NCBI RefSeq assembly: GCF_004369205.1
Contig: NZ_QFGA01000002.1
Location: 868,001 to 932,000 of the forward strand
Reading direction: 5' to 3'
DNA from: Pelotomaculum schinkii
GTDB taxonomy: Bacteria; Bacillota; Desulfotomaculia; Desulfotomaculales; Pelotomaculaceae
DNA length: 64,000 nucleotides
This document shows, piece after piece, positions 1-64,000 of the stretch. Numbering within the stretch: position 1 is the stretch's first letter; every line of letters begins with the position of its first letter. The notes beneath the pieces were generated by a model. The model saw nothing but the letters and a program-made list of their open reading frames with translations. It was not told the DNA's origin and did not search any database. A program made the translations under genes and the position numbers.

Positions 1-691
1 CTGTTAATACTTTTTCCGGTTTCCCCATAATATAAATCCGGCCTTTTTGCATCAGGAGCAAGCTGTCGCAGTACTGGCCGGCCAGGTTTAAGTCGTGGAA
101 GACCACCACAACGGTTGCATGTTCCTCCCGGTTCAACCGCTTTAGCAGATTCAAGATTTCGACCTGGTGGTTGATGTCCAGGTGGGAAGTGGGTTCGTCC
201 AGCAAAATTATTTCCGGTTCCTGGGCCAAAGCCTTGGCTACAATTACCCTTTGCCGCTCGCCGCCGCTGATGGCGGTGATCGGCCGGCGGGCCAGGTGAC
301 GCGTGTTGGTCAGTTCCATCACACGGTTGACCAGCGCAAAATCTTTTTCACTTTCCCCCTGAAAGCGGCCCAGGTGAGGTGACCGGCCCATCATGATTAT
401 TTCTTCGACGGTAAAAGAAAAATTAACTGCCGTTTCCTGGGGCACCACGGCCATTTTTTTGGCCACTTCACGGGCATGAAGCTCGTAAAGGTCCCGATCA
501 TCCAGCAACACGGCGCCACCGGTAGGTTTAAGCACACGGCTGATGGAGCGTAAAAGGGTCGACTTGCCGGAGCCGTTGGGACCAATGATCCCGGTAAAAC
601 TTCCTCTGGCAAATGAAAAGGTCAAACCGTCCAGAACCCTGGTTGCGCCGTAGGAACATGCGAGATCGATTATTCTTAGGGTTACCGCCAC
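1..691 (-). CDS. btuD: Corrinoid/siderophore-type ABC transporter ATPase (BtuD/FecE family), 3' end outside window
   Basis: ATP-binding subunit that would power the adjacent FecCD-type permease for corrinoid import. The visible 230 residues start at a GTG preceded by GGAGGT at good spacing. An upstream ATG is out of frame. Walker A (GPNGSGKST) is near residues 37-45, a Q-loop follows, then the signature SGGERQ, Walker B with LLDEP and the H-loop histidine in VVFHD. The gene follows the permease after about 40 bases and is the last visible member of the cbiZ-btuF-btuC-btuD operon. The family is typically 250-270 residues, so only the tail is missing. A siderophore or haem ATPase is possible from the sequence alone. 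The corrinoid role rests on the neighbouring cbiZ. Confidence 0.9.
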   Translation of the reverse strand, partial: MAVTLRIIDLACSYGATRVLDGLTFSFARGSFTGIIGPNGSGKSTLLRSISRVLKPTGGAVLLDDRDLYELHAREVAKKMAVVPQETAVNFSFTVEEIIMMGRSPHLGRFQGESEKDFALVNRVMELTNTRHLARRPITAISGGERQRVIVAKALAQEPEIILLDEPTSHLDINHQVEILNLLKRLNREEHATVVVVFHDLNLAGQYCDSLLLMQKGRIYIMGKPEKVLT

Positions 692-732
692 TTTCTTACC
701 TCCAGTGTCATGCGCCGCCTGGCCACCCGCTG

Positions 733-1791
733 TCAAAACCCGGCAGATCCTTTTTTACGCAACAGGTAAATAAAAAAGGGCCCCCCGCACAATGCCGTAA
801 TAACGCCTACCGGTATTTCTTCAGGAGCCGCAGCCACGCGGGCCAGAGCGTCTGCGGCGACCAAAAATATAGCGCCGGTGAGAATAGACGCGGGGAGGAG
901 TACACGGTGGTCGGGTCCTACCAGAAGACGAACGGCATGGGGGATGATCAGGCCCACAAAACCGATCACGCCGCTGACGGCCACAGCGGACGCCGCCGCC
1001 AAAGTCGCGGCTCCCAGCATGATTTGTTTCAGGCGCTCCACATCTATCCCCAGGTGTTGCGCGGGTTCCTCTCCCAGGAGCATCACGTTCAAGTGCCGGG
1101 CAAAGACGTACATCAGGGTAAAACTGACCACAGAGTAGGGCAACAAAACCAGAACGTAGTCCCAGCCGCGGCCGGCAAGGCCCCCCATCAGCCAAAAGAT
1201 GACCTGGTGAATATTCTCGCCGCTCGTGATCATTGCGTATGAGGTCAAAGCCGAAAGAAACGAGCCCACCGCGATGCCGGCCAGGAGCAGGGTTGACATC
1301 GGCGCCCGGTTCCCCACCCTGGCCAATCCGTATACTAATATAGCTGTCACCGCCGCTCCCAGAAAAGCGAAAACAGGAATTGTATAGATCCCCAGGGCAC
1401 TGGCTCCCAGGCCAAAAAGCATCGCTGCCGTGGCGCCCAGGGCGGCGCCGGAGGAAATGCCGAGGATATAAGGGTCTCCCATGGGGTTTTGCAGGAGTCC
1501 CTGGAGCACCACCCCGGAAGCGGCAAGCCCGGCGCCAACCAGCACTGCAAGACACACCCGCGCCAGTCTCATCTGAAGGACAATCGTTTCAAAGCTATCC
1601 GGCCAATCCCCACGGGGAATGCAGCTGCCCAACACGGGGGCCTTGCGCAGAAGCATCAACAAAACATCACCGGGGCTGATCGGCGCCGGGCCGATGGTCG
1701 TGCACAGGATGACGGTTACGCCCAATACCAGCAGCAAGGCGCTGTTGATAGCCCTCCAACGCCAAACCCGACCCTGAGGATCCAAGAGCAA
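733..1791 (-). CDS. btuC: Corrinoid ABC transporter permease (FecCD/BtuC family)
   Basis: Integral membrane permease of a FecCD-type importer, about 350 residues and mostly hydrophobic. It has the family hallmarks: LARVCLAVLVGAGLAASG near the N-terminus, a GDPYILGISSGAALGA loop, and VGFVGLIIPHAVRLLVGPDHR in the C-terminal half, the region that contacts the ATPase. The open frame extends further upstream, but that part overlaps the substrate-binding protein gene. The likely start is a TTG (1791, or 1785 two codons later) behind AAGGGGG, directly after the stop of the binding-protein gene. It sits between the binding protein and the ATPase on the same strand, as in standard btuFCD-like operons. 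Confidence 0.88.
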   Translation of the reverse strand: MLLDPQGRVWRWRAINSALLLVLGVTVILCTTIGPAPISPGDVLLMLLRKAPVLGSCIPRGDWPDSFETIVLQMRLARVCLAVLVGAGLAASGVVLQGLLQNPMGDPYILGISSGAALGATAAMLFGLGASALGIYTIPVFAFLGAAVTAILVYGLARVGNRAPMSTLLLAGIAVGSFLSALTSYAMITSGENIHQVIFWLMGGLAGRGWDYVLVLLPYSVVSFTLMYVFARHLNVMLLGEEPAQHLGIDVERLKQIMLGAATLAAASAVAVSGVIGFVGLIIPHAVRLLVGPDHRVLLPASILTGAIFLVAADALARVAAAPEEIPVGVITALCGGPFFIYLLRKKGSAGF

Positions 1792-1798
1792 AGCCCCC

Positions 1799-2761
1799 TT
1801 ATAACTGTTTGTCAAAAAGCTCCGGATGAATGGACTTGGCCACAAGTTCAAGGCTTTCCACCACGCGCGGTCCAGTGCGCGTAACAATGTCTTGATCTGG
1901 CAGGAATTCCACCCGGTTATTTTTGATCGCTTCGACCTTTTCCCAGCCAATCCGTCCTTTTATTTGCTCTGCCGTCAGTAGTGAGGCGCCGTGGTAACAA
2001 AAGATGATTACTTGCGGATTGTGTGACAGAACCATCTCAGGACTAAAGGTCACCCAGTCCTGATCTACGTCGCCGGCGATATTCTTACCGCCCGCCGTGA
2101 CGATCAGACTGTTGATAAAACTTTTGGCGCCGCCCGTAGTGAGTGGATCGGGCCATATTTCAAAAAAGACATCAGGTTTCTTATCATCAGGCAGGTCCCT
2201 TACCTTGGCGTGGACCATATTAATCCGCTGCTCCATGTCTGAGGCCAGGTTGTCCGCCTCAGTGGCCGCGCCGGTGATCCGCCCGATAAGCTTGATTGTT
2301 TCCACCACCTGCGCAAGGTTCAAAGGATTGGTGGCAACCACGGTCAGGCCGGCCTTTTCCAACAGGGGGATATATTCTTTATGAATATTCGTCGCCAGGA
2401 CCAGGTCCGGCTGCGCGGCTACGATCAACTCCGAGTTGGGAGTACTGAAGCCACCGATTTTGGGCTTGGCCAGGGCTTCGGCCGGGTAATCACAATATTC
2501 AGTAACCCCTACCAGCTTATCCCCCAAACCCAGGGCAAAAAGGGTCTCAGTAGTGGCGGGAACAAGTGAGACGATCCGTTGCGGCGCCTTGTTGATAGTC
2601 ACCTGCCTGCCCAGGTCATCAGTTACGGTCATGGGGAAACCAGAACCGCTTGCAATAGGTTCAGCCTTCCCGCAGCCCTGCAGCAAAACCGCCACAACCA
2701 GCGCCACCAAAACACAACAGGCAGCTTTAAAAGTCAACCTGCTCTTTTTTTCTATCACCAT
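1799..2761 (-). CDS. btuF: Corrinoid-binding lipoprotein (BtuF/FecB family)
   Basis: Extracytoplasmic solute-binding lipoprotein, 320 residues. The N-terminus has a positively charged stretch, a hydrophobic segment and a lipobox ending LLQGC, so it should be anchored by a lipidated cysteine. The mature part has the TroA/BtuF-type pattern: ITDDLGRQVTI-like entry strand, QRIVSLVPATTETLFALGLGDKLVGVTEYCDYP, and PDLVLATN. The AGGAGGGTGAA ribosome binding site places the ATG firmly. The permease start lies directly after its stop, so translation is probably coupled. The ligand is inferred to be a corrinoid because cbiZ is the first gene of the operon. Confidence 0.9.
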   Translation of the reverse strand: MVIEKKSRLTFKAACCVLVALVVAVLLQGCGKAEPIASGSGFPMTVTDDLGRQVTINKAPQRIVSLVPATTETLFALGLGDKLVGVTEYCDYPAEALAKPKIGGFSTPNSELIVAAQPDLVLATNIHKEYIPLLEKAGLTVVATNPLNLAQVVETIKLIGRITGAATEADNLASDMEQRINMVHAKVRDLPDDKKPDVFFEIWPDPLTTGGAKSFINSLIVTAGGKNIAGDVDQDWVTFSPEMVLSHNPQVIIFCYHGASLLTAEQIKGRIGWEKVEAIKNNRVEFLPDQDIVTRTGPRVVESLELVAKSIHPELFDKQL

Positions 2762-2807
2762 TTCACCCTCCTGTGGTACCGGGTACCTAACTTATTAACT
2801 TACTGAG

Positions 2808-3590
2808 TTATGTCCTGTCAGATTCTTCGGCCGCCCTCGTCAGGTAGCGGCGCAATGCCTGCGACAACCCCTGGCGGACCCCGCGCGCGAGCAGGTAACC
2901 CGCCAGGGTCCCTGGTCCGGCATAAGGTGCGGCCGGTGTTTGAGCGGCCCCGGCAATCACCAGCGCGTCAGTGGTCGTCCCGCTGGCGTAGGCGCCGGTG
3001 TCCGGGCATTTAATCCCGAGTTCGCGCAGCGTTTGGGTCTTCGCTTCCGTTGCTGTCTGCACGGCGTTGACCAGGGCGCCGGGCGACAGGGCATGGGACA
3101 AAAAAGCCATGATGTTAATCGTTCCCGGGTTTGGGGTCACAGTGTCCAGCAGGCAATCCGGCGTAATGCCTGCGGCGCAGGCATTACTGACACCGGCAGA
3201 AACTATCACCAGCGCTTGACATCCCTGTTTTGAAAGCCGTACCCAACAAGCGTCACTGACCCGAGCCGCAGTCATAAGCGCCAACCACTGCCCGCTATCC
3301 GAGGCATGGTATTCTGGAAACGTGTCAGCCAAAAAAGACGCCGCCTCATCCGCCGGGTGGGCAGTGTGGTAACCGGGCTCAACCTGCCGGTTGACAAAAT
3401 ACCGTTTTGGCCCCAGGCCGCCACCGACTACCGCGGAACTGATACTGACCCAAGGCGCCCCGGCGTCAACGAAGATAGTTTGAGGTCCCAACATGGCGCG
3501 CAGGCCAAGCCCGGGGCTAATCCACCGCCCGGACTCAGGAAGCAGGTATTCAACGGTAGTTTGCTCTTCAGGCGTCAAGCTTGCTCCCAT
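2808..3590 (-). CDS. cbiZ: Adenosylcobinamide amidohydrolase CbiZ
   Basis: CbiZ cleaves the aminopropanol side of adenosylcobinamide or pseudocobalamin to give adenosylcobyric acid, so salvaged corrinoids can be rebuilt with the cell's own lower ligand. The 260-residue protein shows the family signatures VSAGVSNACAAG around residue 130 and a GTINIM segment, plus a glycine-rich AVVGGGLG stretch. It is the first gene of a four-gene minus-strand operon with the BtuF/BtuC/BtuD-like transporter, a known bacterial and archaeal salvage arrangement. The ATG has GAGAGG directly abutting it, so a TTG four codons in (3578) behind GGGAG could be the real start. Confidence 0.85.
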   Translation of the reverse strand: MGASLTPEEQTTVEYLLPESGRWISPGLGLRAMLGPQTIFVDAGAPWVSISSAVVGGGLGPKRYFVNRQVEPGYHTAHPADEAASFLADTFPEYHASDSGQWLALMTAARVSDACWVRLSKQGCQALVIVSAGVSNACAAGITPDCLLDTVTPNPGTINIMAFLSHALSPGALVNAVQTATEAKTQTLRELGIKCPDTGAYASGTTTDALVIAGAAQTPAAPYAGPGTLAGYLLARGVRQGLSQALRRYLTRAAEESDRT

Positions 3591-3765
3591 CCTCTCAAAT
3601 GAAAACTGATGATGGCTCGAACAGCCACTTATTATGTAGTATTATCCTTAATGGGAAGAAATCCCTGCCGAAGAAAGATCATATGTGGGAATGCAGAGTA
3701 AAATCTTTTTGACGAAAGGATTCAACCATTCTGCCTGTGAACATTTAATTAGAATTTAACTTTTA

Positions 3766-3788
3766 TGCAAATGAAATTTTCATTTGCA
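3766..3788. repeat. 23-bp perfect palindrome
   Basis: Arms TGCAAATGAAA and TTTCATTTGCA are exact reverse complements around a single central T. It lies about 180 bp upstream of cbiZ and could be an operator for that operon or part of a bidirectional terminator. No T-run follows on either side, which favours a protein-binding site. Confidence 0.5.
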
Positions 3789-3879
3789 AAACACCAAGCA
3801 TTCATGTTAGTCTAAATGCAAACAAATCAGCATTATGTTTACCGCTTTCAAGCTAAGTAAGGGCAAGCAGAATATAACA

Positions 3880-3911
3880 AATCCAGATTTCCACTAGTGG
3901 AAATCTGGATT
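3880..3911 (-). terminator. 32-bp perfect palindrome, probable terminator of the TetR gene
   Basis: Two 16-base arms (AATCCAGATTTCCACT and its exact complement) abut with no spacer. The palindrome starts about 20 bases after the stop codon of the TetR gene and is followed on the minus strand by TTGTTATATT, so it can form a strong 3' hairpin. The perfect symmetry also allows termination of transcripts from the other side. Confidence 0.55.
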
Positions 3912-3929
3912 CGACTTGGTTGCTGGAAG

Positions 3930-4529
3930 CTAAACAGGCTTCGTTAATCCCTCCGAAATATAATCGATAATTACGTCCATAATTTTAGGGAACAAATCAC
4001 TGCCAAACTTCTCCTTGTACAAGCGAAGCATCATAATGGCACGCATGACCCCGTTAATCACTTCCGGATCTTGTTCTTTCAGTACACCCCGCTCGATTAA
4101 AGCCTGAACGAAAACAATCCCCTTTTTATCATTATCCTGCGCAAAGTCATCAACAAGATGCTTGGGTAATTTACGGATAATGCGTTCATGTTCGCCATCT
4201 TCAAACCACTGCTGCAGCAAAGGGTTTTCATCGGCCATTTGAAAAGCCATATGAAAGAAGGAAGAGATCAATTCCTTGGGGGGCAGATTTTTCCGCAGGT
4301 GCTCCCCTATTAACCGGTTTGAAATCTCTTCCTGGTTTTGCAGGATCACATAAAAGAGTTCTTCTTTTGAGGTGAAAAATTTATAAAAAGAACCCTTGCT
4401 AATCCCACAGGCCTGCACCAGGTCGTCGATACTCGTCTTAGAGAGGCCATACTGAATAAAAAGCTCTTTACCTTTGGTCAAGAGGCACTGCCTTATTTGT
4501 TCCTTTTCATTTTCATTGAATTTAGACAT
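3930..4529 (-). CDS. TetR/AcrR family transcriptional regulator
   Basis: One-component repressor of 199 residues. The N-terminal helix-turn-helix is clear: a GKELFIQYGLSKTSIDDLV segment, then QACGISKGSFYKFF with the usual recognition-helix pattern, then SKEELF. The rest is an alpha-helical ligand-binding domain with no recognisable ligand. The frame opens 17 codons further upstream, but AAGGAGA seven bases before the ATG at 4529 fixes the start. It is divergent from an ABC-F gene whose promoter contains an inverted repeat, so it probably represses that gene and perhaps itself, with the inducing ligand unknown. Confidence 0.88.
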   Translation of the reverse strand: MSKFNENEKEQIRQCLLTKGKELFIQYGLSKTSIDDLVQACGISKGSFYKFFTSKEELFYVILQNQEEISNRLIGEHLRKNLPPKELISSFFHMAFQMADENPLLQQWFEDGEHERIIRKLPKHLVDDFAQDNDKKGIVFVQALIERGVLKEQDPEVINGVMRAIMMLRLYKEKFGSDLFPKIMDVIIDYISEGLTKPV

Positions 4530-4565
4530 TCCCAATCTCCTTTTAATTGAATTGGTGAATAGTTG

Positions 4566-4594
4566 TTGACTTTTAGTCACGTAGTTCTTATAAT
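4566..4594 (+). promoter_or_regulatory. Sigma-A promoter of the ABC-F gene with an internal inverted repeat
   Basis: TTGACT (4566-4571) is followed after exactly 17 bases by TATAAT (4589-4594), a near-consensus vegetative promoter reading toward the ABC-F gene. The inverted repeat TGACT-TTT-AGTCA (4567-4579) overlaps the -35 box and spacer, where a repressor would block RNA polymerase. It is the best candidate operator for the divergent TetR protein. Confidence 0.7.
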
Positions 4595-4652
4595 TATCAT
4601 ACCAGCTAATTTGAAAAATGTAAAGGTTTAATCCATTGAAAGAGGAATAAAA

Positions 4653-6560
4653 ATGAGTCTGTTAGTGCTTGAGAATATCGTCAAAGAATATAGAAATCAA
4701 TGCGTATTAAATGGTGTGAGCTTAAGGGTTGAAAGAGGAGAGCGGGTGGCGCTGGTAGGTCCTAACGGGGCCGGTAAAACCACGCTGCTTAATATTGCCA
4801 TGGGGCTTGAGCATAGTGATAGAGGAAGCGCCGTCACAGCACGTAATATCAAGGTGGGACATCTCAGTCAGGATTTAAAGGATATTGAAACCACTGATAA
4901 TAAAACAGATACCGCTCTTCATTATGAAAAAGTTTATAGACTGGAGAGAAAGCTCAGGGAACTGGAAAAACAAATGGACGAACAGAGCAAAAACTCAGGC
5001 TCGTCTTTGTATAAGAGTTTATTGGATGAGTATGCAAAACTGATTACCAGGTACGAGGCCATGGATGGGTATACAGTTGAAACGAAAATAAGGAAAATAC
5101 TGCTTGGCCTTGGCCTGCGCCAGGAGACTCTCAGTACTCCGCTCAACAGGATGAGCGGAGGAGAAAGAATGCGTGTCGCGATTGCCCGGATTCTTTTAGA
5201 GGAACCGGACCTTTTGATACTTGACGAGCCTACCAATCATCTTGATATCCAATCAACTGAATGGTTTGAAAGCTTTCTTAAAAATTTTAAAGGCGGCATA
5301 CTCTTCGTATCCCATGATCGTTATTTTCTTGATCGGGTAGCAACAAGAGTCGCTGAGCTTGAAAAAGGCAGCATTTCCGTGAGAAGCGGCAACTATTCGA
5401 ACTATCTTGCGCATAAAAAACAGTTGAGCCAGTTTGTAGCAAATGAGCAAAGACGCTTAAGATGGACGATAAGAAACACGAATGAAATAGTGCAGGGGCT
5501 TAAGAGCAAGGGCAAGTCAAAGGCATCAAAGAGCAGGGAAAAGGAGATCAAAAAGCTTAATGACGAGCTGCGCAAAAGCCTTGGAGCGCTGAAAAAACAG
5601 GAGCATCTGCGCAAGGCAGACGGCCCAAAAATTAGATTTAAAAAAATAAGGCATGTCAGCAAGGAAATCGCGTGGGCCGACAACTTGAGGAAATCCTTTG
5701 GAGACGTAACCCTGTTCTCAGGCGCCAGCTTTCACATCAGAGGCGGGGAAAGGGTAGGTATAATCGGCCCCAATGGATGCGGTAAGACAACACTTGTCAA
5801 TTTGCTGCTTGGCAATGACCAGAACTATGAAGGCTTACTGAGGCTTGGCGGATGGGTCAAATACTCCTACATGGGACAGGAAGTATTATTTGAAAATGAT
5901 CAGCTGACAATGCTTCAGCTTATATTATCCAAAAGGGAAATTCAAGAGAGGGAAGCCAGGGACTACCTGGCGCGGTTTCAATTTTATGGTGATGAGGTTG
6001 ATAAAAGCATACAGGTTTTAAGCGGTGGAGAACGTGTAAGGCTTTATCTTGCATGTGTAATGCTTGAGGATGCAGACTGCCTGATCCTTGATGAACCTAC
6101 AAACCATCTTGACATGCCGGCCAGGGATGCGGTTGAAGCCGCGTTAAAGGAATTTAAGGGCACCATTATAGCAGTTACCCACGACAGATACTACCTGACG
6201 CATTGTGTCGGAAAAATATTTGAAATCGAAAATGGAAAGATAACTACCTACGAAGGCAACTATGATTTCTACAAAAAGGTCAAATACGGCATTGATGAGG
6301 AGAATACCGAAAAGAAAGAGTCTAAACCGGCTGAACGCTCAAGCAAAAATACTATCAACAAAAAACCTGCCGTCACTAAAAGCGAAAGCCTGGAAAAGCA
6401 AAGGCAGGAAATTGAGGATCAAATTATGGATCTTGAGGATAAGATCAAAGAGATGGAAGCCCTATTTGATATATCAACCCCCAGGGAAAAGTATAATGAA
6501 TATGGTGAATTATTGAATGAAGTCGAACGGCTTTATAGTAAGTGGAATGCCCTGATATAG
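4653..6560 (+). CDS. ABC-F family ATPase (ribosome-associated, possible antibiotic resistance factor)
   Basis: Soluble tandem ABC protein of 635 residues without membrane segments. The first nucleotide-binding domain has Walker A GPNGAGKTT near residues 36-44, signature MSGGERMR and ILDEPTNHLD. A charged helical linker (about residues 240-320) is the P-site tRNA-interaction motif region. The second domain has GPNGCGKTT, LSGGERVR and a second LDEPTNHLD. The last 90 residues form a lysine/glutamate-rich coiled coil like the Uup C-terminal domain. ABC-F proteins act on the ribosome's E site; some eject antibiotics. The divergent TetR gene and its operator suggest drug-inducible expression, which favours a resistance role over a housekeeping one, but the subfamily cannot be assigned by eye. 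Confidence 0.9.
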   Translation: MSLLVLENIVKEYRNQCVLNGVSLRVERGERVALVGPNGAGKTTLLNIAMGLEHSDRGSAVTARNIKVGHLSQDLKDIETTDNKTDTALHYEKVYRLERKLRELEKQMDEQSKNSGSSLYKSLLDEYAKLITRYEAMDGYTVETKIRKILLGLGLRQETLSTPLNRMSGGERMRVAIARILLEEPDLLILDEPTNHLDIQSTEWFESFLKNFKGGILFVSHDRYFLDRVATRVAELEKGSISVRSGNYSNYLAHKKQLSQFVANEQRRLRWTIRNTNEIVQGLKSKGKSKASKSREKEIKKLNDELRKSLGALKKQEHLRKADGPKIRFKKIRHVSKEIAWADNLRKSFGDVTLFSGASFHIRGGERVGIIGPNGCGKTTLVNLLLGNDQNYEGLLRLGGWVKYSYMGQEVLFENDQLTMLQLILSKREIQEREARDYLARFQFYGDEVDKSIQVLSGGERVRLYLACVMLEDADCLILDEPTNHLDMPARDAVEAALKEFKGTIIAVTHDRYYLTHCVGKIFEIENGKITTYEGNYDFYKKVKYGIDEENTEKKESKPAERSSKNTINKKPAVTKSESLEKQRQEIEDQIMDLEDKIKEMEALFDISTPREKYNEYGELLNEVERLYSKWNALI

Positions 6561-6607
6561 AATCCCTTGAAAATAACATAAACTAACTCGCATGTTTTTG
6601 CACCAAG

Positions 6608-7285
6608 TTAATACTGCTTGAGATAATATTCGATGTTGCTTTTTACCTGGGAAGCCGGTTTGTATACACCGAAATGCCCTTCGCAAAGGATGTCGGCTTT
6701 CAGTTCAAGAAGCCTCTGCATTGATTTTCTCCACTGATCCATATCCGACCCCCAGGACGGGTCAAAGGGGCCGTGAATGTCCTGGCCAAATAAAATCCTG
6801 GTTCCTTTTAAATCCAGATACGGGCTGATTCCACCGGGGGTATGCCCGGGAGTGAAGGGACAATAGAGCGCCACATCCCCCACGAACAGGTCCGGACATT
6901 CACCACTCAGTACTACATCAACCGTTACCGGCTGATATTTTACACCGTAGTACCTTGCCCCCGTCAGTTCGGACCTGCCTTCGGCAACAGCCCCTCTTTC
7001 CAGCTCATGGCACACCACTTTTGCTCCCTTAGACTGAAAGTAACGAAGCCCCCCGATGTGGTCAATATGCCCGTGGGTAGCCACCACATACTTTAATAAT
7101 GCAGGGTCAAGGCCAAGGCTCCGGATATTTTCTAAAATTGCTCCGCATGAGTCGCCAACCCCGGCGTCCACCAGAGCAAGCTCGTCCCCTCCATCCACCA
7201 GGTATACACAGCAATCTCGCTCATCGGTTATCTCCGGCCCCCCAACCATGTAGACACGATGAAAGATTTTAAAAGGCTTCCGCAT
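6608..7285 (-). CDS. MBL-fold metallohydrolase
   Basis: Metallo-beta-lactamase-fold protein, 225 residues. It carries the binuclear metal motif THGHIDH (HxHxDH), a further histidine in FTPGHTPGG, the bridging aspartate in LFGQDIHG and a late histidine in CEGHFG. This is the glyoxalase-II-like or lactonase-like layout, and the substrate is not evident. An ATG at 7285 behind a G-rich stretch is preferred over a GTG 15 codons upstream. The gene is divergent from the AbrB-type permease across a perfect 20-bp palindrome, so the two may share a regulator. Confidence 0.85.
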   Translation of the reverse strand: MRKPFKIFHRVYMVGGPEITDERDCCVYLVDGGDELALVDAGVGDSCGAILENIRSLGLDPALLKYVVATHGHIDHIGGLRYFQSKGAKVVCHELERGAVAEGRSELTGARYYGVKYQPVTVDVVLSGECPDLFVGDVALYCPFTPGHTPGGISPYLDLKGTRILFGQDIHGPFDPSWGSDMDQWRKSMQRLLELKADILCEGHFGVYKPASQVKSNIEYYLKQY

Positions 7286-7380
7286 TCTTGCCCAACCCCC
7301 TGACCGTGGCCTTATATGCAGCGCAATCACATCAGTCCGCAGTATGACATCATTTTATCCATATAATTCGCCGCCCAATA

Positions 7381-7400
7381 TTGTATAATTAATTATACAA
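7381..7400. promoter_or_regulatory. 20-bp perfect palindrome, candidate operator
   Basis: TTGTATAATT followed directly by its exact reverse complement AATTATACAA. It lies between two divergent genes, about 95 bp from the MBL-fold start and 130 bp from the permease start. The GTATA...TATAC edges resemble sites bound by GntR-family dimers, although no such regulator is encoded nearby. Confidence 0.5.
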
Positions 7401-7529
7401 ACAATAAGGCTCCTTTACCAGCAATAACGGCTGTCTTATGGGCTTTATATCATTATCACTGCATCGAAAAGGCAACGTAGACCTGTGCCAATCCAAATAT
7501 TTTAGCGCAGACAGTAAAGAGGTATCCTA

Positions 7530-8600
7530 ATGTTGTTGCGATTTGTGGAAACATTGTTGCTTTCTCTAACCGGCGGGCTGCTATTCCGCCTGTTGCACTT
7601 GCCCTTACCGTGGTTGTTAGGGCCTTTAACAGCCTCCATGATTTGGAACCTGATTGCCAAAAGAAACTTATTTTGGCCAATAGAACTTCGCAACTCCGGG
7701 CTGATCATCCTTGGTTATATGCTGGGTAGTTCGTTCACCGTTGAGGCAGGCCTGCAAATCATCAAACAACTTCCCGCCATGACGTTTGCGACCTCGTCAA
7801 TAATCCTGTTTAGTCTCTTAGTCGGATATATTACCTACCGCCGTACGGGGATAAGCCTTGCAACCGCCATAATTGGGAGTGTTCCCGGCGGACTGACACA
7901 GATGGTGGTCTTAAGTGAAGAGATTGCGGATACGGATCTAACGGTTGTCACTTTTATGCAGACCCTGCGCTTGCTGTCGACGGTTTTTATTGTACCCTTC
8001 GTTGTCATCCACGGGTTGGCCGGGGACGGCCATCAGACCGTTGCCGCCAATGTTCCAGCAGTTTACAACAGCGTAATCCATACACCCTGGAATGCCTTAT
8101 TATTTGCCGGCGTGGTCCTCCTTGCCGCGTGGGCTGCGGTAAGGCTCAACCTGCCCACCCCTTTCCTGCTGGGGCCTCTGATTGGCGCCGCCGCATTGGT
8201 CCTCACCGGTTTCCAGGCGCCGGACACACCGTCGTTCCTTGTTTTTATCTCACAGCTATGTATCGGTACGTATCTGGGGCTAACCATCAACCCGACCAGT
8301 CTTGAAAATTGGAAAAAGCTGGTGCCATACGCCATTGGAGGGAGTATCTCGGTGGTATTCTTCTCCCTGGGAGTTGGTTACCTGTTGACGCGCCTGCACT
8401 CTTTAGATTTAATAAGCGCTTTCCTGGGCACGTCTCCCGGCGGTATGGGGGAAATGGGATTAACGGCGGTCCTGGTCCGTGCCAATGTCTCCCTGGTGAC
8501 CGCGTATCAAATGTTCCGCCTCTTATTTATCCTATTTGTCATACCCTTCATATTAAAGTGGCGTTTCGGGAGCGTTCTATTAAAAAGAAAAAGTGTTTGA
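7530..8600 (+). CDS. AbrB family membrane protein (putative transporter)
   Basis: Polytopic membrane protein of 356 residues with an internal duplication. The repeat unit is visible as LPLPWLLGPLTASM ... SVPGGLTQM in the first half and LPTPFLLGPLIGAAAL ... TSPGGMGEMGL in the second. This is the AbrB duplication family (TIGR03082-type), often mislabelled ammonia monooxygenase; it is not related to the AbrB DNA-binding protein. Members are thought to be transporters or permeases, with substrates unproven. The ATG follows GAGGT at normal spacing. It is a single-gene unit ending in a strong terminator and sits opposite the MBL-fold hydrolase. Confidence 0.85.
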   Translation: MLLRFVETLLLSLTGGLLFRLLHLPLPWLLGPLTASMIWNLIAKRNLFWPIELRNSGLIILGYMLGSSFTVEAGLQIIKQLPAMTFATSSIILFSLLVGYITYRRTGISLATAIIGSVPGGLTQMVVLSEEIADTDLTVVTFMQTLRLLSTVFIVPFVVIHGLAGDGHQTVAANVPAVYNSVIHTPWNALLFAGVVLLAAWAAVRLNLPTPFLLGPLIGAAALVLTGFQAPDTPSFLVFISQLCIGTYLGLTINPTSLENWKKLVPYAIGGSISVVFFSLGVGYLLTRLHSLDLISAFLGTSPGGMGEMGLTAVLVRANVSLVTAYQMFRLLFILFVIPFILKWRFGSVLLKRKSV

Positions 8601-8636
8601 CAACCTGTTATTCAAGAGAATTCTCTATTTTAAAGA

Positions 8637-8673
8637 GAAAAGCCACTCTCTTTGCATCAGAGTGGCTTTTTGC
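8637..8673 (+). terminator. Rho-independent terminator of the AbrB-type permease
   Basis: A 12-bp stem (AAAAGCCACTCT paired with AGAGTGGCTTTT) with a 9-base loop, continuing into a T-rich tail (TTTTTGCTTTT). It starts about 37 bases after the permease stop codon. Confidence 0.85.
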
Positions 8674-8681
8674 TTTTCAAA

Positions 8682-8705
8682 TGTCAGGGGACGGTTATTT
8701 TGACA
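8682..8705. repeat. GGGGACGG-type short repeat (degenerate)
   Basis: TGTCAGGGGACGG at one end and TGACA at the other give inverted ends around a GGGGACGG core. It belongs to the same family as the copies at 10326, 10389, 12734 and 13020. Confidence 0.5.
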
Positions 8706-8746
8706 TGCTGCGTTCCTAACAATTTCTTCCAATCATATTCGGCATA

Positions 8747-9004
8747 CTAAACGCCAAATAAATAGTCATATTTCCACAAAACCAAAGAATAGATGAGCAG
8801 AAGCACTATTAGCCTAAGAAATTGCTTTTTTAAAGGCCAATTCAGAAAACTGGTTTTAAGTTCATACTCTCCTTTATTCAATGGATTCGATATAATTGGA
8901 CTTCTTAAATTAGCATTTTGTACAATATTTTGGGTTCCAGAAAAACTAGGCAAATTCAAAATGAAAAAAGTTAATACATATACCAGACGATTTAATCTAA
9001 GCAT
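8747..9004 (-). CDS. Small membrane protein behind a c-di-GMP-I riboswitch
   Basis: Hypothetical 85-residue protein. Residues 8-24 form a hydrophobic helix or uncleaved signal, residues 64-78 a second strongly hydrophobic helix, and a polar 35-residue stretch with no cysteines joins them. The ATG has AAGGGGG at seven bases, which supports a real gene despite its size. I recognise no family. Its upstream leader contains a c-di-GMP riboswitch with an SD-adjacent switching hairpin, so expression should respond to the second messenger that controls motility and surface attachment. A role at the cell envelope is the natural inference. Nothing else lies downstream in the same transcript. Confidence 0.65.
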   Translation of the reverse strand: MLRLNRLVYVLTFFILNLPSFSGTQNIVQNANLRSPIISNPLNKGEYELKTSFLNWPLKKQFLRLIVLLLIYSLVLWKYDYLFGV

Positions 9005-9009
9005 AATAA

Positions 9010-9062
9010 GACCCCCTTAAGTATGTTTTGCAAACCATACCTTGGAGGAATTTTAAGGTATG
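9010..9062 (-). promoter_or_regulatory. Candidate riboswitch expression platform with alternative hairpins
   Basis: On the minus strand, CATACCTT (9062-9055) can pair with AAGGTATG (9043-9036). The latter can instead pair with CATACTT (9025-9019), which directly precedes the SD AAGGGGG (9018-9012). The two hairpins share one arm and exclude each other. The loop of the first contains CCTCC (9048-9044), which could pair with the GGGGG of the SD. No poly-U tract follows, so control would be at translation initiation. Confidence 0.5.
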
Positions 9063-9153
9063 ATCTTTAGCAACCAGGCTATCGTATCGCTCTGCAGCGA
9101 CTTAGATCCTTGGCTTTGCGTCCCTGCTTTTCAGCAAGTTTGCCCTTCAAGTC
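9063..9153 (-). ncRNA. Cyclic di-GMP-I riboswitch aptamer (GEMM-I)
   Basis: Read on the minus strand, the segment carries the GEMM-I core in order: GGGCAAAC, a stem CUUGCU/AGCAGG capped by a GAAA tetraloop, the invariant GGGACGCAAAGCC, a second stem-loop (UCGCU/AGCGA), and the closing AGCCUGGUUGC. The GNRA loop, the GACGCAAAGCC segment and the AGCC-N-GGUU receptor side match the class I c-di-GMP aptamer known from Vc2-type RNAs. It ends about 60 bases before the start codon of the 85-residue membrane protein, in the same orientation. Confidence 0.88.
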
Positions 9154-9375
9154 CATATATATGCTTTTTACTGATTATATGGCTAAAATGACTTCCTTGT
9201 CAAGCATTGTCGTACAGATGTGGTTTTGGTCGACTTTCATTTTACATGACTGCCGTCCTTGAAAATATTTCATGCTTTTTTACGACAAATCCCAAAGGAT
9301 TAAGTAACCTACTGTAGAAGTTATTTAGCTTGGCATAAAACCAACCGACAATATATGCAAAAGAGGTCGCCATAC

Positions 9376-10359
9376 ATGCTGGAAATATTTGCCCGTTGTA
9401 ACAGCTGGCTGTCACAGCACATGTTTTTTGTGGTGCTGTCCGCCCTGCTGTTCGGCTTCACTTCACCCTTACCGCAGGCGCCGCTTTTGAACACAATAGC
9501 AGTGGTCCTGTTTGCCTATATGACTTTCGTCACTGCCCTGGAAACCAACTACAAAAGCTTTTTCCACGTGCTTACCAGACCCTGGGTCACCCTCTGGATG
9601 CTGTTGCTGATTCACGGTGTAATGCCCCTGGTGGCATGGCTGATCGGGCTGTTGTTCTACCCGCAAAGCGAATTAACGCGCCTGGGCTTTTTAATCGGAG
9701 CGTCCGTCCCGATAGGAGTTACTTCCGTCATCTGGACCTCGATAACAAGGGGGGATGTGTCCCAAGCCCTGGTAGCAGTTACTGCGGATACACTGATCAG
9801 CCCCTTATTGCTGCCTGTGTTTATCTTACTGGTGGCCGGGCAAACGGTGCACGTTTATTACGGCCAGATGATGATGGAGCTGTTATTGATGGTGACTATC
9901 CCCAGTTTTCTGGGTATGGCGGTAAATGCTTGGACTCACGGCAGTCTGGCCGGATTTACCCGTTCTGCCGGGGGTTTCACTTCCAAACTGGCTCTCTTCG
10001 GGGTGATCTTAATTAACGCCAGCGCCATAGCTCCCGAAATCAACTGGAATTCATCGCTGCTAAAAATGCTCCTGACCATCCTGTTCATATCGGTAAGCGG
10101 CTACTACCTTGGTTACGCGGGCTCATACGCCTTAAAGGAGCGTCGCAGGGACACGGTGGCCACCATGGTCTACAACGTGGGTATGCGCAACATCAGTTTC
10201 GGTTCGGTGCTGGCGGTAACATATTTCCCGCCCGCCGTTGCAATTCCGGTAACCCTGGCCATGCTCTATCAGCAACCCCTGGCTGCCGTGGTATCATATT
10301 TGTTCCACCGTTTCGACCGCCTTAGTATGACAAAGGGACGGACAAAGGGACGGGGTTGA
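9376..10359 (+). CDS. Bile acid:sodium symporter (BASS) family transporter
   Basis: Integral membrane protein of 327 residues with about nine or ten hydrophobic segments. It shows BASS/SBF-type features: LGFLIGASVPIGVTSVIWTSITRGDVSQAL, then a second half with MVYNVGMRNISFGSVLAVTYFPP and PVTLAMLYQQPLAA. Solute identity cannot be read from sequence; relatives move organic anions with sodium. An ATG at 9376 with AGAGG nine bases upstream is preferred to one 21 bases earlier. Its last residues (MTKGRTKGRG) are encoded by a GGGGACGG-family repeat, so the native C-terminus was probably replaced or extended by repeat insertion. Confidence 0.85.
   Translation: MLEIFARCNSWLSQHMFFVVLSALLFGFTSPLPQAPLLNTIAVVLFAYMTFVTALETNYKSFFHVLTRPWVTLWMLLLIHGVMPLVAWLIGLLFYPQSELTRLGFLIGASVPIGVTSVIWTSITRGDVSQALVAVTADTLISPLLLPVFILLVAGQTVHVYYGQMMMELLLMVTIPSFLGMAVNAWTHGSLAGFTRSAGGFTSKLALFGVILINASAIAPEINWNSSLLKMLLTILFISVSGYYLGYAGSYALKERRRDTVATMVYNVGMRNISFGSVLAVTYFPPAVAIPVTLAMLYQQPLAAVVSYLFHRFDRLSMTKGRTKGRG
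10326..10358. repeat. GGGACGG-type short repeat, tandem, inside the end of the BASS gene
   Basis: ATGACAAAGGGACGG is followed at once by ACAAAGGGACGGGG, two tandem core units. They encode the charged C-terminal tail of the transporter and overlap its stop codon. Confidence 0.55.
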
Positions 10360-10388
10360 TGATATACTTTAAGGGAACTGCAAATTTA

Positions 10389-10423
10389 TGACAGGGGATG
10401 ACAAGGGGACGGGGTAGTTGTCA
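10389..10423. repeat. GGGGACGG-type short repeat with inverted ends
   Basis: TGACAGGGG, then TGACAAGGGGACGGGG, closing with TTGTCA. The TGACA/TGTCA ends are inverted. This is the second copy within 100 bp and lies outside any gene. Confidence 0.55.
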
Positions 10424-10540
10424 CATATACCCGTTAAAATAAACGGCTAAACTGTCTTAGGCGGCAATAAAAACATTACATGCTAACCTCATAATGCCAC
10501 AGTTCGTAGAATGGGATTGAACTTATATGGGAAGCATCTT

Positions 10541-11242
10541 TCACTTTAATTTACAGCTATTGGGTTCTACCCACCAGTTATAATCGTCATATGGTTTACG
10601 CAGTCGGGCAATTTCATTTCTGGTTGCGATAAAACGTTGTTTTATCTCCGCCAGAGTCCGGTTGTGCTCTGCTACTCCCTCAGGGGAATAACGGGTTTGC
10701 CCTGCGTTTGAAAAGTCCACGGCAAACCCGCCGGGCACAGCTTCAAGACTCCCCTTAGCACCGCACATCACGCATCGTACCTGCCCAGCCGGCGAAATTT
10801 GCAATAGACCGCTACCGCAGTTTCGGCAATTGATCACTCCCGGCAGGGTGCTGTCCTCCGGAGACGAACAGATGAGCCGGCCTGCCATTTCTCTTGCCTC
10901 AGCCAACACGTCTGCCCGTATTACCTCTCCAGGCATCGCGGCTTGCACAAGCATGTTGCCGACAACCTTAAGATGCAGAAAGCGGGCAAAATTGTTTACC
11001 GCTTCCCGAGCATAGCCTTCCCAACCCAGCACACCGTAGCTTACTGCTGTCACACACGGTTTACCGGCAAAATCATCACCGTTCGCCTGAACTGAGAGAA
11101 GCCGGTCATTGACAGTCTTGATACTGGTATGCGGGCCCAGGGTATAACAGGCAGTAGAGATGACCACAGCATCAGCTGCCTTTATTTTTTCTAGTAAGAA
11201 TCCAAGATCGTCCTTTACAACGCAGTTATTTTCACTCGGCAA
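10541..11242 (-). pseudogene. N-terminally truncated NADPH-dependent FMN reductase/flavodoxin-like protein with zinc ribbon
   Basis: The readable 233 residues begin inside the iron-sulfur flavoprotein/FMN-reductase fold: CLPSENNCVVKDDLGFLLEKI corresponds to the cysteine-containing loop after the first beta-alpha unit, followed by ADAVVISTACYTLGPHTS. A zinc ribbon (CRNCGSG...CVMCG) follows near residues 138-158. The first 45-50 residues, which hold the nucleotide-binding GSPR loop, are missing. The same frame can be followed upstream only about 14 codons (to YQWLPVNRYAC) before a stop, and no other frame supplies the missing part. The only in-frame start is a TTG without a convincing ribosome binding site. 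A shortened but functional protein cannot be excluded. Confidence 0.6.
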
Positions 11243-11460
11243 GCAGGCATATCGATTTACTGGTAGCCATTGATACTACCGTTATTACTACCGCGATGCC
11301 CCGCATTGTGCAGCAGTTGAGCTGTGCAGATTTTTGGGCAGAGCACATAAGGTTGGAATCCGTCATCTGATTCTTACTTTTCTAAATTGACCTTAAAATT
11401 AATGGTAATATATAATGACAATGAAATGAATATATAGTTAATCTATTATTTAGTGAGGTA

Positions 11461-11877
11461 TTGAAAGAATTGAAAAAAGCGACAATAGAATTGAGAGTAA
11501 GTTTTGCCGACCTTGACGGAATGAGAGCTGTTTACCACACAAATCATATTAAGTGGTTTGATCTTGTGCGGACAAAGCTCCTCCGCGAGGCAGGGTTTGA
11601 GATGCAGAGGTGGGAAGCTTCAGATACTCTTCTGCCTTTAGTTGTGTGTCATTGCGAGTACAAAGCTTCTACTGCATTTGACGATCTTTTGGAAATAACT
11701 GCAGCTGTGGAAGAAGTAAAAGGCAAAGTTATTACAATTACTTACGAAATTATAAATAAAGAAACAGCTAAGCTTATTGCTACAGGTTTTACCAAGCAGG
11801 TAACATGCGATGAAAATTCAAAACCATTTGTTTTAGAAGAAAAATACCCCGAGCTTTACAAGAATTTAACTGAATAA
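11461..11877 (+). CDS. Acyl-CoA thioesterase, YbgC/FadM (4HBT hot-dog) family
   Basis: Hot-dog fold thioesterase of 138 residues, hydrolysing acyl-CoA or related thioesters in the cytosol. The active-site region FADLDGMRAVYHTNHIKWFDLVRTKLL matches the family pattern: an acidic residue near the start, then a tyrosine-histidine pair and an invariant arginine. The length is standard. The start is a TTG; GTGAGGTA lies immediately upstream and a second TTG three codons later is the alternative. The gene stands alone and ends in a strong terminator. The substrate is not deducible; the next gene remnant belongs to the 4-hydroxybenzoyl-CoA reductase class, so an aromatic acyl-CoA link is possible but weak. 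Confidence 0.82.
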   Translation: MKELKKATIELRVSFADLDGMRAVYHTNHIKWFDLVRTKLLREAGFEMQRWEASDTLLPLVVCHCEYKASTAFDDLLEITAAVEEVKGKVITITYEIINKETAKLIATGFTKQVTCDENSKPFVLEEKYPELYKNLTE

Positions 11878-11886
11878 CTAAAACTT

Positions 11887-11928
11887 AGAAGGCTATGTTT
11901 TCAAATACTGAAAACGTAGCCTTCTTTG
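11887..11928 (+). terminator. Rho-independent terminator after the thioesterase
   Basis: AGAAGGCTATGTTTTC pairs with GAAAACGTAGCCTTCT (one mismatch) around a 7-base loop and is followed by TT. It starts about ten bases after the stop codon. Confidence 0.85.
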
Positions 11929-11929
11929 A

Positions 11930-12736
11930 CAGTCTGCACCGACAATCACAACTGGCCTAACCATAGGGGCAGGTGTTACCCTGGCCGGTCTTGCTGCAAG
12001 TCCCGTCGTAAGAGAAAAATGTCCTGCTATTGCCAACGCAGCGAAGCTTGTAGCAACAACACAGATTAGAAATGTGGCCACTCTGGGTGGAAATGTATTA
12101 CAGAACACACGGTGCCAATATTATAACCGTTCAAGTGAGTGGGGTAAGGCGGTGGCCCCTTGTTTCAAGCGGGGCGGCACACTCTGCCACATTATTCCCC
12201 GGGGCAAGCGGTGCTTTGCAGTATACCAGGGGGATTTGGCGCCTTTATTGATAGCTCTTAAAGCAACGGCCATGATGGTTTCTCAGGACCAAGCCAAAGA
12301 GCTCCCCTTAGCTTCCTTGTTCTCTAATAATGGAGTGGAGCCTTTTGCAGATATCGCCGGGAAGCTTATCGTACATTTCACCATACCTGAAAGTTCATTA
12401 GGCAGTCAGTCTGATTACAAGAAATATCGCCTGCGAAACGGGATAGATTTTCCTCTAGCCGGGGTAGCTGTTGTTCTAAAAAGTAACCATGAGTTGGCAG
12501 AGGATCTCCAGGTTTGCCTTACTGGGGTCGCCTCCTCCCCGGTTTTAGTAGCCATCCCTGGAGAAATGATAGAAGGAAAGCAGCTTAACTATGCATTGGT
12601 TAAAGAGGCAGGTGAATTGGCCTATCATGCAGCGCATCCTCTCGCAAACCTGGAAGGGGATCCTGCAAGGCGTCGAACTATGATCCGCATCATGACTGAG
12701 GATATTTTAGCATCTTGGGTTGATAAGAGGGATTGA
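11930..12736 (+). pseudogene. 5'-truncated xanthine-dehydrogenase-family FAD subunit (HcrB/CoxM-like)
   Basis: Reading from the codon after a TGA at 11927, the frame runs through GLTIGAGVTLAGLAASP, QIRNVATLGGNVLQNTRCQYYNRS, a CFKRGG...CHIIP segment with three cysteines, and GDLAPLLIALKA, then the CO-dehydrogenase-flavoprotein C-terminal domain. The pattern matches 4-hydroxybenzoyl-CoA reductase beta subunits. The first 55-60 residues with the initial FAD-binding strand are gone, and the remaining frame starts against the preceding terminator. No alpha or gamma subunit gene is nearby. The only start in frame is a GTG at 12074 inside the conserved NVATLGGN motif, so I treat it as a relic. Its stop codon lies at the edge of a GGGGACGG repeat. 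Confidence 0.72.
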
Positions 12737-12758
12737 CAAGGGGACGGGGTTGTTGACA
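12734..12758. repeat. GGGGACGG-type short repeat
   Basis: TGACAAGGGGACGGGG followed by TTGTTGACA. It overlaps the stop codon of the FAD-subunit remnant and supplies a TTGACA box upstream of the next small gene. Confidence 0.55.
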
Positions 12759-12817
12759 CATAATGTGGCATGTTTGGCCATAGTATGCTAAACTGACCCT
12801 GAAGGGGGGTTTTCGTT

Positions 12818-12976
12818 ATGACAAACAAGTGGCGTACACTTTTGAGGATCTCCGGCTTCATTTTTATCCTGGCAGGGATTTTAACAGGCATTTTTACAGA
12901 ACTACCGTCCAACTGGTCCACTGTAGTTGTGTTTTTGGGCCTGGGACAGTTCCTGGCGGCGGGCGGCTTTGGCTGA
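12818..12976 (+). CDS. Hypothetical 52-residue membrane protein
   Basis: Short gene missed by length cut-offs. The ATG is preceded by GAAGGGGGG at about eight bases. The product starts MTNKWRTLLRISGF and continues with a glycine-containing hydrophobic helix (residues 11-27), a short polar turn (TELPSNWS) and a second helix (35-51), ending in a glycine-rich FLAAGGFG. This is a classic two-helix hairpin small membrane protein. It has no recognisable family and no operon partner. The alternative frame over the same bases lacks a ribosome binding site and gives an arginine- and histidine-rich product of unlikely composition. Confidence 0.6.
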   Translation: MTNKWRTLLRISGFIFILAGILTGIFTELPSNWSTVVVFLGLGQFLAAGGFG

Positions 12977-13019
12977 AGCAGCTGCTAGAGTTGGTTCAAC
13001 TCTTGAATGGCACGGATAT

Positions 13020-13050
13020 GAGACAGGGGGCCGGGACGGTTCTCTGTCTC
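13020..13050. repeat. GGGGACGG-type short repeat, best-formed copy
   Basis: GAGACAGGGGGCCGGGACGG, then TTCTCTGTCTC. The ends GAGACAG and CTGTCTC are perfect inverted repeats, so the transcript would fold into a hairpin. It lies 44 bp after the 52-residue membrane protein gene. Confidence 0.6.
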
Positions 13051-13261
13051 ATTTGTTTTGCATCATAGACCACGACATGATGTATTTGAAATAACCTGAG
13101 TCCTCATTTTTAGCATAACCTGGGTTTTATTTTTGTAAATCTGGAGGGTTGTTTCTTATTAGAAAGTTTCCTTGTGGTTGATTTTTTCAACCATAGTCAA
13201 CCACCAATCCATTGTTATATGAGGAGATAATCCATACAATTATATGTAGGAGGCGGTCAAT

Positions 13262-14386
13262 ATGAAAGAAATCAATATTGCAAAAACGCTTGTTACAAAG
13301 CGCAAAGAAAAAGGTATTACGCAGGATGAACTTGCCGCATATATCGGGGTCTCTAAAGCATCTGTTTCAAAATGGGAAACAGCGCAGAGTTATCCCGACA
13401 TAACCTTCCTTCCGCAGCTTGCGGCATATTTCAATATCAGCATTGACGATTTGATAGGTTATGCGCCGCAGATGACAAAAGAAGATATCAAAAAGCTGTA
13501 TCATCGTTTGTCATCTACCTTTGCTACCCGTCCATTTGATGATGTTTTGGAAGAATGCCGGAGAATAATTAAAAAATACTATTCCTGTTTTCCGTTGCTG
13601 TTTCAGATGGCAGTGCTGCTGGCCAATCATCATATGCTCGCAGAAGAAAAGAAAAGGCAAGAAGCTATACTGAATGAAGCGGTCGAGTTATGTATAAGAA
13701 TTAAAACTGAAAGTGACGACGTGTGGCTCTCTAAGGATGCAACTTCTTTAGAAGCAGTTTGTTATCTGATGTTAAACCAGCCGCAACAGGTTTTGGATTT
13801 ACTTGGAGAATCATTACGACCGATCCCGACAGATCATGAGGTTGTGGCACGAGCATATCAGATACTGGGAAATGGTTCAAAGGCAAAAGAAGTAACGCAA
13901 ATCAGTATGTATCAGCATCTGCTTGCACTAATTGGAGCTACGCCGGCCTATTTACTGCTAAACGCGGATAACAGCGAGAAAACCGAGGAGATTTTGCATC
14001 GGTCATTATCTGTCGCAACAATCTATCATCTGGATCGATTACATCCAAACACTATGGCACAGATCTATTTTACTGCAGCACAGGTGTACAGTTTACAAGG
14101 CAATGCTGAGAAAGCCCTTGACATGCTACGGAAATATGCAGATATCTGCACTATGGGCTTCTTCCCTTATTCATTACACGGAGATTCTTTCTTTGATGCA
14201 ATTGATGTCTGGTTTGCAGACTTTGATTTAGGCGCCGATGCTCCACGGAATGAAAAAGTAATCAAAGAAAGCATGCTACAGGCTGTCCTGTCAAATCCGG
14301 CGTTTGCAGCTCTAGCAAAAGAGCCACGGTATAAAAGCATAATTGAAACATTAAAAACAAATTCAAGGAGGAATTCACGTGAATAA
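13262..14386 (+). CDS. XRE-family regulator with helical C-terminal domain
   Basis: 374-residue regulator. Residues 5-60 form a Cro/CI-type helix-turn-helix (KRKEKGITQDELAAYIGVSKAS, then VSKWETAQSYPDI) followed by the usual LAAYFNISIDDLIGY. The remaining 300 residues are alpha-helical with TPR-like pairs (VYSLQGNAEKALDMLRKYA), as in Firmicute regulators that sense peptides or partner proteins. AGGAGGCGGTCAAT precedes the ATG. The downstream DUF5652 gene overlaps by 8 bases, so the two are translationally coupled, a common pairing of a membrane protein with its own regulator. Confidence 0.88.
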   Translation: MKEINIAKTLVTKRKEKGITQDELAAYIGVSKASVSKWETAQSYPDITFLPQLAAYFNISIDDLIGYAPQMTKEDIKKLYHRLSSTFATRPFDDVLEECRRIIKKYYSCFPLLFQMAVLLANHHMLAEEKKRQEAILNEAVELCIRIKTESDDVWLSKDATSLEAVCYLMLNQPQQVLDLLGESLRPIPTDHEVVARAYQILGNGSKAKEVTQISMYQHLLALIGATPAYLLLNADNSEKTEEILHRSLSVATIYHLDRLHPNTMAQIYFTAAQVYSLQGNAEKALDMLRKYADICTMGFFPYSLHGDSFFDAIDVWFADFDLGADAPRNEKVIKESMLQAVLSNPAFAALAKEPRYKSIIETLKTNSRRNSRE

Positions 14387-14591
14387 CGTATTACAAATTT
14401 TACAGCCGAACAATCCTCTATTCTATTTAGTAATTGCCTGGGCAGTTATCTGGAAAGGCATAGCCCTTTGGCATGCTGCCCGCAACAGGCAATTGGCCTG
14501 GTATATTGCGCTTTTAATAGTAAATACCATTGGGATTCTTGAAATTGTCTACCTTATTTTCTTCCGAAAAAAAGACCGGACACTGGACTAA
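14379..14591 (+). CDS. DUF5652-family small membrane protein
   Basis: 70-residue protein with two hydrophobic helices (about residues 14-29 and 40-62) separated by a charged HAARNRQ turn, and a lysine/arginine-rich tail (FRKKDRTLD). The pattern WKGIALWHAARNRQLAWYI matches DUF5652 proteins, whose function is unknown. It starts with GTG behind AAGGAGG and overlaps the end of the XRE regulator gene, so it is the probable effector of that two-gene unit. Confidence 0.78.
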   Translation: MNNVLQILQPNNPLFYLVIAWAVIWKGIALWHAARNRQLAWYIALLIVNTIGILEIVYLIFFRKKDRTLD

Positions 14592-14647
14592 ATGATATCA
14601 TATGGATTTGCTATTGAAAAAGTAAGCCAGACTGGCACCCTAAAAAA

Positions 14648-14946
14648 TCACCTTTCTGCCAATACTATATCAAATTTTTCATGAAATAAATCTTGATCAA
14701 AAACAGAAGCATGAATTACTTTAATTCTATCCGAGTAGTTCAATAAGTTTACTTTTTCTTTTAACCATAACAAGCAAGAATTATCTAAATCAACGGCATA
14801 AATTTTACCATTGCAAATCTCAAGCAAAGCCAGTGTTGGCACACCAGTGCCACAGCCCATGTCCAATATTAACGGCTGATCGATCTTTGGAATGAAAGAA
14901 AATGCTTTGATCGTGTATTTATTTAAGTTTTTTCTGCAATTATCTT
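14648..14946 (-). pseudogene. Class I SAM methyltransferase fragment
   Basis: The frame reads LSIYEIKDN near its start, continues to KAFSFIPKIDQPLILDMGCG, then TGVPTLALLE and AVDLDNSCLLWLKEK. This is the SAM-binding motif I region and the acidic end of beta 2. It then breaks down at VLAER followed by a stop, where intact relatives continue with the post-motif-II region. The 5' end has no start codon and is joined directly to the truncated oxidoreductase gene upstream. Both ends are broken, leaving about 100 of an expected 240-260 residues. Confidence 0.7.
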
Positions 14947-14951
14947 TTATT

Positions 14952-15452
14952 TCATAAATGCTTAGACAGTTTCATATGCTTTGGAGCGCTCGGGATGTAG
15001 GGAAGCATTGATTTTAACATTGCAAGCCCACTGTAAAGAAAGGGCATGGGTTCATCCATGTCCCCCATCAGGGCGCATATTTGGTCCAGATCTGAAAAAG
15101 CCGCATCCAGCCTTTCTTTATCGGACGGGAAAGCAGCGTAAATCATTTTTTTATCATCATTGTAACTCTCAGGAGTCCCGTCGAAATCCTCCGAAACAAA
15201 CCGCACCCGTGATTTTACGAAGTCTATCTTTTCAAACACTCCGATGTCCTTCATTGCCTTGAATACCGATGCTGAAGTCTCAAAGGTTAGAGTGCCGCTC
15301 TCAAAATAATAACCCTTCCTGTAAAATCCGGCGGTATAGCCGCCAGGCATGCTGTAGGCTTCAAATATGGTTACTTTATGCCCCTTCTTTGCCAAGAGGT
15401 TGCTGGCAATCAACCCGCCGATGCCCGAGCCGATTATAATTACATTTTTCAT
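14952..15452 (-). pseudogene. Truncated CrtI-like NAD(P)/FAD-dependent oxidoreductase (N-terminal third)
   Basis: The 166 residues begin with a perfect FAD dinucleotide-binding motif, VIIIGSGIGGLIASNLLAKKG, followed by the phytoene-desaturase-type MPGGYTAGFYRKGYYFESG. Family members run to about 480-500 residues. Here the frame stops after LKSMLPYIPSAPKHMKLSKHL. The next bases belong to the methyltransferase fragment, so a deletion has fused the two. The promoter side, start codon and RBS (GGGGTTGGGAA) are intact, so a non-functional truncated protein could still be made. Confidence 0.72.
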
Positions 15453-15525
15453 TTCCCAACCCCCTCGTATAATTACTTCTGACCCGCAAGCTATACTAAT
15501 TAAACTCCAACGCCACTTGCAAAAC

Positions 15526-15969
15526 TCAATACCTCGGTAGCCTGCTTTGCTCCTGGTAGAAATCTTCCACCCCTATCTCCTTCATCCGCAGGTTGAATCT
15601 CAGCCACCGCTCCTGTATCTGAGTGTCTATCTTCTTGGAGCATGGGGATTCCTCACACTGGAAGCAGAAATCCACACCTTTTTCTTTGCTGCATACGCCG
15701 GCAACACACTCGATGGGGCAGAGCACGTTATCCCCCCGGCATCCACTGCAAGCAGCCTGGGTTAATGACTTCAGCACTTCTTCGAACTGGGGGTAGCCAG
15801 TGAACACCGGCTTTATGGCCTCCTTGACTCTGGCCACACGGAGGTAACCGTTTAAAAGTTCAACCAACCGGACACTCAGTTTCCGGATCTCCCCACCAGC
15901 GTAGTCGGCGCAGCGGGAGCAGCCCAGCCCGCACGGAGCAAGCCGCCTAACCGCTTCTTTATATTCCAT
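15526..15969 (-). CDS. DUF3795-like cysteine-rich protein
   Basis: 147 residues with ten cysteines in conserved-looking clusters: LAPCGLGCSRCADY at the N-terminus, CSGCRGDNVLCPIECVAGVC in the middle and CFQCEESPC after it. The spacing fits a DUF3795-type protein, a family thought to bind zinc or iron-sulfur and of unknown function. A GGAGGGCTGGGT ribosome binding site precedes the ATG. It stands alone on the minus strand. The nearby remnants give no functional hint. Confidence 0.75.
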   Translation of the reverse strand: MEYKEAVRRLAPCGLGCSRCADYAGGEIRKLSVRLVELLNGYLRVARVKEAIKPVFTGYPQFEEVLKSLTQAACSGCRGDNVLCPIECVAGVCSKEKGVDFCFQCEESPCSKKIDTQIQERWLRFNLRMKEIGVEDFYQEQSRLPRY

Positions 15970-16014
15970 ACCCAGCCCTCCTAAAATACTTGTACTGGAT
16001 TGATGCCGAAGCCA

Positions 16015-17622
16015 TCAATTTGGGCACTTTATAAATTTTATTTTACATATAGGCACTTGCAGTACGTCAAAACCGACTACTACAAATTCATTATTATTCC
16101 TTAACACCTCATTTAAAAAGAGGTTAACCGGCAGAGCTTTCCCGTTAACTGGAATAGAATTTATCTGCACTGATTCTGCTTTTTGGATAATGGCTTGTTT
16201 CGAAACCCAGTTTCCCATGCTTTGAGGGGTTGTATTTACCCACTGTCTTACTCTGGGCAGCAGTTCCATAACGTCAATAACCCATGTTTCCTGGGGGTAA
16301 TCAATACATACAACACCCTTTGTGAAATCGTTGTAATCCGGATCTGACAGATAATAACGAAGGGAGTTGAGATTAGGAAAACTCTTCAGCGCAGCCAAGT
16401 CGCTTTCCTTAAATTCTTTCACTTCATGCGAACCCAAATCAGTGATGTTTTGCTCTGGAGTTCCCCATAATAACCTTTGTTGCTCCTGTGATAACGCTCC
16501 AACAACATCTAATAGAGACATTGCGCTGCCTGTGCCGTCTAAGGTCGCATCTTTTGCACCGGGATAATAACTAAATGCGCCTTGTTCCTCAAGATAGCAA
16601 GCCTCATATTTATTCTTTACAATATTCTCCATAAACGTCCTGGCTGCGTTTTTATTTTCTAAAAATATCCCGTTCCATAAATAATTGGTCAATAGTTTAA
16701 TACCTTGAGTCCTTGTCAATTCCCAATCATGCAGTTCAGCTAAGCTGGCATCTTCGGGCATTGGTTCGGAAATCTTCTCCAGTGTTGTTTTCAGCATCTC
16801 ATCTTTATAACGTAAAGGGAATTCCTGGTGAAGGTTGTTGCCTTTTTCATCCACAAACAAACCAGCAATCTTATATGTTGGTCCTAAGTCTCCCCCATGC
16901 AACATTTCGCCGCTATTACGCAGTCTTGGCCCCCAAAACCCTGTTTTACTGTCCTGGTTCAAGTAAAACCATTGTAATAATGTTGCTTTCCACTCCGGCG
17001 AAAAGGAATAGAGCTTATTTCGTTCCAACAAATCGTAGTTATGGTAGAAAGATGCCATTATGTAATTTGTTTTGGGTAGTTTTGAGCCAATCCATCCTAC
17101 CGTAGATAAATCATCCAGAATATTTTTTAATCTTTCCGGGTTATTGATTTCATCCAAAAATCTCAGCGGGTACTTCAAGCGAAGTGGCCGGCCGGTCTCT
17201 TCTGCCAGGAGTTCAAGATGTTCCACTATATTTAATGTCGGCTCAAAATAATAAAAGGAGGGGTATGTTTCATCCATAAATGCGCCGGTTTTAGGATTCT
17301 GCAGACTTAAATAAAAATCCATTTCCTCATTTTTGTCGGCAAAATCCGGTACCCTGATCAAGCCTTCCCTGGTCTTTAACTGCCTGTGCAGTTCGTTTAA
17401 CTTGGTAAAGGCGGTAATGTATTTTCCTTTGTCAAGAAAATAGGCACAACCAAGTATTTTAAACTCAAATTCGCCCATAAAGTAACCTTCTGCTTGAAGC
17501 TGGCCGTTTAACCTGAACATTTCTGATACCGAGGTGATAGTTCGATAGATAAATAATCCGGATCCGATTATAAATATTGCAACTAGGCAAGATACCGCAA
17601 TGACAATTTTTTTATTTTTCAT
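16015..17622 (-). CDS. Membrane-anchored hypothetical protein, possible alpha/alpha-barrel
   Basis: 535-residue protein with an N-terminal signal anchor (residues 5-26) and a large extracellular part without cysteine motifs or obvious catalytic triads. Helical repeats with aromatic and glycine-rich turns (SLQNPKTGAFMDE, DSKTGFWGPRLRNSGEMLHGGD, YYPGAKDATLDGTGSAM) recall terpenoid-cyclase or polysaccharide-lyase toroids, which place a short GxF/GxW motif between helices. No family could be assigned. The ATG at 17622 follows GAGGTG; a GTG two codons earlier is the alternative. It is monocistronic and flanked by gene remnants. Confidence 0.75.
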   Translation of the reverse strand: MKNKKIVIAVSCLVAIFIIGSGLFIYRTITSVSEMFRLNGQLQAEGYFMGEFEFKILGCAYFLDKGKYITAFTKLNELHRQLKTREGLIRVPDFADKNEEMDFYLSLQNPKTGAFMDETYPSFYYFEPTLNIVEHLELLAEETGRPLRLKYPLRFLDEINNPERLKNILDDLSTVGWIGSKLPKTNYIMASFYHNYDLLERNKLYSFSPEWKATLLQWFYLNQDSKTGFWGPRLRNSGEMLHGGDLGPTYKIAGLFVDEKGNNLHQEFPLRYKDEMLKTTLEKISEPMPEDASLAELHDWELTRTQGIKLLTNYLWNGIFLENKNAARTFMENIVKNKYEACYLEEQGAFSYYPGAKDATLDGTGSAMSLLDVVGALSQEQQRLLWGTPEQNITDLGSHEVKEFKESDLAALKSFPNLNSLRYYLSDPDYNDFTKGVVCIDYPQETWVIDVMELLPRVRQWVNTTPQSMGNWVSKQAIIQKAESVQINSIPVNGKALPVNLFLNEVLRNNNEFVVVGFDVLQVPICKIKFIKCPN

Positions 17623-17685
17623 ATACACCTCAACTTTAGTAAGAACATAGATAACCTACCGGCACGTTTTTCTTTTTCCCATTCT

Positions 17686-18389
17686 TTAGCTGCAAGTAGA
17701 ATATGAACTCACTCTGCCCCAAAACAACGAATATGTAAAGAATCCATAGTACCCGGGCATATTCAGTATGAAGTCCGGCGAATCATCCCTGCAAAGGCGC
17801 TTATATTCTAATTGATCTTCCCCCAACAATTCCGGATTATCTTCCCCCCAACGCATTTCAAAAAGATCTACCAGGGCTTTTCTCATTTCCTGACTAAAAG
17901 GAGGGTTAATATCACTGACAAAAGTCTGTGCCATGAAATTCGGTTGTCCCTCCGGTATATTCCCATAGACATTAAGTATGCGAAAAAGAAAATCCAGTGA
18001 AAGGCCCCCCAAAAAAAACCCAATATGAGACTGGCAACAAGGGGACTGAATCGTTGTTGCAAACGGGGCAGGGCGAAACCGCGCCAACCGGCTTCTTCCC
18101 CTAATGAGCCATTGAAGAACATTGCCCATATAAAGGAAACGGGTATGGTCAGATACAAAGGCGCCTCCGGTTTAAACGGCATTGCCGGCAAGGCTAGACC
18201 CATTGCTCCTCCGATGAAATTACCGGCAAGTGTAATTGCCGGCCATAATCCGATGGCAATTATTAACCATATCAAAGGTACCCGCCAATTAAGATAAGGC
18301 CGTAACAGGGATCTCACACCCTCATTACTTGAAAAAGCACCGGCTATCACAAAGGCCGCTTCCACCGTCGCTTGAAGGATCTCCCGCAC
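17686..18389 (-). pseudogene. Chimeric remnant: CPBP-family intramembrane protease joined to a methyltransferase tail
   Basis: The upstream part (18389 to about 17940) is a CPBP/CAAX-type protease core with the EE-xxx-R motif in GSLGEEAGWRGFALPRLQQRF and the GAFHW histidine motif. It lacks the N-terminal helices and breaks after the histidine. The second half continues in another frame (NVYGNIPEGQPNFMA), then changes abruptly into QTFVSDINPPFSQEMRKAL, the C-terminal 75 residues of the methyltransferase encoded at 20971. A T8/G6 homopolymer near 18006-18020 is a likely frameshift spot. At least three events (5' loss, frameshift, fusion) make a working protease improbable. Confidence 0.75.
17710..17932. 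repeat. 223-bp segmental duplication, copy 1
   Basis: Aligns without gaps to 20977-21199, with about 12 mismatches by eye (roughly 95% identity). Copy 2 is the 3' end of the intact methyltransferase gene; copy 1 sits at the end of a broken CPBP-protease gene. Confidence 0.85.
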
Positions 18390-18404
18390 AATTATTCAAC
18401 GGTG

Positions 18405-19370
18405 TTATTGATCTTCAAACCACTTCTTATAGATTAGGTCATATTGCCCGTTTGCCTTAATTGCTTGCAACCCTGAATTTATTTTTTCAAGGAGTTCCGG
18501 ATTGTTTTTGTTCACTGCAATACCATAATCCTCAACGGCAAATTTTTCGCCTACTATCATTAAGTTGTTTCCTTGATTGATAAAATTAGCGACTACTGGA
18601 TAACTGCTAATTACAGCTTCAACGCTACCTTTCTCCAACTCTATTAGGTCTTGTTCATAAGTATTATCACTACTACTAAATGTTATCACCTTGGCTCCCG
18701 GCACCGTATTTGCGTATTCCTGTGCTATAGTACCCGGCATGACGCCGACAGATTTACCTTTCAGGTCCTGTAAACTGTTGATGCTACTGTTGTCCGGGCG
18801 GACTGCAATAACCAATCCCGATTGAAAGTAAGGCTCTGTAAAATACATTGCCGTTTTTCTCTGTTCAGTAATGGATAATCCTGAAACGACAGCATCTAAT
18901 TGACCGCTTACTAAAGCTGTGATTAATTGGTCGAAAGGCATGTCCCTAAAGTCTATCTCCAGGTCTGATACCTTGGCTATCGCCGACATCAGCTCTAAAT
19001 CAAAACCTACATATCTTCCTGCCTCATCCTGGTATTCAAACGGCGGGTACGTTGCATCTGAGCCAACAATGATTTTTTGCTTCCCCGAACTTTTTCCACC
19101 GATATAAATACTTAAATTCTCTCCATCCCATTCCACCGGCTGGCCCAGTGTTTCAGCGACAAAGCGTACAGGGACATATGTGACATCGTTGTATATAAAG
19201 GCTGGTTGATTTTGCTCCTGATGCTTTTCTACTCCGTTAAAGAAAAACTTAAGGGGTAAGAAATCTACTGTGATTTGCCTTTGATAGCCGGACGCAAAAC
19301 CGATTGTTCCAAATAACAGCGCACCAATTAGAACACCTAATAATAATGGAAAGACTTTTTTCACCAACAT
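18405..19370 (-). CDS. Family 3 amino-acid-binding protein with N-terminal copper-amine-oxidase-like stalk domain
   Basis: 321-residue secreted or membrane-anchored protein. After a signal sequence (residues 6-28) comes a short domain of the copper amine oxidase N-terminal type (VTYVPVRFVAETLGQPVEWDGE), common in Firmicute surface proteins. Residues 98-320 are a bacterial extracellular solute-binding protein family 3 domain: VGSDATYPPFEYQDEAGRYV, GFDLELMSAIAK, QLDAVVSGLSITEQRK and DLKGKSVGVMPGT. No permease or ATPase gene is adjacent, so it either works with a distant transporter or acts as a surface ligand sensor. The domain combination is unusual. Confidence 0.85.
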   Translation of the reverse strand: MLVKKVFPLLLGVLIGALLFGTIGFASGYQRQITVDFLPLKFFFNGVEKHQEQNQPAFIYNDVTYVPVRFVAETLGQPVEWDGENLSIYIGGKSSGKQKIIVGSDATYPPFEYQDEAGRYVGFDLELMSAIAKVSDLEIDFRDMPFDQLITALVSGQLDAVVSGLSITEQRKTAMYFTEPYFQSGLVIAVRPDNSSINSLQDLKGKSVGVMPGTIAQEYANTVPGAKVITFSSSDNTYEQDLIELEKGSVEAVISSYPVVANFINQGNNLMIVGEKFAVEDYGIAVNKNNPELLEKINSGLQAIKANGQYDLIYKKWFEDQ

Positions 19371-19405
19371 ACACCTCCAGGATTTTAGTTATATTTAGAT
19401 ACACA

Positions 19406-20047
19406 TTATTTTACGATTAATCCTAATAACTTGGCTAACTCTGATGCTTGATAGGCACTCACAATAGCTCCTTTCAATTCCCCACCAGATACAACCATTC
19501 CATCTATGTGGCTTCGGGTAAAGTCTATACCTTTAAGAGGGGTTCTGAAAAAGCTTGTATTTATAAAACTTACATCAGCCAATTCTAAATTTGTTAACTT
19601 GCATTCTGAAAAGTTGCCATTTCCCATTTCACTTTCTAAAATACTTACATTACTTAATATTGAGGTATCAAAGTTTGCATATCCAAAATTGCTATTAAAA
19701 ATTGATATATGTTGCAATTTACTGTTTAGCCAGTTTACGCCCACTGCTTTGCACGAAACATATTGACATCTGTTAAAATATCCATCGCTAAATTTACTAT
19801 TTGATATGTCACAAGACTTAAATATTACATCTACAAAATCTGATTTCGAAAATAAACAATCATAAAATTTGCAGTTCTCAAAAACGACTTCCTTAAAACA
19901 TACTCTGGATAAATCAGTATCACTGAGTGAAACTCCTTTAATATGTTTTCCGGAAATATCATTTTCTTCTGCTTTAGATCTAATTAAAGGCAATAAATCC
20001 TCAAGAATATCAGGTTCTGTTGATATGTTGGGTTTCATGATTTTCAT
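19406..20047 (-). CDS. Pentapeptide-repeat protein (Qnr-like size)
   Basis: 213-residue protein made almost wholly of pentapeptide repeats of the A(D/N)LXX type, for example DTDLSRVCFKEVVFENCKFYD and FSKSDFVDVIFKSCDISNSKF. These build a right-handed quadrilateral beta-helix. Length and layout, including a break near residue 95 and a C-terminal helix, resemble Qnr/MfpA DNA-gyrase-protecting proteins, but no residue pattern proves that role. It has no operon partner; the ATG has only a weak RBS. The gene is AT-rich relative to the flanks of the window. Confidence 0.8.
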   Translation of the reverse strand: MKIMKPNISTEPDILEDLLPLIRSKAEENDISGKHIKGVSLSDTDLSRVCFKEVVFENCKFYDCLFSKSDFVDVIFKSCDISNSKFSDGYFNRCQYVSCKAVGVNWLNSKLQHISIFNSNFGYANFDTSILSNVSILESEMGNGNFSECKLTNLELADVSFINTSFFRTPLKGIDFTRSHIDGMVVSGGELKGAIVSAYQASELAKLLGLIVK

Positions 20048-20106
20048 TTTATTTATTCTCGAAATAATTTTCTATTTGCCATAGGCCTTGTCGTAATCAT
20101 ATGGAA

Positions 20107-20946
20107 TTAAAGTTCTCTTACCAGCTGAATAATAGGTTCTAAAGCACTTAACTTCTTCTTATCAGTTTCGATGCTTTCCACTAAACTCAATCCGATTGCA
20201 TCCCATCGTTCCATAATATCTTGTAAAACCGACCTAAGCTGTTTTATTCGTACGCCATTTTCAGTTGGACATTTTACACCGGCAAACTCAACAGGATCAA
20301 GCACATCAAGATCAATATGTATATACACTTTTTCAAATTGCTTAAACTGCGATACCAACTTTTCAGGCATACTTTCCATTAATTCACTGACAGCTATTAC
20401 CGGAATACCTGTTTCTTTAATGTATTCTCTCTCTGGGGGGTCCAAATCCCTAACCCCCAGGAGCGCAATATCTTGCAAGGAGATGGATGGAACCGGCAAT
20501 TGTAAGCCAAATCCTCTTCCGCCTTCAAGCAGACAACGTAATGCCATACCATGGAATAACTTACTTGGGGAACTATCCGGCGTATTTAAATCCCCATGAG
20601 CATCAAACCAAAATATCCCCAGTGGCCCATGCGTTGCACGGAGGTAACTGATTACAGCTACTTCCACATCGCAGCCGCCTCCTATTGTTGCTATGTGAGA
20701 GGGATTTAAATCCTGCAGTATTTTATACGAGTTTGATAGTTGTTTATCAATCTGCTTTAATCCAATAATCCCGTTGTGTTTTGTTACCTCTCCTGGTCTG
20801 TCAACCGGAACCTCAATAGAAGGCATTTGAGGTGAAAAGTAACTCCAAAGTGCAACTGTACCTTCATAAAGTTCAGGTGAATATCCAGCCCCCTGCCATT
20901 GCGGGTAGAAAAGGGCCCCTTTTTTGGGTGAATTATCCCTTGTCAT
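20107..20946 (-). CDS. Arginase/agmatinase-family protein
   Basis: Ureohydrolase-fold protein of 279 residues. The manganese ligand motifs are present: GGGCDVE at the first position (a cysteine where classical arginases have GGDH), WFDAHGDLNTP, and HIDLDVLDPVEF, followed by the late glutamate in VESIE. The His-to-Cys change occurs in arginase-like subfamilies of uncertain substrate, so I do not name arginase. The gene precedes the methyltransferase remnant region and follows the intact methyltransferase on the same strand after 24 bases, so both may form one transcript. Confidence 0.8.
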   Translation of the reverse strand: MTRDNSPKKGALFYPQWQGAGYSPELYEGTVALWSYFSPQMPSIEVPVDRPGEVTKHNGIIGLKQIDKQLSNSYKILQDLNPSHIATIGGGCDVEVAVISYLRATHGPLGIFWFDAHGDLNTPDSSPSKLFHGMALRCLLEGGRGFGLQLPVPSISLQDIALLGVRDLDPPEREYIKETGIPVIAVSELMESMPEKLVSQFKQFEKVYIHIDLDVLDPVEFAGVKCPTENGVRIKQLRSVLQDIMERWDAIGLSLVESIETDKKKLSALEPIIQLVREL

Positions 20947-20970
20947 AAGTACTCCTAATAGACATTTTTT

Positions 20971-21780
20971 TCATAACACTCTGCCCCAAAACAACGAATA
21001 TGTAAAGAATCCATAGTACCCGGGCATATTCAGGATTAAGTCCGGTGAATTATCCCTGCAAAGACGCTGATATTCTAATTGATCTTCCTCCAACAATTCC
21101 GGATTATCTTCCCCCCAACGCATTTCAAAAAGATCTACCAAGGCTTTTCGCATTTCCTGACTTAAAGGAGGGTTAATATCACTCACAAAAGTTTGTGCCC
21201 TAGTTTCACTCAAACCTGCCTGTTTAAACCATTCCAGTGCACGCATACTATGTAACTCCGGTTTCATTTTCTCATCAAAAGGAGCTATCCCTAAAGAAGT
21301 TGCATTCAACCGAGCCTCTAAAACCGGGTATCCGGGAAGTAGCATTTGCGAAGACCAGTTTAGGATGTATATGATACCCCCTGGCTTCACAGTCCTGGCA
21401 AGCTCTTTCAGTAGTAAAACAGGATCTATTTTTAGATAGCCAACGAGATCCATGCTAAAAGCCCAGTCAAATAAATTTTCATTAAATGGAAGTTTTCTTA
21501 TATCACCCCTTATAAAAGAAACTCTTTCCGTCAGGCCTGTCTTTGATGCCAAAGAGCGTCCTTTTGCTAAAAATTTTTCTTCAATATCAAGACCGGTAAC
21601 ATGACCACGAACCCCTGCTGCTTCTGCTAGCATCAAAGTATAGAAACCAGTTCCGCATCCTGCATCCAGCCCCTTGCTCTCAGGAGGAATCTGCAGTGTA
21701 TCTACTATAGCTCTTATAACAGATTCCCGCAATATATTAGATAACTCCAGCCTTTTAAGATATTTTTCTGCATTAGACAT
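20971..21780 (-). CDS. Class I SAM-dependent methyltransferase
   Basis: 269 residues with a standard Rossmann SAM fold: motif I LDAGCGTGFYTLMLAE near residue 40, acidic loop GLDIEEKFLAKG, DIRKLPF and AFSMDLVGYL (motif II), then LLKELARTVKPGGIIYILNW. The C-terminal 90 residues (TFVSDINPPLSQEMRKAL onward) form an accessory segment that also occurs as a broken copy at 17710. The substrate is unknown. It is separated by 24 bases from the arginase-like gene downstream. Confidence 0.88.
   Translation of the reverse strand: MSNAEKYLKRLELSNILRESVIRAIVDTLQIPPESKGLDAGCGTGFYTLMLAEAAGVRGHVTGLDIEEKFLAKGRSLASKTGLTERVSFIRGDIRKLPFNENLFDWAFSMDLVGYLKIDPVLLLKELARTVKPGGIIYILNWSSQMLLPGYPVLEARLNATSLGIAPFDEKMKPELHSMRALEWFKQAGLSETRAQTFVSDINPPLSQEMRKALVDLFEMRWGEDNPELLEEDQLEYQRLCRDNSPDLILNMPGYYGFFTYSLFWGRVL
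20977..21199. repeat. 223-bp segmental duplication, copy 2 (source copy)
   Basis: This copy is embedded in the intact methyltransferase gene and is the likely donor of copy 1 at 17710-17932, which stands in the same orientation 3.27 kb away. Confidence 0.85.
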
Positions 21781-22048
21781 TTATTCATCACCAACCACCA
21801 AATATATTAAACACGCTATTGTTTTATTCGCCAATTATGAATAATAGGTAGTCAGATCTATCACTTTCAACAATCATCATGCATAAACACTATTTATTTT
21901 TATTGTGTCTCCGGATTGTAGTATTGAAATAGGTAAATTAATTACCTTACTTATTAAATATTTATCACATCATCCTTGTGCTGTGCCGTGGGCAGGGTAG
22001 TTTTCCCCTTGCTTGGTTTGTCGCTAAATATAAATGTTGCATAATAGT

Positions 22049-22936
22049 TTATTTAAGGTTATGTTCATATGCGCGCATATCAGGTTTTACAAAGTACTTG
22101 CTAATTACAATGCAAGCCAAAAAGAATATCGCCACATCTATACCGCTTCGCAAAAGCATCTGTGACATGATACCACTAAGAATCAACCCCATAAAGCTAT
22201 TAAACATTATCCAGTTTACTCCTATAGTTAGTACAGCAAGTTTGATTGACAGTAATAATTTGTTCTGTTCTTTGGCTAATACTGGATATAAAAGCACATA
22301 ACAACATCCCAGCACAATGCCAAATAATATTGTCCATATATAACACGGAATAGGATATGTATTGCAATTGCTCGTTATTATACCTGTTTCATAGCCAATT
22401 AACCGCTCAGTCAAAAAAGCAACCGTAATTAAGGCAACCGCTTTGATTTTTTCTGTTATGCTTAAGGTTTGAACAGGTAAACAAGCTTTCGCATTGCCTA
22501 ATGTAAAATAAGCGACTGTCACACATAGTAGTAGTGCGGGTATTGCATCGCCCACGCCCATGAAAAATTGATAGCTAACGAATGCAAACCCCCATTCTCT
22601 AAAAGGAGAGACCTCAACAACTACTTCCTGCATTCCAAAGAAATAAAGGATTGCAAAGGCTAACCCAAAACGAGTTCCAACTTGCAGTTTGGGAACATTT
22701 GACTGCTTTCCAAAATATCGCATTACAACGACACAGTGTGTAAATAGCAAAACAAAGTAGGAAGCCGCAACTACAGGAAATCCAAAAAGCTTGACAAATA
22801 CGCTATCAAAATTCTCTGGATTTACCCCAGCGGGCAAAACAGCATGAACTATTATCGTAATGCATGCTGCAAGTATAATAGCCAGTATATTTACTATAAT
22901 TGCCTTATTTACACTGGCGACCTTTTCTACCATCAC
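22049..22936 (-). CDS. Hypothetical polytopic membrane protein
   Basis: 295 residues with about eight hydrophobic segments, no signal peptide and no catalytic motif. Notable stretches are PAGVNPENFDSVFVKLFGFPVVAASY and FGIVLGCCYVLLYPV. Family membership could not be recognised. It has no immediate partner on the same strand; 400 bases of gene-free DNA lie upstream. Confidence 0.7.
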   Translation of the reverse strand: MMVEKVASVNKAIIVNILAIILAACITIIVHAVLPAGVNPENFDSVFVKLFGFPVVAASYFVLLFTHCVVVMRYFGKQSNVPKLQVGTRFGLAFAILYFFGMQEVVVEVSPFREWGFAFVSYQFFMGVGDAIPALLLCVTVAYFTLGNAKACLPVQTLSITEKIKAVALITVAFLTERLIGYETGIITSNCNTYPIPCYIWTILFGIVLGCCYVLLYPVLAKEQNKLLLSIKLAVLTIGVNWIMFNSFMGLILSGIMSQMLLRSGIDVAIFFLACIVISKYFVKPDMRAYEHNLK

Positions 22937-23336
22937 ACATCACAATCCCTTATTAAATATGCGATTATGCTCATAAGCTGATCGACAAGTTGGAAGCTAT
23001 TTTTTGTTAGGTTTTCGCTTGACATATCTTGTTTTCATTTCAATCAATCCGGATGAAGTGAAATATTGCTCAATATTCTTAATTTTCGACAGTAATTTAG
23101 TAGATCCTGCATATTAGTCTAAAATAATCCACAGATATAAAAACATTCTCCCGTCTATGCTATTTAACGAGTTTCGGAATAAACCAAGACAAACGATAAG
23201 ACGGCCTCCAGCGTAAAAAACCCACCTCATCTATGTAAAAATTTTTAACAAAGATGACGTGGGTTGTAAATTTGATGACGTCTAATAGCCGGCAAAACAA
23301 TAAAATTGGAATATGTCTACAAAAAATTATAGTATT
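22937..23336. other. 400-bp intergenic region; only a terminator seen
   Basis: AT-rich DNA between two minus-strand genes. No ORF with an RBS, no tRNA and no riboswitch core was seen on either strand. The one clear element is the terminator at 23217-23266. Confidence 0.6.
23211..23266 (-). terminator. Rho-independent terminator of the 86-residue protein gene
   Basis: On the minus strand AACCCACGTCATCT pairs with AGATGAGGTGGGTT (one mismatch) around a 19-base A/T loop, followed by a TTTTTT run. It lies about 70 bases after the stop codon of the gene ending at 23337. Confidence 0.75.
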
Positions 23337-23597
23337 TTATCCACATCTCCTGGACCTATATGTATTGTATAAGATAACTGCTTCGGTTTTTTGACCCATG
23401 CAATATTCATTGTATGAAATTTCCACTACTCTTATTGTCCCTGTTTTTTCACCCTTTCTTTTCACTCCCGGCATTCTGTTGCCCGCGGTGAAAGCGTCTA
23501 CACAATTCTCTGCTTCTACATAGCGGGCTACTTCAAGTGAATTCTTATTCCCCAAGTGTCCATAGTCAAGCAGGATTTTAAAGTAGCGTTTTTTCAA
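23337..23597 (-). CDS. Hypothetical 86-residue basic protein
   Basis: Small basic protein (MKKRYFKILLDYGHLG start, then a patch GNRMPGVKRKGEKTG) without membrane segments or cysteine pairs. The ATG follows GAAAGGAAG. It lies between a ModE-like regulator gene and a terminator that ends its transcript. The AENCVDAFTAGNRMPGV segment suggests a small alpha/beta fold like those found in protein-modification or stress proteins, but no family was recognised. Confidence 0.6.
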   Translation of the reverse strand: MKKRYFKILLDYGHLGNKNSLEVARYVEAENCVDAFTAGNRMPGVKRKGEKTGTIRVVEISYNEYCMGQKTEAVILYNTYRSRRCG

Positions 23598-23685
23598 AAC
23601 AATCTTCCTTTCTTTAACATCATTTTGTCCGATCTGTTCAGTTCATGCGTTATACTTATCCGAGTATTACGCACCCAAAAAAATA

Positions 23686-24030
23686 CTATCCATTATTTTC
23701 TTTATTATTAAAATGCTTGGTATATAGCATTTCTAAAGTATTTTCTACTTCCTCCCGTAGAGCCCTGTACTGTTGCATCAGTCGAAGGGCTTGGGAAGTC
23801 ACTTCCGAACCTCCGCCGGAAGAACCGCCCGCTTTACATTTCAGCAGGGGAAAACCTAATCTGTCTTCCATGGAACGTATCAACCGCCACGCTTTATTAT
23901 AAGACATGCCAATCTCGGCTGCCGCTTTGCTCAAAGAACCTGTCTGTTCAACTCGCAATAGCAAGTCATATGGCCCATCGCCAAAAACCTTCCCGTTATT
24001 ATCTAACCAAATCTTATAAGCAAGGCGCAC
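23686..24030 (-). CDS. ModE-like winged-helix regulator (N-terminal domain only)
   Basis: 114-residue DNA-binding protein matching the LysR-type helix-turn-helix of ModE: GPYDLLLRVEQTGSLSKAAAEIGMSYNKAWRLIRSMEDRLGFPLL, then the glycine-rich wing KAGGSSGGGSEVT. The molybdate-binding TOBE domains of full ModE are absent, as in many Firmicute and archaeal single-domain members. It starts with GTG; an ATG 11 bases upstream is out of frame. A perfect 10-bp inverted repeat lies just upstream, probably its own operator. No molybdate transporter is adjacent. Confidence 0.82.
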   Translation of the reverse strand: MRLAYKIWLDNNGKVFGDGPYDLLLRVEQTGSLSKAAAEIGMSYNKAWRLIRSMEDRLGFPLLKCKAGGSSGGGSEVTSQALRLMQQYRALREEVENTLEMLYTKHFNNKENNG

Positions 24031-24061
24031 TTAGTTTTCATCTCCCAAAAAATCGGCACAT

Positions 24062-24085
24062 CGCTATACTAATACTAGTATAGCG
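24062..24085. promoter_or_regulatory. Perfect inverted repeat, candidate ModE-type operator
   Basis: CGCTATACTA and TAGTATAGCG are exact reverse complements around ATAC, 32-55 bp before the GTG of the ModE-like gene. The CG(C/T)TATA...TATA(A/G)CG outline resembles the known E. coli ModE target, which supports autoregulation. Confidence 0.6.
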
Positions 24086-24179
24086 TGTTTAAAACAATAT
24101 GTCTACCTTTTTCCAAAATTAAAGGCATAGCATTCTGTATGTTTTCCTTTGGTGATGCAAATAAAAACCCCAGAAATGT

Positions 24180-24409
24180 TCAATGTTTACTGAGCTTCCG
24201 GTAAACCGTATAAACAAGTGATACCACAAAATATAATGGAATAATAATCGTTGCAACAATAAAGAAGAAAGCTTCGTCGCCGTTATTCTTAGTAAAGAAT
24301 GAGTAGAATAAGGCATATATCGCATTATGCAGAAATACCGAGCTATCCAGGCCCCAATAATCCAGAGCAATCTTTTAAAGGTCAAAAGCAAGTATTTATC
24401 AGCCTTCAT
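24180..24409 (-). pseudogene. Frameshifted copy of a 76-residue membrane protein
   Basis: The first 22 codons (MKADKYLLLTFKRLLWIIGAW) match the intact gene at 28989-29219. Near 24338-24341 one base is missing relative to that copy (ACCGAG against ACTGCAG). After this point the other frame (VFLHNAIYALFYSFF and on to YTVYRKLSKH) carries the rest of the homology to the same stop position. DNA identity over 230 bp is about 85-88% by eye. It overlaps the 3' end of the zinc-ribbon gene upstream by 11 bases, so the original arrangement was a coupled pair. Confidence 0.78.
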
Positions 24410-24614
24410 ACAAATCAATCACCACCTTTTTGCAATTTTTGCATAGATATGCTTCCTTTCCCGTACCATTTAAACCAAACGGAGCTATTGAGACATCACC
24501 TTTGTCTATATTGGGCTTAAAGAAAAGCCTTCTTTTGTAATTAGACCAAAAAATCTCTCTTGCACTTTGTATTGCTCCCTTTTCCATCTCATTTTCACAA
24601 TACGGGCACTTCAT
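24399..24614 (-). CDS. PF20097-like zinc-ribbon protein
   Basis: 71-residue protein with two CxxC pairs, MKCPYCENEMEKGAI at the start and YLCKNCKKVVIDLYEG at the end, the layout of a zinc ribbon interrupted by a variable loop. It resembles the PF20097 (formerly DUF6487) group, found across Firmicutes with unknown function. It is translationally coupled to the broken membrane gene that follows. Confidence 0.72.
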   Translation of the reverse strand: MKCPYCENEMEKGAIQSAREIFWSNYKRRLFFKPNIDKGDVSIAPFGLNGTGKEAYLCKNCKKVVIDLYEG

Positions 24615-24665
24615 CCCAAAAACCTTCTTTAAAAAATGTGCTCAGCCGCAACACTACATCCTGAC

Positions 24666-25823
24666 TTATTGCTTTTTCTTTCTTTCCTCCGAAAGGAGCA
24701 GGCTCCCTCTCTTTATTACTCCCATACCGTACTTGTCTTTCAACTTATCAACCACCCTGCTGACCTTTTCATCCTTTTCTTGAAACAAAGACAGCTGTTC
24801 ATAAGAATCCAGGTTTGATACTTGTACACCGACCAACCTCCAGGGTGGCTGGCCGCAGTTGGTCACAAAAAGTTCCCGCGCTACCTTGTAAATGGCTCCA
24901 TCACCTTCTACAGCAGCAGATAACGACTGTGATCTGGTAATAGTACTGAAATCAGCAGAACGGATCTTTACTGTGACCGTCCGTGCCTTTAGCCCTTTAT
25001 GGCGAAGCCTGTAGCCAACTTGTCCGGCTAAATCCATAAGCGTTGTTAATACTGCGTCTTGGTCGTAGACATCTTTTGGGAAAGTAGTCTCTTCGCCAAT
25101 TGACTTGATTTCCCGTTCGGCCTGAATCTCCCGGATGTCATTTCCATTGGCACGCTGGTGCAGCATTACCCCAACAGCAGCGCCAAACATTTTAATCAAT
25201 TCACGTTCAGGAAACTTCGCTAATTGGCAGATTGTCTTAACCCCAATTCGATTGAGCTTTTCTTTTGTTTGGGGCCCAATCCCGTGAAGTTTACTTACCG
25301 GCATCGGCCAAATAATTTTTGGCATATCCTCTTTTGCCACCCGGTAAAGTCCATCCGGCTTGGCCAGCTCACAGGCCATTTTAGCCAGCAGTTTGTTAAC
25401 GGATATACCAACGGAAACGGGAAGGCCCAGTTCCCGCCTTACTGCCTCACGTATTTTTCGGGCTGTTTCCAACCCTACCCCTGAAGGTACAGCAAGATAC
25501 GCTTCATCTATTGAAACCTTCTCTATTTGTGCTGCAAAACGATCGTATACAGCAAACACCCGGGCCGATACCTGACGATAGCGGTCCATATTCACTGGAA
25601 GAAAAACAGCGTCCGGACAGAGTTTTACCGCCTGGACCATAGGCATGGCTGAACGCACACCATATTTTCTGGCTTCATATGAGCACGTGGCCACTACTCC
25701 ACGCTCACCCGGCCGCCCACCTATAATGACTGGTTTGCCCCGGTATTCCGGATGGTCAAGCTGTTCCACAGAGGCAAAAAAGGCGTCCAGGTCACAAAGA
25801 AGAATATCGCCGGACACCGTCAT
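24666..25823 (-). CDS. dinB: DNA polymerase IV (Y family, DinB)
   Basis: Translesion polymerase of 385 residues. It has the catalytic LCDLDAFFASVEQ motif near residue 10, YEARKYGVRSAMPM, the second catalytic motif KVSIDEAYL, a helix-hairpin-helix SKLHGIGPQTKEKL, and the little-finger domain ending near VSNLD. The C-terminal QLSLFQE is a beta-clamp binding motif. The frame opens 20 codons further upstream, but family members begin shortly before the first motif, so ATG 25823 is chosen. No SOS operator was identified with confidence. Confidence 0.93.
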   Translation of the reverse strand: MTVSGDILLCDLDAFFASVEQLDHPEYRGKPVIIGGRPGERGVVATCSYEARKYGVRSAMPMVQAVKLCPDAVFLPVNMDRYRQVSARVFAVYDRFAAQIEKVSIDEAYLAVPSGVGLETARKIREAVRRELGLPVSVGISVNKLLAKMACELAKPDGLYRVAKEDMPKIIWPMPVSKLHGIGPQTKEKLNRIGVKTICQLAKFPERELIKMFGAAVGVMLHQRANGNDIREIQAEREIKSIGEETTFPKDVYDQDAVLTTLMDLAGQVGYRLRHKGLKARTVTVKIRSADFSTITRSQSLSAAVEGDGAIYKVARELFVTNCGQPPWRLVGVQVSNLDSYEQLSLFQEKDEKVSRVVDKLKDKYGMGVIKRGSLLLSEERKKKQ

Positions 25824-25917
25824 CACCACCCGAATAAGTTCTTTATCATCCCAATATTTTACCACCCTGACAGTACAAAACATAAAAGGCGAGTGAAATT
25901 ATCCGTTATTTGTGGCA

Positions 25918-26739
25918 TTAAAGTTTGGAATTGCCCCAGTGAGTAGGGCGAGTAAGTGACGAGGGTAACTTTGTGCTGTTATCCCCGTTCGCTGCGTTGA
26001 TTTGGGCTTGGGTGAGAAAGATACTCCTGGTAAGGTCGGCGCCTCTGAGGTCAGCATCCCGGAAATCAGCCCCGATGAAATCTGTCCCGCTCAGGTCGGT
26101 TCCTCTAAGGTCAGCAGCAATAAGGTAGGCTCCTCGACCGAAGGTCTTCCGATGCCCCGAATGCGCCTTCTTCTGCCCGCGACGAGCTTCGGCTCGCACA
26201 AGTTCACTGGTCTTAAGGAGCAGAGTATTAACATCTGCCCGATGCACCGCTACATCCAGTTCCAGGAGAGCGTCGGGGCTGAGGCGAGTAAGGCGTTTAG
26301 TCTCGTCGAGCATGGAGCTGAGCGCAGCATGAATAGGACGGGCTGGTTGTAACGTCAGCGCTTCTGTCAGATACCAGACCATTTCATGGATTTGCCGCAT
26401 AATATGAAAAACCTCATACATTTGCTTCGCGGATTCTGGAATTTTCCGCCAGTCATGTCCGCCATAGGTAACTTGGGAAACCTTTTGCCCCGCGCCAAAG
26501 CAGTCAAAAGCAGTGCAGCCTTTAAGGCCCCGCTCACTAAGACTTTTGTGAACACAACAGCGAAAGTCCGGCTGCAGGTTGGGGCAGGGCTGACCTGCGT
26601 CTTTGTGGATTGGGAAGCCTTCCGAAGCTGAAAAGTACAATGCGACACAGCACAAACCGAAACAGCTTTCGCAGTCAGCGCGCAAATTGCGGCGACTCTT
26701 ATCAGCAAAAGGTATTGAATATTTGTTATTCCAGGACAA
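25918..26739 (-). CDS. Pentapeptide-repeat protein with cysteine-rich N-terminal domain
   Basis: 273 residues in two parts. The N-terminal 80 residues hold cysteines in ADCESCFGLCCVALYF, PCPNLQPDFRCCVH and GCTAFDCFG, a pattern that could bind zinc or Fe-S. A helical middle follows, then pentapeptide repeats (AYLIAADLRGTDLSGTDFIG, ADFRDADLRGADLTRS) near residues 205-245. It belongs to a family seen in Firmicutes with no known function. It follows dinB by 94 bases on the same strand but has no clear coupling. Confidence 0.8.
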   Translation of the reverse strand: MSWNNKYSIPFADKSRRNLRADCESCFGLCCVALYFSASEGFPIHKDAGQPCPNLQPDFRCCVHKSLSERGLKGCTAFDCFGAGQKVSQVTYGGHDWRKIPESAKQMYEVFHIMRQIHEMVWYLTEALTLQPARPIHAALSSMLDETKRLTRLSPDALLELDVAVHRADVNTLLLKTSELVRAEARRGQKKAHSGHRKTFGRGAYLIAADLRGTDLSGTDFIGADFRDADLRGADLTRSIFLTQAQINAANGDNSTKLPSSLTRPTHWGNSKL

Positions 26740-26894
26740 TATCTGGTTCCCCTTATTTTAATATGGATCATGGAAAGCTATCAATTATACTAAATTGCCT
26801 TTCCCTTTGTCATAAAAATGTGCATCCCCAAAAATTTATTTAAATTATAATATTAGTTAATATTCATATCATTATATGCAACCAGGTGGTTAAT

Positions 26895-27602
26895 TTACTT
26901 CTTTGTACAAACATAAACTGCTAAAAAACCATCATGATAACTTAGGGTATCTATTGTAAATCCGGCTCGATTCATTAACCCTTCCATTATCCAGTCGCAT
27001 GTAGAAAATTCATCTCTTATTGCAATCTTCGTGTCTGAAGCAAGCTCTTCTCCGGCAACTGGCTTAATACCATTAAGCCAGTTATCAAAAAACTCTTTAT
27101 AATTTTCAACTTCAAATGAATATACTGTATCCCTTAAAAAAAATTTACCGCCTTTTTTTAGCATAGCATTTATTCGTTTAAGAGCGACTAGCTTCCAAAA
27201 ATCCGGGAGATGATGCAAAGCTAATTGAGAAACGATAACATCGACTGGCTCCCCCTGGTGTTCGTAAGTTAAAAATCCGGCGTGGTAATATTTTATATTG
27301 TTTATATCGTGACTTTTAGCCTTTTTATTGGCAACCTCCAGCATTACCGGAGAAATATCAACTGCATAAACCATTTTGCAATGCTTAGCAATTTCTATCG
27401 ATAAATCTCCAGTCCCGGCGCCAAATTCAAGAACCACCTGCTTAGCAGTAAGACCAACAATATTGATAATGTCTTCAGTTTCTTTCTTTATATTTCGTAA
27501 TTTTTGCATTCGTGAATCATAGTCTTGAACTTCTTTAGTATCGGTGTAATCCACACCAACTTGTTTCATTTCATCATACTGCCATTCTGGATATGTTTTC
27601 AC
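26895..27602 (-). CDS. Class I SAM-dependent methyltransferase
   Basis: 235 residues with SAM motif I VVLEFGAGTGDLSIEIAKHC, acidic AVDISPVMLEVANKKA, and motif II VDVIVSQLALHHLPDFWK, then MLKKGGKFFLRDTVYSF. The N-terminal FPEWQYDEMKQVGVDY-like segment is typical of small-molecule methyltransferases in Firmicutes. Substrate unknown. It stands alone between unrelated genes. Confidence 0.86.
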   Translation of the reverse strand: MKTYPEWQYDEMKQVGVDYTDTKEVQDYDSRMQKLRNIKKETEDIINIVGLTAKQVVLEFGAGTGDLSIEIAKHCKMVYAVDISPVMLEVANKKAKSHDINNIKYYHAGFLTYEHQGEPVDVIVSQLALHHLPDFWKLVALKRINAMLKKGGKFFLRDTVYSFEVENYKEFFDNWLNGIKPVAGEELASDTKIAIRDEFSTCDWIMEGLMNRAGFTIDTLSYHDGFLAVYVCTKK

Positions 27603-27689
27603 ATTGTCACCACTTAATAGTATTCTTTACTTATTTTTGTTTCAGCCTCTATCTAAGCATCCAGCAGTCAAGCAATCTGTTTTTTATAA

Positions 27690-28130
27690 TCAGTCATCCT
27701 GAAAATCCTCTTCCGTCATCAGTCTTATACCCTTTTTTTTCAGAAATTCGGCGGAGAAACCATATCCGTCTATGATTTTCCCCGAAAAAGTTCCGTCATA
27801 ATTCTTGCCGGCGGCGCAGGACGGGCTCTTCGTTTTCAAGACGGCGCCCTCTATTTCTTCACCGCATTCGGCGGATTTTTCCATTGCCGCCTGCCACATC
27901 AATTGCGCACCCCTAATATAGCCTTCGGTAACGTCTTCCCCCAACTTAGTTATCACCCTGCCATTAAGGATCTCGGTAACCTCGCGCGGCGTAGAAAATC
28001 CTGCCATCACTTCCGGACATACGGAAATGTATTGCTTATCCTTAAGAAAATCTTTCACCTTATCATTGTTATAATTTCCACCCCAGTAATTGCAATTATC
28101 ACCCAAAAGGCACGCGCTTACGATATACAT
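27690..28130 (-). CDS. DUF523 family protein (YbbK-like)
   Basis: 146-residue protein with conserved cysteines: MYIVSACLLGDNCNYWGG at the start, VCPEVMAGFSTPRE, and KTKSPSCAAG near residue 100, each a DUF523 signature. The family is widespread and its function unproven; the cysteine layout suggests metal or Fe-S binding. GAGGAGAA before the ATG at 28130 fixes a start 17 codons inside the longest frame. Confidence 0.87.
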   Translation of the reverse strand: MYIVSACLLGDNCNYWGGNYNNDKVKDFLKDKQYISVCPEVMAGFSTPREVTEILNGRVITKLGEDVTEGYIRGAQLMWQAAMEKSAECGEEIEGAVLKTKSPSCAAGKNYDGTFSGKIIDGYGFSAEFLKKKGIRLMTEEDFQDD

Positions 28131-28218
28131 TTGCTTCTCCTCATTCTGTTTCAAAGTATCACCGTTACTCCGTCTCCGCATTCATACTAACTGCCAAGCT
28201 GATAACCTGATGTCATAT

Positions 28219-28281
28219 GGATAGCACAAAACTGCTGGCGCAGTGGTTTATCAACATTGCGCCGGCAGTTTTGTGCTATCC
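28219..28281. repeat. Long inverted repeat overlapping the end of the racemase gene
   Basis: A 24-bp arm beginning GGATAGCACAAAACTGC pairs with its complement at 28258-28281 with one mismatch around a 15-base loop. The inner arm encodes the last ten residues of the racemase-like protein. There is no T-run, so it is a poor factor-independent terminator and may be an mRNA-stabilising hairpin or a mobile-element remnant. Confidence 0.6.
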
Positions 28282-28970
28282 GTTAAACAATACCTGATTG
28301 CACTCTCCACATGGATCTTCGTAGTATTCAGGAACGTTATGCCAAACTCGTCCCTGGTTAGAATAAGCGGTAATTCTGTGCACCCGAGAATCAATCCCTG
28401 GATAGACTCCTCATCGACCATCCTTTTAACAATCTCGAGCAAACCTTTACGGGTTCCTTCGTAAAACTTACCCAATTCAATCTCTGTCATCAATTTGTGT
28501 TGAATATAGTCTTGTTCCTGTTCCCGAGGCACAACAACTGAGATATTATCGCCGGCAAATACCTCCTGAAAAAAACCTGACCGCATGGTAAAACTTGTTC
28601 CAAGCAACCCGACCTTTTGAAATCCCATCTCTTTTGCTTTCTTACTTGTCTCTTGAACGATACTTAATAGGGGGATAGGAGACAAGCTTTCTAATCTGTC
28701 AAACACGATGTGTGGTGTATTGGCTGAAATGATGCCAAAATCAGCGCCGGCACTTTTCAAGGTATTGATTCCCTTTACAAGCCATTCTGTCAGGTCATCC
28801 CATCTCTGCTGCCCAACCATGTGCAAGAGTGTGTACATATCCATACTATAGACAAAAATTTCGGGAAGACTCCCCTCCCCTTGAAGCTCGCGATACTGGT
28901 CAATCATTAATCGGTAATAATCCAATGTAGACTCAGGACCAAATCCGCCGATCATGCCTATCTTTCTCAT
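28251..28970 (-). CDS. Aspartate/glutamate racemase-family protein
   Basis: Cofactor-independent racemase fold, 239 residues. Two catalytic-cysteine regions are expected: the first is in ADFGIISANTPHIVFD, where the family cysteine appears replaced (SANTPH), while the second, GLILGCTELPLIL, is intact. N-terminal MRKIGMIGGFGPESTLDYYR matches the aspartate racemase type. A threonine or asparagine in place of the first cysteine occurs in Asp/Glu racemase-like subfamilies and would alter catalysis to isomerase or lyase-like reactions. The natural substrate is uncertain. Confidence 0.82.
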   Translation of the reverse strand: MRKIGMIGGFGPESTLDYYRLMIDQYRELQGEGSLPEIFVYSMDMYTLLHMVGQQRWDDLTEWLVKGINTLKSAGADFGIISANTPHIVFDRLESLSPIPLLSIVQETSKKAKEMGFQKVGLLGTSFTMRSGFFQEVFAGDNISVVVPREQEQDYIQHKLMTEIELGKFYEGTRKGLLEIVKRMVDEESIQGLILGCTELPLILTRDEFGITFLNTTKIHVESAIRYCLTDSTKLPAQC

Positions 28971-28988
28971 TAAGCCACACCCCCATTT

Positions 28989-29219
28989 TCAGTGTTTACT
29001 AAACTTCCGAAAAACCGTATAAATAAGTGATATCACAAAATATAGTGGAATAACAACCACTGCAATAATAAAGAAGACAGGTTCGTCGCCGTTTGTCTCA
29101 CTAAAGAATGAGTAGAATAATGCATATATCGCATTATGTAGGAATACTGCAGCTATCCAGGCTCCAATAATCCAGAGCAATCTTTTAAACGTCAAAAGTA
29201 AATACTTATCAGCCTTCAT
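28989..29219 (-). CDS. Hypothetical 76-residue membrane protein (intact paralogue)
   Basis: Two hydrophobic helices (about residues 14-35 and 47-66) with a charged SETNGDEP loop and a basic RKFSKH tail. It is the intact paralogue of the frameshifted copy at 24180. Here the zinc-ribbon gene that precedes the other copy is missing, and the racemase gene lies 18 bases downstream instead. No function is known. Confidence 0.68.
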   Translation of the reverse strand: MKADKYLLLTFKRLLWIIGAWIAAVFLHNAIYALFYSFFSETNGDEPVFFIIAVVVIPLYFVISLIYTVFRKFSKH

Positions 29220-29414
29220 GAATCCACCCCATTGCTATTACTAAAAAAAACTCTTGGATTGATGCTTTTCAATAATACATGCACGTCCGTGTTTCAATTG
29301 GAATATTTATTCTTTCGATAACTAGTTAACAAATCCTGTGAATGGAAAAGGTATTAGCATAAAACTTGAAGAAAGTTACTTACTACATACAAGTTGATGC
29401 AGGAGGATCCGATA

Positions 29415-30053
29415 ATGAACAGCTACTATTTGTTTATCCTTACGGCATTGGCAGCCGCTATCCTGCCGGGCGCCGACTTTGCCATGGTTACCAAAAACAC
29501 ACTGGCGCTGGGGCGAAAGGGCGGACAGGCTACGGCTTTGGGTATTGCGTCGGGACTTATGGTCCATACCACGGCTGCAGTCCTCGGACTGTCTGTTATT
29601 ATCGCCAAATCAGCATTTTTGTTTGGACTTGTCAAATATATCGGGGCTGCTTATTTGTTCTATATCGGTATAACCACATTGCTTTCCCGTGTTCAAGGCG
29701 ACATATCACCCGCAATATCAGATACTGAAACAAAAGCCCCTTCTTCGGAACACTCCTTTAAGACCTGCTTTGCCCAGGGAGCGCTTACAAACACATTAAA
29801 CCCGAAGGCAGCAATTTTTTATATGACACTGCTACCGCAGTTTGTCGATCCTGCAAAAGATTCCTTGCTGCAACTGACGATATTGGGGTTGACCGCGGTA
29901 ATCATTGTTTTGATCTGGTTTTTGTTTTTGGCTGGCGCTCTTGACTACATACGTGTCTGGTTTAGCAAACCAATGTTTAGAAGCGCTTTCCAGCGAATCA
30001 CCGGGCTAATGCTTATTTCGTTCGGTGTGAAGCTTGCTATGGAAAAACAATAA
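29415..30053 (+). CDS. LysE-family amino acid/metabolite exporter
   Basis: 212-residue membrane protein with about six hydrophobic segments. The N-terminal LYFLI-type start, PGADFAMVTKNTLALGRKGGQATALGIASG and the middle QGALTNTLNPKAAIFYMTLLPQFV are diagnostic of the LysE/RhtB superfamily. AGGAGGATCCGATA before the ATG at 29415 fixes the start, seven codons inside the longest frame. Substrate unassigned; relatives export basic or neutral amino acids. Confidence 0.88.
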   Translation: MNSYYLFILTALAAAILPGADFAMVTKNTLALGRKGGQATALGIASGLMVHTTAAVLGLSVIIAKSAFLFGLVKYIGAAYLFYIGITTLLSRVQGDISPAISDTETKAPSSEHSFKTCFAQGALTNTLNPKAAIFYMTLLPQFVDPAKDSLLQLTILGLTAVIIVLIWFLFLAGALDYIRVWFSKPMFRSAFQRITGLMLISFGVKLAMEKQ

Positions 30054-30192
30054 TATTTTAAAATTATGTGTTAGCAGTAACAGAGAAAATGGATCATACC
30101 AGAACATATTAACAAAATAGCTCTTTTAATATTAAAATCCTGGTGATATAACATTACTAAAATTGTAACAATATTTAGGGTGGGGGTATTTT

Positions 30193-30249
30193 ATGATGTT
30201 TCCTCCGCCGCCTTTATCAGCTCCAGCTTGTAGACACAGTCCTGATTGA
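30193..30249 (+). CDS. Possible 18-residue leader peptide with a proline run
   Basis: A small frame with GTGGGGG about seven bases before the ATG encodes MMFPPPPLSAPACRHSPD and stops 14 bases before the cytochrome b start codon. Four consecutive prolines would stall ribosomes without EF-P, so this could be a regulatory leader. It may equally be chance. Confidence 0.3.
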   Translation: MMFPPPPLSAPACRHSPD

Positions 30250-30263
30250 AAAGGAGTAGTCAG

Positions 30264-30965
30264 ATGGCATTTTCAAATACATTACAGACAACATTAAACA
30301 AAAAGACAAATCCAAAAATAGAGATGTATGTTGACATCGCGCAATCTATCAGCGGCATACTGCTGGTTGGCTTCTTATGGATGCACATGCTGTTTGTCGG
30401 TACGATTATCATCAGCCCCGAACTCTACGATAAGCTGTCCATAGGGCTTGACAAGTATTACTTGGCTCAGGTTGGTATACCCGGAACCGTTCTGTTAATT
30501 ATTATGCATATTTTGCTGGCTGGGCGCAGGATCCCGACCCGTCTGCGCGATATGAGGATTACCTGGCGGGTTGCGCACATGATTAACCACTTTGATACCT
30601 GGGTTTGGATCGGTCAAATCATTACCGCTCTGATTATTGGCATTATGGCCGGTATCCACATTTGGCTCGTCATGACTACCTGGCCGATCAGATCATTTAC
30701 AAGCGCCTCGCGTGTCGCTGCCTTAGGGCCTGCCGACCAGTCATTTGGCGGCTTTTATTTTCCCTTTATGATCGTGTTTTACGTTTTATTACTCTTTGCG
30801 GGCGAATATCATGCCGGTTTTGGCCTCTACAGAATCTTTGTCAAGTGGGGCTGGTTTGATCGTCACCGCGTGGGTTATGTATTAAAGACCATTACTGTGA
30901 TAATTATCGCAACCGGTTTGTTGGCCCTATATGCCTTTATAAAGCTTGCAGCAGGTGTCTTATAA
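30264..30965 (+). CDS. Succinate dehydrogenase/fumarate reductase cytochrome b subunit-like protein
   Basis: 233-residue membrane protein with five hydrophobic segments, the length and topology of FrdC/SdhC of the Wolinella and Bacillus type. Haem-ligand histidines are expected in LWMHMLFVG, IMHILLAG, HMINHFDTWVW, GIHIWLV and EYHAGFGLYR. It would carry electrons between quinones and a partner flavoprotein, but no frdA/frdB (sdhA/sdhB) genes are in the window, so it is either an orphan or works with a distant pair. AAAAGGAG precedes the ATG at 30264. Confidence 0.83.
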   Translation: MAFSNTLQTTLNKKTNPKIEMYVDIAQSISGILLVGFLWMHMLFVGTIIISPELYDKLSIGLDKYYLAQVGIPGTVLLIIMHILLAGRRIPTRLRDMRITWRVAHMINHFDTWVWIGQIITALIIGIMAGIHIWLVMTTWPIRSFTSASRVAALGPADQSFGGFYFPFMIVFYVLLLFAGEYHAGFGLYRIFVKWGWFDRHRVGYVLKTITVIIIATGLLALYAFIKLAAGVL

Positions 30966-30979
30966 GTTAATTTAAATAA

Positions 30980-31114
30980 TCAAACTAATATTTCTTCAAT
31001 TATTGAATTACCTTTTCTTTTATCACCATTTGTCCATTCCCATTCTTCAAGTAATCTTATTCTATTGTCCGATAATATTTCTGGTGTTGAATAACATTTG
31101 CAACCCCTTAATAT
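30980..31114 (-). pseudogene. Short C-terminal protein remnant
   Basis: On the minus strand a 44-codon frame reads CYSTPEILSDNRIRLL, then EEWEWTNGDKRKGNSIIEEI and a stop. It has protein-like composition but no start codon, and is cut off upstream by a stop codon. Probably the tail of a lost gene. Confidence 0.3.
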
Positions 31115-31200
31115 TTAATGGCAAACGGGAGAATCGGCATCCTGTTCTTTACATTGGATATAATATATCAGACCGGCATGGTTTTCGATAGGGGGTGCGT

Positions 31201-33858
31201 ATGGTGGAGCACAATTATGTGATGTATTTCGATGAGCTTAATAAGTCCAGCCTGGCCAGCGCAGGCGGCAAAGGCGCGAATCTCGGTGAATTGTTTCATG
31301 TGCCGGGCATTCAGGTCCCTGCGGGGTTCTGTATCACCACAGCGGCCTATATGGACTTTGTGGGTAAAAGTCCGGAATTTCCAAAGCTTTTAGCTGCCCT
31401 GGACCGGCTGGATACCGGCAGCGTTGAGGAGGTTCACAGGGCAGGAGAGGAAATCAGGCTGCACCTGGAGAGCCTTCCTGTTCCCGCCCCCATTCGGGAG
31501 GAGGTCACAGCAGCCTGGCGGCGCACCGGGGCGGAATATTCCTATGCCGTCCGGTCCAGCGCCACCGCTGAGGATCTGCCGGGAGCGTCCTTTGCCGGGC
31601 AGCAGGAGACTTTCTTGAATGTCCAGGGACAGGAGCAACTGCTGGACTGCGTTCGCCGGTGCTGGACTTCTTTGTTCACGGACCGGGCCATCATTTACCG
31701 CCGGCGGAACCAGTTCAGCCATGGCAAAGTGTATTTGGCCGTTGTAGTGCAGCGCATGGTTTTTCCGGAAGTTTCCGGGATTATGTTCACGGCGGACCCG
31801 GTGAGCGGCAGCCGGCGCATCGTATCCATAGACGCGAGTTTTGGACTGGGTGAGGCTCTGGTGTCCGGCCTGGTTTCGGCTGACTTATACCAGGTGAGCG
31901 GCGGCAGGCTGGTCAAAAAACAGATTGCCCGGAAACTGGTGGCGATTTATGCGCGGCCTGCGGGGGGAACTGTACAGCAGGATATTCCGGCTGAATATCA
32001 AACCAGGCCGGCGCTGTCAGAGGATTCGGCGGTCAAGCTGGCCGGGCTGGGTAAGAGAATAGAACAGCACTTTGGCGGGCCGCAGGACATTGAATGGTGT
32101 TTTGCCGGCGGCGACATGTATATTCTGCAGAGCAGGCCGATCACTACGCTTTATCCGCTGCCCGCGATTACGGACGGGAAACTGCATTTGTTTTTTTCCT
32201 TGGGGCATGCCCAAATGATGACCGATGCCATGAAACCGCTGGGAATATCCGTACTGCGCACTTTGGCGCCTTTTGGCAAGGGCGGTTCCCGGCGGGCTGA
32301 AAGCCCCCTGCTGGCAGAGGCCGGCGCAAGGCTATATGTGGATTTGACTTCGCTGCTGGAACATCACCTGGGGCGGAGGCTGCTCCCGGTCCTGCTGTCA
32401 AATGTTTTTGACCAGTCCACCAGCCGTGCTGTGGCAGATTTCCTGACCAGGGAAGAATTCAAAAATATGCCCGCGCAGCGGGGATTTATATTTTCGCTGC
32501 TCAAAAAAGCTTTTCCCACGGCCATCAATATCTTTAAGAACATCTTATACCGTAATCATTCCCACGTAGTGGCAGTCATCAACGGGCAAATCGCCGAGCA
32601 GGTGAGAGAAAACAAAGCCAGGCTTAACAGTGTGTCCGGCGCAGACAGGCTCAGGCTGATTCAGGACCTCCTGTCCACCCTGCTGCCGGCTGCTTTTTCT
32701 TTAATAGCCCAGTATCTGTCGGTAGGGGTGATCAGTATTAAGCTGATTGAGCGGCTGTCCCGCCAATGGCTGGGTAACGCAGACGAACTGCGGAGTATCG
32801 GTAAATCCCCGGTCGGTAACGTCACCAGTGAAATGGGATTGGCGCTGGGGGATGTTGCGGACGTGGTAAGACTTTATCCGGAAGTGCTTGAGTACTTGAA
32901 AGGCGCCGGCGATGAACACTTCTTCAGCAGGCTAAAGGGCGTCACCGGTGGGGAAGAAGTACAGCAGGCCCTGCAGGAGTTCTTGGAGTTATACGGCATG
33001 CGGGGTACAGGTGAGATCGATGTAACCCGCCTCCGGTGGCGGGAGACCCCTACCCAGCTGGTTCCGGCCATCTTAAGTCACATTCAAAGCGCTGCGCCGC
33101 AGCAGCACCGTACCAGCTTCAGCACAGGTAAAAAGGAGGCGGAGCGTGCGGCGGCCAGCCTGATCGCCCGCCTCAGAAGAACCAGGTGGGGTTTTTTCAA
33201 GGCCAGGATCATAGCGCGCCTGATTAAGGTGCACCGCTGGCTCATTGTCGTACGGGAGCATCCGAAATATTTTATCGTCCAGCATCTTGACATAGTCAAA
33301 CAGGCAATTTTGGCCGAAGCCGCGGTCCTAGCCGCCGATGGTATTCTTGAGCAGCCGGAAGACGTCTTTTGGCTTTCACTGGAAGAGATCATTAACCTGA
33401 TCGAAACCAGACAGCCGGACCTGGCCTTGATTGAAAGACGCAGGGAGGAGTTCCTGCATAACCAAAAACTCGTACCCCCGCAGGTGATGACCAGTGACGG
33501 GGAGATCATTACCGGAAGGCTGTTCAGGGAAAATGTGCCGCCGGGTGCATTAACCGGCACCCCCGTTTCCGCCGGAGTGGTGGAGGGCCGCGCCAGGGTG
33601 ATCCTGAAGCTGGAAGAGGCCAATATGCGCAAAGGAGAGATTTTAGTCACACCGTTTACCGATCCCGGTTGGACCCCGCTTTTCCCGCTGGCTGCCGGTT
33701 TAGTCACCGAAGTGGGCGGTCTGATGACCCACGGGGCGGTGGTGGCACGGGAGTACGGCATTCCGGCGGTGGTCGGCGTCGACAGCGCAACCAGTGTTAT
33801 CAAAGACGGACAGCGCATTCGCATAGACGGACACCAGGGTTTTATAGAAATACTATAA
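31201..33858 (+). CDS. PEP synthase/rifampin phosphotransferase-like three-domain protein
   Basis: 885-residue dikinase-type enzyme. The N-terminal third is an ATP-grasp PPDK/PEP-synthase domain (GGKGANLGELFHVPGIQVPAGF, AVRSSATAEDLPGASFAGQQ, DIEWCFAGGDMYILQSRPI). The middle domain starts SLGHAQMMTDAMKPLGIS, a segment typical of rifampin phosphotransferases (RPH). The C-terminal domain carries the phosphohistidine motif LMTHGAVVAREYGIPAVVG. RPH adds phosphate to rifamycins by a swivelling His domain; PEP synthase makes PEP from pyruvate. The size (about 865-890) and middle domain favour the RPH-like group. ATG 31201 follows AGGGGG. Confidence 0.78.
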   Translation: MVEHNYVMYFDELNKSSLASAGGKGANLGELFHVPGIQVPAGFCITTAAYMDFVGKSPEFPKLLAALDRLDTGSVEEVHRAGEEIRLHLESLPVPAPIREEVTAAWRRTGAEYSYAVRSSATAEDLPGASFAGQQETFLNVQGQEQLLDCVRRCWTSLFTDRAIIYRRRNQFSHGKVYLAVVVQRMVFPEVSGIMFTADPVSGSRRIVSIDASFGLGEALVSGLVSADLYQVSGGRLVKKQIARKLVAIYARPAGGTVQQDIPAEYQTRPALSEDSAVKLAGLGKRIEQHFGGPQDIEWCFAGGDMYILQSRPITTLYPLPAITDGKLHLFFSLGHAQMMTDAMKPLGISVLRTLAPFGKGGSRRAESPLLAEAGARLYVDLTSLLEHHLGRRLLPVLLSNVFDQSTSRAVADFLTREEFKNMPAQRGFIFSLLKKAFPTAINIFKNILYRNHSHVVAVINGQIAEQVRENKARLNSVSGADRLRLIQDLLSTLLPAAFSLIAQYLSVGVISIKLIERLSRQWLGNADELRSIGKSPVGNVTSEMGLALGDVADVVRLYPEVLEYLKGAGDEHFFSRLKGVTGGEEVQQALQEFLELYGMRGTGEIDVTRLRWRETPTQLVPAILSHIQSAAPQQHRTSFSTGKKEAERAAASLIARLRRTRWGFFKARIIARLIKVHRWLIVVREHPKYFIVQHLDIVKQAILAEAAVLAADGILEQPEDVFWLSLEEIINLIETRQPDLALIERRREEFLHNQKLVPPQVMTSDGEIITGRLFRENVPPGALTGTPVSAGVVEGRARVILKLEEANMRKGEILVTPFTDPGWTPLFPLAAGLVTEVGGLMTHGAVVAREYGIPAVVGVDSATSVIKDGQRIRIDGHQGFIEIL

Positions 33859-33939
33859 ACATTGTTTTACTAATTTCTCCGGCATGGAGATGCAGATTAT
33901 CTCATTAAAATGCTTTGGTAGAGAGTTATATGATGTTTG

Positions 33940-34368
33940 TCATCTTCTCCATTCCATTATATATTCCATAAACCCAGAGTCTTCATTAGGCTGTTCTGTT
34001 TTTATCTTAAAATTACATTTTTTATAAAAGTTTATTGCTCGATAGTTTTCCACATATACCCCTAACTCTAAATGTGAATACAGCTCCTTGCTATAGTCAA
34101 TAAGCTTGTTACCAATTCCCTGCCCCTGGTATTCTTCTGAAACGAATAATGCACCAATAAAGGAATTGTCGATAATACTTATGAATCCTTTTATAGTATT
34201 GTTTTCTTCATAAATAAAGCTTGTAGCAACAGGCAAATATTCATCTTTAACAATATTATAATTATCCACCCAATATTTTTTGGGTATGAAACTATGAGCA
34301 GTAATATTGGTATTCAACCAAATACTCATAACTTCTTTAACATGTGAATCTTCAAATCTCTTGATCAT
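33940..34368 (-). CDS. GNAT-family N-acetyltransferase
   Basis: 142-residue GNAT protein. The acetyl-CoA binding motif A is EEYQGQGIGNKLIDYSKELY (Q/RxxGxG/A pattern), preceded by IGALFVSEEY and followed by GVYVENYRAINFYKKCNFK. Substrate unknown. The preferred start, ATG 34368, lies 11 codons inside the longest frame. Monocistronic. Confidence 0.83.
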   Translation of the reverse strand: MIKRFEDSHVKEVMSIWLNTNITAHSFIPKKYWVDNYNIVKDEYLPVATSFIYEENNTIKGFISIIDNSFIGALFVSEEYQGQGIGNKLIDYSKELYSHLELGVYVENYRAINFYKKCNFKIKTEQPNEDSGFMEYIMEWRR

Positions 34369-34442
34369 ATTTTTCTTTTTCCGTTTCAATAATTTATTCA
34401 ATTCGTCATATATATTGAGCCTGAAAGCTTCAAATGCAACCC

Positions 34443-35675
34443 CTACTTGAGAGGGAAGTTGACCGAGAAAGTGGTCCCCGCTTTTTCACTGCTCTCCACC
34501 GAGATCCTCCCCCGGTGGTTCTCCACAATAGCCTTGGCTATGGCCAGGCCCAGTCCATAGCCCCCCTGTTCACGGGACCTGGAGCTGTCAGAGCGATAGA
34601 ACCGCTCAAAAATGTGGTTCAGATGCTCTACCGGGATGGGGGCGCCGGTATTTGAGACCGTAAGAAGGACAGATTCCTGTAGGCGTTTTAGGGTCAGTGT
34701 GACTGTCCCACTTTTCCCGGCATACTTGCAGGCATTGTCCAGCAGGATTACCGCCAGTTGGTTAAGTTGCCCCTCATCCCCGGTCAGGGTGATGTCAGGG
34801 GCTATTTCGCTTTTGATGATGATTCCCTGTTCATAGGCAACCGACTCGAAGTGAAGGAAGCAGCTCCAGACTACATCGCTGAAATTCATGCTGGTTTGCA
34901 GCGCCGGCGCCTCGGCGGCATCGGATTTGGCCAGGAAGAGAAGGTCGTCCACCAGCTTTTTCATCCGGTTGGCTTCCGCCTGCGTGTACTCCACCCATTT
35001 GGACTGCCGGTCAATGGTGTCCTGCCGGTGAGCCAACAGAATTCCGGTATTTGCCAGGATCACTGTCAGGGGCGTTTTCAGCTCATGGGACGCGTCGGCC
35101 ACAAATCGCCGCTGCTGTTCCCATGCCTTTTCCACCGGGTTCAGAGCCCAGCCGGACAGGAACAGGCTGATCAGGAAGAACGCAGCCAGTCCCCCCGCTC
35201 CAACCAGCAGCAACGTGATCATCAGGTTGGTCATGGCTTCCAGTTCCCGTGTCATATCGGCAAAAGTAATCCGGACGCCTTCCGGAGTGTGTTTCAGGAG
35301 AAATCGAAGCCGCTGATCATACAGAATTCCCTCCTGGCGCCCTGAAGCCAGGACCCGTTCTGATACTTCAGCGATCATCTCATCGGATACGGCCACATTT
35401 TCCCGGGCGGCAGAAATGATCTTACCCTGATCATCCAACAGCGCGCTGAAAACCGGCAGCATCGGCATCGCTTTCTTCGGGTGCCTGTTGCCGATTTCTA
35501 CCGGGGGCGGGGGCATGCCGATATCGCTGTTGATGACACGCTGCATGACGTCGTAGCTTTCTGCCTTCGTCCGCTGATAGCTGAAAAAACAGATGGATGC
35601 AAAAACAATGATCAGCACCAGACTGATCAATGTCATGTTGATGAATATGAATTTCCTCCGCAGCTTCCGGATCAT
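34443..35675 (-). CDS. Sensor histidine kinase of two-component system
   Basis: 410-residue membrane kinase. There is a transmembrane helix near residues 10-30, an extracytoplasmic region of about 130 residues, a second helix near 155-178, then the kinase core. H-box DASHELKTPLTVILANTG (autophosphorylated histidine), N-box NQLAVILLDNACKYA and G-box GYGLGLAIAKAIVENH are intact. The gene overlaps its response regulator by four bases. The pair is divergent from the VTC operon and is its probable controller. The short sensor domain has no known ligand family. Confidence 0.9.
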   Translation of the reverse strand: MIRKLRRKFIFINMTLISLVLIIVFASICFFSYQRTKAESYDVMQRVINSDIGMPPPPVEIGNRHPKKAMPMLPVFSALLDDQGKIISAARENVAVSDEMIAEVSERVLASGRQEGILYDQRLRFLLKHTPEGVRITFADMTRELEAMTNLMITLLLVGAGGLAAFFLISLFLSGWALNPVEKAWEQQRRFVADASHELKTPLTVILANTGILLAHRQDTIDRQSKWVEYTQAEANRMKKLVDDLLFLAKSDAAEAPALQTSMNFSDVVWSCFLHFESVAYEQGIIIKSEIAPDITLTGDEGQLNQLAVILLDNACKYAGKSGTVTLTLKRLQESVLLTVSNTGAPIPVEHLNHIFERFYRSDSSRSREQGGYGLGLAIAKAIVENHRGRISVESSEKAGTTFSVNFPLK

Positions 35676-36349
35676 GGCGCCTCTGCCTCCAATCTGTAAC
35701 CCACCTTGCGGACCGTACTGATATTGACCTTGGAGCCCAGAAAAAAGAACTTTTTACGAAGAAAAGAAATATAGGCCTCCACATTATTGTCCTCTGCGCC
35801 GGACTCCATGCCCCACACCTTGATGATAATGTCTTCCTTGGGAAACACCAGCTTCGGATTGGACATCAAGAGCTTCAGCACCTGGTACTCCTTAAAGCCC
35901 AGGCGCACCGACTTGGAACCGCGGCTCAGGGTGTAAGTGGACAGATTGAGTGTCAGATCGGCAAAGGACAGCTCTTCCAGCACCACATCCCCCTGCCTCC
36001 TGGAAAGGGCCCGGATACGCGCCAGAAGCTCCTCGCCCGAAAAGGGCTTGGTCATGTAATCGTCCGCCCCGCAGTCCAGTCCGGTGACCTTGTCCGTGAT
36101 ATCGTCCTTGGCCGTGAGAAGCAGCACAGGGGTGGTGTTTTTATTTGCCCGAAGCGTTCGGACTACCTCAAAACCGCTTTTTTTCGGCAACATGACATCC
36201 AGCACGATCACATCATACAGGCCGCTCATGGCATAGTCCAGCCCGGCCGCGCCGTCGTGCACGATGTCTACGGTATACTTCTGTTCAGCCATGATCTGGC
36301 CCAACGCTTCCGCCAGACGGATCTCATCTTCCACAACCAGAATACGCAC
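35672..36349 (-). CDS. OmpR/PhoB-family response regulator
   Basis: 225 residues. The receiver domain has the acidic pair VVEDE, phospho-acceptor aspartate in VIVLDVMLPKKSGFE, LLTAKDD and the lysine in DYMTKPF; a C-terminal winged helix (KLLMSNPKLVFPKEDIIIKVWG, ...VEAYISFLRKK) follows. GTG 36349 behind AAGGA is preferred over a start ten codons upstream. The partner kinase follows with a 4-base overlap. The 11-bp-phased repeats upstream of the divergent VTC gene fit the binding geometry of this family. Confidence 0.9.
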   Translation of the reverse strand: MRILVVEDEIRLAEALGQIMAEQKYTVDIVHDGAAGLDYAMSGLYDVIVLDVMLPKKSGFEVVRTLRANKNTTPVLLLTAKDDITDKVTGLDCGADDYMTKPFSGEELLARIRALSRRQGDVVLEELSFADLTLNLSTYTLSRGSKSVRLGFKEYQVLKLLMSNPKLVFPKEDIIIKVWGMESGAEDNNVEAYISFLRKKFFFLGSKVNISTVRKVGYRLEAEAP

Positions 36350-36466
36350 GAGAGTCCTTCCTTTCCATGATGTGTTCATCCTAACGTATCATACCACAGC
36401 CGGGAACCGTTTGAAATCGAATACCGTGCCAAACAAACCGTAACTTATATCTTACTTTATCAAGAA

Positions 36467-36525
36467 AGTCTGAAATTAGTCTGAAGCCGGGATTTCAGAG
36501 TAATTTCAGTGCAGGGCTGTATGAT
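36467..36525. promoter_or_regulatory. Tandem 11-bp-phased repeats and -10 box upstream of the VTC operon
   Basis: GTCTGAA occurs at 36468 and 36479. The inverted form ATTTCAG occurs at 36492 and 36503, each pair spaced 11 bases. TATGAT at 36520-36525 fits a -10 box. OmpR-family regulators bind direct repeats with a one-helical-turn period next to the core promoter, so this is the likely binding region for the divergent response regulator. Confidence 0.6.
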
Positions 36526-36564
36526 CAGGGCATCAGAAAGCCCAAACGGAAGGAGATGTCCAAT

Positions 36565-37290
36565 ATGGCACAGTACCAGGATGTATTCAAGCGGATTGAA
36601 AAAAAATACCTATTGAGCGCACAGCAGCATCAGGCTCTGATGCCGCAGCTGCAGGGATATATGACACAGGACCGGCACGGCCTGCATACCATCTGCAATC
36701 TGTATTTTGACACCAAAAGCTATGAACTGATCCGCCACTCCATTGAAAAGCCTATTTACAAGGAAAAGCTTCGATTGCGCAGCTACGGTGTTCCCAAGCC
36801 CGGTGACACCGTGTTCCTGGAGCTTAAAAAGAAATTCGAGGGCGTCGTCTATAAGCGGCGGATACCTCTCGCACTGGAGGAAGCCCGGCGGTATCTGCTG
36901 CGCCATGAAAAGCCCCGTAGGTCCAGCCAGATCCTTTGCGAAATCGACTGGTTTCTGAAGCGATACCAGCCTGTTCCAAAGATATATATCGCCTATGACC
37001 GACTGGCCCTCTTCGGCAATGAGGATGCCAGCTTACGCATCACCTTCGACCAGAACATACTGTTTCGGGAGTCTCTCCTGGATCTGTCAAAGGGCAATTG
37101 GGGGAAACCCCTGCTGAAGCCGGGTAATGTCCTGATGGAGATCAAAATCCCCGGAGCCATGCCCCTGTGGCTGAGCCGGCTCCTGACCGAGCTGGAGATC
37201 TACCCGACCTCATTTTCCAAATACGGCAACATTTATAAGTATCACCTGCTCCACCAGGTGTGCCCCAAGGGAGGAATCTTCTGTGCTTGA
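36565..37290 (+). CDS. VTC-domain polyphosphate polymerase-like protein
   Basis: 241-residue protein with a VTC/CYTH-tunnel domain. Beta-barrel lysines and arginines are visible in FKRIEKKYLLS, YKEKLRLRSYG and VFLELKKKFEGVVYKRR, the basic residues that line the tunnel and bind polyphosphate or triphosphate, with the acidic metal-binding ILCEIDWFLKR and LMEIKIPG segments. In eukaryotes this domain makes polyphosphate; bacterial homologues are less clear. ATG 36565 has AAGGAG at nine bases. The downstream DUF4956 gene overlaps by 8 bases. Confidence 0.85.
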   Translation: MAQYQDVFKRIEKKYLLSAQQHQALMPQLQGYMTQDRHGLHTICNLYFDTKSYELIRHSIEKPIYKEKLRLRSYGVPKPGDTVFLELKKKFEGVVYKRRIPLALEEARRYLLRHEKPRRSSQILCEIDWFLKRYQPVPKIYIAYDRLALFGNEDASLRITFDQNILFRESLLDLSKGNWGKPLLKPGNVLMEIKIPGAMPLWLSRLLTELEIYPTSFSKYGNIYKYHLLHQVCPKGGIFCA

Positions 37291-37960
37291 CAGTCTTTTG
37301 GCTCTTACATCGTCCGCTTCCATTTCCATGGGGAACCTGCTGCTCTGCACCCTGGCTTCCCTGGTGTTGGGACTCGGCGTTGCCGGTATCTATATGTACC
37401 GGAATAATTATACTAAGAATTTTGTGGTGACCCTGGCCCTGATGCCGGCCATGGTCCAGCTGGTCATCATGATTGTAAACGGCAACCTGGGAGTCGGCGT
37501 GGCCGTGATGGGCGCTTTCAGCCTGGTCCGTTTCCGCTCCATTCCCGGCAGTTCCAGGGAGATCGGCAGCATCTTTTTCGCGATGGCCGTCGGCCTCGCC
37601 ACCGGCATGGGATACCTGGTAATCGCGGCCCTGTTCCTGCTCATCGTCGGCCTCATGACGATGCTTTTAAACACCGTCAGCTTTGGAGAGCAGAAAACAA
37701 CCGCAAAGGAACTGAGAATTACTATCCCGGAAAACCTGGACTATGCGGGGCTCTTTGATGACCTCTTCAGCAAGTACACGCAAAAAGCAGAGCTGGTCCG
37801 GGTGAAGACCACCAATATGGGCAGCCTGTACGAGCTGCGCTACCATATTGCCCTGAAAGGTACCGAGATTGAAAAAAGCTTCCTGGACGAGCTCCGCTGC
37901 CGCAACGGAAACCTGAACATCGCTATCGGTCGGGTAACAACCAGAAGCGATGAATTATAA
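37283..37960 (+). CDS. DUF4956 membrane protein
   Basis: 225 residues with about four hydrophobic helices in the first 130 (including VVTLALMPAMVQLVIMIVNG and GYLVIAALFLLIVGLMTMLL) and a cytoplasmic C-terminal alpha/beta part (ELRITIPENLDYAGLFDDLFSKY). The GAFSLVRFRSIPGSSREIGSIF motif is the DUF4956 hallmark. Function unknown; genes of this family are often adjacent to VTC-domain and CotH-like genes. It starts with GTG behind GGGAGG and lies between the VTC protein and the beta-helix lipoprotein. Confidence 0.87.
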   Translation: MLDSLLALTSSASISMGNLLLCTLASLVLGLGVAGIYMYRNNYTKNFVVTLALMPAMVQLVIMIVNGNLGVGVAVMGAFSLVRFRSIPGSSREIGSIFFAMAVGLATGMGYLVIAALFLLIVGLMTMLLNTVSFGEQKTTAKELRITIPENLDYAGLFDDLFSKYTQKAELVRVKTTNMGSLYELRYHIALKGTEIEKSFLDELRCRNGNLNIAIGRVTTRSDEL

Positions 37961-37983
37961 AAGGACGAGAGGAGAATTGCATC

Positions 37984-39915
37984 ATGCCCTACACCCCCCC
38001 GAAATTCACAGCCCTGCTGGTGGCAGCCCTGGTGGCCCTGGCAGGATTAACCGGCTGCAGTTCCAGCACCGGCGCGGCAACCAATACCGCCAGCACAGCC
38101 GGTACTTCAACGGAAATCGCCGCCATCGCGGTGGAATACAGCAGCGAGGACCTGGACAGCGCCTGGGATCCTGCCACTGCCACCAACATCACCCTGCAAG
38201 GGAGTTCTATTGAAGTAGAAGGCTCCGGCGCTGCCTCTGAAGGAAGCAAGCTCACCATCACTGCTGCCGGTACATACGTGCTCAGCGGTGCCCTGACTGA
38301 TGGACAGATCGTCGTGGATGCCAAAAAGGACGATTTGGTACGGCTGGTACTGAACGGCACATCCATTAGCTGCTCAGACAACGCAGCCATTTACGCCAAA
38401 CAGGCGAAAAAGACCATCTTGACCCTGGCTGAAGGCTCCAGCAACACGGTGCAGGACGGAACCGCCTACACCCTGGCCGAGGGGGAAGACGAGCCGGACG
38501 CGGCCATTTTCAGCCAGGACGACCTGACTATCAACGGCTCGGGGTCCCTGACCGTCAACGGTCAATTCAAGCACGGGATCGCCACGAAGGATGACCTGGT
38601 TATTACCGGCGGCAGTATCAACGTTACCGCAGCCGGCGACGGACTGCGGGGCAGGGATTCCATTGCCGTCAACGGCGGCGCCTTTACCGTCGAGGCCGGC
38701 AGTGACGGGTTCCAGGCGAATAATGACGAAGATGCGGATAAAGGCTGGATATCTCTGGACGGCGGGGTTTTCAACATCACCGCGGGTAGTGACGGCATCC
38801 AGGCAGACACTCTGCTGCAGGTCACAGACGGGAAGGTCACCCTGACCACCGGTGGCGACAGCGTCAATGCAAGCTCCGGCGCCAACGGCAATGGCAATCC
38901 CCGTCCCGAGTGGGGTAAGCGCGAAACTGCCGCTGCTGATACTACCGCCGAAGAGGACACGGGTTCCGCCAAAGGCCTCAAGGCAGGCGCCGGCATCCTC
39001 ATCAGCGGCGGCATAATTGCCATCGACTCCTCTGATGATGCGATCCACTCCAACGGTGAGATCGTGATCAAGGCGGGCGAACTTGTGATATCCTCCGGGG
39101 ACGACGGGATCCATGCCGACTCCGCGTTGGCGGTCGACGGCGGCAATATCCGCATCTCCCAAAGCTATGAAGGTCTAGAGAGCGCGGCCATCACCATCAA
39201 TGGCGGGACGGTTCGCTTGACTGCTAAAGACGACGGGCTGAACGCCGCCGGCGGCGCCGACGGCTCCTCCCTGGGCGGCAGGCCTGGAGAAAACAGCTTC
39301 CGTACCGGTGGATCTTATTTCATCCGCATCACCGGGGGTTATATATCTATCGACGCAGGCGGTGACGGCATCGACGCCAACGGATCTCTTTATTTCAACG
39401 GCGGTACCGTGCTGGTAAGCGGACCCACCAACAACGGCAATGGGCCCATGGACTACGACGGCGACTGTGAGGTCACAGGCGGTACTTTGGCCATAGCCGG
39501 CAGTTCCGGCATGGCGCAGGCCCCCGGAGAGCCCTCTTCACAGAATTCCATAACTGTCTATTATACCAAGACGCAGGAAGCCGGAACTCTCGCCGCCCTG
39601 ACAGATGAAAGCGGAAAAACTATCCTGGCCTTTGCGCCCGCCAAAGCATATCAGTCTATCGTGATCAGCACTCCGGAGTTGGAGCAGGGAAAAACCTACA
39701 CCCTGATCTCCGGCGGCACTTGCAGCGGCACACTCACCGACGGGCTGTATACCGGCGGCCACTGTTCCGGGAGCGCCGAATTGACCCGCATTACCATCTC
39801 CGGCACGGTCACCCGCATCGCTGATGACGGTTCTGCGGTCAGCGGCGGTATGGGAGGCATGGGCGGAATGAATGGTCCAGGGGGACCTGGACGGGCACAA
39901 GCTCCCACCCGGTAA
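37984..39915 (+). CDS. Cthe_2159-type beta-helix lipoprotein (carbohydrate-binding domain)
   Basis: 643-residue extracellular lipoprotein: a signal peptide ends at LAGLTGCSSS (lipobox LTGC). The bulk is a right-handed parallel beta-helix of repeating GDGIXXN/DDGIHA turns, with calcium-like acidic loops (SDDAIHSNGEIVIKAGELVI, GDDGIHADSALAVDGG). This matches the carbohydrate-binding family (DUF4353, e.g. pectin-binding Cthe_2159). Near the C-terminus are a beta-sandwich-like region and a glycine-rich GGMGGMGGMNGPGGPG tail. AGAGGAG precedes the ATG. It is the last gene of the VTC-DUF4956 operon. Confidence 0.85.
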   Translation: MPYTPPKFTALLVAALVALAGLTGCSSSTGAATNTASTAGTSTEIAAIAVEYSSEDLDSAWDPATATNITLQGSSIEVEGSGAASEGSKLTITAAGTYVLSGALTDGQIVVDAKKDDLVRLVLNGTSISCSDNAAIYAKQAKKTILTLAEGSSNTVQDGTAYTLAEGEDEPDAAIFSQDDLTINGSGSLTVNGQFKHGIATKDDLVITGGSINVTAAGDGLRGRDSIAVNGGAFTVEAGSDGFQANNDEDADKGWISLDGGVFNITAGSDGIQADTLLQVTDGKVTLTTGGDSVNASSGANGNGNPRPEWGKRETAAADTTAEEDTGSAKGLKAGAGILISGGIIAIDSSDDAIHSNGEIVIKAGELVISSGDDGIHADSALAVDGGNIRISQSYEGLESAAITINGGTVRLTAKDDGLNAAGGADGSSLGGRPGENSFRTGGSYFIRITGGYISIDAGGDGIDANGSLYFNGGTVLVSGPTNNGNGPMDYDGDCEVTGGTLAIAGSSGMAQAPGEPSSQNSITVYYTKTQEAGTLAALTDESGKTILAFAPAKAYQSIVISTPELEQGKTYTLISGGTCSGTLTDGLYTGGHCSGSAELTRITISGTVTRIADDGSAVSGGMGGMGGMNGPGGPGRAQAPTR

Positions 39916-39973
39916 CCCGAAGCCTTTCGGCGACACAACAGCCCACCACTCCATGAATATATGCTTTCACAGC

Positions 39974-39998
39974 AAAAGCGCCGGATCCCGGCGCTTTT
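39974..39998 (+). terminator. Rho-independent terminator of the VTC operon
   Basis: An 11-bp perfect stem (AAAAGCGCCGG/CCGGCGCTTTT) with a 3-base ATC loop. It lies 58 bases after the lipoprotein stop codon. The T-run is short (TTTT). Confidence 0.75.
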
Positions 39999-40109
39999 CC
40001 AATGTCATGCTAAAAACCTGGTTATCAAAATAAAAAAAGGCAATGAGTTAAGGGGGTTCCTTGACTTGCTACCATTGCTACTAAAACCGTGCAAAATAAG
40101 ACTGTCCTA

Positions 40110-40943
40110 TCAAACCAATCCCAAGAGCTGTTTAGCGTTTTCTCCGAGTATTTTTCGAATTGCCTCTTGTGAAATATTTAAGTTCCTGATTATTTCGATG
40201 TTCTTTTTTACATCTACACTGGGCCAGTCAGTACCAAAAATAAACTTATGGGCAAACCTTTCGATATCAGGAAAGAATCCTATAAGCTTTTTAGGTGGCA
40301 AACCTGAAACTTCGATATAAACATTCTTATGAAGGCGAGCCACGGTTAATGCTTCATTATACCACAGGCCCCGCCCACCGTGTGCCATAATGATTTTCAG
40401 GTTAGGAAAGTCTACAGCCACATCATCAAAAAAAATGGGATTCGCATACTTTATACGGACGCCTGAAAAAATTGAAGATCCCGTATGGAAAAGCACAGGT
40501 ATGCCAAGTCTTTCGGCAACAGCATACAATGGGTAAATAAAATTGTCATTGGGATAAAAATAATTGTATGGGGGAAGAAGCTTGAGCCCTTTAAAGCCAT
40601 GATTTAAACATAAATCCTCTAACATTTGACCCATATTCGGGTGCAGATAAGGATTTAATGTGCAAAAAGGTATTAATCTCGGACTCACCTTGCAAAAAGC
40701 TTCTACCATTTCGTTTGTGCAAATACCGGTTGACAAAGGCGATATTTCTGCTAATATAACGGAATAATCTACTCCATTTTGATCCATCAACTGCAGAAAA
40801 GCATGGGGGTCGCTATGTATTTTGCAAAAATTAACATATTCTTCTCTGGAAGGGAAGGCACTTGCAAAGAAATTAAAGGCATCTTCACCAAAAGACTCGT
40901 ATTCTGAGAGGTGAACATGAAAGTCAATTATAGTATTTTTCAA
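40110..40943 (-). CDS. Amidohydrolase family 2 protein
   Basis: 277-residue TIM-barrel metal-dependent hydrolase of the amidohydrolase-2 type. Metal ligands: IDFHVHLSEY at the start, a histidine in VLFHTGSS and another in KIIMAHGGRGLWYN, and the late aspartate in FGTDWPS. The family includes gamma-resorcylate and 4-oxalomesaconate decarboxylases or hydrolases; substrate not predictable. It is monocistronic, AT-rich and convergent to the VTC operon terminator. Confidence 0.87.
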   Translation of the reverse strand: MKNTIIDFHVHLSEYESFGEDAFNFFASAFPSREEYVNFCKIHSDPHAFLQLMDQNGVDYSVILAEISPLSTGICTNEMVEAFCKVSPRLIPFCTLNPYLHPNMGQMLEDLCLNHGFKGLKLLPPYNYFYPNDNFIYPLYAVAERLGIPVLFHTGSSIFSGVRIKYANPIFFDDVAVDFPNLKIIMAHGGRGLWYNEALTVARLHKNVYIEVSGLPPKKLIGFFPDIERFAHKFIFGTDWPSVDVKKNIEIIRNLNISQEAIRKILGENAKQLLGLV

Positions 40944-41120
40944 TTCTCAATTCACACCAATCATATTAATTGGTTTTTCCAATCATATTCTACATCTGAA
41001 AGCAAATAAATTTAAATATTTGTTTATAATTGTATTAATCATTTCTGATTATTACTCATTTTTTGGCGCTGATAAAAACACCATTGCAGCCACCAACATA
41101 AATCCTGCATTGCAAACAAA

Positions 41121-41142
41121 AAAGCCACTCTAAAGTGACTTT
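41121..41142 (-). terminator. Terminator of the old-yellow-enzyme gene
   Basis: On the minus strand AAAGTCACT pairs with AGTGGCTTT (one mismatch) around a TTAG loop, followed by TTT and G. It begins about 40 bases after the stop codon of the gene ending at 41182. Confidence 0.7.
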
Positions 41143-41181
41143 ATCCGGCAGACAATTCTATTACATGCTATAACATATCTT

Positions 41182-42273
41182 TTACTTGTTTCTCATTTCA
41201 CAGTATATCCCGTTTCCCTTCAGTCCTTTAACAAAGCACCTGTTATCAGACCTGCATTCCGATTTGCAGCGATCCCCGGATTTCCAGCGGTTAATTAAAT
41301 TAGGTTCCCTGATTAATGGGCGGCACAGGGAAATATAATCTGCTGCCACATCTTCAACCAAACGCTCCGCTGTTTGAAAAGACCTGATACCGCCGACCAG
41401 GATCAGGGGAATACTAATAGCATTTTTGAAATAACGGGCCTCATCCCTGTAATAGACTTCTTCCTCAGGTTTAATCCCGGGCCGGATCGGAGACAGTTGG
41501 CCTCCTGTGAGCAGGCCGCCACTCAATTCAATTGCGTCAAGACCTGCATCAGAAAGCGCGCGTCCGACCTTAAGGGAGTTGTCCAGACTCAGCCCGTTCT
41601 CTACGAAATCCCGACAGTTTAGTTTGATTAATACCGGATAGTCTTTCCCTACCGCCTCCCTGACAGCCTGGAACACCTCAATATGAATCCGGGAGCGATT
41701 ATGGATTTCTCCTCCGTATGTATCCTGACGCCGGTTAAATACCGGGGAGAGGAACTGGCTGAGCAGATATCCGTGCGCGGCGTGAATTTGGACCCCGTCA
41801 AAACTAGCGGCTTTAGCCCTCCGTGCTGCATCAGCAAAAGCAGTAACTATCTCCTGTATATCCTGCCCTGTTATTTCGTGGTACAGCGTTTTGCCTGCTT
41901 CCTCCTCTGCCGAAACGACCAGCGGCGCCTGACCGGTCAATTTTTCAGGCGCAAATCTTCCGGCATGGGAAAGCTGCGCTACGACCTTTCCGCCACAGCG
42001 ATGGATGGCTGCTGTCATTTCCTTAAGCCCGGGGATAAGTTCATCTTTATAAATACCAAGCTGCCGGGGACCTGCCTTGCCCTCCGGGCAGACATAGGCG
42101 TGACCGGTGATAATTAATCCAATGCCACCTTTGGCGAGATCAACCATTGTGGCCATCAGCTGCGGGGTAACGGCTCCGTCGTTGTCAGCCATCCCTTCCC
42201 ACGTCGCTGAGCGAACGAAACGATTCTCCAATACCATGCCGTTTATTTCTGAACGGTCAAATACTTTACTCAT
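41182..42273 (-). CDS. NADH:flavin oxidoreductase (old yellow enzyme family)
   Basis: 363-residue TIM-barrel FMN enzyme. Signatures: NRFVRSATWEGMADNDG near the N-terminus, KVVAQLSHAGR, GVQIHAAHGYLLSQFLSP (with the substrate-binding HAAHGYL), and LVGGIRSF near the C-terminus. A C-terminal cysteine pair occurs in SGDRCKSECRSDNRCF, followed by no Fe-S/NAD domain, so it is the short single-domain type. AAGGAGGGG before ATG 42273 fixes the start. It reduces activated alkenes or similar electron-poor substrates. Confidence 0.9.
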   Translation of the reverse strand: MSKVFDRSEINGMVLENRFVRSATWEGMADNDGAVTPQLMATMVDLAKGGIGLIITGHAYVCPEGKAGPRQLGIYKDELIPGLKEMTAAIHRCGGKVVAQLSHAGRFAPEKLTGQAPLVVSAEEEAGKTLYHEITGQDIQEIVTAFADAARRAKAASFDGVQIHAAHGYLLSQFLSPVFNRRQDTYGGEIHNRSRIHIEVFQAVREAVGKDYPVLIKLNCRDFVENGLSLDNSLKVGRALSDAGLDAIELSGGLLTGGQLSPIRPGIKPEEEVYYRDEARYFKNAISIPLILVGGIRSFQTAERLVEDVAADYISLCRPLIREPNLINRWKSGDRCKSECRSDNRCFVKGLKGNGIYCEMRNK

Positions 42274-42325
42274 TTTTCCCCTCCTTACCCCCATAAATCA
42301 TTGCTTTTGACAATATGTACTTCGT

Positions 42326-43123
42326 TTATTTGACTGCCATCATACTTTCATAGACTTTCTCCTTCGGATTCTTATCTTCACAAGGCACTGAGGTCTGACA
42401 TTTGCCGCATCCATATCTGGGTTTATACCGCTCACGCACTTCATCAAGAAAATGCGAACAGATTCCATTATCCTTACCTTTTTCACTTATGGCCTGAGGC
42501 GGACAGCGGTCAATACAAACGCCGCATTTGGTACAATATTCATCAAACTCTTTGTACAAACGCTGTGTTGGTTCCAATTCAAAGTCTACGATCACACTGC
42601 CAAAGCGTCCGGCAGATCCCAAGCTCGTAATCATCGAACGGTTCAGACTGAACGTACCGAGGCCGGCAATGAAGGCGACGTGCCGTTCTGACCAGTTACT
42701 CCGCCGATTGACCACCGTCAAGCGTTTATCAATCGACGGAGCTATTGCGCGGCCGCCCGCTTTTTTAATCAAATCCACAACAAAACTGCATAGAGCATTG
42801 TTAAACATTTCACCTTCGTATCGCCCGTAAAGCCACTCGGTAGAAGGGAAACCCTCGGAGCAATTCGACCGGCGAATACGTTGCGTGTACGGCAGAAAGT
42901 AAGAGACAACCGATTTGGCTCCAACCAGCCATTCTTGTGGAGACAAGTGCTGGGGCCCAACCACATCCGTATCCTTGAGCTTTTTCCAAAGCGCATCCTC
43001 AACGCCGGCCACGCCAACCAAAGGCTGATCATATATGCGCATCGTTTCAAGCTCATTGACGATATTCTGGGGACTGTTCAAGACATAATCGTCAAGCTTC
43101 TCTTTTATGGTTTGTAAAAGCAA
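42326..43123 (-). CDS. 4Fe-4S double-cluster protein (epoxyqueuosine reductase-like)
   Basis: 265 residues. The N-terminal part resembles QueG-like corrinoid/Fe-S reductases without the full cobalamin-binding loop. The C-terminal part has ferredoxin-like clusters: YCTKCGVCIDRCPPQAIS gives one [4Fe-4S] and a CGKCQTSVPCE motif ligates more iron. It is not the tRNA enzyme QueG proper, which is longer. TTG 43123 behind GGAGTG is preferred. The promoter region shares a sequence motif with the adjacent marR promoter, so both are probably under MarR control. Confidence 0.82.
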   Translation of the reverse strand: MLLQTIKEKLDDYVLNSPQNIVNELETMRIYDQPLVGVAGVEDALWKKLKDTDVVGPQHLSPQEWLVGAKSVVSYFLPYTQRIRRSNCSEGFPSTEWLYGRYEGEMFNNALCSFVVDLIKKAGGRAIAPSIDKRLTVVNRRSNWSERHVAFIAGLGTFSLNRSMITSLGSAGRFGSVIVDFELEPTQRLYKEFDEYCTKCGVCIDRCPPQAISEKGKDNGICSHFLDEVRERYKPRYGCGKCQTSVPCEDKNPKEKVYESMMAVK

Positions 43124-43231
43124 CGTTGTCACTCCGGTTCTTCTTATTGGTATACTATATCTGAACGCAGCCCAACGGGGCAAGAACTCAAACTCGTCAG
43201 CGTACGAGCCGCTTACAAAGCAGCTCTATTC

Positions 43232-43255
43232 TATATGCATATGCATATACATATA
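43232..43255. promoter_or_regulatory. Candidate MarR operator upstream of the Fe-S protein gene
   Basis: TATATGCATATGCATATACATATA. Its reverse complement shares TATATGTATATGCA exactly with the site at 43727. The segment is largely self-complementary (ATATGCATAT core). Confidence 0.55.
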
Positions 43256-43269
43256 TTTAGTTAAAAAAG

Positions 43270-43707
43270 TTATTGCAATAATTGTGCAACATCTTTTAGC
43301 ATTTTTAAGAAATCACGGTATCGTTCGGAACCCAATCCCTGCTCAATTCGCGATTGGGCTTGTTCCCACAATGGCTCAGCCTCTACAAGCTTTCTTGCGC
43401 CGCTCTCTGTTATTGAGATGGACTTTTTCCTCGCGTCATTATCTTCTTTTGTAACATTAACGTATCCCAGCTTCCTCAATATTTCGATATTTCGCGTCAC
43501 CGTGGTTTGGTCCATGAGCAATATAGATCCAAGCTCGCCGACCGAAATATTGCCATGCAATGAAATATTGAGGAGCAACGAAATTTGGGTGCTGCGTAAA
43601 CCACATGGCTGAAGAAGTTGATCATAAAACTGGGTGATCGCCCTCGTCGTCCTTCTTAAATTGCCGCAAGCGCAGCGCCGCATACCAGATAGATTCGAAC
43701 GAGACAT
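43270..43707 (-). CDS. MarR-family transcriptional regulator
   Basis: 145-residue winged-helix regulator. Visible features: LRSTQISLLLNISLHGNISVGELGSILLMDQTTVTRNIEILRKLGYVNV is the MarR helix-turn-helix with its recognition helix, followed by the wing EDNDARKKSISITESGARKL. N-terminal cysteines (RRCACGNLRR) could sense redox or thiol-reactive compounds. ATG 43707 follows GGAGTG. Matching motifs in its own promoter and that of the Fe-S gene suggest autoregulation and control of that gene. Confidence 0.87.
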   Translation of the reverse strand: MSRSNLSGMRRCACGNLRRTTRAITQFYDQLLQPCGLRSTQISLLLNISLHGNISVGELGSILLMDQTTVTRNIEILRKLGYVNVTKEDNDARKKSISITESGARKLVEAEPLWEQAQSRIEQGLGSERYRDFLKMLKDVAQLLQ

Positions 43708-43726
43708 TGTTAACACTCCAAAAAAA

Positions 43727-43745
43727 TATATGTATATGCACATAT
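43727..43745. promoter_or_regulatory. Candidate MarR operator upstream of marR
   Basis: TATATGTATATGCACATAT, with the ATATGT...ACATAT inverted ends, 20-38 bp upstream of the marR start codon. It shares 14 identical bases with the site at 43232 on the other strand. Confidence 0.55.
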
Positions 43746-43812
43746 TATTTTATTGAGGCATGTTTGTCAAGGTTAAGCGCCGCCTATGCTTAATTTCTTG
43801 TTTTTCGCAAAA

Positions 43813-44532
43813 TCAAACCGCCCCAGAGCGAAGCATCTCAGCAAATTCTTTTGGCAAACCGGATATCTCCACAGCCATCGCCATGCTTTCCACATCGTAA
43901 GCCACTTTTTGGATGCACACTTCCACATTATTTCCAAATTCAATGATAACGTAAGAAGCATGGGGATCGCCGTGTTTCGGCTTCCCTACGCTTCCCGCGT
44001 TGATCACGTGTTTACCGGGGTTGAGAACCTTGTGATACGGGACGTGGGTGTGCCCGCAGATAAGCACGTCACGGTGAAATATATTCAACAGTTCCATCAG
44101 GTAATCAGGTTTGGTTCCTTCGTCAAGGTACTCATTTAACTGCAGCGGGCTGCCGTGTACTATCATTACTTCAAACTCCCCCGCCCGGAAACAAATCTCA
44201 GCCGGTAGATTGCGGAGATATTCCTCGTTTTCTTCCGTCACATTTTCCCTGGTCCAGACGATGGATTCTTCACCAAGAGCCCGGGCCTGCTCATCCTTAT
44301 AATCACAGCCGCAGATAAAGCGCCGGTTTCCTATAGCATCGTCATAGTTTCCCATCACCACCGGTATTTTGTTTTCTTTAAGCAAGTCGATCACTTCGTT
44401 CGGGAAAGGCGCATAGCCGACCAGGTCCCCGGCGCAGTAGATCATTTCCACCTCTTTTCTGCTTATATGTTTCAAAACTGCCTGCAACGCTGCTATATTC
44501 CCATGGATGTCAGAGATCACGGCAATTCGCAA
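43813..44532 (-). CDS. Calcineurin-like metallophosphoesterase
   Basis: 239-residue YfcE/diadenosine-tetraphosphatase-like phosphoesterase. The metal motifs are intact: IAVISDIHGNIAAL (DxH), YCAGDLVGYAP (GD), VVMGNYDDA (GNYD), VHGSP, and GHTHVPY (GHTH), then NAGSVGKP. Substrate may be phosphodiesters or nucleotides. TTG 44532 behind AGGGGG is preferred; a GTG three codons upstream is possible. Confidence 0.88.
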   Translation of the reverse strand: MRIAVISDIHGNIAALQAVLKHISRKEVEMIYCAGDLVGYAPFPNEVIDLLKENKIPVVMGNYDDAIGNRRFICGCDYKDEQARALGEESIVWTRENVTEENEEYLRNLPAEICFRAGEFEVMIVHGSPLQLNEYLDEGTKPDYLMELLNIFHRDVLICGHTHVPYHKVLNPGKHVINAGSVGKPKHGDPHASYVIIEFGNNVEVCIQKVAYDVESMAMAVEISGLPKEFAEMLRSGAV

Positions 44533-44620
44533 TACGAGCACCCCCTATGAGTCACATTTTAATTAATCGGTGTTAAATCATTATTAAAGATTTGTTTTAT
44601 CTTTATTAATAAGGTGGTGT

Positions 44621-44998
44621 TTATATTGCCTCAAGAAATTGATTATCATCAGGCGGTTTAACTTCATAGTCCATTTCCCCAGGTTCTAAAACTTTGATAT
44701 TTAAATCCTGATTTTTAGTGTCTTCCAAAATAATATTTCTGGCTTTGGAATCAATCAGGAAAATTACCATTGCCCCCTGGTAATATTGATGCATGCTGAT
44801 ATCTATGGCGACCAAATCAGGCCGGCACTCATTATATAGCGAAACAGCTTCATAACCTTTGCGGATTTCCCCAACGATCTCGTAGCCGTGTTTGGATAAG
44901 GCATACCTGATCAATCTTCGTTTTAATGATTTATCGTTAATTATCAAACTCTTTGACCCAAAACCAGACACCCCTTCTATTATTAAATTACAAAGCAT
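44621..44998 (-). CDS. Degenerate CheY-like receiver protein
   Basis: 125 residues resembling a response-regulator receiver domain: KSLIINDKSLKRRLIRYAL, PDLVAIDISMHQ (putative phospho-acceptor aspartate in IDIS) and DYEVKPPDDNQFLEAI (KP motif). The acidic pair before the first helix is reduced to one residue (IIND) and the middle T/S position is not obvious, so it may not be phosphorylated or may act as a phosphorylation-independent partner. No kinase is adjacent. The ribosome binding site is weak. Confidence 0.6.
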   Translation of the reverse strand: MLCNLIIEGVSGFGSKSLIINDKSLKRRLIRYALSKHGYEIVGEIRKGYEAVSLYNECRPDLVAIDISMHQYYQGAMVIFLIDSKARNIILEDTKNQDLNIKVLEPGEMDYEVKPPDDNQFLEAI

Positions 44999-45205
44999 TA
45001 TTTGAGCTCTTGTAATTATCTTAGATTAATAAGTTGAAAATATCCTGAAAACCTCCTGAATATCCACGTAATATTCCTTAACCCGGCAGATGTTTCAGAT
45101 TTTTCTTTATTTTTTGATTAAAGGACTTTACCCGGGTTTACAGAAAATTATTTACATATCACATCATATATTGACAAAACTCTTTTTTCTGTCCGGGGGT
45201 TAAAA

Positions 45206-46294
45206 ATGGAGATTTCTAAAGTGGAATACAACGGGGCGGCCGGGCTGCAAAAGAAAGTGCTTGAGCGGAGGCTTTGCACCGTTTGCGGCGCGTGCGTAGG
45301 CTACTGCCCGTACATCAAGACTTTCGGGGAACAGGTGGCAGTCATCCATGACTGCAATATCTGCGACGGGGTTTGTTACCGGTTGTGCCCGCGCAGTTTT
45401 ACAGATTATGAGGGTTTAAGGCAAAGCGTTTTTGGCGCTGAGGACTTTGACCCGGTTTTGGGTACCCACACCTCCCTTTACTTTGCCAGGGCTGAAAGCG
45501 AAAAAATCCGGGCTCAAGGCCAGTATGGCGGTGTTGTAACAGCCCTTTCCCTTTTCGCTATGCAGCAGGGACTTATCGACAGCGCCCTGATGGCAGGCGG
45601 TGGCCCCTCCGGCGCGCGGCCTTTTCTTTGTTCAACCTCGCAGGATATTTTTGAGATGGCAGGATCAAAATATACCGCCGTACCTACCTTAAGCCTTTTT
45701 CAGGAAGCTGTCAAAAACGGTTTCCAGCGCGTCGGGATAGTCGGGCGGCCCTGTCAGGTCACCGCCAGCCGCAAAATGCAGCAGGTAAAGGAAATAAGCG
45801 GGCAGAATATCGCCCTGGTTATCGGGCTGTTTTGCTTCTGGTCCCTGTCTGCAGAGCTTTATTCTTTTCTGCAAGAAAAAGGACTGTCTAACTGCAGCCG
45901 CATGGACATACCCAGGGACGGTGTTAATTTCCTGCAGGAGGACGGCAGCCAAATTACCCTGCCGCTGGAAGAAATCCGTCCCTTGATCAAGGACACCTGC
46001 CTGGCCTGCTACGACCCTCTATCTGAACTGGCTGACGTATCGGTAGGTTCCACTGAGCAATACCCCGGTTGGAACACTTTGGTAGTTCGTTCCAATAGGG
46101 GACGGCAGCTGGTGGCAGATGCAAACAAAGCCGGCATCATCGAGCTGCAGCCTTACCCGCATGATCGCCTGCCGGTACTCCGCCGGGCGGTTTTTCAAAA
46201 GAAGAAAAGGGTGCTGGAGCGCCCCGACTCAACCTATATTGGTATTCCAGACTGGGAAAAAGAGAGCTTTATCAAGGGAGGCGGGGAAGAATGA
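45206..46294 (+). CDS. FrhB/F420-hydrogenase beta-subunit-like Fe-S flavoprotein
   Basis: 362 residues. The N-terminus has two ferredoxin-like motifs, LCTVCGACVGYCPYIK and DCNICDGVCYRLCP. The rest is the FrhB (F420-reducing hydrogenase/dehydrogenase beta subunit) fold, with GQYGGVVTALSLFAMQQGL, a conserved GIVGRPCQVTASR and DTCLACYDPLSELADVSVG. Such proteins shuttle electrons between a flavin and ferredoxin-type partners. It starts behind GGGGGTTAAAA and overlaps iorA by four bases (ATGA), so it probably supplies or accepts electrons for IorAB rather than binding F420. Confidence 0.83.
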   Translation: MEISKVEYNGAAGLQKKVLERRLCTVCGACVGYCPYIKTFGEQVAVIHDCNICDGVCYRLCPRSFTDYEGLRQSVFGAEDFDPVLGTHTSLYFARAESEKIRAQGQYGGVVTALSLFAMQQGLIDSALMAGGGPSGARPFLCSTSQDIFEMAGSKYTAVPTLSLFQEAVKNGFQRVGIVGRPCQVTASRKMQQVKEISGQNIALVIGLFCFWSLSAELYSFLQEKGLSNCSRMDIPRDGVNFLQEDGSQITLPLEEIRPLIKDTCLACYDPLSELADVSVGSTEQYPGWNTLVVRSNRGRQLVADANKAGIIELQPYPHDRLPVLRRAVFQKKKRVLERPDSTYIGIPDWEKESFIKGGGEE

Positions 46295-48210
46295 GCTGGA
46301 AAGACGTTGTTTACGGAAATCCGGGTGATAAGGTCCTCATCAACGGCAACGACGCCATCGCCCGGGGGTGCCTGGAAGCGGGGGTTCGCTATGCTTCTTC
46401 TTACCCCGGCTCTCCTTCCTCAGAGATCACGGAAACACTGGGCAAGGCGATAGCCGCCTTTGACCTTTACGCGGAGTGGTCGACCAACGAAATCGTAGCC
46501 CTGGAAGGGGCGGCGGCAGCTTCTTTTACGGGCTTAAGGGCAGTCTGCACCATGAAGTCGGACGGCCTGAACGTGGCCCTGGATTTTCTCACCAGCATGA
46601 ACCTCGCCGGCTGCAAGGGCGGCCTGGTCCTGGTGGTGGCCGACGATCCCGCGGCGCACTCCAGCCTTAAAGAACACGATTCCCGCAACCTCGCCAGGGC
46701 CGCCCAGATACCGGTGCTTGAACCCTCCACCCCGGATGAGGCCAGGGTTATGGCCGCTTGGGCTTTTGCTCTTTCCGAAGAGACTGGCGGGCCGGTTATC
46801 TTGCGCTCGGTTACCAGGGTGTCCCATTCCCGCGGCATCGTGGAACTCAAAGAAATCGAAGGAACTCAAAAAACGGCAGAAATTCCACCGGGGCAGCGAT
46901 TTCAGACCTTCTCCATATTTCATATGAAGGCCAGGGACAGGCTGCAGTTCGCCGCCGATATATACGAAACAAGCCCCTTCAACTTTTTTGAAGGGCCGCA
47001 AGAAGCGAAGACTGTGCTATTTTGCTGCGGCTCCAGTTATCTTTACGCGCGGGAAACGCTCAAACTGCTGAACTTAACCGGGGAAGTGAAATTGGTCAGG
47101 GTGGGTACCACCTACCCCTTGCCTGAAAACTTCATCCTGTCCCATTTACGGGGCGCCGGGCAGGTCATCTTTGCTGAAGAAGTACGCCCGGTACTGGAAG
47201 AAAGCGTCCTGCTTTTATATGCAAGAAAAGCGGCTGACCTGGGGAACATCACCTTTCACGGCAAGCTGTCCGGTGAGGTGGCCGGTGTGCGCGGCCCTGC
47301 CTGCGGCGAGATGAATACGGACATTCTCCTTGAAGCGCTGGCCAAAATAACAGGGGTCGAGTACCCCAAACCAGGCTACCCGGCTAAACTGCTGGACCAA
47401 CTGGTAGAAAAGATCCCGCCCAGAGACTTCGCCATGTGTCCCGGCTGCCCGCACCGGGCGTCCTTCTGGGCAATCAAGACCGCGGTGGCTGTGGACGGAC
47501 GGGACGGCATTATCAATGGAGATATCGGCTGCTACAGTCTGGGCGCTTTCACCACCGGGTTTGAGCTGTTCGACACCCTCCACTGCATGGGCGCAGGACC
47601 CGGTATCGCCTGCGGTTTGGGCAAGCTGAAGAAGTTCGGTTTCAACAGGCCCGCGATCGCGGTGGTAGGTGACTCCACCTTCTACCACGCCGTCATCCCC
47701 GGCCTGATCAACGCCCGCTACAACGGCTCCGAATTCCTTTGCATCGTTCTGGACAACGGAGCGACCGCCATGACCGGACACCAGCCCCACCCGGGCACGG
47801 GCTTCAACGCCGCCGGCGATGCCGCGGAAGCCCTGTCCATTGAGGAAGTGGTACGGGGTCTCGGCATCGCGGTGGATGTAAGCGATCCTTTTAATATAGA
47901 AGAAACGGCAGGGAAGATTTTTGCCATGAACCGCCTGCCCGGTGTAAAGGTGCTGATTTTACGGCAGCTTTGTGCCCTGGTGGCGTACCGCAGGGAACGG
48001 AAAAAACGGCGTGTTACCGTGGACCCGGAGCGGTGCCGGGGCGAGTCCTGCGGCTGCGGCCGCTTCTGCACTAGCGTCTGGGGCTGCCCGGGGAACATCT
48101 GGGACACCGCGGCCGGCAAGGCCAAAATAGATGAAGCGGTGTGCGCGGGGTGCGGCGTGTGCGCTAAACTCTGCCCTGCCGGAGCAATTGCCGTCGAGGA
48201 GGTGGATTAG
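46291..48210 (+). CDS. iorA: Indolepyruvate:ferredoxin oxidoreductase alpha subunit
   Basis: 639-residue subunit. Thiamine diphosphate/2-oxoacid part: ASSYPGSPSSEITETL, EIVALEGAAAASFTGLRAVCTMKSDGLNVA in the first 110 residues, PGCPHRASFWAIKT, GDIGCYSLGAF and GDSTFYHAVIPGLINARYNGS (TPP motif). The C-terminal 50 residues carry cysteines: CRGESCGCGRFCTSVWGCP and CAGCGVCAKLCPAGA for [4Fe-4S] clusters. It oxidises aryl pyruvates from aromatic amino acids to aryl-acetyl-CoA and reduces ferredoxin. GAGGCGGGGAAG before the ATG. The beta subunit follows immediately. Confidence 0.93.
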   Translation: MSWKDVVYGNPGDKVLINGNDAIARGCLEAGVRYASSYPGSPSSEITETLGKAIAAFDLYAEWSTNEIVALEGAAAASFTGLRAVCTMKSDGLNVALDFLTSMNLAGCKGGLVLVVADDPAAHSSLKEHDSRNLARAAQIPVLEPSTPDEARVMAAWAFALSEETGGPVILRSVTRVSHSRGIVELKEIEGTQKTAEIPPGQRFQTFSIFHMKARDRLQFAADIYETSPFNFFEGPQEAKTVLFCCGSSYLYARETLKLLNLTGEVKLVRVGTTYPLPENFILSHLRGAGQVIFAEEVRPVLEESVLLLYARKAADLGNITFHGKLSGEVAGVRGPACGEMNTDILLEALAKITGVEYPKPGYPAKLLDQLVEKIPPRDFAMCPGCPHRASFWAIKTAVAVDGRDGIINGDIGCYSLGAFTTGFELFDTLHCMGAGPGIACGLGKLKKFGFNRPAIAVVGDSTFYHAVIPGLINARYNGSEFLCIVLDNGATAMTGHQPHPGTGFNAAGDAAEALSIEEVVRGLGIAVDVSDPFNIEETAGKIFAMNRLPGVKVLILRQLCALVAYRRERKKRRVTVDPERCRGESCGCGRFCTSVWGCPGNIWDTAAGKAKIDEAVCAGCGVCAKLCPAGAIAVEEVD

Positions 48211-48834
48211 GTGAAAGACCCGTTAAATATTGTGATCACAGGCGTGGGCGGTCAGGGGAACATCCTGGTTTCGGAAATTCTGGCCAAGGCCGCTGCGGCT
48301 GAAGGCTTCAAAGTTACAGTGGGTGAATCTTACGGGCTGTCCCAGCGCGGCGGAGCGGTATCCAGCCACATCCGTCTCTCGCAGGAATTCCAATACGGCG
48401 CGGTAATACCGGCCGGCCACGCTGATATCATCGTGGGTTTTGAACCGGTGGAAGCGGCCCGGTCCGCGGCCGCGCTGGGCCACCCGGGTACAAAGATCAT
48501 TTTAAACCCGCGCCCGGTTTACCCGGTGGGTGTCCTGACCGGCGGGCATGCTTATCCTGACCCTGATGAGTTGATTAAGACCTTAAAAGATATGTCCGCG
48601 CAGGTTTTACTCATTGAGAGCAGTGAGCTGGCAGCTTTAGCCGGAGATCCCGTGGTCCAGAATATTGTGATGGTCGGCGCCCTGGCCGGTTCCGGCTACC
48701 TGCCGCTGTCACCGGCGACCTTTACCTCCGTCATTAACACCGTAGTGCCTGAAAGAGCTTTGGAAATGAATGAGCGGGCCTTTCAACTGGGGTTTGACGC
48801 GGCCTGCGCTATAAAAGTTTCACAGGAAAAATAA
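48211..48834 (+). CDS. iorB: Indolepyruvate:ferredoxin oxidoreductase beta subunit
   Basis: 207-residue gamma-type domain of 2-oxoacid:acceptor oxidoreductases: VITGVGGQGNILVSEILAKAAAAEG at the start, VGESYGLSQRGGAVSSHIRLS and DIIVGFEPVEAAR, as in IorB. It follows iorA directly with a GTG behind GGAGGTGGATTAG. IorA and IorB form the heterodimer; the FrhB-like gene upstream completes the operon. The proteins act in amino-acid fermentation or in the reverse, ferredoxin-driven synthesis of aromatic 2-oxoacids. Confidence 0.92.
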   Translation: MKDPLNIVITGVGGQGNILVSEILAKAAAAEGFKVTVGESYGLSQRGGAVSSHIRLSQEFQYGAVIPAGHADIIVGFEPVEAARSAAALGHPGTKIILNPRPVYPVGVLTGGHAYPDPDELIKTLKDMSAQVLLIESSELAALAGDPVVQNIVMVGALAGSGYLPLSPATFTSVINTVVPERALEMNERAFQLGFDAACAIKVSQEK

Positions 48835-48854
48835 CGAGGATTGGGGGATTATAA

Positions 48855-49346
48855 ATGTCATATTCTTTTGCTCCGCTCAATGATGAATATAGGAAGCCTG
48901 TTATCGATATTTTTAATTACTACATTGAAAACAGTTTTGCAGCTTTTCCCGAACAAAAACTAAGTTATAATTACTTTGACATGCTCCTCAATGCTACTGC
49001 CGGTTATCCAGCAATTGTTGCTGAAACTGAGGATGGGGAGGTTATTGGTTTTGCCTTGCTGCGTCCCTATCATCCAATGCCGGTCTTTAAAAGGGTTGCT
49101 GAAGTAACTTATTTTATTAAACCCGAACATACCGGGAAAGGGATCGGCCGTTCAATGCTGGAATACTTATCTGTAGAGGCCCAAAAGATTGGTATTGATT
49201 CGATCCTGGCATGCATATCCTCACTGAATGAAAATAGTTTAAACTTTCATCACCGGAATGGTTTCCAGCATTCCGGCACACTGTATAACATAGGTAGAAA
49301 ATTCAACCGGGACTTCAGCGTTCATTTAATGCAAAAAACCATTTGA
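48855..49346 (+). CDS. GNAT acetyltransferase (phosphinothricin-acetyltransferase type)
   Basis: 163-residue N-acetyltransferase with AEVTYFIKPEHTGKGIGRSMLEYL (motif A with the GKGIG pyrophosphate loop), ILACISSLNENSLNFHHRNGF and the N-terminal Y(Y/N)IENSFAAFPEQKLSY of the PAT/MddA group. It begins 20 bases after iorB with GAGGATTGGGGG upstream and may be cotranscribed. Members acetylate phosphinothricin, methionine sulfoximine or related amino-acid analogues. Confidence 0.85.
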   Translation: MSYSFAPLNDEYRKPVIDIFNYYIENSFAAFPEQKLSYNYFDMLLNATAGYPAIVAETEDGEVIGFALLRPYHPMPVFKRVAEVTYFIKPEHTGKGIGRSMLEYLSVEAQKIGIDSILACISSLNENSLNFHHRNGFQHSGTLYNIGRKFNRDFSVHLMQKTI

Positions 49347-49375
49347 CCGGTATCATATGAACCATGATTATTAAT

Positions 49376-49426
49376 CACAAGGGATTCGTTGCATTCCCTT
49401 GGGGTCTTGTGCGAATGTATTCGCAC
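49376..49426 (+). ncRNA. Stacked hairpins downstream of the GNAT gene (3' UTR or small RNA)
   Basis: CAAGGGA (49378) pairs with TCCCTTG (49395); CACAAG (49376) can pair with CTTGTG (49406). The latter overlaps a perfect hairpin GTGCGAAT-GT-ATTCGCAC (49409-49426). Only one of the last two can form, giving two alternative folds. No known riboswitch core was recognised. Confidence 0.35.
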
Positions 49427-49460
49427 CGACATTTTTCGTATTAACAAAGATAGATCAAAG

Positions 49461-49484
49461 GGCAGGCTTCAAGCCTGCCTTTTT
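49461..49484 (+). terminator. Rho-independent terminator
   Basis: GGCAGGCTT and its complement AAGCCTGCC flank one central C, followed by six T residues broken only after position 49485. It closes the IorAB-GNAT transcript or a small RNA that starts upstream. Confidence 0.82.
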
Positions 49485-49648
49485 ACTTATGTTTTCATCC
49501 TTCAATTAAGCTTTGTCACGACGTGCAATAATTGTCGAATTGAGTATCTAAATGTTTTTATTCAGGCAGCAGGATTATCATATTAATTATTAGAAGCAAT
49601 AACACTTATTGTCACTGTATTAAAAATTTGTCTAAACGAGGGTGTTAT

Positions 49649-50842
49649 ATGCTGCCACATCAACACTGCCAAATTCTAATGATAGGCGGCGGTACAGCCG
49701 GCCTCATAGTAGCCTCAAAATTAATCAAAAAGCTGCCTGCGGCCAGTATTGTCCTGCTCGACTCCGCCGACAAACACTATTACCAACCAGCATGGCTGTT
49801 TGCCAGTTCCGGAATTATGGCAAAAGAAAAGTCGGCCAGGAGCGAAAAATCACTGATCCCCAACGGGGTTCTTTTCCTGCAGGAAGCGGCAGAATTGTGT
49901 AATCCCGATGAAAATTATGTAATTACCAGCCAGGGCAAGAGAATCTTTTATGATTACCTGGCGCTTGCCCCGGGTATAACAGTCGATTGGGCCGGGGTTA
50001 AGGGGTTGGAGGGTTCTATCGGCAAAGATGGCGTTGTAAGCATATATTCCTATGAACAGCTGGATCAAACCTGGCAATCAATAAAAAATTTTCCGGGCGG
50101 CGCCGCTGTTTTTACTCTGCCCGCCACCCCGCTAAAATGCCCCTCGGCTCCGCAAAAAATAATGTACCTGGCGGAGGAATATTTTCACAAAACCGGTGTA
50201 CGCAAGGATACCAACGTCATTTTTTTTACTGCCAAGGATAAGCTCTGTGAAATAAAAAAGTATGAAAGTACTCTCAAAAAAGTCATAGAAAGAAAAAATA
50301 TCAAGATTTTCTTTAAGCATGACTTGGAGGAAGTTCGTCCTGACAAAAAAGAGGCAGTTTTCAAATCCCTGGTTACGGGAAGTAAAGAAACAATCAAATA
50401 TGACTTGTTACATGTAACACCCTGCTTTCAGGCCCCGGTATTCTTGAAAAAAAGCCGGCTGACACAAAAAAACGGGTTGGTTGACGTTAACCCGTACACG
50501 CTGCAACATCAACGCTACAAAAACATTTTTGCCCTGGGTGACGCTGCGGATTTGCCCACCCCAAAGACGGGGGCGGCGGCCCGGCGACAAGCCAAGGTGG
50601 TTGCCGAAAACTTAATCCGCTTACTCTCTTCCGGGCAACCCGGCGCAAGCTACAACGGCTATACTTCCTGCCCCATTACAACCGGCTATGGCAAAGTTGT
50701 GCTCCTGGAGTATGACTATGATAAAAAGCCGCTGGAGACCTTTCCTTTTAACCAGGCAAAAGAGAGATACAGCATGTTTTTACTTGACCGGTATGTATTG
50801 CCTTATATGTACTGGAATTTCATGCTTCCCGGAAGAATATGA
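49649..50842 (+). CDS. Sulfide:quinone reductase-like FAD oxidoreductase
   Basis: 397-residue flavoprotein of the SQR/FCSD type. N-terminal FAD motif QILMIGGGTAGLIVASKLIKK, a cysteine loop TLPATPLKCPSAPQKIMYLAE whose cysteine is one of the redox-active pair in SQR, AGALGDAAD-like FALGDAADLPTPKTGAAARRQA (FAD binding), and the C-terminal cysteine in GYTSCPITTGYGKVVLLEY that completes the pair. The last part (PYMYWNFMLPGR) is the membrane-associating tail. It oxidises sulfide to polysulfur or a related thiol and reduces quinone. ATG 49649 behind CGAGGG. Confidence 0.85.
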   Translation: MLPHQHCQILMIGGGTAGLIVASKLIKKLPAASIVLLDSADKHYYQPAWLFASSGIMAKEKSARSEKSLIPNGVLFLQEAAELCNPDENYVITSQGKRIFYDYLALAPGITVDWAGVKGLEGSIGKDGVVSIYSYEQLDQTWQSIKNFPGGAAVFTLPATPLKCPSAPQKIMYLAEEYFHKTGVRKDTNVIFFTAKDKLCEIKKYESTLKKVIERKNIKIFFKHDLEEVRPDKKEAVFKSLVTGSKETIKYDLLHVTPCFQAPVFLKKSRLTQKNGLVDVNPYTLQHQRYKNIFALGDAADLPTPKTGAAARRQAKVVAENLIRLLSSGQPGASYNGYTSCPITTGYGKVVLLEYDYDKKPLETFPFNQAKERYSMFLLDRYVLPYMYWNFMLPGRI

Positions 50843-50890
50843 CATTACTTATGATTATGATTGCCCGTTATTTAACTCGCAAGCGGACTG

Positions 50891-51637
50891 CTACAGCACG
50901 TCGTTTCTACTGATCCTGACCATTTGACCGCCGTTATTAAATATCTCCATCCTACCGCCTTCCTGCACGGTGCGCCAAAACCCGGAAGGCTCAACTACAA
51001 CCAACCCGGCTAGCGTTTCAACACCGTACTTGAAGAAGATCGGCGACAATGGCGTACTGGGACCCACCAACACGGTCACGGCCCCGCGGCTTAACTCCAG
51101 CAGGCGGGGCAGGGTCTTGTTGATAAGAGATGTGGCGGTAATAAAGACAAAGTCCTGTTCACCCAACAGATATTCACAGGCTGGATCCGGAAAGTCACCG
51201 GGGTTTGGGTTGCGTTCCAAAATAGAAAACTGAGACACCTTGGCCAGCTCTTCCAAGCCGGGGAAGTGTCCGACCACGGCCACTTTTTTGCCCCGCACCT
51301 GCTCTATGTAGTGGGAAAAAGCGTTAGCATGTTCTTGAAAGGTCAAAGGATGACCAAGCAGCTTGGCGAGTTGCTCGGGCGTATTGAACGCCGCATTGAT
51401 TGCCGCTAAGCCAACCATCGCCCTCAAGTTGTTCCAGGATTTTATATTTGACGCCAGCTCACGGAGGGAAACACCGGTAATTTTACCAAGGTTCAGGCGA
51501 CCGGGCTCCTTGCGCATGGTCAGCGACACTCCCACCCCTCCGGAGCGGACCAAGGTCCAATACAGGCCGATCATACATTCAGTTGCCACCAGATCTTCCG
51601 GCACTGCCGCAATTAACTCGTCATAGATTTCCCACAT
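50891..51637 (-). CDS. DUF364/DUF4213-like putative metal-chelate-binding protein
   Basis: 248-residue protein. The N-terminal half with YWTLVRSGGVGVSLTMRKEPG resembles DUF4213, and the C-terminal half with Rossmann-like strands (KVAVVGHFPGLEELA, DFVFITATSLINKTLPRLLELSRGAV, GPSTPLSPIFFKYGVETLAG) resembles DUF364, described as a heavy-metal chelation-associated fold. No catalytic residues can be named. ATG 51637 follows GGAGA. It is the last gene of the eight-gene minus-strand operon. The ABC transporter at the head of that operon suggests it binds or releases the imported chelate. Confidence 0.75.
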   Translation of the reverse strand: MWEIYDELIAAVPEDLVATECMIGLYWTLVRSGGVGVSLTMRKEPGRLNLGKITGVSLRELASNIKSWNNLRAMVGLAAINAAFNTPEQLAKLLGHPLTFQEHANAFSHYIEQVRGKKVAVVGHFPGLEELAKVSQFSILERNPNPGDFPDPACEYLLGEQDFVFITATSLINKTLPRLLELSRGAVTVLVGPSTPLSPIFFKYGVETLAGLVVVEPSGFWRTVQEGGRMEIFNNGGQMVRISRNDVL

Positions 51638-51660
51638 TGCAAATTCTCCAATCTGACACT

Positions 51661-52206
51661 TTATATCCGCTTATAATAGGCCTCCCCGGCACAAGCGCGA
51701 CACAGCACCCTGCCCTTAACCTTTTTTTCTCTTCCGTCCATAATACGCTCACGACAGTTCTCGCACTCGATCTTCAGGAGGGGCTTACCGGGCAAATCTT
51801 CCTTCGGTATATCCATAGATACATCCTGCACAGTAAAAACATCCGAATCCGGTATGTCCCTCCAAAACAACAAAGGATCTTCTCCGGGCGGCGGAAAATT
51901 ACTGCCGGTAACAACCACCCTTACGCCCTGTTTTGTGGCCAAATCATAAAAAGTGGCCGCCATCTTGCCGTAGTCAACCCATTTCATGCGCCTCCTTCCC
52001 AGAGTACAGCCTGTTACCGCGTAAACAGCATCACTGACACAGCGGTCAACCTCGACATAAACAATTAAGTCCCTATATTCCAACGGGTTGTCAATTTTCA
52101 GCCTGTCAAGGGCCAGGTGGGCCATCCTTACGCCCAGTACGATTCCTGAACAGACATGTCCATGGTAATCAACTGCCACTTGTATATCCTCTGCCAAAGT
52201 GCGCAT
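51661..52206 (-). CDS. FmdE-family protein with C-terminal zinc ribbon
   Basis: 181 residues. The FmdE domain is shown by VDYHGHVCSGIVLGVRMAHLAL (HGHxC), VYVEVDRCVSDAVYAVTGCTLGRRR, then a substrate-binding cysteine pair. A C-terminal CENCRERI...CRACAGEAYYKR zinc ribbon completes the usual architecture. FmdE was first seen with Mo/W formylmethanofuran dehydrogenases, but free-standing forms are linked to metal or corrinoid/tetrapyrrole trafficking. ATG 52206 is preferred over a TTG three codons upstream that overlaps the stop of the previous gene (ATTGAG). Confidence 0.82.
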   Translation of the reverse strand: MRTLAEDIQVAVDYHGHVCSGIVLGVRMAHLALDRLKIDNPLEYRDLIVYVEVDRCVSDAVYAVTGCTLGRRRMKWVDYGKMAATFYDLATKQGVRVVVTGSNFPPPGEDPLLFWRDIPDSDVFTVQDVSMDIPKEDLPGKPLLKIECENCRERIMDGREKKVKGRVLCRACAGEAYYKRI

Positions 52207-52211
52207 GCTAC

Positions 52212-53015
52212 TCAATCCTTCCTTTCTTTTACTTCCAGGATATCCGCATCGGAAAGCGCCAAGAAATCTCCCTTCTCCAGCAGCTGCCGCGCTGTAATAA
52301 TCAGAACTTTTCCCCCGCGGCGCCAGGTCGTGCGTCCTAGTGATGCGTCCGGGCGGTATGTAAAGCGGGGCGGGTTAGCCAGTCTGGCTCTGGACAGCCC
52401 CTGGATGGTGTCGGCCAGGCAAGGCGATCCTTCCACCGTAACATAGAGGTCAGGAGAATTCAGTTGCCCCAGCCGCTCTGTTGCAATCAGGGACATGCGC
52501 ACTGCCAGCAGGAGATCAATACATTCCTCCTGGTGGTGCGCCAGGGCCTGTTTCAATAATATGCTCCTGTGCATCTCCCTATTTAACGGATAAATATGGG
52601 GCGTGCGCGGTGAAAAGATAATGTCATCTTCGAAGTACGGCTTGATATCCAGCACCGGTGTCCCGTCCACCGCGTCTAATCCAGTGACATATAGTCGCCT
52701 TCCCTCCACCCGGTCCAGTGTTACCAGGCTCAGGCCAATAGGGTTGGGGCGCGCCGGCGAGCGGAGCCCGAAAACACCGTACTCCGGCAGGTGATGATTT
52801 AACCTGCAGGGGGCGGCGGTCAGAGCGCGGCGATCCATTAGGTGAAACCAGCTCAAGATCCAAAAGTGCGAGTGTTCTCTAATCCTCAGGAGCGCTTCCT
52901 CATATTCCGGGTAGATCTCTATTGCAGCTTTTTCATGCGTATCAGAAGGCCGCTTGGGATCAGAATAACGGGATATCACAATGCCGATGGGCTTAAGGAC
53001 AATGTTTGCCGGCAA
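52212..53015 (-). CDS. TrmO-type domain fused to an FmdE-like domain
   Basis: 267 residues. Residues 5-140 match TrmO/TsaA-like tRNA t6A methyltransferases: KPIGIVISRYSD, HSHFWILSWFHLM, and the diagnostic FGLRSPARPNPIGLSLVTL. The second half (HHQEECIDLLLAVRMSLIATERLGQ, VTVEGSPCLADTIQGLSRARLANPPRF) aligns in outline with the FmdE domain of the next gene, including the acidic cysteine segment. Fusion to FmdE suggests this TrmO-like part no longer acts on tRNA and instead transfers or modifies a cofactor. TTG 53015 behind AAGGGGGG overlaps the previous gene by 40 bases. Confidence 0.72.
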   Translation of the reverse strand: MPANIVLKPIGIVISRYSDPKRPSDTHEKAAIEIYPEYEEALLRIREHSHFWILSWFHLMDRRALTAAPCRLNHHLPEYGVFGLRSPARPNPIGLSLVTLDRVEGRRLYVTGLDAVDGTPVLDIKPYFEDDIIFSPRTPHIYPLNREMHRSILLKQALAHHQEECIDLLLAVRMSLIATERLGQLNSPDLYVTVEGSPCLADTIQGLSRARLANPPRFTYRPDASLGRTTWRRGGKVLIITARQLLEKGDFLALSDADILEVKERKD

Positions 53016-54826
53016 GTCTCGCCCCCCTTTTTTAACATCTCCGGTTGTGTGTCCCACTTAAAGCTGCAGCTGGGCTTGCCAAAGGAGAGGTTGGTATCAG
53101 ACAATGAAAACTCCATTCCGTAAAACTTATCATAGAACACCTTCGCTTCAGCAAGCACATCAAAATGAAATATGCCGGGATGGATGATGTTGGCTATAAA
53201 CATCAGGCCCAGCACCCACCGGGGGCTGCCGAAGTCCCAGCAGGGCGCCGGTAAATTATATATCCTTTTATTCTTTACTGCCTCCACATCTAAGCAGGCT
53301 TTGAGGCATTCTTCGTAAAAATCATCAACCGGTGAAGACATAAAAGACGAGATGAAAATAATTTCAGGATTGAGCGCTTCCAGCTGCTCAAGGGTAATCG
53401 ACATGCCCGGTCGCCCTTCGCAGTCTATTTCCCTGTTGACACTGGTACCGCCTGCCGTTTCTACCAGCTGGTTTTCCAGGCGGCCTCCCTTGATGCAAAA
53501 ATTGGGTTTTCCCATGGCGTAATACACCCGTGGTTTCCTGTCTACTGTACGCAGGCCGCTCTCAATGAGCAACAATTTTTCTTCCAAATACTTAGCCAGC
53601 GCTTCAGCTTTATCCTCTAACCCAATAAGGCCGCCAAAATGCCGGATGGTTTTGATATATGCCCGGGGAGTCCGGATGTCATCGTGAAATTTACCCAGGT
53701 TGTTGTTGCAAAGCACATCCTCCCAAATTCGCACAACCTTTTGTTGCTCCCTTACCCCCATAGCAATTAGTATAGCTTCCATCATTTCCAAAGCCCTGGT
53801 AAAAGGGTATCCCCCCTGAAAATCTCCTTCCTGGTAAACTTTTTTTGCCACAAATCCCTTAATATTTAACTCACGCCCGCATCGCGGGCAGCAATTTTTT
53901 TCACCCAACCCAAGTCCTGCAGGCTTAAGTTTTGCCCCCATCGGCCCGTAGAAATCCCGTTTTAATATCAACTCACCGCAGCCGGGACATAATGTGTTAA
54001 GATATTCGGCCCCGGGGGAATTAAATAAATACACATAATTTAGTTTTTCTCTGAGCATGTCCCGCAGGCCTTCGGCCTTGCGTATTGATTCCTCTAAAGC
54101 CAGTTCGGCTCCCTCCACAGGTATAAACCTCATCACCTGCAATGGTATATCTGCTGAAATATTTGCCAGGTAATCAGCCAGAATAAGGATCTCTTGATTA
54201 TGCCCCTTGCTGCAAATACAGGATACTTCCACATGCACACCGCTCTGGTAAAACCTTTCGATGTTCCTCAAAACCGGCGCCGGCGTGTCCCCTCCACATC
54301 TGCTATAAGCCTCTCCGGACATCCCCTTCACACCTATATTGACAAAATCAAGGAGCTTAATGATTTTGTCCAAGGATGCTTCGGTAAAATAACCGTTGGA
54401 GGAACAGCCAACCAGAAGGCCGCGCGCTTTGGCAGCTTCAGCAACATTGATAAAGGTTAGAAAGGACGCCAAGGGGTCGTTCATTAAAAAGGTAATTCCG
54501 ATACAATCGTTTCTGACGGCCTCGTCCACGACCTGCTCCGGGGACAGATGATGAAACGCCCGGCTGGCCGGATCCATTTCCTTGACAATGGCTGCTGAAA
54601 TACAGCCATCGCAATTAAAATTACAGCCAGCCGTACTAATCTGGAGGAATTTTCCTCCCGGATAAAAGTGCAATAAAGGCATTGTTTCTATGGAAATAGG
54701 ACAGATAATCAGGTACCTGTCCGGATACAGCTCTACGATTTCCCGCCCTATTCTGCTGTATAGCCCGCATGCGCCCGTACCCGCTTCCGGCAGCAGGCAG
54801 CCCCTTTCACAAATATTACAACGCAT
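52976..54826 (-). CDS. Radical SAM protein fused to a solute-binding-protein-like domain
   Basis: 616-residue two-part protein. Residues 1-280 are an AmmeMemoRadiSam/PflA-like radical SAM domain: cysteine cluster MRCNICERGCLLPEAGTGACG, then the SAM cluster STAGCNFNCDGCIS (CxxxCxxC), GLLVGCSSNGYF and GVKGMSGEAY. CPGCGELILKRDF and CCPRCGREL add a zinc site. From about residue 370 on the sequence matches FecB/MolA-type binding proteins (MSITLEQLEALNPEIIFISS) with a C-terminal tail (GLMFIANIIHPGIFHFDVLAEAKVFYDKFYG) that resembles the adjacent lipoprotein SBP. There is no signal peptide, so this domain is cytoplasmic. ATG follows AGGAGAGAGGCTA. Confidence 0.82.
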   Translation of the reverse strand: MRCNICERGCLLPEAGTGACGLYSRIGREIVELYPDRYLIICPISIETMPLLHFYPGGKFLQISTAGCNFNCDGCISAAIVKEMDPASRAFHHLSPEQVVDEAVRNDCIGITFLMNDPLASFLTFINVAEAAKARGLLVGCSSNGYFTEASLDKIIKLLDFVNIGVKGMSGEAYSRCGGDTPAPVLRNIERFYQSGVHVEVSCICSKGHNQEILILADYLANISADIPLQVMRFIPVEGAELALEESIRKAEGLRDMLREKLNYVYLFNSPGAEYLNTLCPGCGELILKRDFYGPMGAKLKPAGLGLGEKNCCPRCGRELNIKGFVAKKVYQEGDFQGGYPFTRALEMMEAILIAMGVREQQKVVRIWEDVLCNNNLGKFHDDIRTPRAYIKTIRHFGGLIGLEDKAEALAKYLEEKLLLIESGLRTVDRKPRVYYAMGKPNFCIKGGRLENQLVETAGGTSVNREIDCEGRPGMSITLEQLEALNPEIIFISSFMSSPVDDFYEECLKACLDVEAVKNKRIYNLPAPCWDFGSPRWVLGLMFIANIIHPGIFHFDVLAEAKVFYDKFYGMEFSLSDTNLSFGKPSCSFKWDTQPEMLKKGGETCRQTLSLSPSAL

Positions 54827-55445
54827 TAGCCTCTCTCCTTATGGTTACCCATAAACCTGTTTCATTTCTGGCCGCATCATAGGAGGGTATGCCCGACTGC
54901 TGCAATGCGCTTCTATAACGCGCCAGGTTATCATCACTATTATGATTTTTCGTCCTGCCCCGCCATTCCAGGTCTCTTCTCCGCATCTCGGCAGCCACCT
55001 GCTCTTTGAGTTCATTTGAGCCAAAGCCGCCGCCAATAAAAGCTATACCACCCGGCTTGAGCACCCGGTATATTTCCTGGAAAGCCTTGCAGTGGTCTTT
55101 CCAAAAAAACACCGACCCCCGGCTCATGGCCAGGTCAATCGACCCATCTTCCAGGGGGATCTCCTGGACATCCCCCCAAAGGGTCTGCACCTTGTCTTGC
55201 ACACCCCGGCTGACAATGTTTTGGGAGGCTATTTGCAGCATTTCCTGCGACTGGTCAAACAAATAAACCTTAAAATCCGTAATCCCGGCCATTGCGATGC
55301 CCAGATAGCCACCGCCACAGCCAATATCCAGGCATGTCCCCCTGGCCTTGCCTGATTTTTCTTTAATTTGAGATGCAAGGACCGGATAAACCGGAGCAAA
55401 CACCTCCCGGGCGATTTTATCGAACTCCGGCACGTTCATTTCCAT
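54816..55445 (-). CDS. Class I SAM-dependent methyltransferase of the metal-uptake operon
   Basis: 209 residues, SAM motif I TCLDIGCGGGYLGIAMAG, acidic LFDQSQEMLQIASQN, motif II GSIDLAMSRGSVFFWKDH and LKPGGIAFIGGG. Compact fold without extra domains. It overlaps the radical SAM gene by 11 bases and lies between the transporter and processing genes, so its substrate is probably the transported ligand or a metal-binding cofactor. Confidence 0.83.
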   Translation of the reverse strand: MEMNVPEFDKIAREVFAPVYPVLASQIKEKSGKARGTCLDIGCGGGYLGIAMAGITDFKVYLFDQSQEMLQIASQNIVSRGVQDKVQTLWGDVQEIPLEDGSIDLAMSRGSVFFWKDHCKAFQEIYRVLKPGGIAFIGGGFGSNELKEQVAAEMRRRDLEWRGRTKNHNSDDNLARYRSALQQSGIPSYDAARNETGLWVTIRREANAL

Positions 55446-55540
55446 TAATCTACACCCCCAAATACTGCTCTCTTTTCATGCAAGGTTCATGCTTGCGCCG
55501 AGCGTCGGACAATAATCGAAGTTTGAAGATGGATTACTAG

Positions 55541-56641
55541 TTAATTTACTGTTAGCCCTGAATTCTTCAGCAATTCCCTGGCGTCAGCATCCGATAGATC
55601 AACATGATAGAACAACGAATAAAAATTCTTTACTTCGCTGACCATATCCACCTTATAAATATCCGGGTATAGGGTTGCCGCCAGCCATTTCAAGCCCAGG
55701 AACCGGTTGACCGAAGGCGGACGATCAAACCAGTTGAACGGGTAATTCGGTATCTCATATACTTTATTGTTTTTAACGGCATTGATATTTGCCCAATCCT
55801 GGCTTGTCCGGATAAGATCATAAGCGCCTCCGGCATCCGCGCCCCAGGCCAAAATGACATCAGGATTCCATTTTAAGACTTGTTCCATGGATACACTGCT
55901 CATGCCGCTGCCGCCTTTGGCCTCAACTTGAGCAACGTTATTTCCATTGACCAGATCAAGAACAAGGGCATGGCTTCCGCCCTTAGGCTCTGTGGCAAGT
56001 CCTTTGGGCCCTTCGGCATAATATACTTTTGCTCTCTTTTCTTCAGGTATTGCTTGAGTTGCTTCCGTAACCTCATTCATAGTCTTATTGCAATAAGACG
56101 CAAGTTCTTTAGCCTTGTCTCCAACTCCGAGGAGCTGTCCAATAAAAGTATAAGCCTTTTCCGTACTCTTGATATCCCCGTCCACAACAATCACCGGAAT
56201 GTTAAGCTGTTCCTGGAGTTTGTCCGCGTCACTTTTTGTGGTATCGGTAAGGGCATCGGGTCCAACTGCGAATATGACATCCGGTTTGGCCTTAAGCAGT
56301 TCTTCGGTGTTAATCTTACCGTTCATTTGCAATCCACCCAGGAAGGGAAGAGAGTGATATTTGTCAGGTATGTATTTCTTTTCTTTATCCGTTAACTGCA
56401 TAGACCATCCAACCATCTTATCCGGAGCAAGGGAATAGATCATGATCATACCCAGAGGGCTTGTATAATAGCACTTATTGATTTGGGTAGGAATGGTTAC
56501 CGACCTTCCGGCATGATCGGTAATGGTTTGTGTCGTCGATTGCTGGGATACGCTCTTGTCGCCACAACCCGTAAAAAGGCTACAGATCATGACTGAAAGG
56601 ATGAACAGAAAAGCAATTGCAAAATTCCTGGTCTTTATCAT
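55541..56641 (-). CDS. ABC transporter substrate-binding lipoprotein (FecB/MolA-like)
   Basis: 366-residue lipoprotein with signal peptide and lipobox LFTGCG near residue 25. Mature part: TQTITDHAGRSVTIPTQINKC, LLKAKPDVIFAVGPDAL, a helix linker, PEEKRAKVYYAEGPKGLATEP, WNPDVILAWGADAG and PNYPFNWFDRPPSVNRFLG. The latter motif is seen in anaerobe FecB-type proteins that bind ferric or oxyanion-type metal complexes. The tail LKWLAATLYPDIYKVDM resembles the cytoplasmic SBP-like domain downstream. ATG 56641 has AAGGGG at nine bases; an earlier ATG (56650) is too close to the SD. Confidence 0.88.
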   Translation of the reverse strand: MIKTRNFAIAFLFILSVMICSLFTGCGDKSVSQQSTTQTITDHAGRSVTIPTQINKCYYTSPLGMIMIYSLAPDKMVGWSMQLTDKEKKYIPDKYHSLPFLGGLQMNGKINTEELLKAKPDVIFAVGPDALTDTTKSDADKLQEQLNIPVIVVDGDIKSTEKAYTFIGQLLGVGDKAKELASYCNKTMNEVTEATQAIPEEKRAKVYYAEGPKGLATEPKGGSHALVLDLVNGNNVAQVEAKGGSGMSSVSMEQVLKWNPDVILAWGADAGGAYDLIRTSQDWANINAVKNNKVYEIPNYPFNWFDRPPSVNRFLGLKWLAATLYPDIYKVDMVSEVKNFYSLFYHVDLSDADARELLKNSGLTVN

Positions 56642-56722
56642 TTCGCACATCACCCCTTTAGAATTTTCTAACAAAGTTAAGCTAAGCTGTTGCCCTGAAT
56701 GCATGGCAAGCAAGCACTTTGG

Positions 56723-57535
56723 CTACGCGCTCATACAAATCTCTGAAGGCTTAGGGACAGGAACGCAAACACAGATTGTTCTCTCATCCGGCAGCTTGAA
56801 CTTACCAATTCTCACCTCCGTATCATACATATCTCTCATCGAGTCTTCAGAAATCACATCTTGGGGGAGACCAATCTTTAATAATCTGCCTTTTTTTAGA
56901 GTTACCACTTTATCGGCACAGAAAAGCGCATGCCCCGGATCATGAGTGACCATCAGGATGCTTATTCCTTTCCGGGAAAGCAGTCGCACATGTTCAAGCA
57001 CGACATTCTGCTTACCAAAATCCAGGCTTATTGTGGGTTCATCCATAATCAGTATTTTTGGTTGCTGCGCCAAAGCCCGCGCAATCAGGACCAGCTGTCT
57101 TTCCCCACCGCTGAGCTTGGTATAAATTTTATCTTTTAAGTGAGTAATGTTTAGTTTGGCTAAAGACTCATAGGCAATTTCTTCGTCTTTTTTATTTGGC
57201 AGGGCGAGGCTGGATAAATGAGCCGTCCTTCCCATAAGGACAACGTCGAAAACCTTATAGGGGAAAGGCGGGGTATGCGCTTGCGGAATATAGCCCATCA
57301 CTTGAGCCAGTTTCTTAGGAGATAATTTTTGCACGTCTTCACCATCGATCCGGACGGAACCGGCAGAAGGGGTCAACAGTCCGAGGATATTTTTAAGCAG
57401 GGTCGTCTTGCCACAGCCGTTTGGACCCAACACACACACCAGTTCACCTGCTTCAACCATGAAAGAGATCTCATGAAGTATTCTGCTTTGGTCATAGCAA
57501 TAAGAAACACTCTCAACTTCCAGCACTACTTCCAT
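56723..57535 (-). CDS. FecE-type ABC transporter ATPase
   Basis: 270 residues. Walker A GPNGCGKTT near residues 38-46, Q-loop in YIPQAHTPPFPYKV, signature LSGGERQ, Walker B ILIMDEPTISLD and H-loop VTHDPGHA are all intact. The start used is the ATG; a GTG three codons in (57526) behind AAGGGG overlaps the permease stop as TAGTG and may be the true start. It follows the permease and precedes the binding protein gene on the same transcript. Confidence 0.9.
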   Translation of the reverse strand: MEVVLEVESVSYCYDQSRILHEISFMVEAGELVCVLGPNGCGKTTLLKNILGLLTPSAGSVRIDGEDVQKLSPKKLAQVMGYIPQAHTPPFPYKVFDVVLMGRTAHLSSLALPNKKDEEIAYESLAKLNITHLKDKIYTKLSGGERQLVLIARALAQQPKILIMDEPTISLDFGKQNVVLEHVRLLSRKGISILMVTHDPGHALFCADKVVTLKKGRLLKIGLPQDVISEDSMRDMYDTEVRIGKFKLPDERTICVCVPVPKPSEICMSA

Positions 57536-58524
57536 CCCCTTACATTTTTTTTAAAAATAAAGATAAAGAAGGGCACACCGATTAAGGAGGTGAGAATACC
57601 CAGGGGGACCTCGACTGAACCAAGGCAGCGGGCCACATCATCAATCAGCAATAAATAAGTTGCGCCGACGATAAACGTCACCGGCATGAGAACTCTATAG
57701 TTGGGACCGACGATGGCACGGGCCAGGTGGGGAATAACCAGGCCGATCCATCCGACCATGCCACAGATGGAGACTGATGCGGCTGTCACCAAAGTCGAAC
57801 TGATAATGACAATTAACCTGAGTTTTTTGGTATTAATCCCAAGCGCCCGGGCCTCTTCTTCGCCGAACGCAAGCACATTTAATCTCCACCGGACAAGAAA
57901 AAGGGAGGTGAAGCCTATCAACATAGGGATTAAAACCATTATGAGATCCCTTTTATTCACAGAAGATAGACTCCCCATCAGCCAGAAGGTAATGGCCGGG
58001 AGTTTATCGTTGGCATCGGCAAAATACTTCAATACCCCTGTACCTGAGGAAAAAAGAGTACTAATGAGGATTCCGCCAAGTACCAGACCCAGTATGGGGT
58101 CATAATCCAGTTTGACATTGATCAAATAGGCCAAAAACACAGCGGCAAGTCCGAAAAGAAAGGCCGAAACCTGAATGATCAACCCGGATTGTGAAAGATA
58201 AATCGCCAGGCAAGCTCCAAATCCGGCACCCGCTGAAGCGCCTAAAATATCCGGGGAGACCAAAGGATTTTTGAACATCCCTTGATAGGCCGCCCCTGCT
58301 GTAGACAAGGCTGCCCCTACCAGCATACCGGCAAAAATACGCGGCAACCTGATATTAAAGACGACAGTTTCCAGATTCGTTTCCATTACGCTGCCAAAAT
58401 AATGGCCGTATAAGGTTAACATGAGCTGCGGGATTGAAATGGCATAACGTCCAATTGCAAAGGAAAATAAAAAGGCTGTGACCGGCAGTAAAATCAGGAT
58501 TAATTTCTTCAGCGATGAATGCAT
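57526..58524 (-). CDS. FecCD-type ABC transporter permease
   Basis: 332 residues with about ten hydrophobic helices. Family motifs: LPRIFAGMLVGAALSTAGAAYQ, NPLVSPDILGASAGAGFG, CGMVGWIGLVIPHLARAIVGPNYR and DDVARCLGSVEVPLGILTSLIGVPFF. It is the first gene of the eight-gene operon; the ATG has only a weak RBS. About 240 bases of leader separate it from the terminator of the upstream giant gene. Confidence 0.9.
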   Translation of the reverse strand: MHSSLKKLILILLPVTAFLFSFAIGRYAISIPQLMLTLYGHYFGSVMETNLETVVFNIRLPRIFAGMLVGAALSTAGAAYQGMFKNPLVSPDILGASAGAGFGACLAIYLSQSGLIIQVSAFLFGLAAVFLAYLINVKLDYDPILGLVLGGILISTLFSSGTGVLKYFADANDKLPAITFWLMGSLSSVNKRDLIMVLIPMLIGFTSLFLVRWRLNVLAFGEEEARALGINTKKLRLIVIISSTLVTAASVSICGMVGWIGLVIPHLARAIVGPNYRVLMPVTFIVGATYLLLIDDVARCLGSVEVPLGILTSLIGVPFFIFIFKKNVRGWK

Positions 58525-58581
58525 ATTTTCTGTCCACCATATGGTAATACTTCATCTTGAATTTATTAGCTCTAAAAATTT

Positions 58582-58750
58582 TTATAGCTTTCTTTTACTC
58601 ATAAAAGCACCAGTCCGTTGATATTTTACAGCCTGAATTGCGGCCGCCACAGCCAAGGCGATCCCGGCCGTCCTTTTGCCTCCAAGACCAAGCTCTAATG
58701 GGATGTATTCTGTCGATAAGTTTCTCTGATATGTTGAGCGGCTCCAAATA
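58582..58750 (-). pseudogene. Protein remnant (about 55 codons, no start codon)
   Basis: An open frame reads LSTEYIPLELGLGGKRTAG, then IALAVAAAIQAVKYQRTG and ends after FMSKRKL. It has the high-GC third-position pattern of real genes, unlike its surroundings, but no start or RBS. Probably the tail of a deleted gene; family not recognised. Confidence 0.35.
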
Positions 58751-58754
58751 CAAA

Positions 58755-58784
58755 TATAAAAAGCTGCACTAAGAGAGCGCAGCT
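58755..58784 (-). terminator. Terminator after the glucan synthase-like gene
   Basis: On the minus strand AGCTGC pairs with GCAGCT around an 11-base loop, followed by TTTTTATATTT. It lies about 330 bases after the stop codon of the upstream gene. Confidence 0.65.
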
Positions 58785-59117
58785 AAACGAACTCAATTCG
58801 TTTGAGTACTACCCCTTATTTTTTCTACATTTTTTCTCTTTGTTTTCGTTATGCATTCGAGACTCAAATAAACAAAACGAGGCAAAACAAAGCACCCTTT
58901 TGATTTGAATATCATGTTATATATATTATAGTATAGTTACGAGGCGATCCAGTGTCAAGAAGTAAAATGATTAGAAGCCACCCACCATTACAAAACGAAA
59001 TAAAACGCAATAACGGTTCACAGAAACCACACCGCGACCTCAAAGCCCCGGGACTCGTATCTGTGTGTATTGCGCTATGGGCATGCTCGCGAGCGAAAAT
59101 ATAACGAAGGGAGTTGA

Positions 59118-62100
59118 TTACAACACCAGCACGACCTGATGGACCTGCCCGTCGTCTCGCAATTCAACGTAACAGCCCTCCTTCAACTCTTGTTCCTGAA
59201 ACGCAGCTTCCCGCCCGTCAATTTGCAGTGCGGACGCTCCGCCGGACCGGCGCGACGGGTTTTTGACAGTAATCTGGTAACGTGCGCTGCCATAACGGTA
59301 GCTTACGGAAAACTCCCTCCATGCGCCGGGAATACAGGGGCAAATGTACAGCCGTTGGCCGCGGCGGCGCAGGCCGAGGATCCACTCCACTCCCGCCTGA
59401 TACATCCACCCTGCCGCGCCGGTATACCACGTCCAGCCGGCGCGTCCCCGGTGCGGCTCCACTGTGTAAACATCTGCCGCTATGACGTAGGGTTCGCCGC
59501 CGTACTGCCGCGCTTCATGAATCGTGCGCGTATGATTGAGCGGGTTTAACAGCTCAAACAATTCAAAAGCCTCTTCTCCCCTGCCAAGCCGGCACCAGGC
59601 GATAATGCTCCAGATGGCGCCGTGTGTATACTGGGCGCCGTTCTCCCGGATGCCGGGCGGATAACCCTGAATATAGCCCGGAGCCGGCTCCGTATGATCA
59701 AAAGGCGGCGTCAAGAGGCGCGCGACGGATAGTTCCCGGTCCACCAGTTCGCGGTCGAAGGATCGCATCGCCTGCAGCGCCTTCTCTTGCGGCGCCGCTC
59801 CGGAGATGACCGACCAGGACTGGGCAATGGCGTCGATGCGGCATTCCTCATTGTAAATAGAACCCAGCCAAAGGCCTTCGTCGGTGAAGGCGCGCCGGTA
59901 CCATTGCCCGTCCCAGGCGTGTTTTTCCAGTGAGGAGACCAGCTGGGCGCATACACCCCGGTAACGTTCCGCCCGCTCCAAATCGCCGCGCTGCCGGCAC
60001 AAACCTGCAAACCGGTTCAGCACGTCATAGAGGAACCAGCCGAGCCACACACTTTCGCCGCGACCCTTAGCGCCTACACGGCTCAAACCGTCGTTCCAAT
60101 CGCCGGTTCCGATCAGCGGCAGCCCGTGTTCACCGAAGCGTTGCAGCGCCCTGTCCATTGCGCGCAGGCAGTGCTCAAAAACAGAGCCGCTCTGGGTAGA
60201 GCCTTGCGTCGGCTCATAGCGTTCGGCTTCACCCTCCGGCAATGGTTCACTATATAGATACTGCGCCTCCTCGTCCAGTATACTGCCGTCCCCCGTATGC
60301 TCAACATAACGTCCAACGGTATACGGCAGCCACAGCAAATCATCGGAGAAACGCGTGCGGATGCCGCGCTGCGTCTCTTCATGCCACCAGTGCTGCACGT
60401 CTCCTTCCTGATATTGATGGGCGCAGTGCAGTAAAATTTGCTTTCTCACCAGGTCGGGGCGGGTGTGCAGGAGCGCCAGAGCATCCTGCAATTGATCGCG
60501 AAAGCCGTACGCGCCTCCCGCCTGGTAAAAAGCCGCTCGCGCCCACATTCTGCAGACCAGGGTCTGGTATAAAAGCCAGCCGTTTAACAGTACATCCAGC
60601 TCCGGGCTGGGTGTGACAACCTTAACCTGGTCCAAAACATCCTCCCAGAATGCCCGCACGTGTTCAAAGGCCTGGTCGCAAACACGAGGTTGGCGGTATT
60701 TTTGCGCCAGCTGCACGGCTGCCTCCCGGGAATGTTCGCAACCGAGCAGGATGTATAATGTCCGTTCGCCGCCGGGCTCCAGGATGAGCTTGGACTGCAC
60801 CGCGCCGCAGGCGTCATAAAGAGCTCCGGTTTGGCCTGACAGGCGCTCCCGGCTCAAAGCCGCGGGACTTTCCAGGGTTCCGTTGCGGCCGAGAAATTCG
60901 TTTCGGTCTGCCGTCCAGGACAGATCGTATACCCCGGTGGAATTCTGATCCTCTTGCGGATAAGCGCCTAAAAAGGCATGCGCTCCTCGAAATGTTTCCT
61001 GATATGCGTTGCGCGCCAGCATGGTTTGGGCCTCTTCATCCCACTCGGTGATGATGAAAGATGCGCCTCCCTGGCGACGCACACCCAACACCCACTCCGC
61101 ATAATAAGTGATGGAAAGGCTCCTTCGCCCGGCGCTTCTGTTTTGCAATTGCAATTTGACCACCTTGACCGGGTCGTCAAGGGGCACAAAAACGGTCATT
61201 TCCTCCCATACACCGTGTCTCTCGTGACCAAAGCAGGTGAAGCCGCGGCCGTGGGTAACGGTGTAAGGCTGGTCTTTGGCTGCGGTAGACGGCGTGGCGG
61301 ACCATAGTTCACCGCTCTCTTCGTCCCTCAGATAACACGCCTCACCCGGCGGGTCTAGTACAGGATCGTTTGACCAGGGAGTCAGCTTAAACTCACGGCT
61401 GTTTCGCCACCAGGTGTAACCCATACCGAGTTCTGAAACCAGACAGCCAAAACGCGGATTGGCGATGACGTTGCTCCATGGCGCAGGCAGGTAATTGCCG
61501 TTTTTGAGCAAGATCTGATACTCCCGGCCGTCCGCCGTAAATCCACCCCAACCGTTAAAGAACAGCAGCCGGCGCTCCTCTTCCGGGATAGGCGCGGCAA
61601 ACCTGTTTAACGGCGCTGCCGGAGTGAAGGGGGACGGTAAGACGTCAGCCCGCCGGGGCAGTCTGGACTGCGCCCTGAGGCTGGGGCCGTCTGCCCGCAA
61701 AACAACACGGGCTGTTGCCATGAGAAGCGTTCTGTCCTCCTCCGGAAGCTGGCCGGCATTGATGATAAAGACACCGCCGGCTCCGGCGCAATGACGGTCA
61801 ACGCCATGCTCCACCGCCCGCCGCAGGGTTTCCTGCAAATCCTGTTGGTAACCACCCGCCGATTCGTTTAAAATGACCAGGTCGAAAAACAACCCAAGGC
61901 GGCGTAAATACTCGTGACCGGTCAAGAGTTTGACTAAAAACTGCATATTGGCCCGGTCCTTAATCCTTACCAGGAGCACCGGAATATCTCCGGAAATTCC
62001 ATGCGCCCAGAGGCCGGACTGCCCTTTTACGTTGACGGTGATACCTAGCTTTCGCTCCTGACTCAGCGGCGGGGTATATAATATCCGGCCCGCCAGCGTT

Positions 62101-64000
62101 TGGAAAACCGTAGCTTCGGCGGCTGTCAGGCGCAGGTGCCTGAGCTCGATTTGACTGCGATTCCAGGCCAGTTGAAAGGTCCGTTCAACCACCAGCTCTC
62201 CAGAAAAACGGCTGACAATGTCGAGCGCTTCTTCCCTTGTGCCTGCCAGGGCTGTGACAGCGAACAGCTGCGCTTGTGCGCCAGGTTCGATGCTTAACCG
62301 CCGCCGCATCACAAAAGCGGGATCAGCCACAGAGCCCACCGTGCCATGCAGGCGGGAACGGATTCCCTGCGGCTGTGCCAGCGTATGGCCCCGGCCGATA
62401 AAGCACGCCCGGTTGGTCTCGTATTCCACCGGACCAATACTCCGGCCTGTAACCATTAGCGAATGCGCCGCCCATAACGGCTTCTCGTCTTCCCGGCGTG
62501 GCCTGCGCCGGGCTAAGAGACACTGGGGCTCCTCCACATAGGCCGTTTTGATGAACAATTTGCTGAAGGCCGGGTGCGCGTCGTCGGCGCCGGGAGGCGC
62601 CAGGGCCAGTTCCTGAAACGTGGTAACTTCGATAATCCGCGCTTCAAGCCCGGTGTTGGTTAGTGTCAGCCTGCGTACTTCCGCATTCCATTCCGGGGAC
62701 ACGCAGATTTCAAGGCTCGTCTGCACATCCCCGTCCACACGCATGAAGGTGGCCCGGTCAAGAGAGAATTGCGCCCGCTGTTGTGCAGAACGCACCCGGC
62801 ACGGCTGAAACGACGGCGACCATACCTTGTCAAGCGTAACGTCACGGATATACAAGTAGCTCCCCCAGTTGTCCCGCACCGGATCTTCCTGCCAGCGCGA
62901 GACAGCCAGGCCTTCGTACCGGATAAGCCCGCTGCCGCTGTTGGTCAAAATGGTCGTCAAGGTCCCGTTGGACAGGATACAAACCTCCGGCGCAGGCGTG
63001 TCCACGCTGAGGAATTCGCGGACACCACCTGTCACCGCCGGCCCCGGCTCAGGAGCATGCGCGCAGCTCATGGCGGGATGTTTCATGATTGTTGGCCGTG
63101 GCGGAATACGTTCCTGCAGCAGCAGTTCCGCCGCCTGCACGCGCCTGTCACGGTGAAAGCGTTCGTATATTTTTTGCGGCGTCAGCAGGTTGGCGAGGGC
63201 CAGCAGGCTCATGCCCTGGTGATGGGCCATGAAACTCCGGATGACTACGCTACCCTGCTCCCTGGGCAGCCGCTCGGAGGTGAAATCTATGGCTTCAAAG
63301 TAGCCGTATGCGCCACGGGCGCCTAGCTCCTCCAGTTTGCGCAGATCCTCCAGCCCTTGACGCATATTAAATGGTAAGGCCAGGATGGTCGCGTACGGCG
63401 CCACAACCAAATCCTGTTCGAGTCCGCGCTTGAAGCCGAGGCCGGGGACGCCAAACGCCCTGTACTGGTAGTTCATCCGGTAATCAAAAGCGTAGTAGCC
63501 GGATTCGGAGATTCCAAACGGGACCCCTCTTTGGTGCGCGTATGCGATTTGCCGCCGGACAACGGCACGGTAGGTGCTGTCCCAGACGGTGTTCCGGTAG
63601 GTACGCAAGAATAGCCAGGGCATTAAATATTCAAACATGGTGCCGGACCACGAGAGCAGCGTGACTCGCCGCCCTACCCTGGTCATGGTCCGCCCAAGCG
63701 CATGCCAGTGAGATACGGACACTTGACCGAGGGCGATAGCAATAAAGCTTGAGAGTCTCGCTTCTGACGCCGCGAGGTCATACAGGATCTGGTCAGTTTC
63801 ACGCAGCCCGGTATGGTAGCCCAGAGAGAACAATTTGGCTTGATGATTGTAGAGCGGGCGGAAATCTGTCCCGCTAACCAGCGCCTCGATCCGGTCGATC
63901 AGCCTTTGTCCGCGCCTGTGCCAATCCTTTCCGGCACATTCTGACGAATCCTTCAGATCAGGCGCCAGTTCCACGGCGAAGGCGACATCCAATGCTTCCA
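59118..64000 (-). CDS. Cyclic beta-1,2-glucan synthase-like protein, 5' part outside window
   Basis: The 1,627 codons seen form the C-terminal part of an NdvB/Chv-B-like giant enzyme. In order: a glucoamylase-like domain (PF10091 type; FGISESGYYAFDYRMNYQY, YGYFEAIDFTSERLP, MAHHQGMSLLALANLL), a beta-sandwich region, and a GH94 glycoside phosphorylase domain with LIGTGDWNDGLSRVG (catalytic aspartate) and VSLAPxIP-type region near NPSRRSGG at the end. No transmembrane helix is visible, so the membrane glycosyltransferase domain, if any, is further upstream and beyond the window edge. Related enzymes make cyclic glucans or degrade 1,2-glucans by phosphorolysis. Confidence 0.86.
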   Translation of the reverse strand, partial: EALDVAFAVELAPDLKDSSECAGKDWHRRGQRLIDRIEALVSGTDFRPLYNHQAKLFSLGYHTGLRETDQILYDLAASEARLSSFIAIALGQVSVSHWHALGRTMTRVGRRVTLLSWSGTMFEYLMPWLFLRTYRNTVWDSTYRAVVRRQIAYAHQRGVPFGISESGYYAFDYRMNYQYRAFGVPGLGFKRGLEQDLVVAPYATILALPFNMRQGLEDLRKLEELGARGAYGYFEAIDFTSERLPREQGSVVIRSFMAHHQGMSLLALANLLTPQKIYERFHRDRRVQAAELLLQERIPPRPTIMKHPAMSCAHAPEPGPAVTGGVREFLSVDTPAPEVCILSNGTLTTILTNSGSGLIRYEGLAVSRWQEDPVRDNWGSYLYIRDVTLDKVWSPSFQPCRVRSAQQRAQFSLDRATFMRVDGDVQTSLEICVSPEWNAEVRRLTLTNTGLEARIIEVTTFQELALAPPGADDAHPAFSKLFIKTAYVEEPQCLLARRRPRREDEKPLWAAHSLMVTGRSIGPVEYETNRACFIGRGHTLAQPQGIRSRLHGTVGSVADPAFVMRRRLSIEPGAQAQLFAVTALAGTREEALDIVSRFSGELVVERTFQLAWNRSQIELRHLRLTAAEATVFQTLAGRILYTPPLSQERKLGITVNVKGQSGLWAHGISGDIPVLLVRIKDRANMQFLVKLLTGHEYLRRLGLFFDLVILNESAGGYQQDLQETLRRAVEHGVDRHCAGAGGVFIINAGQLPEEDRTLLMATARVVLRADGPSLRAQSRLPRRADVLPSPFTPAAPLNRFAAPIPEEERRLLFFNGWGGFTADGREYQILLKNGNYLPAPWSNVIANPRFGCLVSELGMGYTWWRNSREFKLTPWSNDPVLDPPGEACYLRDEESGELWSATPSTAAKDQPYTVTHGRGFTCFGHERHGVWEEMTVFVPLDDPVKVVKLQLQNRSAGRRSLSITYYAEWVLGVRRQGGASFIITEWDEEAQTMLARNAYQETFRGAHAFLGAYPQEDQNSTGVYDLSWTADRNEFLGRNGTLESPAALSRERLSGQTGALYDACGAVQSKLILEPGGERTLYILLGCEHSREAAVQLAQKYRQPRVCDQAFEHVRAFWEDVLDQVKVVTPSPELDVLLNGWLLYQTLVCRMWARAAFYQAGGAYGFRDQLQDALALLHTRPDLVRKQILLHCAHQYQEGDVQHWWHEETQRGIRTRFSDDLLWLPYTVGRYVEHTGDGSILDEEAQYLYSEPLPEGEAERYEPTQGSTQSGSVFEHCLRAMDRALQRFGEHGLPLIGTGDWNDGLSRVGAKGRGESVWLGWFLYDVLNRFAGLCRQRGDLERAERYRGVCAQLVSSLEKHAWDGQWYRRAFTDEGLWLGSIYNEECRIDAIAQSWSVISGAAPQEKALQAMRSFDRELVDRELSVARLLTPPFDHTEPAPGYIQGYPPGIRENGAQYTHGAIWSIIAWCRLGRGEEAFELFELLNPLNHTRTIHEARQYGGEPYVIAADVYTVEPHRGRAGWTWYTGAAGWMYQAGVEWILGLRRRGQRLYICPCIPGAWREFSVSYRYGSARYQITVKNPSRRSGGASALQIDGREAAFQEQELKEGCYVELRDDGQVHQVVLVL

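Follow-up and report, generated by a model that had tools for sequence, protein, structure and literature searches.

A radical SAM-binding protein fusion in a FecCD-type importer operon of Pelotomaculum schinkii and its possible link to molybdenum and tungsten chelates

Described systems and the operon of Pelotomaculum schinkii

The MolBCA transporter of Haemophilus influenzae (3psa/3psh) comprises a FecCD permease, an ATPase and a homologous binding protein (SBP), as does the operon described here. MolBCA is not known to be accompanied by a TonB receptor or by partner proteins of the radical SAM (rSAM), methyltransferase, FmdE or DUF364 families. The closest named radical SAM family to the fusion protein of this operon is that of the AmmeMemoRadiSam system (TIGR04337), whose model of 349 positions stops short of the SBP C-lobe of the fusion. 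The radical SAM enzymes ChuW/HutW are HemN-like, carry no SBP domain and concern heme and iron, not molybdenum or tungsten (Mo/W); they are alike in outline, as an analogy only, in that a metal complex is imported and opened by a radical SAM enzyme and the metal is freed. The accessible parts of the respective papers describe anaerobic heme degradation by ChuW/HutW (PMC10035031) and the binding of molybdate and tungstate by MolA (PMC4031551).

The DUF364 (3l5o) and FmdE (2gvi, 3d00, 2glz) families, both matched by proteins of the operon, have already been noted near metal transporters, and the accessible parts of these papers mention neither an rSAM-SBP fusion nor riboswitch control (PMC2954201, PMC2954224). 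A limited literature search, with subscription journals mostly uncovered, returned no description of the fusion or of the gene module, and titles and abstract openings on molybdophores, tungstophores and chelators mentioned no route by which strict anaerobes take up organic Mo/W. The Sulfurospirillum deleyianum SBP in PDB 4PAG, for which the structure-search entries name no ligand or function, matched an SBP of S. diekertiae (locus L088) with an E-value of 2.1e-193 over 324 mostly identical residues. The latter belongs to a ModE-rSAM operon. Because of this similarity in sequence, 4PAG is very probably an already solved SBP of the module.

The window, which is the whole analysed stretch of 64,000 nucleotides of P. 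schinkii DNA, carries the features listed in Table 1. A preliminary description had named eight genes on one strand, with four junctions overlapping by 1-40 bases and a largest gap of about 95 bp. The profile searches and the junction lengths agreed with this, and the predicted eight-gene operon at 50891-58524 on the (-) strand, with its gene families as named, is confirmed. The overlaps are 10 bases (permease/ATPase), 11 bases (methyltransferase/rSAM), 40 bases (rSAM/TrmO-FmdE, counted from TTG 53015) and 4 bases (TrmO-FmdE/FmdE, from TTG 52215; a 5-base gap if ATG 52206 is the start), and the remaining junctions are gaps of 72, 95 and 23 bases.

Table 1. Features of the operon and its leader in the window
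Feature	Position	Strand	Basis or remark
Sigma-70-like promoter candidate, TTGACA-17-TATACT	58930..58958	(-)	11/12 consensus positions; ends 406 bases upstream of first gene
Terminator-like hairpin in leader, possible attenuator	58762..58784	(-)	9-pair stem + T run
FecCD-type ABC importer permease	57526..58524	(-)	PF01032 8.8e-81
Importer ATPase	56723..57535	(-)	PF00005 1e-34
Lipoprotein-like SBP	55541..56713 as ORF; likely start 56650 or 56641	(-)	PF01497 5.1e-24
Class I methyltransferase, small-molecule type (core gene)	54816..55445	(-)	PF08241 3.4e-22
Radical SAM-SBP C-lobe fusion	52976..54826	(-)	PF04055 1e-15, PF01497 1.4e-7
Radical SAM barrel, ~residues 31-269 of fusion	54020..54736	(-)	structural match to 3c8f
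SBP C-lobe + linking helices, ~residues 345-579 of fusion	53090..53794	(-)	structural match to 4hn9
TrmO-FmdE fusion	52212..53015; TTG 53015 = best start, ORF opens 53057	(-)	PF01980 9.7e-32, PF02663 1.8e-5
FmdE core + C4 DksA/TraR-type zinc finger	51661..52215	(-)	PF02663 8.4e-31, PF01258 6.7e-7
DUF4213-DUF364 protein	50891..51637	(-)	PF04016 2e-41, PF13938 8.5e-17

The promoter candidate was the best of 13 sites, yet this number differs little from the mean of 11.1 in shuffled sequences. Both hexamers are identical, and the leader hairpin is unchanged, in the nearest relative (locus L036); the leader fold gave z = -2.15. A leader motif common to the relatives was rejected, since among the 41 genomes searched it recurred only in a genome of the same genus (G002), with a 28-base match in one other (G035). 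No match to RF01055 or any other Rfam family was found up to E 1 at 48000-60000 of the window; elsewhere the genome holds 19 copies of RF01055.

The window SBP matched 4pag (3.1e-52) and MolA (3psa, 9.8e-22) in sequence, and its AF2 model (pLDDT 92.1) was superposed on 3psa with Z 26.2 (rmsd 3.3, 298 aligned). MolA was the top-ranked solved match whose title states a tested molybdenum ligand, and the operon has the FecCD permease and MolA-like SBP of a MolBCA-type system. As the methyltransferase scored 55.8 bits on an ArsM model with a cut-off of 263, a role in arsenic chemistry was weighed and dropped.

The AF2 model of the fusion reached a pLDDT of 92.1 and a pTM of 0.90. The cysteines of its CxxxCxxC motif (C68/C72/C75) were invariant in 62 sequences, and model residues 33-267 were aligned with the PFL activating enzyme 3c8f (Z 19.3, rmsd 3.0, 221 aligned); both hallmarks of the radical SAM superfamily, the motif and the barrel, are thus present. 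Similarity to NifB was also seen for the rSAM domain (Z 16.7). TIGR04337 scored 121.2 bits over residues 1-320, below its cut-off of 220, and no signal peptide was seen in the fusion on inspection by eye. The C-lobe was aligned with 4hn9 (Z 20.4, rmsd 2.7, 220 aligned) and with MolA 3psa (Z 17.9, rmsd 2.9, 218 aligned), MolA being no nearer than other metal-chelate SBPs in the structure comparison; in Foldseek/VIA, a missing match carries no weight. Shorter paralogues without the C-lobe are present in most relatives. The idea that the C-lobe is a copy of the operon's own SBP was unsupported, its best solved match being 4ovk, not 4pag; the C-lobe and the window SBP share 29% identity.

The TrmO-FmdE fusion scored 115.1 bits against TIGR00104 (cut-off 93.25). 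Because of its fusion to FmdE and because a TrmO gene adjoins a ModA gene in locus L123, it may act on a substrate other than t6A37-tRNA. Against the PF02663 gathering cut-off of 22.9, the FmdE protein scored 107.2 bits, the truncated domain of TrmO-FmdE 25.2 bits and the homologue in locus L041 21.1 bits, just under the cut-off. The DUF4213 and DUF364 (PF04016) domains scored 61.6 and 141.5 bits, both above cut-off, and the protein matched 3l5o at 8.8e-52.

Conserved core and accessory genes

Relatives were compared in the best 80 of 126 loci, 29 of them archaeal, and neighbour counts were taken from the 42 of these that have 6 kb or more of flanking sequence to either side. A FecCD importer, a small methyltransferase and the radical SAM-SBP C-lobe fusion form the conserved core. 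Across these 80 loci, it occurs in anaerobes from many bacterial phyla and in methanogen-lineage archaea. Within 6 kb of the rSAM fusion, a permease was present in 30 of the 42 loci, a binding protein in 34 and a methyltransferase match in 33. Any importer gene was present in 39/42, a generous figure because the ATPase and methyltransferase models also match unrelated ABC ATPases and methyltransferases. The methyltransferase gene ends at most 60 nt from the rSAM start in 47 of the 80 loci; this adjacency count and the permease and binding-protein counts are the figures on which the core is based.

DUF364, TrmO and FmdE are accessories to this core: within 6 kb, FmdE occurred in 3/42 loci, TrmO in 5/42, DUF364 of the window's type in 10/42 and a second DUF364 type in 1/42. 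Chelate-type import coupled to a methyltransferase and an rSAM-SBP protein, as previously claimed, therefore stands across bacteria and archaea among the best 80 of 126 loci, and the core speaks against a chance neighbourhood, which was rejected. The refuting condition set with that claim, that the rSAM gene would rarely adjoin the transporter, did not hold. The view of the eight-gene set as too coupled for accident was not supported, since among the best 80 only a locus of the same genus (L046) holds the whole set within 6 kb; the eight genes as one conserved unit were thus rejected.

A TonB receptor gene lies no more than 6 kb away in 12 of the 26 loci from organisms with an outer membrane, and in none of the 54 others among the best 80, according to our own assignment from record titles (26 with and 25 without an outer membrane, 29 archaeal). 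The occurrence of these receptors only where an outer membrane exists argues for a chelate substrate. Names given by clustering, such as TonB receptor, ModA, MoeA and the methyltransferase clusters f7 and f18, rest on Pfam or NCBIfam matches of representatives only.

Regulation and neighbours related to molybdenum and tungsten

The Rfam scan covered 34 loci, which are the best 80 less 29 archaeal and 17 bacterial loci. A Mo/W RNA lies directly upstream of the module operon in 7 of the 34, namely RF01055 in L050, L059, L062, L064, L065 and L099, with L064 and L065 being close relatives, and Moco-II in L075. An eighth case, in L078, is uncertain, its riboswitch lying 875 nt away. In the 26 scanned loci whose genomes had genome-wide RF01055 counts, 11 riboswitches were located inside the loci versus 0.83 expected (Poisson p 1.4e-9).

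In eight genomes, chosen because riboswitches occur within or close to their module loci, a same-strand RF01055 was found within 5 kb upstream of 7 of 10 rSAM copies versus 0.063 expected; these included a second copy (G108 C4, 42% identity) that was not used for genome choice. As a specificity control, the 38 FecCD permeases of the same picked genomes were considered. A riboswitch was present within 5 kb of 11 and absent from 27, and 8 of the 11 were not rSAM-linked, so the signal is that of an importer regulon and is not unique to the fusion. RF01055 was absent from 21 of 42 module-bearing genomes and was not found in eight archaeal genomes (nine loci).

ModE genes are present in the Sulfurospirillum module operons (by Pfam and NCBIfam in L084, by clustering in the others). 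These operons contained 6 ModE-like boxes versus a shuffled mean of 0.6, with a pattern modelled on the E. coli operator and fixed after the Sulfurospirillum sequences had been viewed. This loose pattern occurred in 23 of the best 80 loci, and most of its matches do not precede module genes. Scored Mo/W genes were found within 6 kb in only 16 of these 80 loci (2 of the 29 archaeal ones). The module of L047 (73% identical) lies amid ModA, MoeA, a molybdenum oxidoreductase and a riboswitch. The tree and sequence model comprised 62 rows (78 of the 80 loci passed a length filter, 62 were left after removal of those at 88% identity or more, and the window took the place of L046), and the window falls into a 10-row clade with the riboswitch-controlled L050 (support 99/98). 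The metal had been left open in the preliminary description; the riboswitch, ModE and molybdenum-gene evidence points to molybdenum/tungsten as most likely the metal of the module.

Proposed function and alternative explanations

The genes, the fusion, the conserved core, the Mo/W regulation of relatives and the structural kinship form the basis of our model. With a probability of about 0.5, the operon is a version of an anaerobic uptake-and-opening system for Mo/W compounds, which are most likely chelates. Import would be carried out by the SBP, FecCD permease and ATPase, assisted by TonB receptors in outer-membrane bacteria, and the cytoplasmic rSAM enzyme would use its SBP C-lobe to bind a ligand of the same type. 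Together with the adjoining methyltransferase, it may act on the imported ligand and alter its organic part, the chemistry running towards a freed metal; FmdE, DUF364 and TrmO-like proteins would be optional and would assist by binding the metal or chelator or by relaying it. As first suggested, cytoplasmic carriers might receive the chelate and the metal might be freed through methyl transfer or radical chemistry, and the window copy, which has no riboswitch, would presumably share the substrate of its relatives. A broader proposal is put forward tentatively, and we doubt it somewhat: an undescribed Mo/W chelate pathway may be common to anaerobic bacteria and archaea, in which the rSAM barrel would stand in place of the SBP N-lobe and the C-lobe would present the chelate to the radical, so that the ligand is cut or remodelled and the metal freed, under a Moco/Tuco riboswitch or ModE in many lineages.

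The direction of the chemistry could also be reversed, although this is unlikely. The rSAM enzyme, methyltransferases, DUF364 and sometimes an HmdB-like rSAM would then build a Mo/W chelator that is exported and re-imported loaded. Among the best 80 of 126 loci, extra methyltransferases (f7 in 15 loci, f18 in 7), a BioB/HmdB-like rSAM in 4 (HmdB 140.5 bits, under the cut-off of 320.9) and HlyD-type exporter adaptors near 4 (L048, L049, L071 and L076; one Pfam-checked) are consistent with such a metallophore, as is the condensation or hydrolysis in pterin, flavin or siderophore synthesis proposed in the accessible part of the DUF364 structure paper (PMC2954201). However, the 45 commonest neighbour clusters, viewed by eye and with Pfam for some representatives, contained no ligase, NRPS or PKS, and by eye no recurrent exporter was seen there besides the four adaptor loci; the SBP C-lobe, moreover, fits ligand capture.

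Still less likely is plain molybdate or tungstate import as in MolBCA, with the rSAM-SBP protein serving as a maturase or metallochaperone that keeps the oxyanion bound for assembly of a cofactor. Among solved structures, MolA is closely related to the window SBP, the rSAM domain is NifB-like, and the module of L053 contains nitrogenase-type genes, but ModA-type genes are already present within 6 kb in 7 of the 42 loci from the best 80 (ModA being NCBIfam-confirmed for L047). Plain oxyanions cross porins, and the module is accompanied by TonB receptors. A general importer of iron, nickel, cobalt or corrinoid chelates with accessory enzymes, the Mo/W link being confined to some relatives, appears improbable. 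The window operon has no Mo/W RNA, and the FecCD-type SBP fold is common to siderophore, heme and B12 proteins; a cobalamin riboswitch lies downstream of rSAM in L087, and the neighbours of L042 include zinc-type ABC genes and a gene resembling Fur (named by eye). Against this, Mo/W regulation is repeated in separate clades, the window's own included, and the window importer scored below the cut-offs of the BtuC (227.3 vs 461 and 178.4 vs 334), BtuD (142.9 vs 281) and F420-0 transporter models.

Molybdenum and tungsten are required for nitrogen fixation, formate and aldehyde metabolism and methanogenesis. The uptake-and-opening model is accessible to direct testing, as the probable module SBP in 4PAG has already been crystallised. 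If the model is true, the module would provide strict anaerobes with a route for taking up organic Mo/W, functions could be assigned to three little-studied families (the rSAM-SBP fusion, FmdE and DUF364), and the actual cargo of MolA-type proteins would be hinted at.

The fusion protein and its conserved neighborhood

The preliminary description had placed eight genes of stated families on one strand, and sequence and profile matches bore this out. Inspection of the start sites showed four overlaps, of 10, 11, 40 and 4 bases; the gaps measure 72, 95 and 23 bases. In the fifth gene product (the fusion), a CxxxCxxC motif at residues 68-75 marks a radical SAM enzyme, and the protein ends in the C-lobe of a FecCD-type substrate-binding protein (SBP). 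The AlphaFold2 model, built from 62 natural sequences (mean pLDDT 92.1, pTM 0.90), resembled pyruvate formate-lyase activating enzyme over residues 33-267 (Z 19.3, rmsd 3.0, 221 aligned) and SBPs from residue 345 to about 579 (4hn9, Z 20.4; 4ovk, 18.3; H. pylori CeuE and MolA, both 17.9), rows differing by at most 1 Z being treated as ties. The C-lobe alignment covered only about 220 of the 300-330 residues of each SBP, and the model is thus consistent with the loss of much of the N-lobe. No signal peptide was seen by eye; therefore, the half-receptor should act inside the cell. The match reached the C-lobe in all of the best 80 of 126 relatives, ending at residue 556 in one cut contig and at residue 582 or beyond in the others. 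In the more distant genome G040, a radical SAM gene of the fusion's type stands next to a separate SBP gene, and the two adjoin genes that look by eye like modABC.

The full-length fusion was found in 8 of 100 genomes including its own; in most of the others the radical SAM part occurs only as a shorter paralogue, or there are SBP matches alone. In the seven other fusion genomes, the importer always adjoined (7/7), as did, less often, the methyltransferase (6/7), DUF364 (4/7), a TrmO-FmdE-like gene (3/7), and FmdE as a standalone gene (1/7). A named-genome scan yielded 80 loci (best 80 of 126 relatives), spanning Bacillota, Thermodesulfobacteriota, Myxococcota, Campylobacterota, Deferribacterota, Chlorobiota, Synergistota, one Pseudomonadota-labelled record, and archaea of methanogen lineages. 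In 47 of these 80, the radical SAM gene starts at most 60 nt from the end of the methyltransferase gene. Genes for permease, ATPase, SBP and methyltransferase are all present within 6 kb in 40 of them, and the complete gene set of the window in L046 only. Among the 42 with at least 6 kb on each side, permease (30), SBP (34), and methyltransferase (33) genes predominated over DUF364 (10 of the window type, one of a second type), TrmO (5), and FmdE (3), and three (L068, L076, L098) had no importer gene. Importer, methyltransferase and fusion therefore form the core (hereafter the module), with TrmO, FmdE and DUF364 genes as accessories; the coupling previously claimed for all eight genes holds for the former but not for the latter.

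The importer type, FmdE, DUF364, TrmO and the riboswitch are of known kinds, and earlier papers already connect DUF364 and FmdE with metal transport (PMC2954201, PMC2954224). A limited literature search found no account of the fusion, its pairing with methyltransferase and importer, or its Mo/W control.

Features of the window and of loci of fusion-carrying relatives (L-handles)
Feature	Location	Strand	Remark
Eight-gene operon	window 50891-58524	minus	
Fusion gene	window 52976-54826	minus	
Near-consensus promoter	window 58958-58930	minus	ends 406 bases upstream of permease gene
Terminator-like hairpin	window 58784-58762	minus	in leader, after promoter; same in closest relative
FecCD-type binding-protein gene	window 1811-2308		further gene; match to C-lobe
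Riboswitch 1	L099		upstream of permease-ATPase-FmdE
Riboswitch 2	L099		upstream of DUF364-TonB receptor-methyltransferase-fusion
Riboswitch 3	L099		upstream of XdhC-ModA
Cobalamin riboswitch	L087:4099-4285		downstream of fusion gene
NifH gene, plus two of nitrogenase component-1 type	L053:6193-9902		between methyltransferase and fusion
SBP gene, S. diekertiae module	L088:9677-10702		
BioB-like radical SAM genes	L054:5900-6913, 8291-9331		adjoin fusion; also in L050, L051, L059
Second radical SAM gene	L054:13969-14970		about 62% identity to window protein over residues 1-327; without SBP C-lobe; 2 kb downstream of riboswitch
TrmO-family gene	L123:8443-8988		flanked by a ModA-type gene and by genes for an ABC permease and ATPase
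Heavy-metal P-type ATPase genes	L049:14069-16528, L065:2368-4833		tested; by clustering also near modules in L064, L067, L068
CobW-type metallochaperone gene	L056:2545-3249		near Sporomusa module; PF02492 2e-12; clustered relative in L058

Association with molybdenum and tungsten control

The Mo/W riboswitch RF01055 was present in 21 of 42 module-carrying genomes, and RF01055 or the Mo/W-related Moco-II RNA in 11 of 34 bacterial loci scanned. In seven of these 11 (L050, L059, L062, L064, L065, L075, L099), the RNA lies 52-319 nt upstream of same-strand genes reaching the fusion; the Moco-II RNA of L078, 875 nt off with small ORFs intervening, is an uncertain eighth. L099 holds all three riboswitches of its genome, and a riboswitch ends about 220 nt ahead of the start of L053. 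Across 26 loci with counted genomes, 11 of 158 riboswitches fell inside the loci versus 0.83 expected. By the P3-stem rule separating Moco-type from Tuco-type riboswitches, as given by Regulski et al. (PMC2408646), those of L050, L054, L062 and L065 look Moco-type, and those of L059 and the three of L099 look Tuco-type.

A specificity control used eight genomes chosen for their riboswitches. In these, same-strand RF01055 lay within 5 kb upstream of 7 of 10 fusion-family genes versus 0.063 expected, including a second copy in genome G108 that played no part in the choice, and of 11 of 38 FecCD permeases versus 0.24 expected, the other 27 being without it. Eight of the 11 sit more than 8 kb from any fusion gene. 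The control cuts both ways for the fusion: because fusion-unlinked permeases share RF01055, the fusion is part of a broader set of FecCD importers that form a Mo/W regulon. Several such permeases lie downstream of Mo/W riboswitches in genomes G101, G104, G108, G110 and G112.

The run leading to the fusion is headed by a ModE gene in three Sulfurospirillum loci. The ModE of L084 matched Pfam HTH_1 and TOBE, scored above the cut-off with ModE_repress (103.8 bits, cut-off 98.5) and reached 181.8 of 369 bits, below the cut-off, with the full-length E. coli-type model; the other two were identified by clustering with it. ModE-like palindromes numbered six in these loci, whereas shuffled sequences averaged 0.6 (maximum 4 of 200). 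A single one lies directly upstream of the methyltransferase-fusion pair in L074 and another upstream of the fusion in L079; the loose pattern also occurs elsewhere, in 23 of the best 80 loci in total. Scored Mo/W genes lay within 6 kb in 13 of the 42 loci with at least 6 kb on each side. The L047 module has a Mo oxidoreductase and MoeA on one flank and, on the other, two ModA-type transporters with a riboswitch after them; nitrogenase-type genes stand inside the module of L053. A Mo/W link for the fusion family as a whole is very likely (probability about 0.9).

In the tree, the window groups with L047, its nearest named relative (100/99), inside a 10-row clade (99/98) that includes the riboswitch-controlled Desulfosporosinus L050. 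The window operon is without RF01055, yet its genome holds 19 copies, and the Mo/W reading is thus carried over to this operon with moderate confidence only. The hairpin kept in the closest relative hints at attenuation, and the long leader (58762-58958) is possibly an attenuator of an unfamiliar kind. Among 41 genomes searched, the full leader was present in two of the same genus, its own and G002, with one 28-base match in G035 as the sole other trace; no Rfam family matched it.

The imported substrate and the radical enzyme

The top solved matches of the window SBP model were 4pag (Z 37.2), 4ovk (29.1), 4hn9 (28.9; titled 'iron ABC transporter') and MolA (26.2; 298 aligned), with iron-bound YiuA (23.7-24.7), H. 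pylori CeuE (23) and C. jejuni CeuE (19-20) lower. The S. diekertiae SBP is very similar to PDB 4PAG, which, judged from sequence, is probably the solved structure of a module SBP, likely Mo/W-regulated. Of the best 80 of 126 loci, 26 come from organisms with an outer membrane, and 12 of these have a TonB receptor at a distance of up to 6 kb, versus none of the 54 others; two tested ones resemble siderophore receptors with scores below cut-off, and ExbB-type genes are close by in two groups of loci. Since plain oxyanions should not need TonB receptors, and ModABC-type genes sometimes adjoin, we infer that the imported substrate is probably a chelate. The same argument weighs against the second alternative, in which the fusion protein is a chaperone or maturase for a plain oxyanion.

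The main alternative is that the module enzymes synthesize the chelator rather than break it down. Some loci carry additional methyltransferases and a radical enzyme of HmdB-like type, which agree with synthesis, the L054:5900-6913 product being closest to HmdB (140.5 bits, below the cut-off of 320.9), as do HlyD-type exporter adaptors near 4 of the best 80 loci; however, no recurrent assembly enzyme was seen by eye among the commonest neighbor clusters. The placement of the L123 gene hints that the TrmO 'tRNA methyltransferase' family may have a Mo role.

Action of the radical enzyme on the imported ligand is slightly favored. In the favored reading, the importer would bring the compound into the cell, where the radical enzyme would capture it through its SBP half; methyl transfer and radical chemistry would then act on the organic ligand, and the freed Mo or W would pass to the helpers FmdE and DUF364 and to cofactor synthesis.
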